Shown: positions 1-23,852 of the stretch, piece by piece
How the letters are laid out: each line of letters starts with the position of its first letter
How positions within the stretch are numbered: position 1 is the stretch's first letter
IMG/VR virus record: IMGVR_UViG_3300049825_000463
Span: 1-23,852 of that record
Source of the DNA: a virus
DNA length: 23,852 nt
Strand: one strand, 5' to 3'
Notes under the pieces: model-generated
Told to the model about the DNA's origin: nothing
Database searches by the model: none
The model's input: the letters and a program-made list of their open reading frames with translations, nothing else
Position numbers and translations under genes: made by a program

Positions 1-1241
1 GTTCCGCCGCTCTTGATTACGACATTTACGATACCGCCAGTATCATCGGGGACGATTTCCGCCGCAAAGCCGCTCCCGCCGCCAGTCGGGGTGAGGACCG
101 TGGCGATAGTGTAGCCCGCTCCCGGCGCGGTGATTTCGATCGAAGTGATCGCACCCGGCGCGAACGGATTGTAGTTTTGCTGCGGCGTCTGGCTGTAGTC
201 AGGGATGATGTTGGGGTCGGAGAATTTCGTGCCTCGAGTGTTTCCCGCATAGCCGAGTTCGGAACCGTAGGACAGCGACTCCTGCACGGTGACAAGGGAA
301 CGATAAACTTTATACCGCACGGCAGCGGTGTCGGCGGCCCATTCGATAGATACAGAGCCTTCCGTCACCGGGTAGTTAACTACACCGGAGACCTTGTAAG
401 GGACGCCCCGAGAACTTTCTGTCCCGTCTGGATAAACCGAGGCGACGGCGAAAATGGTCTGGGCGTCTTCAGCTACGCCCGCAGCGGGTGTGGATGAGGA
501 GTGGCCGGTTATGGTTGGGCCGGGATAGTAGGGGCTGATATCGGTTACGGTGATCGCCCAACTCGTATGATCGCTACGGATCAGGTCGCGGGTTGGGAGA
601 TCGTCGCGGCTGGTGATGCGAATGTAGTCTCGGTATTGGGTGAAGGTCAGCCCGGCCAATTGCGTCTCTGTGTAAGGGCTGGTTATTTCGTAAATCGCCG
701 AGGCGGTCCCGCCGCTCACATACGTGGTGTAAGCTGTGCTGTTAATGTTCGCGGAGGTGAGTGGGTCTTTGAGCTGGAAGGTGTTCGCGGTAACTCCAGC
801 GACGAGGAATGTCCGCCCATTTACCTGCGTCATTCCAGCTACGGCCGCGAGCTTCACCCATTGGCCGTTCGTCAATCCGTGAGCGACGCTCGTCACGACA
901 GCGGGATTGGCCTGCGTGATCGCGGTAATTGTGCGAGGGGCGTTGAGGACATAGGCACCATCTTGCAGGAACCGCACGTAGTTATGCCCGAACAGAATGA
1001 CGTAGGTATTTTCGATATCCGGGCTGAACGCGAACTTAACCATCCGCGTCTCTTTGTCGTCGTCACGGACGAGGTCGCAGAATTGAAAGCCGGGCCGACT
1101 GCTCAGCCCGCCTCGATAATCAACGAAGAAGTTATACGCCTCCGCCATGCCGAGATCGAACTTCGTCAGATCGCTCCGGCCGTAGAGAGTCGGTGACAAC
1201 TCCCCCGCGATAAACGCGAATTTTACAACGTCAGTTGACAC
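1..1241 (-). CDS. Tail nozzle / tail tubular protein B-like protein (3' part beyond the left edge)
   Basis: Open minus-strand frame running off the left edge; 413 codons are visible. The GTG start at 1241 overlaps the stop of the upstream adaptor gene by 11 nt, which suggests translational coupling. The N-terminus contains the pattern AGELSPTLYGRSDL (residues 12-25) followed by GGLSSRPG (44-51), typical of podovirus nozzle/'tail tubular B' proteins. Residues 105-159 look like a beta-rich insert with HGLTNGQWV. Residues 262-360 look FN3-like and end in the family-typical DPNIIPDYSQTP...NPF. From 364 a Gly-rich GAGYT...GGGSGF segment begins. It probably forms the tube below the adaptor in the short tail, inferred from its position after a gp11-like gene. 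An alternative is a more general phage stabilisation protein. The C-terminus is not seen. Confidence 0.72.
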   Translation of the reverse strand, partial: MSTDVVKFAFIAGELSPTLYGRSDLTKFDLGMAEAYNFFVDYRGGLSSRPGFQFCDLVRDDDKETRMVKFAFSPDIENTYVILFGHNYVRFLQDGAYVLNAPRTITAITQANPAVVTSVAHGLTNGQWVKLAAVAGMTQVNGRTFLVAGVTANTFQLKDPLTSANINSTAYTTYVSGGTASAIYEITSPYTETQLAGLTFTQYRDYIRITSRDDLPTRDLIRSDHTSWAITVTDISPYYPGPTITGHSSSTPAAGVAEDAQTIFAVASVYPDGTESSRGVPYKVSGVVNYPVTEGSVSIEWAADTAAVRYKVYRSLVTVQESLSYGSELGYAGNTRGTKFSDPNIIPDYSQTPQQNYNPFAPGAITSIEITAPGAGYTIATVLTPTGGGSGFAAEIVPDDTGGIVNVVIKSGG

Positions 1242-1914
1242 CGGCGAGACTTAGGAGAGAGCCGTAGGGGTAGATGAAGCGAGAGCCGGCTGCGATGTTG
1301 TAACCGCGCGCAGCAATCCATTCGGGAATATGCTCGTGCGACTCGTCGGAGGTGTTGGCAGCGGCCTCGCGGGCGCTGAGGAGGATGTCATTAGCCTGCG
1401 ACATCAACATCTTTGCTCGCGAGGGTTTACCCGTCATAGGCATACAGATGTGGGAGGCAAGGCCGTAGACAACCGCCATTTGCAGCTGCGGGTTCCAGAG
1501 CGCAATCGACTCAAGTCGTTTGGTGTAAGCGAGGGCTGCGGACTGCGTGTTCGTGTGAAGCGCGCGCCGGTTATCGCTGTATGAAGTGACTAGGAAGCGC
1601 GAGAAATCGGTTAGGTATTGGGGGTGGAGGAGGTCGGACGGGAGGGAATAGACGAACTGGTAGCCGGGACGAGGATCGTCAGCGGCCCACACGCCATCGC
1701 CGTCTTCATCCGTCTCTTTCAGCAACGCCAAGTAACGAAGGTCGGTCGCCTCTGGCCACGGAGCTGCCGCGAGAATTTGATCCCGGACAACTGTGAACCA
1801 GAGGTGACAAACTTCAGCCTCGCGGGAGTCTTCGGTCGGTGACGAAACGTTGCTCCGGGCGCCGATTGCGTTCAGCGCCAGGTTGTAAACGGCTACTTCG
1901 CTCGAAATCGTCAC
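1231..1914 (-). CDS. T7 gp11-like tail tubular protein A / head-tail adaptor
   Basis: 227 residues with a GTG start at 1914 and AAGGGGA upstream. The N-terminus (VAVYNLALNAIGA, then ...EDSREAEVCHLWFTVVRDQILAAAPW) is the characteristic helical signature of the T7 gp11-like tail tubular A family, and the length is normal for it. These proteins form the dodecameric adaptor ring between portal and nozzle. The location directly before the nozzle-like gene, overlapping it by 11 nt, fits that role. The body (residues 70-130) includes YQFVYSLPSDLLHP, another feature common in the family. Assignment rests on motif recognition. Confidence 0.85.
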   Translation of the reverse strand: MTISSEVAVYNLALNAIGARSNVSSPTEDSREAEVCHLWFTVVRDQILAAAPWPEATDLRYLALLKETDEDGDGVWAADDPRPGYQFVYSLPSDLLHPQYLTDFSRFLVTSYSDNRRALHTNTQSAALAYTKRLESIALWNPQLQMAVVYGLASHICMPMTGKPSRAKMLMSQANDILLSAREAAANTSDESHEHIPEWIAARGYNIAAGSRFIYPYGSLLSLAGVN

Positions 1915-1926
1915 CGACCTATCCCC

Positions 1927-2124
1927 TTAAGGCTTCTTGAGTGGAACCGGAGGCTTCGCGGGCACTGCCGGCCCATCGTCTTCGTCAGGCGGATCGTCCG
2001 CCGCTGCCGTAACCGCACTTGCTGGGAGGTCCCAATCAGCCGGAAAGCTGTGCGGGTTGTTCCGAACAAGATACAGCGTGCCGTCGGGACCAAAAAAGTC
2101 CCGCTTGAGCGTAACGCTAGCCAT
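1927..2124 (-). CDS. Small phage protein, unknown function (65 aa)
   Basis: 65 residues. The ATG at 2124 overlaps the cement gene stop by 1 nt, so it is translationally coupled. The N-terminal half (MASVTLKRDFFGPDGTLY) looks folded. The C-terminal third is low complexity, rich in Asp and Pro (DDPPDEDDGP then AKPPVPLKKP), and probably disordered. Small proteins with the RDFFGPDGxLY pattern occur between capsid and tail adaptor genes of podoviruses, but I know of no function. A minor virion or cement accessory role is a guess from position only. Confidence 0.7.
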   Translation of the reverse strand: MASVTLKRDFFGPDGTLYLVRNNPHSFPADWDLPASAVTAAADDPPDEDDGPAVPAKPPVPLKKP

Positions 2125-2603
2125 CAGTTAGCTCCTTCCGCGTAAAGCTTCTTCGTGCGCGGCGGATCGAGCGTCAGGAATGCGTTGATCTTGCCGGCAT
2201 TCGTAGTCGTGGTTGCAGTAATGCAGAGGATACCGAGGAAGCGCTCGTAGACCTTACCCTGAACAGGCAGGGCTACGGCCACAATAACCTCGCCGGCGTT
2301 CAGCACCGGATCGTTGCTGGCTGCTACGTTCGTGACGAAGGTGCCACTATCGTAATGGACAGTTGCAGTTCCGTCGGTGGCAATCGCGGCCTGGGCATCG
2401 GACACCAGCTGGAACTTAACCGTCCCCGCCCCTGCCGCAGTGGTGATTTCCGTGTCGCAGGTAATGACCAGCCAAAGCTGCTCACCCATTCCAACGTCTC
2501 GAGCCGGAAGGCCCAGGTCAATGACATCGCCAATGAGAGCGGTGCCGGCGGCGGCTGCGACGCTAAGGGCGTCAGCAAATTCAGTTCGTTCGTCGAGGAT
2601 CAT
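2124..2603 (-). CDS. Bbp16-like capsid cement protein
   Basis: 159 residues with a strong AAGGAG site 8 nt before the ATG. The sequence starts MILDERTEFADALSV and continues with a short beta-rich domain (DVIDLG..ARDVGMGEQLWLVI, TVKFQLVSD, VALPVQGKVYERFLGI). This matches the layout of the Bordetella BPP-1 Bbp16 cement family: LDxxxxFsDAQ start, IDLG, the RDIG.GE turn and a late RYLGL-like strand. Cement proteins sit on the outside of the capsid and lock adjacent capsomers. It lies 12 nt downstream of the major capsid gene, as expected. The N-terminus is Ala-rich (residues 14-22), where the family often has AQA(I/V)T. Confidence 0.78.
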   Translation of the reverse strand: MILDERTEFADALSVAAAAGTALIGDVIDLGLPARDVGMGEQLWLVITCDTEITTAAGAGTVKFQLVSDAQAAIATDGTATVHYDSGTFVTNVAASNDPVLNAGEVIVAVALPVQGKVYERFLGILCITATTTTNAGKINAFLTLDPPRTKKLYAEGAN

Positions 2604-2615
2604 CTTCGTTGCTCC

Positions 2616-3611
2616 TTAAACCACACGGGCTTCATCAGGGGAGAGGGCGTCAACGCGGCGGATGGGGATGCCAAGCCAGCTGGTCTGGATTTTGCCCCCG
2701 GCATTTTCCGTCGCGAGCTGCGAGTTCTTGGTGAGGAGAGCGGACTGCTGGCCGAGCTTGACCTTAATCCCACGATCCATATACCAAACGACCCGGCCGC
2801 TCGTATTCGGCACACGATCCAGAGCCTGGAACATCAGGTTCGGGAGGTTGGCGCCGGTGGTTGCATCGACCGTGAGGTTTGAACGGTCAATGTTGGCGAT
2901 GCGGACGAAATAGCGCCAGTCGCGGACGGTGAGGCCTGCATCCCAGCGGTAGTGCGAACGATACGCTTCCATCCGACCGCCAGCGCCATCGACGTTTTCA
3001 ATCGTGACCTGGCCCTTGTCTTCCATCTGCAGCCCGGCTTTTGATCCCTTGGGGGTCATTCCGAAGCCGCTTGCCGGACTCCAAACTGCAAGCCAGATGG
3101 AGGCATTGTCGGTGCCGGTGCCACCTGCGTCGATGATGTTCTCAGCATTCGCAGCCGTGAGATCATTGTAGCGGGGGGACAGGCCGGTGAAGGCTTCCGG
3201 CTTCGTGCCTTCGTTGCCGTAGAAGAGCGTCTGTGCGATCTCCTCCGACATGCCTTCGATGTGAGGGGCTTCTTCCGACAAACGCCACGCAGCAGTGTTG
3301 CCGTTGAGGTCGGCAAGTGCCTTGTCAACTTCGGCGTAGGCCTCGAGCATACCGGTCGAGTCGGTGATCTGGACGGAACGTGATTTGGTCGGCTGGACGC
3401 CGCCATACATCTTGCGCCAGGTCGGGGTCGGCAAGCCGGAACGGATCGTGGTCCGGTGGCCGGTTACGAGGTTGCCCTCCATCCAAACCATGTCGTCGAG
3501 GACTTCGTTGGTCTGGTTCAGGATTTCCACGATGTCTGCGATCGAGCCGTCCGGATCAGTCCGTCGGGCCAGGTCGAGCAAAGTGGGATGAGTGTCAGCG
3601 AGAGTTGCCAT
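2616..3611 (-). CDS. Major capsid protein (Bbp17-like, HK97-fold family)
   Basis: 331 residues with AAGGG 7 nt before the ATG. The N-terminus (LADTHPTLLDLARRTDPDG...ADIVEILNQTNEVLDDMVW) is typical of Bbp17-type podovirus capsid proteins. It is followed by a GHRTTIRSGLPTPTWRKMYGG loop, a helical segment EAYAEVDKALADL (residues about 89-101), and E(G)MSEEIAQTLFYGNEGTKPEAFTGLSPRYN (about 118-148), all recurrent in this family. The C-terminal region has WYMDRGIKVKLGQQSALLTKN. It forms the icosahedral shell. Gene order scaffold - capsid - cement supports the call. Length is normal. Confidence 0.9.
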   Translation of the reverse strand: MATLADTHPTLLDLARRTDPDGSIADIVEILNQTNEVLDDMVWMEGNLVTGHRTTIRSGLPTPTWRKMYGGVQPTKSRSVQITDSTGMLEAYAEVDKALADLNGNTAAWRLSEEAPHIEGMSEEIAQTLFYGNEGTKPEAFTGLSPRYNDLTAANAENIIDAGGTGTDNASIWLAVWSPASGFGMTPKGSKAGLQMEDKGQVTIENVDGAGGRMEAYRSHYRWDAGLTVRDWRYFVRIANIDRSNLTVDATTGANLPNLMFQALDRVPNTSGRVVWYMDRGIKVKLGQQSALLTKNSQLATENAGGKIQTSWLGIPIRRVDALSPDEARVV

Positions 3612-3615
3612 TTAC

Positions 3616-4224
3616 TTACCCTTTCATGCTTGGGAATAGGCGTTGTGCCGCGCTGGTCTCTTGGGTCCGGGGCGAGCCGGAAACAGGCCCCCCTTCCACA
3701 AGTTTTCCAGCGATGTTGTTGAGGAAGCGGACCATATGGACGTTGTTGCCAGCGCCCGTTAGATCCAAAACCCCGTTCAGTTCCTCCGTGCCGTATTCCG
3801 TCAGGAGGCGTCCGATGCGTCCGAGAGCAGGCTGAAGTTTCTCGCCGGCGAACTCTGCGTCGGCTTTCACTTCATCACGCCACTTCGTTTGCATATCGGC
3901 GAACTCTTGGCTACCCGCTTCCGAGGCCTCTCGCATCGCCTTTACCTGCAGGTCAATTAGGGCCTGCGCCCTTTCCTTCCCGCTCAACTTGTCGTCGTTG
4001 AGGAGGGTGAGGAATTCGTCGCGAAGACCCTCGTTGATTACAAGGTCTTCAGGAAGTGTGATGTCTTCGGAGGTTAGTGGCGTCGGAGCTTCGACTTCTT
4101 CAGTCGTCTGTTCCTCCGTCGTCGTATCTTCCGCCGCCGTCTCCGACGCTGTTTCCGTCACGAGGCTCGTCGCCTGTTCCGTTTCTTGCGTGTTCGAGTT
4201 CTGCGTCTCTTGTCCGTCGTTCAT
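3616..4224 (-). CDS. Capsid assembly scaffold-like protein
   Basis: 202 residues from the ATG at 4224, chosen because AAGGAA lies 7 nt upstream; an in-frame GTG at 4230 would be almost on top of that site. The first 60 residues are very acidic and rich in Thr and Glu (TTTEEQTTEEVEAPTP), probably disordered. They are followed by helical charged segments (about 80-150) and a C-terminal ALGRIGRLLTEYGTEEL...GNNVHMVRFLNNIAG region ending LFPSMKG. That ending and the GN(N/H)xxxVRFxxxIG pattern recur in podovirus proteins just upstream of the capsid gene, annotated as scaffold or peptidase. I see no protease catalytic motif, so I favour scaffold. The start lies 125 nt inside the Bbp19-like gene in another frame. 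Confidence 0.75.
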   Translation of the reverse strand: MNDGQETQNSNTQETEQATSLVTETASETAAEDTTTEEQTTEEVEAPTPLTSEDITLPEDLVINEGLRDEFLTLLNDDKLSGKERAQALIDLQVKAMREASEAGSQEFADMQTKWRDEVKADAEFAGEKLQPALGRIGRLLTEYGTEELNGVLDLTGAGNNVHMVRFLNNIAGKLVEGGPVSGSPRTQETSAAQRLFPSMKG

Positions 4225-4492
4225 CAGCACTTTCCTTCATCATTGTGAGGTAGCCTTCGGGATTGACGAAGGTCACTCGGTCTAAAATTCGTTGCCCGAC
4301 ATTCAGCTCACCGCAGGCAAAAGCGGTCTGGAGCGCGTTATTGCAGAACGGCTGCCGACCGATCCCGCCGATCCCCAACAACCACCAGAGGAGCTTCCGC
4401 CCATTCGGGTGTTGGCAGAGGGCGTCGATTGCGCCGTCGATTGCCTGCTCATCCTCACGGTTCCAGCGGGTCTTTAGGGTTTCGGGGTTCAT
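4100..4492 (-). CDS. Bbp19-like phage protein
   Basis: 130 residues. The core (residues 8-70: WNREDEQAIDGAIDALC, then GRKLLWWLLGIGGI, FCNN, ACGELNVGQRILDRV, then GYLTMMKE) matches the small Bbp19-type family that sits between portal and scaffold in BPP-1-like phages. Its function is unknown; the position suggests a head role. The last 45 residues are hydrophilic (Gly, Asp and Arg rich) and coincide with the start of the scaffold gene read in another frame. No Shine-Dalgarno is visible before the ATG at 4492. A sigma-70-like promoter predicts transcription start almost at the ATG. Confidence 0.75.
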   Translation of the reverse strand: MNPETLKTRWNREDEQAIDGAIDALCQHPNGRKLLWWLLGIGGIGRQPFCNNALQTAFACGELNVGQRILDRVTFVNPEGYLTMMKESADERRTRDAELEHARNGTGDEPRDGNSVGDGGGRYDDGGTDD

Positions 4493-4498
4493 GGCCGG

Positions 4499-4527
4499 AT
4501 GGTATCACGGCACGGAGGATTGGTCAA
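4499..4527 (-). promoter_or_regulatory. Sigma-70-like promoter ahead of the Bbp19-like gene
   Basis: On the minus strand TTGACC (4527-4522) is followed by a 17-nt spacer and TACCAT (4504-4499). The predicted start of transcription, about 7 nt after the -10 box, falls on or next to the ATG at 4492. It sits in the only sizeable gap (45 nt) between the portal and capsid genes, so it could boost scaffold and capsid expression. A GGTATGG motif lies just upstream at 4536-4530. Inference from consensus match only. Confidence 0.45.
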
Positions 4528-4537
4528 GGGCCATACC

Positions 4538-6187
4538 TCAACTCGCCGCGAGGAGATTTTGCAGCGCATTGGCTCCCCCACCGACATCTGTTTCAGACAG
4601 GAGCTTTGCGCCTTCGGCCGCAGGGAGGACGGATGCCGCCATTTCATCCGCCTGTTCCTTCTCGGCCGCAGCTGCTTGTTCTTCTGCAACGTCTTCCCTC
4701 GTCCGCATATCGCGGGCCTGGACGCCAATGGCTGCACCGTAGTTACGAATGAGTTCTTCCCAATTCGGGATTTGTGCGGCTTGCGGAGCGATCTGCACGA
4801 TGTTTCCGATGAGCTGGAGCCACCGTTCGGTCGGTGCGGCGGAGACGGCGCGCTGTGCAGTTGATAGGATCGAGACGTATTGGATTTCCATTTCCGTTCC
4901 CTCGAGGCCGGGAGGCGGTTCGGGGAGCAGACCCTGCCGTTCCATGATGGCGAAGATGCGGTTGATGGCGGGGGAAAGAGCTTCGTTCTCGAATCGCTCG
5001 AGGACCGATCCTAAAAGGACAAGCTTCTCTTCCCGACGCGCGTCGATTTCGCTCGCGGAACGAACGGTATCGAGCTGGGAAATCATGTTGAACAGGTTGT
5101 TGTGGAAGGTTTCGCGGATGCGAAGCTGGACCTGCAGGATGTCTTCCGTCATTTCCTGGATCGGGGCTTGGATGGTGTAGAGGGGCTTAGCCCCGACATT
5201 GTTCTGCCCGGCTACGTAGGTGATCCCGTTTGGCATGAGAGCGGTTGGACGGTGCTGGAGCTGAATGTCGGCCACGATCGGCGGGCTGATCATCTTGTCC
5301 AGGCCCTGAGCTTTCTTCTTCGTCTCGTGCTGGAGCTGAATTACGTCGGGCAGGGCGTCCATTGCGGGAGCCGTGCCGTAGGCGTCGTTGCCGGTTAGCT
5401 CCCATCGGGGGAAGATGCCGGGGAGTTCGTTGAAGCCCTTCTGCGACAGCACGGTCATTTCGTTGTTCGCAGTGAGCCAATAGGTTTCGACGTATTTGAA
5501 CTTCTCGGGAACGGTGCCGTAGTTCGGCTCGATCAGGTGAGTTACGTCGTAGAGGTGGAGGCAATCGCGGCCACCCTTCTTGAACTTCGCGAGGACCTGG
5601 GCGGGGAGGTTTTCTTCTCCGAACCGGCTCGCGAGCTGCTTGACGGACTGACGGAACTCCCGCGCGAAGGTATCGACGGAGAGCCGGTGGGATACGCCGA
5701 GATAGAACTCACCGAGGGCCGGGTTGTAGCAGCGGATCACGGTGTCGTCGTCCTCGTAAATGAGGGATGCGGCGGAACCGAAGACGACGAGATCGAGGTA
5801 GAGGACGGCCATTGAGTTGTAGAAGTTACTCTCTCCCATGATGTAGAGCATCCGGCGAACACACTCATCAGCCCAGATGGCTACCGCGTCATTCTCGGAC
5901 TCGAAGCCGGGGATGCGGAGGCGGAACCATGGGCGGGAAGGGCTGGTGATCCCGTTCATCATGCCGGAGGCTAGGATGCGGGCTGCGATCGTCCCGGTTG
6001 GGTCGAGGATGAATGGGTTGCGGGCCTCGCGAGAGCGAGCCTCCTTATCCGACAGAAGCCAGACGTAACGCTTCGGCAGGAAGTAGTTTGCCAACTCGCG
6101 CCATAGGGTCCAGAAGGACTGGCGATCGGCACGTAGCTCGGCGATTATGCCGTTGAGCCGACGCTGTTCTTCGGGTGAAATCTTCAC
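4538..6187 (-). CDS. Portal (head-to-tail connector) protein
   Basis: 549 residues with a GTG start at 6187 and GGAGG 7 nt upstream. The N-terminus (LNGIIAELRADRQSFWTLWRELANYFLPKRYVW) and the segment DPTGTIAARILASGMMNGITSPSRPWFRLRI (about residues 62-92) are diagnostic of the podovirus 'head to tail connecting protein' portal family. Further family features are DLVVFGSAASLIYEDD (about 127-142), the wing segment with PPIVADIQLQHRPTALMPNGITYV (about 301-324), and RSASEIDARREEKLVLLGSVLERFENEALSPAINRIF (about 377-413), which forms the crown-proximal helices. It forms the dodecameric DNA gate at the capsid vertex, docking the terminase and later the adaptor. The last 60 residues are Ala/Glu rich and probably helical or disordered. 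Confidence 0.95.
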   Translation of the reverse strand: MKISPEEQRRLNGIIAELRADRQSFWTLWRELANYFLPKRYVWLLSDKEARSREARNPFILDPTGTIAARILASGMMNGITSPSRPWFRLRIPGFESENDAVAIWADECVRRMLYIMGESNFYNSMAVLYLDLVVFGSAASLIYEDDDTVIRCYNPALGEFYLGVSHRLSVDTFAREFRQSVKQLASRFGEENLPAQVLAKFKKGGRDCLHLYDVTHLIEPNYGTVPEKFKYVETYWLTANNEMTVLSQKGFNELPGIFPRWELTGNDAYGTAPAMDALPDVIQLQHETKKKAQGLDKMISPPIVADIQLQHRPTALMPNGITYVAGQNNVGAKPLYTIQAPIQEMTEDILQVQLRIRETFHNNLFNMISQLDTVRSASEIDARREEKLVLLGSVLERFENEALSPAINRIFAIMERQGLLPEPPPGLEGTEMEIQYVSILSTAQRAVSAAPTERWLQLIGNIVQIAPQAAQIPNWEELIRNYGAAIGVQARDMRTREDVAEEQAAAAEKEQADEMAASVLPAAEGAKLLSETDVGGGANALQNLLAAS

Positions 6188-6190
6188 GGC

Positions 6191-6385
6191 TTAGCCTCCG
6201 CCAATGAGTGATGTGCGCTGGGTGCTAGCGCGACGACGAAGACCGCGAGCGGACGTCGAGATTAGAGAACCGAAAGCAGCGCCTAGCTGTTCCTCGGGAA
6301 GTTTTACTTCCGTCGGGGTGCTCGCAGGATTGGGCGCGCGAGGAGGGGCAACGGGTGTCGGCATCTTGGGCTTAAGAAATCCCAT
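6191..6385 (-). CDS. Small protein between terminase and portal, TSLIGGG ending (64 aa)
   Basis: 64 residues from the ATG at 6385, which shares one base with the stop of the previous tiny gene (TGATG). A GTG one codon earlier (6388) is the alternative. The N-terminus MGFLKPKMPTP is followed by a Pro/Ala-rich stretch, and the C-terminus is RRRASTQRTSLIGGG. Short proteins with a Pro-rich start and an R-rich/TSLI(G/L) ending are common between the large terminase and portal of podoviruses. Function unknown; a role at the packaging vertex is only suggested by position. Confidence 0.7.
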   Translation of the reverse strand: MGFLKPKMPTPVAPPRAPNPASTPTEVKLPEEQLGAAFGSLISTSARGLRRRASTQRTSLIGGG

Positions 6386-6564
6386 CACATTTGCCTTTCG
6401 GTAAGAAGAGACTTGCGGCCGGACTGTTGCCCGAGCGTGGTGGCCATTGAGCCGAATGCCCGCTGCTTAGGTGGTGCAAGAGCGGAGGAAGATTTGTTCC
6501 GCGACGCAGCCAATCCGGCTAAGCCGAACATTCCACCTTGGGCAAGAGATTTCACAAATCCCAT
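6385..6564 (-). CDS. Small protein, GRKSLLT ending (59 aa), likely relative of the next gene
   Basis: 59 residues. The ATG at 6564 shares one base with the large-terminase stop (TGATG), with ACGGAGA 7 nt upstream. The stop likewise overlaps the ATG of the next gene. The N-terminus MGFVKSLAQGGMFGLAGLAA is hydrophobic and Gly-rich. The C-terminal part (QRAFGSMATTLG, then SGRKSLLTERQM) resembles the following gene, which also starts MGF and ends with a basic R..TSLI motif. Perfect coupling on both sides supports a real gene. Function unknown. Confidence 0.65.
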   Translation of the reverse strand: MGFVKSLAQGGMFGLAGLAASRNKSSSALAPPKQRAFGSMATTLGQQSGRKSLLTERQM

Positions 6565-8078
6565 CAGGTTTCTCCGTAAATCATTTCATGCTCGAACGGG
6601 TTGTAGTCCGCAGCGACGAAGGGTTTTTCTTGTTCCCGAACACCGCTCGGGGAGATGGATTGGTATTCGTAGGACGGGAAGGCGAAGGTGCAGGCGAGGG
6701 CGTCGGCGGCGTTGGGGGACGGGACGCCGCGAGCGCGCATTTCCTTTTTCCCCTCGAGTTGGATCGCCTCTTTCGAGTTCAACGTGTAGGTCGGCCCGGT
6801 CAACTCATCCACGAGCGTCGTGTTCTCATTCGTCGCGATGTTCGGGATCGAGCCGGTCGGAAGCCAGTCGCGGATACCGCCCCAAATCTCCGCCCGCTTG
6901 TTTGCGTATTTCGTGCCGTCGGCTGAGAAGCCGTCTGGCTTGGAGCCAAAGTCCACGCCGATCACTGGGATGCGGAGCTGGCGCAAGCGGTCAACGACAC
7001 CGCCTCCGACGCCGCCCTCATCCACCATGCAGATGGTTGCGCCGTGGCGGAGGAATGCGGAGGCAACCTTGCCCGCGAGTGTCATTGTATCGAGGCCGTA
7101 GAGGATCTCAACGGGGCGGCTCACCGCGTCACGTCCACAGCGAGGGAAAATGCAGGAGGGATCGTCGCCGAAGCGGCCAACATCGACACCGAGGATAACC
7201 GCGCCGCCCTGTGGCATGATCTCACGTTCGACAGCACCGCAAGCGGCTTCGTAGGGGATGAATGACTCCGCGTCGATGCGAGGGAACATGCCCCTGACGC
7301 GAACGCGAACGAAGTCGGAGTCCTCGCCGTAGTCGGCGATCCAACGATCGAGCTGGTCTTTGTTCGAGATCGGCACGGTCCGGCTGTCGATGGCCTCACT
7401 CGACCAGCGGTGTGCGAACCGGCCGCCGAGGAAGCAGTCACGGAAGCGGCCTTTGTTCCTCGTGGGGTTGCCGAAGACGGCCCAGATGATCTGGGTGTTT
7501 CGATCGGTGAGGGCGCCCTCGGTCACCTCCCAAATGACGTTCGGGATGGCCGAGCCTTCGTCGAAGATCACGAGGATGCGCTTGCCTGCGTTGTGAAGTC
7601 CGGCAAAGGCCTCGGTGTTCCGCTCGGACCAAGGCACCATGTCGATGCGCCACGTCCGCTCGTGGAGGGGGTCGTTGGCGAAGAGGGCCGTTGCCGTCAT
7701 TTTGAAGAAGTCGCGGGCGATGAAGAGGCGGTGCCACTTGGCAACCTCGGCCCAGGTCTTTGTCTTCAGCTGGTTCTCGGTGTTGGCCGTGACAACGCCC
7801 TTGGTGTCCTCGAGGGTCGAGATGGCCCAAAGGATGATCCAGGCAACGAGGGCGGATTTGCCGATCCCGTGCCCGGAGGTGCGTGCGATCTGCAGCGCCT
7901 GCGATATGTCGATGAGGCCGTCGGCTAGGTCCTGGAGAACCTGCACCTGCCACACCTGGGGGCCGGGCCATTCCTGCAGTTCCGTGCCCGGCTCGCCCCA
8001 AGGGAAAGCCCAATAGACGAAGCCGACGGGATCGGAACTGAACCCGCCGAGTTCGTCAATGAGGTCGATGTGGCTCAT
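6564..8078 (-). CDS. terL: Terminase large subunit (packaging ATPase-nuclease)
   Basis: 504 residues from the ATG at 8078; an in-frame TTG at 8090 would add four residues, and neither start has a good ribosome site. The ATPase domain has the Walker A variant SGHGIGKS (residues 68-75, Lys74), Walker B ILVIFDE (168-174, Asp173/Glu174) and coupling motif FGNPT (202-206). The RNase H-like nuclease domain has GVDVGRFGDD (Asp299), MVDEGG (Asp353) and NAADAL (Asp459) as the acidic triad. It cuts concatemeric DNA and pumps it through the portal. Length and motif order are complete. The partner small subunit is probably the gene at 10492-11067, separated from this one by three virion-type genes. Confidence 0.95.
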   Translation of the reverse strand: MSHIDLIDELGGFSSDPVGFVYWAFPWGEPGTELQEWPGPQVWQVQVLQDLADGLIDISQALQIARTSGHGIGKSALVAWIILWAISTLEDTKGVVTANTENQLKTKTWAEVAKWHRLFIARDFFKMTATALFANDPLHERTWRIDMVPWSERNTEAFAGLHNAGKRILVIFDEGSAIPNVIWEVTEGALTDRNTQIIWAVFGNPTRNKGRFRDCFLGGRFAHRWSSEAIDSRTVPISNKDQLDRWIADYGEDSDFVRVRVRGMFPRIDAESFIPYEAACGAVEREIMPQGGAVILGVDVGRFGDDPSCIFPRCGRDAVSRPVEILYGLDTMTLAGKVASAFLRHGATICMVDEGGVGGGVVDRLRQLRIPVIGVDFGSKPDGFSADGTKYANKRAEIWGGIRDWLPTGSIPNIATNENTTLVDELTGPTYTLNSKEAIQLEGKKEMRARGVPSPNAADALACTFAFPSYEYQSISPSGVREQEKPFVAADYNPFEHEMIYGET

Positions 8079-8105
8079 TTCGTTTAGCAACCAACCGTAT
8101 CAGGC

Positions 8106-8942
8106 TCAAGCACCTGTGTGGCCTTGACAATTGACCATCGCCGAACCAGTCGTGTTGGCTGTGGTGGTTACGATCTCGAGGAGGGTGTTGGCAGTGCCTC
8201 TCAAGGGGGTGTCAAAAACAACCGTGATCGGCTGCGTGTAACCAGCCAGCGGCACAGTTGCGGCCCAGATCACGGCGCCCCCCGCCCCGTCGCGGACCGC
8301 CAAGGGAACCGCCGCACCAAACGCCGTAGTGCTGATCTGACAACTGTCGATGAAGTTGCGAACGCTTGCCCCCGCTGCGGTCTTGATCGTCACCGCGGTA
8401 GTGGTGTTGGAGAGGATGCCGGTTGTGCCGCTGGCGTAAGTCCACTGACCCAAGCCGTTATGAACTGCCACGCCGTTGGTGTCGCCGCGCTGCCGGTCCC
8501 AGGTAGTGCCGTTGAAGACTAGACCAAAGTTAATCGCGCCCCGAAACCACCCTGCGTTTGAGGTAGCATCTGCACCGTTGTTAAGCGCTGTGAAAGCGGC
8601 CCCCGTTCCGGGCACATGCTCTTCAACACGTAATGCACCACGCACGCCGAGTGTTGCGTTACCTCGCTGACCATCTGTGTAAGTTGGCCAAGTTGACGTG
8701 CCCTGGGCCAACGCCCCAACCTTAACCGGATTGCCACTATCTGCGACGCCTGACGCTACGTTGCCCTGCACCTGATTGGCGGTAGTGCCGCTCACGTCCG
8801 CGCCATCGGGGCCAACGAGCGTGACTTGGACAGGGGCACCGAAGCCATCAGGCGTGCCCTGAACGCGCGGGGAGCCTGAGGGCGCGTTCTGTGCGAGGGC
8901 GATGGTGGGGATGAGGAAGGCGAGGTAAAATAGTTTACGCAT
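8106..8942 (-). CDS. Virion/fibre-like protein with predicted signal peptide (278 aa)
   Basis: Start placed at the ATG at 8942 because TAGGAG lies 8 nt upstream and the N-terminus then becomes a textbook signal peptide: MRKL, hydrophobic FYLAFLIPTIALA, and likely cleavage after ALA before QNAPSG. The mature part has NQVQGNVASGVADSGNPVKVG and TDGQRGNATLGVRGALRV (about residues 55-107), then FNGTTWDRQRGDTNG, all recurrent in phage tail/fibre-associated proteins. The C-terminal half is Thr/Ala/Gly-rich and beta-like. Two Cys (in IDSCQ and VNCQGH) could form a disulphide after export. A signal peptide is unusual for a virion protein; a secreted, non-virion role is an alternative. Confidence 0.68.
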   Translation of the reverse strand: MRKLFYLAFLIPTIALAQNAPSGSPRVQGTPDGFGAPVQVTLVGPDGADVSGTTANQVQGNVASGVADSGNPVKVGALAQGTSTWPTYTDGQRGNATLGVRGALRVEEHVPGTGAAFTALNNGADATSNAGWFRGAINFGLVFNGTTWDRQRGDTNGVAVHNGLGQWTYASGTTGILSNTTTAVTIKTAAGASVRNFIDSCQISTTAFGAAVPLAVRDGAGGAVIWAATVPLAGYTQPITVVFDTPLRGTANTLLEIVTTTANTTGSAMVNCQGHTGA

Positions 8943-8953
8943 AGTGGTAACTC

Positions 8954-9622
8954 CTAGACAGGGACTTCTTCCCACAACAGCCGCCCATAGACACTGATCG
9001 TGGTTGTCGATACGGTATTGAGGAGGGCGAGAACGCCCCCCGGCGGCACGATGATTGAGCCGTCAAGTTGTGAGGACATACTCGACATCGGAGTGGTTAC
9101 GGTCGTGGGCACCGCAGTAGTAGTGATGATGTTAGGAGAAGGGAAATCGGTTGCATGGGCAACGACGAGGTTGTTGGTGAGGCCGGTAAGAGCGATGCCT
9201 GCAAGGCCCTTGCCTTTCGCAGCAGCGCCGCCCAGGAGCCTGGAGAATGGAGTCGAACCCGTGGAAATAGCGGTATTGCCTGTTGAGGTTGCCCAAACGA
9301 ATGCACCAGGGCCGATCGCCGCAGTGTTATTGATGCCGGAAGCTAAAGCGGCCTGTAGGATTACAAGGTTAACGCCTGAGCCGAATGGGTTGTAGACGCC
9401 GAGAATCGGGGTGGTTGTTGCGGTCAAGGTGATTGTGTTGGCAGACAGTGGCACTAGTCCAGTAGTGCCGTTAGCGAACAAGTTGCCTCGATAAGTTTGC
9501 TCGTAAAAACGGCCGTGAAGCTGAGAAGATATTTGATCGCCCTGTCGGCCAAATCGAGCAATGATGCCTTGCGCGCTGTCGGACTGATTTTGCGGACCCA
9601 CGTGACCTTGAATGGATGGCAT
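8954..9622 (-). CDS. Virion-associated protein, fibre/decoration-like (222 aa)
   Basis: 222 residues with AAAGGA 8 nt before the ATG. The N-terminus is MPSIQGHVGPQNQ, with LHGRFYEQTYRGNLF at about residues 35-49. The pattern GR(F/Y)YEQxxRGN and the following LTATTTPILGVYNPFGSGVNLVIL occur in phage structural proteins of unknown role. The rest is Thr/Gly/Ala-rich with IIVPPGGVLALLN near the C-terminus, suggesting beta structure. It ends 11 nt before the signal-peptide gene and probably belongs to the same assembly. No catalytic motif seen. Confidence 0.68.
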   Translation of the reverse strand: MPSIQGHVGPQNQSDSAQGIIARFGRQGDQISSQLHGRFYEQTYRGNLFANGTTGLVPLSANTITLTATTTPILGVYNPFGSGVNLVILQAALASGINNTAAIGPGAFVWATSTGNTAISTGSTPFSRLLGGAAAKGKGLAGIALTGLTNNLVVAHATDFPSPNIITTTAVPTTVTTPMSSMSSQLDGSIIVPPGGVLALLNTVSTTTISVYGRLLWEEVPV

Positions 9623-9634
9623 TTGTTTAATCCT

Positions 9635-10495
9635 TTAGTTAAGTGTTTCGGTAAAACCCTCGCGGAGTTCGGAAAGATCGTCGTTTACGCTAAGTCCGGT
9701 CTGGAGAAGAAGAGAATGGACTTGCAACTCGGCGAGGATAGCGTTAAGGGTGTCGAGCATTAGGAGATCAAGAGGGCTAGCCGGATTATCAGCAGAGAGG
9801 CTAACGGGTAGGGCGGTTGCACGAAGCTCCGCGTTTGTAGTCGGACCCGTTACGGCAACTGCACTAGCCCGTAGCTGTGTATCAGTAAGGCCGCCAGTTG
9901 TAACAGCGCCTGAGACAGGAACGGGGGTTGCCCGGAGCTGTGTGTCGGTGAGCGGACCTGTTACGGCGACGCTTCCAGTGATGGTAGTTGAGACTAATGA
10001 TACGGGAACAGCCGTGGCACGTAGCTGAGCGTCCGTAAGTGGACCCGTCACGGCAACGCTACCGGCGATGCTGACGGGTTGGGTTGCTTGCCAAAAAGTT
10101 CCGGTGACTGCGACCGGGCCAGAAACCGTAGTCGTTACTGTCCCGGTAATTGTCGTTGAGGTGAGGGTTACGGGGAGCGCGGACTGATTGCTCGCTAGGA
10201 CGACCGGAAGGCTGGCGGCCATTAAGGCTTGGCCGAGAGAAGGGATTTTTCCGTTGATGGCTGAAAGGGTGGCTTCGGTAGCCGCGCCGGTTGGAAGCGA
10301 GATTGAAGCTACGGTTACTGGAATGGCAGGCTGGTCGGAGGCGAGGACGACCGGGGCGCTGGCTGCAGCTGCTTGCTGCCCGAGGTCGCCGAACTTACCC
10401 TCCAGCGTAGAGAGTGTTACCTCCGTCGCCACGTTTGAAGAGGCGCGGGCTGGAAACGCCTGACCCCGCCGATCTTCAGGAGGTGCAACGCTCAC
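9635..10495 (-). CDS. Repeat-rich fibre-like phage protein (286 aa)
   Basis: 286 residues. The GTG start at 10495 overlaps the small-terminase stop by 4 nt (GTGA). Two long repeats (residues 22-61 and 72-111) share ATE.TLS...GK...LGQ...AAS.PVVLAS.Q.A.PVT. Four short repeats (153-166, 182-195, 203-216, 219-232) share LTDTQLRATPVPVS-type sequence, alternating with VAVTG beta segments. Such repeats are known in phage tail and fibre proteins and are likely beta-solenoid or trimeric. The C-terminal 50 residues (LMLDTLNAILAELQVHSLLL) are Leu-rich and could be a trimerising coiled coil. An adhesin-stalk role is inferred; the receptor is unknown. Confidence 0.72.
   Translation of the reverse strand: MSVAPPEDRRGQAFPARASSNVATEVTLSTLEGKFGDLGQQAAAASAPVVLASDQPAIPVTVASISLPTGAATEATLSAINGKIPSLGQALMAASLPVVLASNQSALPVTLTSTTITGTVTTTVSGPVAVTGTFWQATQPVSIAGSVAVTGPLTDAQLRATAVPVSLVSTTITGSVAVTGPLTDTQLRATPVPVSGAVTTGGLTDTQLRASAVAVTGPTTNAELRATALPVSLSADNPASPLDLLMLDTLNAILAELQVHSLLLQTGLSVNDDLSELREGFTETLN
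9800..10039 (-). repeat. Four degenerate coding repeats, LTDTQLRATPVPVS type
   Basis: Four copies encode LTDAQLRATAVPVS, LTDTQLRATPVPVS, LTDTQLRASAVAVT and TTNAELRATALPVS. Spacings are 29, 21 and 16 residues, so unit length is not constant and the array may change by recombination. Confidence 0.75.
10163..10432 (-). repeat. Two approx. 40-residue coding repeats, TLS..GK..LGQ type
   Basis: Residues 22-61 and 72-111 of the repeat-rich fibre-like protein align without gaps and share about half of their positions. Both end in (A/L)PVT and continue into beta-like segments. Confidence 0.65.
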
Positions 10496-11067
10496 CCTTC
10501 AATCACCCGTTCGCGAACCCGCTTCCGTGCGGCCTCGAGCCGACCTGCGAGATCGACATTGACGTTCAGGTTCGTGGAGGACGATTGCGGTCCGAAGCCG
10601 GTGCGATCCGCGCCCATCTTCGTGATCTCCATGATCTGCCCGATGGATATATCGTCCGGCGCCATTTCCATCCGCTCGGCCAAGATGTCCGCCGCGTCGA
10701 GCGCCAGGCCCGACAGCCTCGTATGAAGATCACGGTATTGCGCCGAGACATCTTCCCGGTAGAAATGCAAAAGTTCCTTGAACGCCGGATCATCTTGCAA
10801 GATGCTCACCCGCGAGGCCGAGTAGCCGCAGACAATCCCCGCCTCCCCCGGCGCCATCCCGCCCGCAAGGCTTCGGGCCAGCGCATGATGCCGCTCACTG
10901 ATCCGTTTAATCGCCGGGGCGTGGCTCCCCTTCTCTTCACCCAAAAGGGAGATGTCCGCTGCGTCCAATTCCCGCACCACCTTGGCCGACACGGTCACCG
11001 CCGCGCGCCCCCTCGTCCGCATAAGCGGGAGGTCGAGGTCTAAGGAGAGGGGCGCCATATCGTTCAT
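10492..11067 (-). CDS. Terminase small subunit-like DNA-binding protein
   Basis: 191 residues from the ATG at 11067 (MNDMAPLSL); in-frame ATGs at 11103 and 11118 would add 12 or 17 residues. I prefer 11067 because a promoter-like element overlaps the earlier starts, but ribosome sites are weak at all of them. The core ISERHHALARSLAGGMAPGEAGIVCGYSASRVSILQDDPAFKELL is a helix-turn-helix typical of small terminase subunits. It is followed by a long helical oligomerisation region (FYREDVSAQYRDLHTRLSGLALDAADILAERME). It would recognise phage DNA and recruit the large subunit. It is the first gene of the leftward unit. An alternative is a non-terminase HTH regulator. Confidence 0.68.
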   Translation of the reverse strand: MNDMAPLSLDLDLPLMRTRGRAAVTVSAKVVRELDAADISLLGEEKGSHAPAIKRISERHHALARSLAGGMAPGEAGIVCGYSASRVSILQDDPAFKELLHFYREDVSAQYRDLHTRLSGLALDAADILAERMEMAPDDISIGQIMEITKMGADRTGFGPQSSSTNLNVNVDLAGRLEAARKRVRERVIEG

Positions 11068-11098
11068 GTCGCCAGCATACCACGATCCCGCTTGCGGG

Positions 11099-11128
11099 TC
11101 CATACCTCTTTGAACCATACCGACTCAA
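11099..11128 (-). promoter_or_regulatory. Candidate leftward promoter for the virion operon
   Basis: Minus strand TTGAGT (11128-11123), 18-nt spacer, TATGGA (11104-11099). The spacer and -10 region hold two GGTATGG copies. Expected start near 11092 would give a roughly 25-nt leader before the ATG at 11067. The match is moderate, and a phage-encoded activator may be needed. Confidence 0.3.
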
Positions 11129-11228
11129 GGGCCACATATTTTGCGCAGGGGTAGGTATAAGAAAACGCCCCCCGCCATACGGCGAAATAGGTCTCGGCCT
11201 CTGGCCGGTAATGGGAATGAGGTGGGTG

Positions 11229-11258
11229 CGTTCATATTCGGGCGAGTTGTTATGAACG
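11229..11258. repeat. Inverted repeat CGTTCATA-N14-TATGAACG
   Basis: Perfect 8-bp arms at 11229-11236 and 11251-11258, separated by 14 nt. The arm centres are about 22 nt apart, i.e. two helical turns, which suits a dimeric regulator. Located midway between the divergent promoters. Confidence 0.5.
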
Positions 11259-11324
11259 GAACGTGGGCGTGGGGGGTGAGGGTATGTGGTTGAAACTCGG
11301 GGATTATTTATTTTCGGGGATGGG

Positions 11325-11353
11325 TTGACGGTATGGGTGGGGTATGGTCTAGT
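11325..11353 (+). promoter_or_regulatory. Sigma-70-like rightward promoter
   Basis: TTGACG (11325-11330), 17-nt spacer, TCTAGT (11348-11353). The spacer carries two GTATGG copies 11 nt apart (11331 and 11342), a likely place for a regulator. It would give a leader of about 80 nt before the ATG at 11441. Confidence 0.45.
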
Positions 11354-11440
11354 CATGGCATCGGGATTAACCCGTTATCGACTCGCCGTGACGCCTAACA
11401 CATGAGTCGGAGTCTTTGAACTAGGCAAAAGGAACATGCT

Positions 11441-11950
11441 ATGACTATTATCATTACGCGCAACTACGCCCATCGCACCTTCGGCGCCATCGGTTCGGTT
11501 GAACTGACCGCACCGTCCGGCAAATATATGCTGGATGGGAAGGAACTGCCGGAGCAATCGGTTAATCATCTGTTGACGTTCGCCCTGCAGACGTTGCAAG
11601 ACGCATACGCGGGGGCTGATGATGCGGCGGAGGCGATTGGCGCGTTCGGCAAGAAGCTGGATAAGTTGATCGCCGGAACCCTGGGCACCCGTTCGGGCGG
11701 CGATGGCGTTGATGAATTCACCACGGTCGCTCGGCAAATGATCCGCACGGCGATGAAGTCGAAACTCGGCGCGAAATCGCCGGAATGGGCCGCGTTCACC
11801 GGCCTGGCCGATGCGGATCAGAATGTCAAACTCGATGCGAACTATGCCAAGAACGAAGCGCATTTCAAGCCGTTTGTCGAGGCGAAGGTTGCGGAACGTT
11901 CGGCCGATCGGGCGCGGAAAGCGGCGATGAATGTCGGTTTCGAGCTTTAA
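11441..11950 (+). CDS. Conserved phage early protein of unknown function (169 aa)
   Basis: 169 residues with AAAGGA 7 nt before the ATG, a promoter upstream and a strong terminator 14 nt after the stop, so it is probably a single-gene transcript. The N-terminus MTIIITRNYAHR is followed by a short beta-rich part and SGKYMLDGKELPEQSVNHLLTFALQTLQDAYAGA (about residues 26-59). A helical region includes DGVDEFTTVARQMIRTAMKSK and KSPEWAAFTGL. The C-terminal part is basic (FVEAKVAERSADRARKAA) and ends VGFEL. I recall similar proteins in other phages but no function. An abundant early DNA-associated protein is a guess from expression signals and charge. Confidence 0.75.
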   Translation: MTIIITRNYAHRTFGAIGSVELTAPSGKYMLDGKELPEQSVNHLLTFALQTLQDAYAGADDAAEAIGAFGKKLDKLIAGTLGTRSGGDGVDEFTTVARQMIRTAMKSKLGAKSPEWAAFTGLADADQNVKLDANYAKNEAHFKPFVEAKVAERSADRARKAAMNVGFEL

Positions 11951-11963
11951 TACGAATTGAATT

Positions 11964-11995
11964 TGCCCCCGTGAGAAATTGCGGGGGCATTTTTT
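11964..11995 (+). terminator. Rho-independent terminator
   Basis: Stem TGCCCCCG (11964-11971) pairs with CGGGGGCA (11982-11989), loop of 10 nt, then six T (11990-11995). It ends the transcript of the 169-residue early protein. Confidence 0.9.
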
Positions 11996-12179
11996 CGCCT
12001 GCGATAATCGTTTGTGGTAATGTTTTAGGGAAACGCTCGGGGCGGCGTTTTTCGCCAAATCGATAGATCCGCATTTTTCCGGAATCGTATGGCTCACTTT
12101 TTTCCGTTCGCGAGCTTTTCGTTCGCTTTTTTCCTTTTAAGCTGAATTTTTTTTTTTTGACAGAAATTGAAAAAGAGGG

Positions 12180-12201
12180 GCCATACGAGCGGGGATATGG
12201 C
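12180..12201. repeat. Dyad GCCATA-N10-TATGGC
   Basis: GCCATA (12180-12185) and TATGGC (12196-12201) are perfect inverted copies. The dyad starts 18 nt after a TTGACA box, where it could block or activate a promoter. Confidence 0.5.
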
Positions 12202-12220
12202 TCGTTGCCAATGGCATGGG

Positions 12221-12244
12221 GCCATACCGGGCTGCACGTATGGC
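12221..12244. repeat. Dyad GCCATAC-N10-GTATGGC
   Basis: Perfect 7-bp arms at 12221-12227 and 12238-12244. It is the longest match to the CCATAC motif family and lies 20 nt from a similar dyad. Confidence 0.55.
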
Positions 12245-12369
12245 TGGTTCCGGAAATGTGTGGCAATGTCGCGAAATGCGCGAAATGGCATGCCCGAGCG
12301 TTCCCCCTAGGCATTACCCCATACGCATACCACAGCGCCCGTTGCCGCGACCGTGGCTGGGCAACGCGG

Positions 12370-12398
12370 TTGCGCCGGGGGCCGGGATATGGTATGGT
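12370..12398 (+). promoter_or_regulatory. Candidate promoter for the small-gene cluster
   Basis: TTGCGC (12370-12375), 17-nt spacer, TATGGT (12393-12398), about 50 nt before the ATG at 12455. The -10 box overlaps a GGTATGG motif and another lies at 12413-12419. Moderate match. Confidence 0.35.
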
Positions 12399-12454
12399 GC
12401 AACATCGGCGGAGGTATGGCGACAACCGGCCCCGGCGACAGTAGGAGACCCAAC

Positions 12455-12586
12455 ATGCAAGACTATTGGAAACAGTTTGAAAACGGACTCACGAAGCGGG
12501 TTCGGATTATTAACGGGCAGGAAGTCGTTTATATCGGCGAAAGGCTGAAAATGATTCCGCTCGCCGATTACAAGACGACCTGCTAG
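12455..12586 (+). CDS. Small unknown protein (43 aa)
   Basis: Start set at the ATG at 12455, with AGGAG 7 nt upstream; the open frame extends further upstream but has no ribosome site there. Sequence starts MQDYWKQFENGLTKRVRIIN and ends in a Thr-Thr-Cys. Mixed helix/strand pattern with a charged N-terminal helix. No family recognised. First of a set of separately ribosome-bound tiny genes with lower GC than the virion genes. Confidence 0.6.
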   Translation: MQDYWKQFENGLTKRVRIINGQEVVYIGERLKMIPLADYKTTC

Positions 12587-12614
12587 CCGCACCGGTTTAC
12601 GAAAGGACTTAGGC

Positions 12615-12704
12615 ATGCAAATCAAATCACCCAGTGGAAAGGTATACTCCTTTTCAACCGCGCAGATTAAAGACGCGGAATCATTCTTAGATTGCGAGGC
12701 CTGA
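12615..12704 (+). CDS. Very small unknown protein (29 aa)
   Basis: 29 codons with AAAGGA 7 nt before the ATG. Sequence begins MQIKSPSGKVYSFSTAQIKD and ends FLDCEA. The strong ribosome site and position in a run of similar tiny genes support it, but length alone makes it uncertain. No family recognised. Confidence 0.45.
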   Translation: MQIKSPSGKVYSFSTAQIKDAESFLDCEA

Positions 12705-12707
12705 CTA

Positions 12708-12747
12708 GCGGGCGTAGCCCGAGCGGTTATCTCGTTCGCACCACCCC
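12708..12747 (+). other. tRNA-like 5' fragment (no closed cloverleaf)
   Basis: The sequence GCGGGCGTAGCCCGAGCGGT (12708-12727), followed by TATCTCGTTCGCACC, resembles a tRNA 5' half (acceptor strand, TA, D-stem, AGCGGTTA D-loop) joined directly to a TTCG-containing piece. No anticodon arm or matching 3' acceptor strand is present, so it is not a functional tRNA gene. It could equally be two small hairpins between genes. Confidence 0.25.
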
Positions 12748-12770
12748 ACAAACCTTGAAAGGAAATTAAA

Positions 12771-12944
12771 ATGTTCAAACTATATGCCCGCCGTGATCGT
12801 TCAGTCTATCGCGTCTTTCGCTCCGACTGGTTCGGGGATCAATTCGAAGTCATGGAATTAACCGACTTCGATAAGTTCCAGGGCTATCTCAAGCAGATTG
12901 GGCTGGAAATTGAAGTCCTCGAGGGAGATGATGAACCCATATGA
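12771..12944 (+). CDS. Small unknown phage protein (57 aa)
   Basis: 57 residues with AAAGGA upstream of the ATG. Begins MFKLYARRDRSVYRVFRSDW. The first half is basic and beta-like; the second is acidic (ELTDFDKFQGYLKQIGLEIEVLEGDDEPI). Balanced composition and a good ribosome site suggest a real gene. No family recognised. Confidence 0.6.
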   Translation: MFKLYARRDRSVYRVFRSDWFGDQFEVMELTDFDKFQGYLKQIGLEIEVLEGDDEPI

Positions 12945-13007
12945 TTCCACCTGTGAGCGGCATCCCCAAGGGCGGCCTCTCATTGATGCAATAGAGGAGT
13001 GAAAGAC

Positions 13008-13175
13008 ATGACAGAACTTGAACGAGTGTTAATAGACCGCGATGGAATGTCGCTGGAAGAGGCACGGGAGGAAATAGCCCAGGCTCGAATTGCCGTGCTG
13101 AAAGGGGAAGACCCGGAAGAGGTGCTGAACGACTGGTTTGGCCTTGAACCTGATTATATTTTCGATTTAATTTAG
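13008..13175 (+). CDS. Conserved small phage protein, LGLEPDYIFDLI type (55 aa)
   Basis: 55 residues with AGGAG about 10 nt before the ATG. The sequence (VLIDRDGMSLEEAREEIAQA, then DPEEVLNDWFGLEPDYIFDLI) follows a pattern I recall from many small phage and plasmid proteins: DRDG(M/L)S..EA, a helix, then a (G)LEPDY(I/L)(F/D) tail. Function unknown. Acidic and helical. Its stop is followed directly by the AGGAGG site of the next gene. Confidence 0.7.
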   Translation: MTELERVLIDRDGMSLEEAREEIAQARIAVLKGEDPEEVLNDWFGLEPDYIFDLI

Positions 13176-13187
13176 GAGGACTTTGAC

Positions 13188-13361
13188 ATGCAAGCCATCA
13201 TAACCCAGCCCCGGCCATCCGGCGACTATCCTCAGCGCTCCGGTCCCCGCGTCATTCAGCGTCCAACGCGGGAGCGGGTGCTGGGCGCGGCCAGGCGCTG
13301 GTCTCCGTGCCGGGTGGAACTATACGTCCCCGGCGAACCCCTCGAAACCCTTTTCCTTTAA
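13188..13361 (+). CDS. Small basic unknown protein (57 aa)
   Basis: 57 residues with AGGAGG 9 nt before the ATG. Arg/Pro-rich N-terminal half (MQAIITQPRPSGDYPQR, VIQRPTRERV), then a short segment VELYVPGEPLETLFL. Not recognised. The stop lies 11 nt before the next ATG, and the next gene's AGGAG site begins at the stop. Confidence 0.5.
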   Translation: MQAIITQPRPSGDYPQRSGPRVIQRPTRERVLGAARRWSPCRVELYVPGEPLETLFL

Positions 13362-13372
13362 GGAGTCATAAC

Positions 13373-13504
13373 ATGGCAACTCGTCAATATTGGACTGCAA
13401 TCCTCGCAGCCATCATCTTCGTTCTCGCCATGCACATGCTTGAGCGGGGCATCACCGGCTACGTTCAGTGCCGAGATATGCCTGGCGAGGGGTGTCCGAA
13501 ATGA
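13373..13504 (+). CDS. Small single-span membrane protein (43 aa)
   Basis: Start at the ATG at 13373 with AGGAG 7 nt upstream. One hydrophobic segment (TAILAAIIFVLAMHML, about residues 8-23) follows a short polar N-terminus, then a hydrophilic tail with two Cys (CRDMPGEGC). Probably inserted in the inner membrane. It overlaps the next gene by ATGA. Function unknown. Confidence 0.6.
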   Translation: MATRQYWTAILAAIIFVLAMHMLERGITGYVQCRDMPGEGCPK

Positions 13505-13671
13505 CCACACCACTGGATGAAGCGCGGGAAGCGCCGGGCTGTCGCTACCATCCTGACAGGCCCATTCGAGAGACATTGGACGGCGATCCGCTGTGCCAAG
13601 AGTGCTGCAATGCGTGGGTTCGTGGCGAAGGTGAAGCCGCCCTAGCCAAGCTGGAGCAAGCCGATGTCTAG
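13501..13671 (+). CDS. Small probable zinc-binding protein (56 aa)
   Basis: 56 residues. The ATG at 13501 overlaps the previous stop (ATGA). Cys14-x2-His17 and Cys32-x2-Cys35 form a CxxH...CxxC set with 14 residues between, consistent with a single zinc ribbon. The C-terminal part is an acidic/Ala helix (EGEAALAKLEQADV). It could be a nucleic-acid- or protein-binding adaptor. No specific family recognised. Confidence 0.62.
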   Translation: MTTPLDEAREAPGCRYHPDRPIRETLDGDPLCQECCNAWVRGEGEAALAKLEQADV

Positions 13672-13933
13672 AGAATACACAATCAAGCGCACGTTCGTCA
13701 TTGACGACATTACGCCGGAAGAACTGGCAACCGAGTTTCTGTGCATGGACGCTGAGAAACAGGCTGCATTTTTCAACGCCATGAAGGCCGAAACCGACAC
13801 ATGGCCGGGCGCGGGGTGGTGCCGGCAATGCTGCTCGATGTCCGAATATCTCAAACCAAGCGGAATCGAAACTATTGCCAAGTTAGCGGACTGGGCCGCT
13901 GATCCATATCGCAGAGATCAAGCCGATGGATGA
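13664..13933 (+). CDS. Conserved phage protein, DDITPEELA type (89 aa)
   Basis: 89 residues, overlapping the previous gene by 8 nt. Contains TFVIDDITPEELATEFLCMDAEKQAAFFNAM (about residues 10-40), a pattern seen in short phage proteins in which the phrase 'F..MD...QAAFFN' recurs. A WCRQCC (about 52-57) could be a partial metal site. The C-terminal helix has ETIAKLADWAADPYRRD. Function unknown. Confidence 0.65.
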   Translation: MSREYTIKRTFVIDDITPEELATEFLCMDAEKQAAFFNAMKAETDTWPGAGWCRQCCSMSEYLKPSGIETIAKLADWAADPYRRDQADG

Positions 13934-14297
13934 TGTAGCGAAGGTGGCTGCGGCTGAGTGCGGTTGCCGATACACTCCGGCATACTCTGGTCGCTGCGGG
14001 AGACTCATTTCCGAAAGTGGCTTCTGTAAGGCGCACACCGGGATTAAGTGTGGCGTTTGCGGTGAGCAGGCGACTAACGAATGCAATCACACAGGGCAGT
14101 TCGTATGCGGCTTTAGGCTGTGTAACAACTGCGAAGGCTTCAACGATCAAAGCAAGTCGAGCGGGTCGTGGGGTTTTATGAACCACAGTCACCAGCGCAA
14201 GCCGGTCGAACGTCGCGCGCATCCAGAGCCTCGCTCTATGGTCGCCGCTGACATTGGTCTCGCCAACCACCTCAAGGAGCAACCCAATGCCCGATGA
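13926..14297 (+). CDS. Cysteine-rich zinc-finger-like phage protein (123 aa)
   Basis: 123 residues; overlaps the previous gene by 8 nt. Ten Cys in the first 70 residues: Cys12, 14, 24, 34, 42, 45, 53, 61, 66 and 69, with His37 and His55. The block CGVCGEQATNEC..TGQFVCGFRLCNNC resembles a treble-clef/B-box-like double zinc site, preceded by another small Cys cluster. The remainder (residues 72-123) is basic and likely disordered. Probably binds protein or nucleic acid; target unknown. Confidence 0.65.
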   Translation: MDDVAKVAAAECGCRYTPAYSGRCGRLISESGFCKAHTGIKCGVCGEQATNECNHTGQFVCGFRLCNNCEGFNDQSKSSGSWGFMNHSHQRKPVERRAHPEPRSMVAADIGLANHLKEQPNAR

Positions 14298-15225
14298 ACT
14301 TAAGCTTGCCGTCGAACTGGCTTGCAAGATCGTCCTCGAATACGGCGAAGGCGCTGAGCGTGAGCACAACGCTGCTAAGCTAGGTGCGCTCTGGTCGGAT
14401 CACCCTGTTGTTCAAGGCATTCTCGCCGCATGGAACCAGCGCCCCGATGGCAGCCGTAGCAGGGGGCAGCCGGTTGGGGGTGGATTAGACTTTCAGCAAG
14501 GCGTTGATGCTTGGATGAACGCATGTTTCGGCGATGCGATCAAAGCAGATCAGCTTGAGCGAGCAGACCGCTTCATTGAGGAAGCGTTGGAATTGGCGCA
14601 GGCTATGCCGGAGTTCAACGCTTCCCGCGCTCACGCTTTAGTCGATTACGTGTTCAGTCGGCCAATCGGCGAGCCGTTGCAAGAGGTCGGCGGGGTAATG
14701 GTCACGTTGGCCGCTCTCTGCAACACCGCCGACATTCGCATGGACTATGCCGCCGCCACTGAACTGGCGCGCGTATGGACCAAGGTTGACCAGATCAGGG
14801 CCAAGCAAGCCGTTAAGCCTACGGGTTCGGCGTTGCCTATCACAGCCCTCGCACGGCCCGACACCGGGATGGTGGGGGAGTTGGACGAGGACTGGTTCGA
14901 GGAAGTCATCAGCGACAGTCTCGAAATGGACTGGCGACCGCGCGATGCAGCCCGGCTGATTATGGAATGTCTCGCCCTTCGCCAGCCCGCCAGCGATCCC
15001 GTATTCACGCCCGAGGAAGAAGCCGAACTGGTCGATCAAATCAACGGCAGCTATTACTTACAGCCGAACCCTCCCGCCAGCGATCCGGAGGATGTGGAGC
15101 GGGTGGCGCGGGCGATATTCCGGTGCGACTTTGTCTTCGATGAAGATGAAGCAATCGTATCGACGCGCGAGCATTCGCTGCGCCAAGCCCGAGCCGCCAT
15201 CGCAGCCATGAAGGAACAGCCATGA
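14287..15225 (+). CDS. Multidomain protein with a MazG-like NTP pyrophosphohydrolase domain
   Basis: 312 residues from the ATG at 14287 (AGGAG 7 nt upstream), not the earlier in-frame start at 14254. Three parts are visible. Residues 1-55 are helical (LKLAVELACKIVLEYGEGAEREHN...). Residues 67-176 look like a MazG/all-alpha NTP-PPase domain: ERADRFIEEALELAQA (91-106, with the ExxxE metal helix), EVGGVMVTLAALCNTADI (133-150) and a third helix ending VDQIRAKQA. Residues 195-312 hold another helical domain containing two ASDP linkers and DVERVARAIFRC...ARAAIAAM. MazG-like enzymes hydrolyse NTPs, or (p)ppGpp in some phages. Substrate unknown. The longest gene of the accessory run. Confidence 0.7.
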   Translation: MPDELKLAVELACKIVLEYGEGAEREHNAAKLGALWSDHPVVQGILAAWNQRPDGSRSRGQPVGGGLDFQQGVDAWMNACFGDAIKADQLERADRFIEEALELAQAMPEFNASRAHALVDYVFSRPIGEPLQEVGGVMVTLAALCNTADIRMDYAAATELARVWTKVDQIRAKQAVKPTGSALPITALARPDTGMVGELDEDWFEEVISDSLEMDWRPRDAARLIMECLALRQPASDPVFTPEEEAELVDQINGSYYLQPNPPASDPEDVERVARAIFRCDFVFDEDEAIVSTREHSLRQARAAIAAMKEQP

Positions 15226-15392
15226 CCCTCGCAACAACCATCCTGGCCCTCGTCGGCGCTGCGCTGGTCGCGCTAGGCCATCCGAAGCCTGAGAAATGGC
15301 AACAAGGGCGCAGGCTGTTCATCGGAGCGTTCTGGCTTGGAATGGCAATGATTGTTGGCGCGCTTGGCGTCGGAATTTGGGAGATATTGTGA
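15222..15392 (+). CDS. Small two-span membrane protein (56 aa)
   Basis: 56 residues, ATGA overlap with the MazG-like gene. Two hydrophobic segments: TLATTILALVGAALVALG (2-19) and FIGAFWLGMAMIVGALGVGI (33-52), joined by a basic loop (PKPEKWQQGRR). A hairpin with both ends likely on the same side. The stop shares one base with the next ATG. Function unknown. Confidence 0.6.
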   Translation: MTLATTILALVGAALVALGHPKPEKWQQGRRLFIGAFWLGMAMIVGALGVGIWEIL

Positions 15393-15565
15393 TGGCCATT
15401 CGATTGTTCTGTCTGATGCTACTGGCATTCACCGTGGCCTTATGGTCCACGGTGCCGGGCTACAAGTATCTGCTGCCGCTGGCTCATCTCGCCATGCACC
15501 TGTTCTTTGCCGTAGGTTGTAGCGTCTTTGTTTATGGCATCATCACAGGAAAAGCACCGTCATGA
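15392..15565 (+). CDS. Small two-span membrane protein (57 aa)
   Basis: 57 residues. The ATG at 15392 overlaps the previous stop by one base (TGATG). Hydrophobic segments at about residues 4-21 (RLFCLMLLAFTVALW) and 34-52 (AMHLFFAVGCSVFVYGI). It is adjacent to another membrane hairpin of equal size, so the two may act together. No holin-specific feature or nearby lysin is visible, so I do not call it a holin. Confidence 0.58.
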   Translation: MAIRLFCLMLLAFTVALWSTVPGYKYLLPLAHLAMHLFFAVGCSVFVYGIITGKAPS

Positions 15566-15936
15566 CCCTCCCCCGCCGCCTTAAAACAGGCGAGCCGAGC
15601 GGGCAGCGCGAGCTGCTGCGCAAAGCCTACAACAGAATCCATGGCCCTTTTCAAGTTCGGGGCGGTGAACCCGGCTGTTACTTGGCCAACAAGCGCGCAA
15701 GTAACTTTCTCATCCTACTCAACATCGGCACCAACGAAGCGTTTCTCGGCGCGGCGATGATGCTTCGGCCAGATGGCTGGAAACTTGCCCTGATCCAATC
15801 AGACCACGATTGGCTTGTTGAAGCCGTGCAGATCGGCATAGATTATGACGAAGGCTTTGTGAGCCAAGGCAGCACCGCAGCCTACGCTTATGCCGCAGCC
15901 TGCATCCGCGCGAAGGGGGTGAGCCATGCTAAGTAA
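15562..15936 (+). CDS. Unknown phage protein (124 aa)
   Basis: 124 residues, ATGA overlap with the preceding gene. Mixed alpha/beta pattern: a basic N-terminus (RRLKTGEPSGQRELLRKAYNR), a beta-rich centre (CYLANKRASNFLILLN, LGAAMMLRPDGWKLALIQ) and an Ala-rich C-terminal helix. No family recognised, no catalytic motif. Confidence 0.55.
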   Translation: MTLPRRLKTGEPSGQRELLRKAYNRIHGPFQVRGGEPGCYLANKRASNFLILLNIGTNEAFLGAAMMLRPDGWKLALIQSDHDWLVEAVQIGIDYDEGFVSQGSTAAYAYAAACIRAKGVSHAK

Positions 15937-16114
15937 TGAACGCCCTTTGACAGCCGCGATGGACAACGTGCTGGCATGGCGTCTCGGCGAAGCCTGCAAC
16001 GCGGCCCACGCTGAAACTGCCGGCGACCTGATTGATCGAGGGCTTGCTCTGCGAAAGCAGCTCGAAGATCGCGGATTTCACACCATCGCCTACAAACCGG
16101 AGCCGACCCCATGA
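15926..16114 (+). CDS. Small unknown protein (62 aa)
   Basis: 62 residues overlapping the previous gene by 11 nt. Largely helical (MDNVLAWRLGEACNAAHAE, then AGDLIDRGLALRKQLEDRGF) with a short Pro-rich end. It shares its last 4 nt with the next start. No family recognised. Confidence 0.5.
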   Translation: MLSNERPLTAAMDNVLAWRLGEACNAAHAETAGDLIDRGLALRKQLEDRGFHTIAYKPEPTP

Positions 16115-16341
16115 CGAATGAAACCGAAGCCCGCGCGCTGTGTGAGCGGTTGCGGAAACTTAACCGACAACACCCCGATGCTGATGTCATGCCCTTCAAA
16201 GAAGCAGCCGACACAATCGAAGCCCTGCTCGCCGAGATTGCAGACTTGTATCGCGACATTGGGATCAAGCGCAAGAAGCTGGAGGATGCTGACAAGGCGA
16301 AGGTGGTGGCTTGGCTGGAGGCGCAATCATGCTCGATATAG
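16111..16341 (+). CDS. Small helical protein (76 aa)
   Basis: 76 residues, ATGA overlap. Heptad-like helices: ARALCERLRKLNRQHPDA, then FKEAADTIEALLAEIADLYRDIGIKRKKLEDADK, suggesting a coiled coil. The pattern 'A..I..L..EI..L' is common in small phage proteins; function unknown. Confidence 0.55.
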   Translation: MTNETEARALCERLRKLNRQHPDADVMPFKEAADTIEALLAEIADLYRDIGIKRKKLEDADKAKVVAWLEAQSCSI

Positions 16342-16388
16342 CAAACGCAATCGAGCGCGGCGAACACCTGAAAGGGGCCGGGCAATGA
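16329..16388 (+). CDS. Possible 19-residue peptide
   Basis: Open frame MLDIANAIERGEHLKGAGQ with the ATG inside the end of the 76-residue gene and its stop overlapping the next ATG (ATGA). It may only serve to couple translation across the gap. Too short to support on its own. Confidence 0.25.
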   Translation: MLDIANAIERGEHLKGAGQ

Positions 16389-16570
16389 CAAAGCGCAAAC
16401 GTATCAAGCGGCTGTCGAAAGAGCAGCGCGAGGCCGCGTGGAAGCCGATTGAGACAAACGCAGGTATGGGATGGACTAGCCGATACGGCAGTCCCGCCGA
16501 TCCGTTGGATTACGAACGTGGCAAACCTGTTGAGTATGACCCATGGGAAGGACCGGACGATGAGCGATGA
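16385..16570 (+). CDS. Small unknown protein with a basic N-terminus (61 aa)
   Basis: 61 residues from the ATG at 16385 (overlapping the tiny upstream frame). Starts MTKRKRIKRLSKEQREAAWK and ends in an acidic PWEGPDDER. A strongly basic start and acidic tail; probably helical at the front and disordered after residue 25. Not recognised. Confidence 0.5.
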   Translation: MTKRKRIKRLSKEQREAAWKPIETNAGMGWTSRYGSPADPLDYERGKPVEYDPWEGPDDER

Positions 16571-16652
16571 ACAGGCTGGGGTTGTGGATCAGATGGCGGC
16601 GGCTGAAATCCGCGCGCTTGCTGTGAACCCTACCTCACAATCGCCCTTGTAA
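16560..16652 (+). CDS. Very small unknown protein (30 aa)
   Basis: 30 codons. The ATG at 16560 has GGAAGGA 7 nt upstream and overlaps the preceding gene by 11 nt. The central part (VVDQMAAAEIRALAV) is helical. It ends at a promoter and looks like the last gene of this sub-operon. Confidence 0.4.
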   Translation: MSDEQAGVVDQMAAAEIRALAVNPTSQSPL

Positions 16653-16675
16653 TCCAACCTCATCCATGCTATGAT
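16647..16675 (+). promoter_or_regulatory. Sigma-70-like promoter inside the small-gene run
   Basis: TTGTAA (16647-16652), 17-nt spacer, TATGAT (16670-16675), 24 nt before the ATG at 16699, which has its own AGGAG site. It sits in the only gap of this part of the gene run, so it probably starts a second accessory transcript. Confidence 0.5.
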
Positions 16676-16698
16676 ACAATCATCATAGGAGTCCCGAC

Positions 16699-17043
16699 AT
16701 GCAATGTAAAATCGAACTAGCTGCCGGAGGTGAACTTCTCCTCACCACACCGGACGGGCGAGAGATACTTCTCCAACCCATCCCCACTGCCCTCGCCCTT
16801 CTTCAACGCGTTCTCTACCATGCGGAACAACACGCCAGCCCGCTCGCCTTCCCAACCCAGCACGTAATCAACGCCTGGAACAAGGGCCGCCAGATCGACT
16901 GGTCGGCACAGGAACCAGCGGTTAAGCGGAGGGTGATCGGCGACGCGCCACGCTCGACTCGGAAGGCTAAGCCAACGCTGAAGGCCTTCGGGCACGAGAA
17001 GAAGCTCGGCCCTGATCTTTCACTGATCGAGTTTGAACTGTGA
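16699..17043 (+). CDS. Unknown protein ending in a DLSxxEFxL motif (114 aa)
   Basis: 114 residues with AGGAG 7 nt before the ATG. Beta-rich start (CKIELAAGGELLLTTPDGREILL), a helix TALALLQRVLYHAEQHA, then FPTQHVINAWNKGRQIDW and a basic linker. The last residues GPDLSLIEFEL match the end of the next gene. The shared ending suggests a common interaction tail. Function unknown. Confidence 0.6.
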   Translation: MQCKIELAAGGELLLTTPDGREILLQPIPTALALLQRVLYHAEQHASPLAFPTQHVINAWNKGRQIDWSAQEPAVKRRVIGDAPRSTRKAKPTLKAFGHEKKLGPDLSLIEFEL

Positions 17044-17291
17044 CCCCCGACGAGCAGGAAGCCGGTTCCCTCAAATGGGAGCGCGGCGGTTCCGTAACAA
17101 TCCGGCAGCTACGTTCCGGGAACTTCGCCATGTATCAGATCGGGGGGATTGGCTCCCCGTTCTGGATCGGACCGCCGGAGGAATTGTTTGAAGCATACGC
17201 TGCCCGGCCGGAAGTTGTCTATCCCGTCCACGTTCCCCTGGTCACGAAGGTGGCCGGACTGGACCTTTCAAAAGTGGAGTTTACGTTATGA
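17040..17291 (+). CDS. Unknown protein ending in a DLSxxEFxL motif (83 aa)
   Basis: 83 residues. The GTG start at 17040 overlaps the previous stop (GTGA). Beta-rich core (SVTIRQLRSGNFAMYQIGGIGSPFWIG), then a helix EELFEAYAARPEV. The C-terminus LDLSKVEFTL mirrors that of the preceding gene although the bodies differ. Confidence 0.55.
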   Translation: MTPDEQEAGSLKWERGGSVTIRQLRSGNFAMYQIGGIGSPFWIGPPEELFEAYAARPEVVYPVHVPLVTKVAGLDLSKVEFTL

Positions 17292-17458
17292 TTGTCTATG
17301 TAATAATGGGAAACGATTATCCCGACTCCGTTTTTACTTCCGAGAATAAGGCAAAAGTCTATGTTAAGCGGAAAAATGCTAAAGATAAAAAGGAATTTCC
17401 TCATTGTCGCATTTTCTGGCGCTTATACCCATTTGATCTTGACGGAAAAGCTGCATGA
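17288..17458 (+). CDS. Small AT-rich phage protein, VYVIMGNDYPDSVFTSE type (56 aa)
   Basis: 56 residues, ATGA overlaps at both ends. Begins MIVYVIMGNDYPDSVFTSEN, then a Lys-rich helix, and ends FWRLYPFDLDGKAA. The combination 'V.MGNDYP..VF.sE..A..Y' with 'R(I/V)(Y/F)WR(L/V)Y.FDLDG' recurs in small phage proteins of unknown function. The gene is far richer in A/T and Lys codons than both neighbours, with borders matching the gene ends, so it looks recently acquired. Confidence 0.65.
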   Translation: MIVYVIMGNDYPDSVFTSENKAKVYVKRKNAKDKKEFPHCRIFWRLYPFDLDGKAA

Positions 17459-17790
17459 TCCCCAACTCCTACCCCATCTGCGATTGGCACATCAACTCCC
17501 GTTGGCCGAACGCCCCGGAACTCCTCGGCCCGATCCCGACCTACCTCTCGCCGAAAATTGCCGACCCCGCCTGGATGCAATTTCGTGACCATGCGGAGCT
17601 AGGTTGGAACCCGGAGCCGTCCGGCTGGTGGATGCTCGCCGACCACTACCTGCAGCAGGGAACGGATCGTCCGCTCGAGCCGGTTGCCTTCACCGCCCTG
17701 CATGACGAGGGAGTGTATGTTTACCTCGCCGGCTACGTTTGCGTTGTGCGGGCGTCCGGTGAGTTTACTGTTGCAAAGGTGTTCTCATGA
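17455..17790 (+). CDS. Unknown protein, Trp- and Tyr-rich (111 aa)
   Basis: 111 residues, ATGA overlap. Contains YPICDWHINSRWPNAPELLG, AELGWNPEPSGWWMLADHYL and a beta-rich end VYVYLAGYVCVVRASGEFTV. High aromatic content suggests a folded domain. Not recognised. Confidence 0.55.
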   Translation: MIPNSYPICDWHINSRWPNAPELLGPIPTYLSPKIADPAWMQFRDHAELGWNPEPSGWWMLADHYLQQGTDRPLEPVAFTALHDEGVYVYLAGYVCVVRASGEFTVAKVFS

Positions 17791-17987
17791 TCTTCCAACC
17801 CGGCATGGAACTCCTCTTCGACTACGGCCCGATCGACAACTTCCAGATCGAGCGGGTTCGTTACCAAGGGATTTCCCAAGATGAAACAGGCTGGCGAATG
17901 CTCGGCTGGAACATCAACGCCCAGCGGGTGCAGCGATACGCACTTCCCCTCATCCGCAAGGTAATTGTTTTGAAAGGCCCTCGATGA
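17787..17987 (+). CDS. Small unknown protein (66 aa)
   Basis: 66 residues, ATGA overlap. Beta-rich (MELLFDYGPIDNFQIERVRY, MLGWNINAQRVQRYALPLI), no cysteines or catalytic motif visible. Not recognised. It runs into the next gene through another ATGA. Confidence 0.5.
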   Translation: MIFQPGMELLFDYGPIDNFQIERVRYQGISQDETGWRMLGWNINAQRVQRYALPLIRKVIVLKGPR

Positions 17988-18343
17988 AAAAACCCCAGGC
18001 CAACCGACTCGGCATGTATGCTGATGTCCGCGCCATCCTCGACCAAGCCCTCGCAGCCGGTGGCGGCTCCTACGCCCTAGCCTCCCACGGAGCAGCCGTC
18101 CATTGGCGCCAGCGCGCCTACCGTTTCCGCAAGTTATTCGCAGAAATCCTGGGCGACGGTAAGCCATCCCCCTACGACTCGATTGTCATGACTCGCGTCG
18201 ATGCCGACTCCTCAACCATTAACATTTTAATCCGGCAGATCACAGGGACGTTCGTGCCTTCTTCCGAGCCGGCCTACCTTCCCGCAGTCGAGGACGATCT
18301 GCTCGACATAGCCCTCGGCCTTGCCGATAAACTAGGAGACTGA
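17984..18343 (+). CDS. Conserved phage protein, HGAAVHWRQRAYRFRK type (119 aa)
   Basis: 119 residues, ATGA overlap. The N-terminal half (MYADVRAILDQALAAGGG, then HGAAVHWRQRAYRFRKLFAE) has a helix, a Gly-rich turn and a basic helix; I recall this pattern from other phages without a known function. The second half is beta-like (YDSIVMTRVDADSSTINILI). The basic helix could bind nucleic acid. Confidence 0.6.
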   Translation: MKKPQANRLGMYADVRAILDQALAAGGGSYALASHGAAVHWRQRAYRFRKLFAEILGDGKPSPYDSIVMTRVDADSSTINILIRQITGTFVPSSEPAYLPAVEDDLLDIALGLADKLGD

Positions 18344-18345
18344 AC

Positions 18346-18639
18346 ATGCCTACCTACAGTCAGCGTGCTCAAGCGATCGTTGATCGCGTGCTGCCGAAGC
18401 TGCCCGACGAACCCACTCCGCACGGATTTTACGCTTTCGGAGCCTTCGTGGACAAGGCTATGCGCCACGGAAAGCACACGCGAGCGCGCCAGGTTCTTTA
18501 CTACCGCACGCTGGCGAGGCTTCGCGCCAAGGCCGAGGGAGGCAAGCCTTATTTGAAGCTGCCCCAAGGATCGTCGCACCTTTACGGACCGGGCGATGCA
18601 CTGTTTGACGTCGCTAGGGAACTGGAGTTAGCGGCATGA
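18346..18639 (+). CDS. Unknown basic protein (97 aa)
   Basis: 97 residues with AGGAG 7 nt before the ATG, 2 nt after the previous stop. Helical: YSQRAQAIVDRVLPKL, FGAFVDKAMRHGKHTRARQVLYYRTLARLRAKAEGG, then a C-terminal ALFDVARELELAA. Strongly basic middle. Not recognised. Confidence 0.52.
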   Translation: MPTYSQRAQAIVDRVLPKLPDEPTPHGFYAFGAFVDKAMRHGKHTRARQVLYYRTLARLRAKAEGGKPYLKLPQGSSHLYGPGDALFDVARELELAA

Positions 18640-18842
18640 CCAAAGGCACCGCCTGCAAGGCCCGCCTGTTGGCCGAGATATTCCGCGAACGCCCGCTGTG
18701 GAAGCAGGGTTTCAGCGCGCACGTCAAGGCGTGGGAGCGTTGGTCAGCAAGTCAATCCATGCGCCTGTTCGTCAACAATCCCGCTTTCCGTGCCGAATAC
18801 CATGCGCGCGGCGGGCAACTGGAGTTTGCTAGCTATGACTGA
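18636..18842 (+). CDS. Small unknown protein (68 aa)
   Basis: 68 residues, ATGA overlap. Basic helical front (ACKARLLAEIFRERPLW), Trp-rich middle (AHVKAWERWSASQSMRLF) and a short hydrophilic end. Not recognised. Confidence 0.48.
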   Translation: MTKGTACKARLLAEIFRERPLWKQGFSAHVKAWERWSASQSMRLFVNNPAFRAEYHARGGQLEFASYD

Positions 18843-19161
18843 AGAACTACCCCCGCTGTGGGCGCTCGATATGGCCGCGAAGGCTGTTGGATACGCGGAT
18901 TGGTCGGAATATGACGAATTCCAAATGAAAACCGCAACCCGTGACGCGCGCTCTAGCTGCATCGCCCACGCCCGCACCCTTGTACGCCTTGCCAAGCACG
19001 AGCCGGATATTGTGCCGGTTGATGAGGATGCGGAGGCTTTGCTGGACGTTCTGGGAATATGGAACGGGCTTACGACGGGAAGAAACCGGAACTGGAAAAG
19101 TTTCCCCGCCGCCCTCGCTCAATTCAAGGCCGAACTGGCCAAACGGGAGCAATCAAAATGA
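18835..19161 (+). CDS. Unknown protein (108 aa)
   Basis: Start at the ATG at 18835 (MTEELPPLWALDMAAKAVGY), overlapping the previous gene by 8 nt; an earlier in-frame ATG at 18790 lies deep in that gene. Helical segments RSSCIAHARTLVRLAKHEPD and AALAQFKAELAKREQ with a DEDAEALLDVLGIWNGL between. Not recognised; ATGA to the next gene. Confidence 0.5.
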   Translation: MTEELPPLWALDMAAKAVGYADWSEYDEFQMKTATRDARSSCIAHARTLVRLAKHEPDIVPVDEDAEALLDVLGIWNGLTTGRNRNWKSFPAALAQFKAELAKREQSK

Positions 19162-19331
19162 CCAGCATTCGCAAAACCGGCAACCGCTTCACGCATGAAG
19201 TCGGCAGGGGCTATCAGCGCGCCAGTCGCAACGGGGGCAGGTTCGACGAACCGCCGCTCAACCGCTGGATTATCATCTGCCCGCCGCTCGCTATCGGGCT
19301 GTTCCTGGCTACTGTGGAGATACTGCGATGA
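19158..19331 (+). CDS. Small single-span membrane protein (57 aa)
   Basis: 57 residues, ATGA overlaps on both sides. A basic polar N-terminus (IRKTGNRFTHEVGRGYQRAS) precedes one hydrophobic segment WIIICPPLAIGLFLATVEIL (37-56). The positive-inside rule suggests the N-terminus is cytoplasmic. Function unknown. Confidence 0.55.
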   Translation: MTSIRKTGNRFTHEVGRGYQRASRNGGRFDEPPLNRWIIICPPLAIGLFLATVEILR

Positions 19332-19717
19332 ACGAGATAACCGATGAAGGCCAGCGGCTTGCGGCTGATCTGACGAACGCTGAGGACCTGGTCCCGACTT
19401 GGTGTGCAGGCGACTTTGGCCCGAACTCCCCGTCAGTGCGCCTCGCCCTCTACCGCCTCTGCACCCGCTTCCTCGCTATGGAAGCTGATATGCGGGAGAT
19501 TGGGCATTGGACGGACACTAATCAGAACCGCGACATTGATTTCCAGGGCCGGTGGTCTGCCATTCAGTCCATCGCAGCCCCATACCGGATAGTTGAGACG
19601 GACCCGCTGATTGAGGCTTTGGAAGCGATCAGCGTATCCATTAATGCGCCGGTTTTTGCAGAAAAGCTCCGCGCCGAACTCGCCAAGCGCGGCATGGAAC
19701 TAGGGGAAGCGAAATGA
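19328..19717 (+). CDS. Unknown protein (129 aa)
   Basis: 129 residues, ATGA overlap. Mostly helical: ITDEGQRLAADLTNAEDL, SVRLALYRLCTRFLAMEADM, then DPLIEALEAISVSI and a C-terminal EKLRAELAKRG. A single Trp-Cys (TWCAGD) and no motif. Not recognised. It is the last gene of the coupled run before the helicase. Confidence 0.5.
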   Translation: MNEITDEGQRLAADLTNAEDLVPTWCAGDFGPNSPSVRLALYRLCTRFLAMEADMREIGHWTDTNQNRDIDFQGRWSAIQSIAAPYRIVETDPLIEALEAISVSINAPVFAEKLRAELAKRGMELGEAK

Positions 19718-19753
19718 ACGACGCCAACCTTACCGCTATCATGGAGTATTGAT

Positions 19754-21196
19754 ATGACCCGTGACATGCAACTAACTCCCGAGCAGCTAGCCTGTATCGA
19801 CTTCGCCCGCGAACAGCCCGACAACCTCCTCATCTCCGCCTTAGCCGGTGCCGCGAAGACCACCACCCTCGTCGAGTTAGCCAAGGCCCTCCCCGACGTC
19901 TCCATGCTCTGCCTCTCCTTCAACAAGAAGATTGCAGTTGAAATGCAGGAACGCCTCCCCAACAACTGCACGGCCATGACGCTTAACTCCCTCGGCCACC
20001 GCGTTTGGTCCGAGGCAACGGGCCGCCGCATCGCGATCGACTCTGGTAAGACCTATAACCTCGTCAAGGAAGCGATCGAAGAGCAAATCGGCACCGACCG
20101 CTCCACCCTCTACGAACAGATGGCAGAGCTTATGCAGATCGTCGACTTCGGAAAGGCCTGCGGTTACATACCCACCGGCACCCACGAGCGGGCGAAGCGC
20201 CTCTACGACGACGACTTCTTCCAACACATTGAGCAACAGCTATCCCCGCTCGCCCAGGACCTCGTCCGTGACGTTACTCTGCGATCGCTTAAGCTCGCCT
20301 TCGAGGGCAAGTGCGATTACAACGACCAAATTCTCATGCCGACCGTCTTCCACGGAGCCTTCCCTCGTCACCCGCTCGTCCTAGTTGACGAGGCCCAGGA
20401 CCTGTCGGCGCTAAATCACGCCATGCTGCGGAAGCTGGCGAAGAAGCGGTTAATTTGTGTGGGTGACACCTGTCAAGCCATCTACGGCTTCCGAGGTGCG
20501 CACGAAGACGGCATGACGAAACTCAAGACCGATTTCTCCATGACCGAGCTAACCCTAAGCGTCTCCTTCCGTTGCCCGATCGCGGTCGTAAAGCACGCCC
20601 ATTGGCGAGCGCCGCATATGAAGTGGCCGGAGTGGGCGACGCAAGGTTCCGTTACTTTCCTCGACTCGTGGCGCGCGTCCGACCTCGCCGAGAACGCTGC
20701 AATCATATGCCGAAACAACGCACCGCTATTCGGCATCGCAATTCGACTGCTCAAAAACGGCCGCCCCGGCCAGCTCGATGGCAAGGACATCATCACCTCG
20801 ATCACGAAAGTCATGCGAAAGTTCGGCGGGAGTGACATGCGGCAAGCCGATGTGCTTGACAAGATCGACTCGTGGGAGGCGCGGGAAAAGGAAAAGAACA
20901 AGCGCCGAGCGCATGGCCGGATTGAAGACCGCGCCGAATGTATGCGGATATTTGCGCGGGAAGGGGAGACGCTTGCCGACGGCCTGGCCTACGCGCAACA
21001 CCTGTTGCACTTACACAGCCCCCTCAAGCTAATGACCGGACACAAGGCAAAGGGCCTGGAGTTCGAGCATGTCTACTTCCTCGATCAAAAGTTGGTGGGA
21101 AGTGAAGACCAAGACCCGAACCTTCGTTACGTGATTATCACGCGGGCGAAGGAGACGCTGACATATATTAACTCGAAGGAGTTTTGTGATGGATGA
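19754..21196 (+). CDS. UvrD/Rep-type superfamily 1 DNA helicase
   Basis: 480 residues with GGAG 7 nt before the ATG. SF1 motifs in order: Q-motif region (LTPEQLACIDFA, 7-18), motif I SALAGAAKTTT (28-38, Lys35), Ia-like SFNKKIA (55-61), motif II VLVDEAQDL (209-217), motif III ICVGDTCQAIYGFRG (234-248), IV-like LSVSFRCP (268-275), V MTGHKAKGLEF (427-437) and VI LRYVIITRAKETL (457-469). The P-loop has Ala-Ala where UvrD has Gly-Thr-Gly, a variant seen in phage helicases. Shorter than cellular UvrD (about 720), with reduced 1B/2B regions. ATP-driven unwinding in phage replication or recombination is inferred. Confidence 0.92.
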   Translation: MTRDMQLTPEQLACIDFAREQPDNLLISALAGAAKTTTLVELAKALPDVSMLCLSFNKKIAVEMQERLPNNCTAMTLNSLGHRVWSEATGRRIAIDSGKTYNLVKEAIEEQIGTDRSTLYEQMAELMQIVDFGKACGYIPTGTHERAKRLYDDDFFQHIEQQLSPLAQDLVRDVTLRSLKLAFEGKCDYNDQILMPTVFHGAFPRHPLVLVDEAQDLSALNHAMLRKLAKKRLICVGDTCQAIYGFRGAHEDGMTKLKTDFSMTELTLSVSFRCPIAVVKHAHWRAPHMKWPEWATQGSVTFLDSWRASDLAENAAIICRNNAPLFGIAIRLLKNGRPGQLDGKDIITSITKVMRKFGGSDMRQADVLDKIDSWEAREKEKNKRRAHGRIEDRAECMRIFAREGETLADGLAYAQHLLHLHSPLKLMTGHKAKGLEFEHVYFLDQKLVGSEDQDPNLRYVIITRAKETLTYINSKEFCDG

Positions 21197-21416
21197 AATC
21201 GAATGCCCTGATTGCGAGGGCCACGGGTGGACGCACGGGGGTCTTACTGAGTGCACGGCCTGCAAAGGCAAGGGCTGGCGCGAACCGACCGAAGAGGAGG
21301 CCAACACTTTGGCAGAGGCTGCATATGATCGCCAGTTTGAAGACGAACCGCCGATGAGCTTTGCCGAGCGCACTGAAATGCAGGCTAAACGCGATGCACA
21401 ATGGGGCGCAGCATGA
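21189..21416 (+). CDS. DnaJ-type zinc-finger small protein (75 aa)
   Basis: Start at the ATG at 21189, with AAGGAG 7 nt upstream, inside the last codons of the helicase; a GTG at 21186 is less well placed. Two CxxCxGxG repeats (Cys6/Cys9 CPDCEGHG and Cys22/Cys25 CTACKGKG) would bind one zinc as in the DnaJ central domain. The rest is acidic and helical (EEEANTLAEAAYDRQ). Translationally linked to the helicase, so perhaps a partner; no J-domain is present. Confidence 0.72.
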   Translation: MDEIECPDCEGHGWTHGGLTECTACKGKGWREPTEEEANTLAEAAYDRQFEDEPPMSFAERTEMQAKRDAQWGAA

Positions 21417-21465
21417 TATGGCCCATTTCCCTTGGCAACCATATGGCCGCCCCTCACATTCCCCA

Positions 21466-21494
21466 TTGACACATACCGCCCCAATCCGTATCAT
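21466..21494 (+). promoter_or_regulatory. Strong sigma-70-like promoter
   Basis: TTGACA (21466-21471), exact 17-nt spacer, TATCAT (21489-21494): the best consensus match in the window. It would give a leader of about 30 nt with AAAGGA before the ATG at 21532. A CATACC motif starts directly after the -35 box, and TATGGC-like copies lie at 21418 and 21441. Confidence 0.7.
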
Positions 21495-21531
21495 CACCGG
21501 GCGCACCGTCGCATAACCAAAGGAAACCAAA

Positions 21532-22029
21532 ATGCCCAAGCTGATCAATGGAGTTGCCTACGAGATTTCCCAGCCCTACGCTGAAGGCCATGTTGTTACC
21601 GAAGCTGAAGCCCGTGTCCTCAACCAGACCAGGGCCGAAAACATCGGCAACAACCTGCGCGCAAAGCTGAAAGAACAGGCGGAAGCCGGTGCTTCGACCG
21701 AAGTCCTCGCCGCCCTCGTCTCCGAACTCGACTCGACCTACGTCTTCACCCTGGCCGGCGCTCGCCAGTCGCGCCAGCTCGATCCCTACGAGCGCGAAGC
21801 CACGAAGATCGCTCGCGAGATGCTCAAGACCCACCTCGGCGAGTCGGGCCGGAAGCTCACCGTGGCTCCCGAAGGCCTCACCAAGGAAGAGTGGGAAGAG
21901 AAGGTCGAAAGCGAAGTCGATCGTATCGCGGCGCTCGATGCCGTGGTCAAGGCCGCTCGCCAGCGGGTCGATGCGAAGAAGAAGCAGGCGGATAGCCTGA
22001 TGGAAGCGCTGGCCGACGCTTCGCTCTAA
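21532..22029 (+). CDS. Conserved phage protein of unknown function (165 aa)
   Basis: 165 residues with AAAGGA and a strong promoter upstream. The N-terminus MPKLINGVAYEISQPYAEGH is followed by EAEARVLNQTRAENIGNNLRAKLKEQ (about residues 24-49), a pattern I recall from many phages without assigned function. The remainder is charged and helical (LTKEEWEEKVESEVDRIAAL, VVKAARQRVDAKKKQADSLM), perhaps a coiled coil. Its isolated strong promoter and downstream hairpins suggest high expression, like the 169-residue protein at 11441. A DNA-binding or structural early protein is possible but not shown. Confidence 0.75.
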   Translation: MPKLINGVAYEISQPYAEGHVVTEAEARVLNQTRAENIGNNLRAKLKEQAEAGASTEVLAALVSELDSTYVFTLAGARQSRQLDPYEREATKIAREMLKTHLGESGRKLTVAPEGLTKEEWEEKVESEVDRIAALDAVVKAARQRVDAKKKQADSLMEALADASL

Positions 22030-22067
22030 ACGTTCCTCCGCGCGGGTTGCACTTCGCGGAGTTCGGT

Positions 22068-22102
22068 GCCCCTCCCCTGTATTGCATGTCCGGGGGAGGG
22101 GC
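22068..22102 (+). terminator. GC-rich hairpin (terminator-like, no T-run)
   Basis: GCCCCTCCCC (22068-22077) pairs perfectly with GGGGAGGGGC (22093-22102), loop of 15 nt. It lacks a T-run, so it may be an RNA stabiliser or part of a switch with the next hairpin rather than a terminator on its own. Confidence 0.55.
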
Positions 22103-22120
22103 ATTACCGTGACAACAGAT

Positions 22121-22168
22121 GAGTCTCCGGGGTCGCCCCCTCCCCTACCCCGGAGGCTCTTCTATTTT
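22121..22168 (+). terminator. Probable intrinsic terminator or attenuator
   Basis: GAGTCTCCGGGG (22121-22132) pairs with CCCCGGAGGCTC (22148-22159) as a 12-bp stem with one G-T pair, followed by TTCTATTTT (22160-22168). The loop carries CCCCTCCCC (22137-22145), complementary to the 3' arm of the preceding hairpin. Confidence 0.65.
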
Positions 22169-22182
22169 CATGGAGACCTACA

Positions 22183-22491
22183 ATGACCACAATCCAATGC
22201 ACCCTCGCCGGCGCCAACTTCCGCCCGGGCGAGGCTCGCACCGTTTGCAAGTCCCTTCAAATCGGTGAAACCGCGATGCTCGAGACGGATGGCGATAACC
22301 CCTACGACTCAAACGCCGTCCGTGTTATCGCCCAGGACGAGTTCATCGGCTTCGTGCCCAAGTCGGACAACGCGCCGATCTTTGCGGCCCTCGAACGCGG
22401 CGAGGAAGTGACGGTCGAAATCATCGGCTTCGAGTCGTCGATCAAACCGATCCTCGAGATCACCTTGTCGGACGAGTTGAACTTCGAGTGA
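22183..22491 (+). CDS. Stand-alone HIRAN-domain protein
   Basis: 102 residues with GGAG 7 nt before the ATG. The whole protein fits a HIRAN domain: LAGANFRPGEAR (8-19), IGETAMLETDGDNPYDSNAVRVI (27-49, with the hallmark (D/E)xxNPxDxNAV), FIGFVPKSDNAPIFAALERGEEVTVEI (54-80). HIRAN domains (as in HLTF and bacterial relatives) bind DNA ends, especially 3'-OH single-stranded ends at stalled forks. In phages they often appear alone. Its location downstream of the helicase and upstream of a nuclease suggests a fork or recombination role. The next gene starts inside its stop (GTGA). Confidence 0.85.
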   Translation: MTTIQCTLAGANFRPGEARTVCKSLQIGETAMLETDGDNPYDSNAVRVIAQDEFIGFVPKSDNAPIFAALERGEEVTVEIIGFESSIKPILEITLSDELNFE

Positions 22492-22700
22492 GCCTTGCGT
22501 TCACCGAAATCCTCTACGACGCAACCCGTTCCCCGTTCGGCCTCGTAGTCGAGACCTCCGACCCCGAGCGTCTCCGCCAGCGCCTCTACGCCATCCGCAA
22601 GGACAACCCGGATTTTTCCGCTCTCGCCTTCGTAATATCCCCCTTCAATCCCCGCGATCTCTGGGTCCTAAACCGGACCGGAAAGGACTCCCATGAGTGA
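22488..22700 (+). CDS. Small unknown phage protein (70 aa)
   Basis: 70 residues with a GTG start at 22488 overlapping the HIRAN stop. Sequence LAFTEILYDATRSPFGLVVETSDPERLRQRLYAIRK, then DFSALAFVISPFNPRDLWVLNR: an alternating strand-helix-strand plan that recurs in phage early operons without known function. Coupled to both neighbours, so likely part of the same functional set. Confidence 0.62.
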   Translation: MSLAFTEILYDATRSPFGLVVETSDPERLRQRLYAIRKDNPDFSALAFVISPFNPRDLWVLNRTGKDSHE

Positions 22701-22875
22701 TGAGACTCTACAAAAACATACAATGAACCTGTTCCCCGGTGACTACGAGAAGCTACAGCAACTCTATCCCGACGTTGGAGCCGGTCCGATTATTCGCCGC
22801 GTGGTCCGCTCGTTCATCGAACAGATCGAGCGAGGCGGGGACGGCTTTGATCCGAAAGTGGAGGTGAAGCTGTGA
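22693..22875 (+). CDS. Ribbon-helix-helix-like small protein (60 aa)
   Basis: 60 residues, overlapping the previous gene by 8 nt. One strand (LQKHTMNLFPGDYEKL) followed by two helices (YEKLQQLYPDVGA, PIIRRVVRSFIEQIE) matches the Arc/CopG ribbon-helix-helix plan. Such proteins are dimeric DNA binders and usually repressors, recognising short inverted repeats. It is the only clear candidate repressor in the window, so it could act on the dyads found in the control regions; that link is a guess. Confidence 0.68.
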   Translation: MSDETLQKHTMNLFPGDYEKLQQLYPDVGAGPIIRRVVRSFIEQIERGGDGFDPKVEVKL

Positions 22876-23069
22876 CTGACATAGCCACCCTCTTCGCCCG
22901 CGATCCTCTCCTCCTAACCCGGCCTGACATCGACTCCATCATCGACGAGATGCAGAAGTCCCGTCACGCCTTCAACCTCGGCAACAAGTCGGCGGGATCA
23001 ACCAAGCCGAAGACGGAGAAGCAAAAGGCAATGGCTGACCTTGTGAGCAAGATCGACATCTCCATCTAG
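22872..23069 (+). CDS. Small conserved phage protein (65 aa)
   Basis: 65 residues with a GTG start at 22872, GTGA overlap. TDIATLFARDPLLLTRPDIDSIIDEMQKSRHAFNLG (about residues 2-37) is a pattern I recall from phage replication regions; the middle is basic (KSAGSTKPKTEKQKA) and the end is a short helix. Function unknown. Confidence 0.6.
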   Translation: MTDIATLFARDPLLLTRPDIDSIIDEMQKSRHAFNLGNKSAGSTKPKTEKQKAMADLVSKIDISI

Positions 23070-23080
23070 GAACCCTCGAC

Positions 23081-23524
23081 ATGCACACGCTAGATCAACT
23101 TCAAAAAATACTTCGGTATGAAAAAGATTCCGGTAAGTTCTATTGGATAAAGGGGCGAAAAGGAACCGCTGCTGGAGCCGAGGCTCGCAATAAAGATCGT
23201 CGCGGTTATATAAGAATTACTGTTGATGGAGTGCATTACTATGCACATCGACTTGTTTGGCTGTTTGAAACGGACAACTGGCCGAAGAATGACATTGACC
23301 ATATCGACCAGTTGAAATCCAACAATAAGTTTGAAAACTTAAGGGACGTTACCCGCAGTGAAAACATGATGAACCGGCCCGCCCCCAGTCAAAATATCTC
23401 CGGATATAAGGGCGTTCAGTGGCATCAAAAGCTTGGTAAATGGATGGTGCGTAAGCGTCGTAAATATATTGGCGTTTTTGAAGATATAAATTTAGCCGCA
23501 AAAGCTTACGAGGTTGCGACATGA
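23081..23524 (+). CDS. HNH homing-type endonuclease with AP2 DNA-binding domain
   Basis: 147 residues with TAGGA upstream of the ATG. An N-terminal domain YEKDSGKFYWI and RRGYIRITVDGVHYYAHRLVWLFETDNWP (His56), then HNH core DIDHIDQLKSNNKFENLRDVT (71-91, with His74, Asn82 and Asn86) typical of HNH_3-type homing nucleases. Residues 107-146 (SGYKGVQWHQKLGKWMVRKRRKYIGVF...AAKAYEVA) form an AP2 domain. AP2 domains in this family usually continue about 10-15 residues beyond the AAKAY helix, so the C-terminus seems clipped where the next ATG begins. AT-rich compared with its surroundings: a mobile, free-standing nuclease gene. Confidence 0.88.
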   Translation: MHTLDQLQKILRYEKDSGKFYWIKGRKGTAAGAEARNKDRRGYIRITVDGVHYYAHRLVWLFETDNWPKNDIDHIDQLKSNNKFENLRDVTRSENMMNRPAPSQNISGYKGVQWHQKLGKWMVRKRRKYIGVFEDINLAAKAYEVAT

Positions 23525-23852
23525 CACAGCTTCTTTCTTTCGATAGTAACGGAATACAGTTTGGCTGGGATTCCACCTCAATTAAAATAAGTCAGGAATG
23601 TTTATACAAATATAAGTTGAAGATGATTGACGGCTGGACCCCGCACAGGCGTTCCGTCCATCTCGACTTCGGCATGTGGTATGCAACGGCGCTCGAATGT
23701 TTCCACAAATACCGCGCCGATGGTCTGGACTTCGAAGACGCCCTCGCCGAGGTGATCCATGAAGCCCTCACTGAGTCGTGGGTCTATGACACCGACGAGG
23801 CTGGTGATCCCATCCCCGGAACCGGCGCTCCTTGGGAGTCCGACCACGCAGC
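23521..23852 (+). CDS. Probable PD-(D/E)XK (RecB/Cas4-like) nuclease, N-terminal part only
   Basis: 110 complete codons to the right edge; the ATG at 23521 overlaps the HNH stop (ATGA). The start (GWDSTSIKISQECLYKYKLKMIDGW, then RSVHLDFGMWYATALECFHKYRA, about residues 15-66) follows the family plan of a Ser-x-(I/L)-x-x-(C)-x-x-(Y/F) helix and an (L/F)xFGxxxHxxLE helix, with Ala-Thr-Ala where the usual His would be. The catalytic D...ExK part lies beyond the window, so activity cannot be judged. Probably a phage exonuclease. The first about 110 nt are AT-rich like the HNH gene; the rest is GC-rich. Confidence 0.6.
   Translation, partial: MTQLLSFDSNGIQFGWDSTSIKISQECLYKYKLKMIDGWTPHRRSVHLDFGMWYATALECFHKYRADGLDFEDALAEVIHEALTESWVYDTDEAGDPIPGTGAPWESDHA

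Follow-up and report, generated by a model that had tools for sequence, protein, structure and literature searches.

A run of small overlapping genes ahead of a conserved helicase

The window analysed here is a 23,852-nt stretch of DNA from an uncultured phage (IMG/VR record IMGVR_UViG_3300049825_000463, positions 1 to 23,852), and positions 13501 to 19752 of it are taken up by 22 ORFs of 30-312 aa, all on the plus strand, the last of which ends at 19717. The anchor on the left is a minus-strand gene (10492..11118), presumed to encode the small terminase subunit from the adjoining TerL gene. Between this gene and the run lie a plus-strand gene for a 169-aa protein (11441..11950), placed between two GTATGG clusters and with homologues in 9 relatives, a terminator-like hairpin (11964-11989) and the small plus-strand ORFs 12455, 12615, 12771, 12931, 13008 and 13188 (12455..13361), which lead into the run with gaps between all but the overlapping 12771 and 12931 and are without homologues in the 87 related viral loci used for comparison. 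On the right, the run reaches a UvrD-like helicase (19754..21196, plus strand), the conserved anchor of the site. The downstream side (21189..23850, plus strand) holds a Zn-finger-like ORF, 21189, without homologue in the 87 loci, the conserved genes 21532, 22183 (HIRAN), 22488, 22693, 22872 and 23521, and the gene 23081, which is HNH-like by eye.

A 43-aa protein with one predicted transmembrane (TM) segment (13373..13504) opens the overlapping chain just upstream of the run. It is followed by three Cys-containing ORFs, namely a 56-aa Cys/His protein with a CxxCC motif (13501..13671), an 89-aa protein (13664..13933) and a 123-aa Cys-rich putative zinc protein (13926..14297). Next come a 312-aa protein with a divergent MazG-like core at residues ~62-186 (14287..15225), two small proteins with two predicted TM segments each (56 aa, 15222..15392; 57 aa, 15392..15565), a 124-aa orphan (15562..15936) and the small orphans 15926-16114 and 16111-16341. 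A candidate 19-aa mini-ORF (16329..16388), preceded by the Shine-Dalgarno (SD) sequence GGAGG and with no homologue among the 87 loci, may link 16111 to 16385, and the orphans 16385-16570 and 16560-16652 close the first half-run.

The sole sizeable break in the run (16653..16698) coincides with a weak promoter-like sequence (TTGTAA-17-TATGAT at 16647-16675, with TG ahead of the second hexamer). The second half starts with a 114-aa protein (16699..17043), which has weak relatives in three loci (L018, L022 and L023), and an 83-aa protein (17040..17291), whose single relative lies in L018 (48% identity). These are followed by an AT-richer 56-aa orphan with weak PHROG matches (17288..17458), a 111-aa protein (17455..17790) whose family gave 23 profile hits in 20 loci, a 66-aa orphan (17787..17987) and a 119-aa protein (17984..18343). 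The run ends with the orphans 18346-18639, 18636-18842 and 18835-19161, a 57-aa protein with one predicted TM segment (19158..19331), a 129-aa orphan (19328..19717) and a candidate 12-aa mini-ORF (19714..19752) that may link the run to the helicase or be due to chance.

Junctions, reading frames and signals for possible coupling

A reading made from the sequence alone (the sequence-only reading) had proposed about 22 coupled small genes, three of them for membrane proteins. The layout bears this out, with 18 of the 21 internal junctions overlapping and with membrane-type ORFs at 15222, 15392 and 19158, to which 13373 can be added just upstream. Exactly 4 nt are shared at 11 of the 21 junctions; the other overlaps are of 8 nt (three), 11 nt (three) and 1 nt (one, TGATG), and the three remaining junctions are spaced by +43 at 16385, +46 at 16699 and +2 at 18346. 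When the chain is followed from 13373 to the helicase with both candidate mini-ORFs counted, 14 of the 25 junctions are 4-nt overlaps and 8 are other overlaps, leaving gaps of 46, 2 and 1 nt, and ORFs cover 6204 of the 6252 nt of the run. The overlapping chain continues through the helicase into 21189-21416. On the minus strand of the window, by hand count, 3 of 12 junctions overlap (Fisher P 0.0009 against the run).

ATGA was found at 16 of 25 gene stops compared with 27 of 166 other plus-strand stops between 13 and 20 kb (binomial P ~1e-7), some of the 16 being part of overlaps of 8 or 11 nt, in which the following gene has its start further upstream. Codon statistics taken from outside the run served to rank the six frames of each of 25 ORFs, with a penalty for in-frame stops that favours the assigned frame; this frame came first in 23 cases and second for 13501 and 13926. 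The gene caller skipped three of the 22 ORFs (15392, 17040 and 17288) and called a late start for 13926.

A G/A-rich SD motif lies at -12 to -8 ahead of the 4-nt junctions (composition over 393 junctions); a few window junctions, such as those of 13926 and 17040, are without a 4-nt SD. Overlaps of 4, 1 and 8 nt dominate and the SD falls within the last part of the preceding gene, as in coupled operons. In the portions of two published studies used here, -4, -1 and -8 are given as the commonest gene distances and 13 of 14 tested gene pairs as coupled (PMC6728339, PMC10666635). Promoter-like sites between 11 and 22.3 kb were near chance (9 compared with 5.1 expected, sd 2.3), as was the terminator scan (14 compared with 12.5 expected, sd 3.4).

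Profile searches and the MazG-like protein

Searches of all 22 run proteins against Pfam and PHROGs (E up to 1), and of nine of them against NCBIfam, yielded no named anti-defence family; the same libraries, with nine proteins again in NCBIfam, gave no match to a known host-takeover family. The sequence-only reading had named virion parts expressed late as one outcome that would speak against it; virion families were likewise not matched by the window's run proteins in the profile libraries. By tblastn in phages at E 0.01, nothing was found for 17984, 17455, 19328, 15562 and 17040, and 13926 and 13664 matched two records each. Scans of viral contigs, which detect close relatives, gave no relative of 15562 or 19328, and a scan of genome contigs returned 6 loci, distant or fragmentary, without pointing firmly to a host. 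The window had no nucleotide match in phages, no Rfam hit and no tRNA, and among the papers listed by literature searches none was recognised as dealing with this phage group.

Of the 733 run proteins of the relatives, 262 were scanned with Pfam and 112 of these also with PHROGs. Among the families listed (for PHROGs, 25 of 59), most are AAA ATPase, ligase, HTH, HNH and DUF models, and recognisable proteins include clamp-loader-like ones and a deoxyribosyltransferase.

MazG-type NTP pyrophosphohydrolases carry EExxE as first and ExxD as second metal motif. The MazG-like label proposed for 14287 held for the first of these, present as FIEEALEL with its three Glu invariant in all five aligned proteins, and failed for the second, which reads QEVGGV or QEAGGV (ExxG), Gly replacing Asp in the same five. 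For this reason we do not file 14287 as a MazG-type pyrophosphohydrolase; judged by its motifs, it is a divergent MazG-like core without the canonical second-motif Asp, resembling the all-alpha enzymes of this type (phrog_715) in EExxE and differing in ExxG. Its match to phrog_715 was weak (E 0.12), and Pfam (E up to 1), NCBIfam and the PDB sequences gave none; its N and C tails were without family match. By tblastn in phages at E 1e-5, 14287 matched 78 records, none at 80% coverage.

The site is fixed and its genes turn over

Among the relatives, the downstream genes 21532, 22488, 22693, 22872 and 23521 were found in 69-77 loci, of the ~76-84 that reach that far. On the other side, 30 loci extend 8.4 kb or more upstream of the helicase. 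In 22 of them a minus-strand homologue of 10492 lies upstream at 4.7-9.8 kb from the helicase (8.6 kb in the window), and in the other 8 none was found. Between these conserved flanks, the relatives keep overlapping small plus-strand genes upstream of the helicase, in the same layout as the window. With a gene caller that gives no coupling bonus and near-duplicates kept in, exact 4-nt junctions made up 419 of 1056 upstream (40%) and 212 of 1031 downstream (21%; Fisher 1e-21). Without near-duplicates and the window, the counts were 364 of 920 and 200 of 959; among the 51 loci that have 6 or more junctions on each side, 45 showed the larger 4-nt fraction upstream. Overlaps of any kind accounted for 62% of junctions upstream and 46% downstream, and minus-strand junctions (n=121) were 15% exact 4 nt and 40% overlapping.

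The genes themselves differ from locus to locus. By phmmer (E < 1e-3), 17 of the 22 run genes were without homologue in the 87 loci, in agreement with the earlier description of the run as accessory, to which 17984 is the exception. In a set made up of the window and 73 dereplicated loci, no homologue in another locus was found for 59% of the 1044 proteins encoded upstream, compared with 21% of the 816 downstream, and the median number of other loci with a homologue was 0 and 43, respectively; for proteins of 40-150 aa, the percentages were 58% and 30%. Turnover between relatives was high. At helicase identity in the 80s, sharing was 0.48 upstream (12 ordered pairs) and 0.75 downstream (16), falling to 0.22 (29) and 0.70 (65) in the 70s, 0.17 (139) and 0.70 (238) in the 60s, and 0.02 (2143) and 0.46 (3465) in the 40s. 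Ends of DNA homology coincided with whole-gene edges more often than at random: of 177 ends, a tally in which query and subject ends double-count, 15% lay no more than 5 nt from the edge of the matching gene, compared with 3% at random.

Single genes are also shared with phages of other backbones. The Microcystis phage Mvi-Yong1342-1 carries homologues of the 14287 core (73%) and of 13664 (58% over 77 aa), ~0.7 kb apart and in reversed order, and neither this helicase nor this terminase has a match in it, indicating that run genes move between backbones. Relatives of 13926 lie on four viral contigs of 44-47 kb in which this helicase and terminase were unmatched. BLASTP among the run genes at E 0.1 produced no matching pair, so paralogous expansion within the run was rejected; a likeness of 18346 to 17984 seen by eye was not upheld.

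Neighbours change along with the genes, the upstream neighbours of homologous run genes in other loci being non-homologous in 783 pairs and homologous in 49. Where the neighbour had been replaced, the probability that the homologue had a 4-nt junction was 0.51 if the gene itself had one (n=136) and 0.50 if not (n=138), so that nothing points to coupling being conserved in particular gene pairs. On these values we also rejected the idea that a gene's own ATGA start provides the stop for any upstream insert, so that the junction travels with it.

The 17984 family was found by profile in 67 of the 87 loci, so it is near-core and not accessory. Pfam yielded nothing for it at E 0.01, and PHROGs yielded one weak match among 56 members. 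The structural model of 17984 was confident (pLDDT 92.6), with no Foldseek match in PDB at E 0.001 and a top VIA Z of 4.2 at which Cdc13/Stn1 and SpoVS tied; for that of 17455 (pLDDT 93), PDB and BFVD gave none at E 0.001. For predicted models such as these, a lack of structural matches does not establish new folds.

A probable swap zone for putative host-directed proteins

We favour, with a probability of roughly 0.6, the reading that the run is a hypervariable accessory island of coupled polycistrons, whose products are likely early and host-directed, joined by the near-core 17984 factor. Because the relatives share the packed layout and differ in their genes, we take the site to be a probable swap zone for proteins aimed at the host, not machinery of a novel type. 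In this group of environmental tailed phages, the island keeps one place, between divergent packaging and structural genes and a helicase-led conserved module, and it would be transcribed as one or two polycistronic messages with a possible break at 16653-16698. A ribosome finishing one small gene would re-start at the overlapping start, aided by the SD in the upstream 3' end. Genes would be replaced about one by one over evolution, partly from phages with other backbones, the tight overlap forming anew each time. The position of the run, divergent from the packaging and structural genes and adjoining the helicase, fits presumed early expression, and a role of its products in host takeover or counter-defence is plausible; 17984 would be a factor of the replication side. 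Of all this, the layout, the turnover, the sharing of single genes with other backbones and the whole-gene edges are observed, and coupling, early expression and host-directed function are inferred.

Counting against the island, several recognisable run proteins of the relatives are nucleic-acid or nucleotide enzymes and not takeover proteins, and the minus-strand anchor was not found in 8 of the 30 long loci. Compaction by itself could also be the source of short overlaps, which are widespread in prokaryotes. The run would then be a neutral mix of genes and junk, with overlaps set by genome-size pressure and a 4-nt bias and no need for coupling. The available part of PMC10666635 gives -4 as the commonest distance over 1,695 prokaryotic species, the overlap type does not stay with the gene, and nearly half of downstream junctions overlap too. 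We nevertheless consider this explanation unlikely, given that in the same genomes exact 4-nt overlaps occur upstream at about twice the downstream rate, with a higher fraction upstream in most loci taken singly, and that run frames retain phage codon bias. It is still less probable that the run is an auxiliary operon of the replication side, coding for subunits of DNA-replication or nucleotide-metabolism complexes whose stoichiometry is set by coupling. The spread of the 17984 family and the AAA, ligase, clamp-loader-like and deoxyribosyltransferase matches in the relatives agree with this, as does the enrichment of heteromeric complexes among overlapping pairs stated in the same part of PMC10666635; however, the turnover of most run genes is too rapid for partners in an obligate complex, and their upstream neighbours are mostly non-homologous.

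Two further explanations are hardly credible. One distant relative of 13926, found by tblastn in the Achromobacter phage vB_Ade_ART, coincides with a feature annotated 'virion structural protein', which would suit late or virion-associated products, but the run is divergent from the structural strand and joined to the helicase, and its proteins in the window match no structural family. Spurious ORFs in a non-coding or misframed stretch, just as improbable, could account for the second rank of 13501 and 13926, the genes missed by the caller, the late start called for 13926 and the candidate mini-ORFs, but not for the first rank of the other 23 frames, nor for the homologues of 13664, 13926, 14287, 16699, 17040, 17455 and 17984.

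A stronger version of the favoured island reading appears doubtful to us. It takes the site as a dedicated arsenal, in which pooled single-gene counter-defence or takeover proteins are swapped and the chain is selected for a dose set upstream. If this were true, the several hundred locus-specific run proteins would be largely undiscovered host-directed proteins, newcomers would be expressed at once at a dose fixed by a single upstream entry point, and the 17984 family would be a new factor in replication or regulation, its fold as yet undescribed.

Comparison with known systems

Phages of the T7 and T4 types have early leading regions with many small, little-conserved takeover genes. The present run resembles them in its many small, little-conserved genes on the presumed early side, and differs in that a known takeover protein was not found in it. 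Looking upstream of this helicase offers a homology-free rule for candidate host-directed phage genes in metagenomes.

The variable hotspots of phages (2022, PMC9122126), as far as the consulted portion of that paper describes them, are likewise small high-turnover regions between two conserved phage genes; they span ~1-5 kb and carry tested anti-phage systems, whereas the present site spans ~4-10 kb and consists of tiny overlapping genes with no recognised system. With the termination-reinitiation operons of Huber et al. (2019, PMC6728339; 2023, PMC10666635), again by the sections drawn on here, it shares the 4-, 1- and 8-nt overlaps, in the same rank order of -4, -1 and -8, and the internal SD. 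Those pairs are cellular and often encode subunits of one complex, whereas here the neighbours vary among relatives and the overlap is re-formed. The site supplies many natural neighbour replacements beside the same gene, making it testable whether stop-start coupling is selected for or is a by-product of packing.

Gene layout of the window

The window spans an entire viral record of 23,852 bases, and no nucleotide match to it was found in 50,697 phage records. Its minus strand carries packaging and structural-type genes, including one (6564-8078, minus strand) whose protein has up to 47% identity to annotated large terminase subunits of cultured phages, and from 12455 onward the called genes lie on the plus strand. 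A sequence-only reading had proposed a packed run of about 22 small overlapping genes, and this was borne out: 13501-19717, upstream of a UvrD-like helicase (19754-21196), holds 22 ORFs, 30-312 aa long and named here by their start coordinates, with overlap at 18 of the 21 junctions and exactly 4 nt at 11. ORFs cover 99% of the stretch when two candidate plus-strand mini-ORFs that occupy gaps in the run (16329-16388, 19 aa; 19714-19752, 12 aa) are counted in. The coupled chain starts with gene 13373, one before the run, and ends at 21416, past the helicase, with a single 46-nt break at 16653-16698, where a weak promoter-like site is found. ATGA is present at 16 of 25 gene stops versus 27 of 166 other plus-strand stops between 13 and 20 kb (P about 1e-7); minus-strand junctions of the same window overlap in 3 of 12 cases. 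When six frames per ORF were ranked by a codon model whose training genes lie outside the run, the assigned frame came first in 23 of 25 ORFs. This is support rather than proof, since penalising in-frame stops works in favour of that frame.

Several features were also observed on the left side of the run. The window contains 17 copies of GTATGG/CCATAC where 5.85 are expected, and 12 of them flank gene 11441-11950, in 11100-11347 and 12087-12419, two being at the 5' end of minus-strand gene 10492 (10492-11118) and the others intergenic. Among homologues of gene 11441-11950 in nine relatives, the flanks in L086 and L039 hold six copies each and the others 0-3; operator or origin repeats are possible. 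A terminator-like hairpin (11964-11989, 11 pairs, T run) directly 3' of this gene sets it apart from the run. In the overlapping mini-ORF 12931-13002 (23 aa), CERHPQGRPL resembles by eye the start of 13501, CRYHPDRPI.

Conserved layout and turnover of gene content

Related viral loci were gathered by search with the helicase (Pfam UvrD, phrog_1967), one step taking the best 80 of 161, which gave 86 loci; L019 was added through 14287, the 312-aa run protein with a MazG-like core, making 87 (L002-L088). When window proteins were searched against six-frame translations of these loci, 17 of the 22 run genes had no match, and the others were found in 1 (14287, in L019, itself recruited through 14287), 3 (16699), 1 (17040), 12 (17455) and 35 (17984). 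Downstream of the helicase, 21532 matched 77 loci, 22488 69, 22693 73, 22872 70 and 23521 77, a conservation not built in by locus selection, because the helicase was the sole query behind every locus except L019. The proposal that the run is accessory stands except for 17984, whose family profile, built from 10 members with the window's own among them, detects the family in 67 loci (upstream of the helicase in 41, downstream in 26), making it near-core. On the run's other side, a minus-strand homologue of 10492 lies upstream of the helicase in 22 of the 30 loci whose upstream DNA reaches 8.4 kb or more, at a distance of 4.7 to 9.8 kb (8.6 kb in the window), and was not found there in the other 8.

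The L016 helicase homologue (8396-10738) is interrupted between GDA and CQAIYGFRG by an insert of about 280 aa that keeps the frame, with Cys as first residue and HN before Cys at its end, which from these ends we take to be intein-like; L017 has the same split. In L018 (10640-10903), helicase residues 390-477 lie on the opposite strand directly after residues 5-202, either an inversion or an assembly error. The conserved downstream module includes a HIRAN-domain protein (22183-22491, Pfam E 6e-9; 37 loci). ORF 23081-23524, HNH/AP2-like by eye and lower in third-position GC (0.43), sits between 22872 and 23521; as only about a dozen bases separate the latter two genes in L002, the ORF looks like an insertion.

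Junctions were counted with a gene caller giving no coupling bonus, in 85 loci plus the window (near-duplicates kept, L017 and L019 out). Of the upstream plus-strand junctions (n=1056), 62% overlapped and 40% did so by exactly 4 nt, compared with 46% and 21% downstream (n=1031) and 40% and 15% on the minus strand (n=121). With near-duplicates and the window removed, exact 4-nt overlaps were 364/920 upstream versus 200/959 downstream, and among the 51 loci with six or more junctions on each side, the upstream fraction was the higher one in 45.

Gene content was compared in 73 loci plus the window, after 12 near-duplicates were dropped (L005, L014, L025, L027, L030, L043, L050, L051, L052, L057, L059, L077). 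Proteins without a homologue in another locus made up 59% of 1044 upstream versus 21% of 816 downstream, and 58% versus 30% at 40-150 aa, counts that spurious short ORFs may inflate upstream and downstream alike. For helicase identities in the 80s, 70s, 60s and 40s, sharing was 0.48, 0.22, 0.17 and 0.02 upstream and 0.75, 0.70, 0.70 and 0.46 downstream, the 80s class holding 12 and 16 ordered pairs, respectively. Of 177 DNA-homology ends in 17 pairs, 15% lay no more than 5 nt from the matching gene edge, versus 3% for random positions, as expected if whole genes were swapped; 54% lay more than 50 nt from an edge.

Run genes on other backbones

Single genes of the run are shared between phage backbones. 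In Microcystis phage Mvi-Yong1342-1, homologues of the 14287 core (73% identity, 117 aa) and of the Cys-containing protein 13664 (58%, 77 aa) are separated by about 0.7 kb. Their order is the reverse of that in the window, and they stand in a tight gene row with overlap at 9 of 13 plus-strand junctions; the whole record of this phage has no match to the window's helicase or terminase. Relatives of 13926, also Cys-containing, occur in four viral contigs of 44-47 kb that likewise lack a match to either protein. One of them, L123, has 4-nt overlaps at 8 of 12 junctions, and the other three only one or two among 14-18.

Re-formation of the overlaps

A short overlap with an internal SD is the known setting of termination-reinitiation, and in the relatives' run junctions the SD lies at -12 to -8. 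According to PMC6728339 and PMC10666635, coupling was strict in 13 of 14 pairs, the commonest distances were -4, -1 and -8, and at about 20 nt coupling was nearly lost. In the relatives' runs these distances rank in the same order, with 419, 94 and 49 overlaps at -4, -1 and -8. That the junction is a property of the gene was tested and rejected: with the neighbour replaced, the homologue's chance of a 4-nt overlap was 0.51 where the gene has one and 0.50 where it has none. Next to a replaced neighbour the 4-nt overlap occurred as often as at other run junctions, so it is re-formed after gene replacement, by selection or by packing.

Possible functions of the run proteins

The window's run proteins have almost no family matches. 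Three membrane proteins had been anticipated, and 15222, 15392 and 19158 are indeed membrane-type; Cys-containing proteins are 13501, 13664 and 13926. The predicted MazG-like protein was upheld in part: 14287 keeps the EExxE motif, but because its second motif is ExxG in 5/5 aligned proteins and it has no match in Pfam, we do not file it as MazG. Confident structures were predicted for the 17984 and 17455 families (pLDDT 92.6 and 93), and a structure search found no clear structural relative of either model.

Among the relatives' run proteins of 60 aa or more (733, the 17984 and 17455 families excluded), 262 were scanned with Pfam: 150 random picks and the remaining 112 of 130 aa or more. The two sets gave 23 and 22 families, including AAA ATPase, DNA ligase, DUF7768, HTH, HNH, antitoxin-like, Ead/Ea22, Imm5-like and one RTX-repeat match; a PHROGs scan restricted to the 112 brought in clamp-loader-like and deoxyribosyltransferase hits among the matches listed (25 of 59 families). 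Judged by these families, the content looks like a mixture of early, non-structural accessory genes, and by analogy host takeover and counter-defence would likely be the main themes of the run.

In conclusion, variable phage hotspots such as this one are already known (compare the P2/P4 hotspots, PMC9122126). New here are the contrast, measured within one phage group, between a coupled layout that stays fixed and gene content that turns over fast, and a near-core family without a name, 17984.
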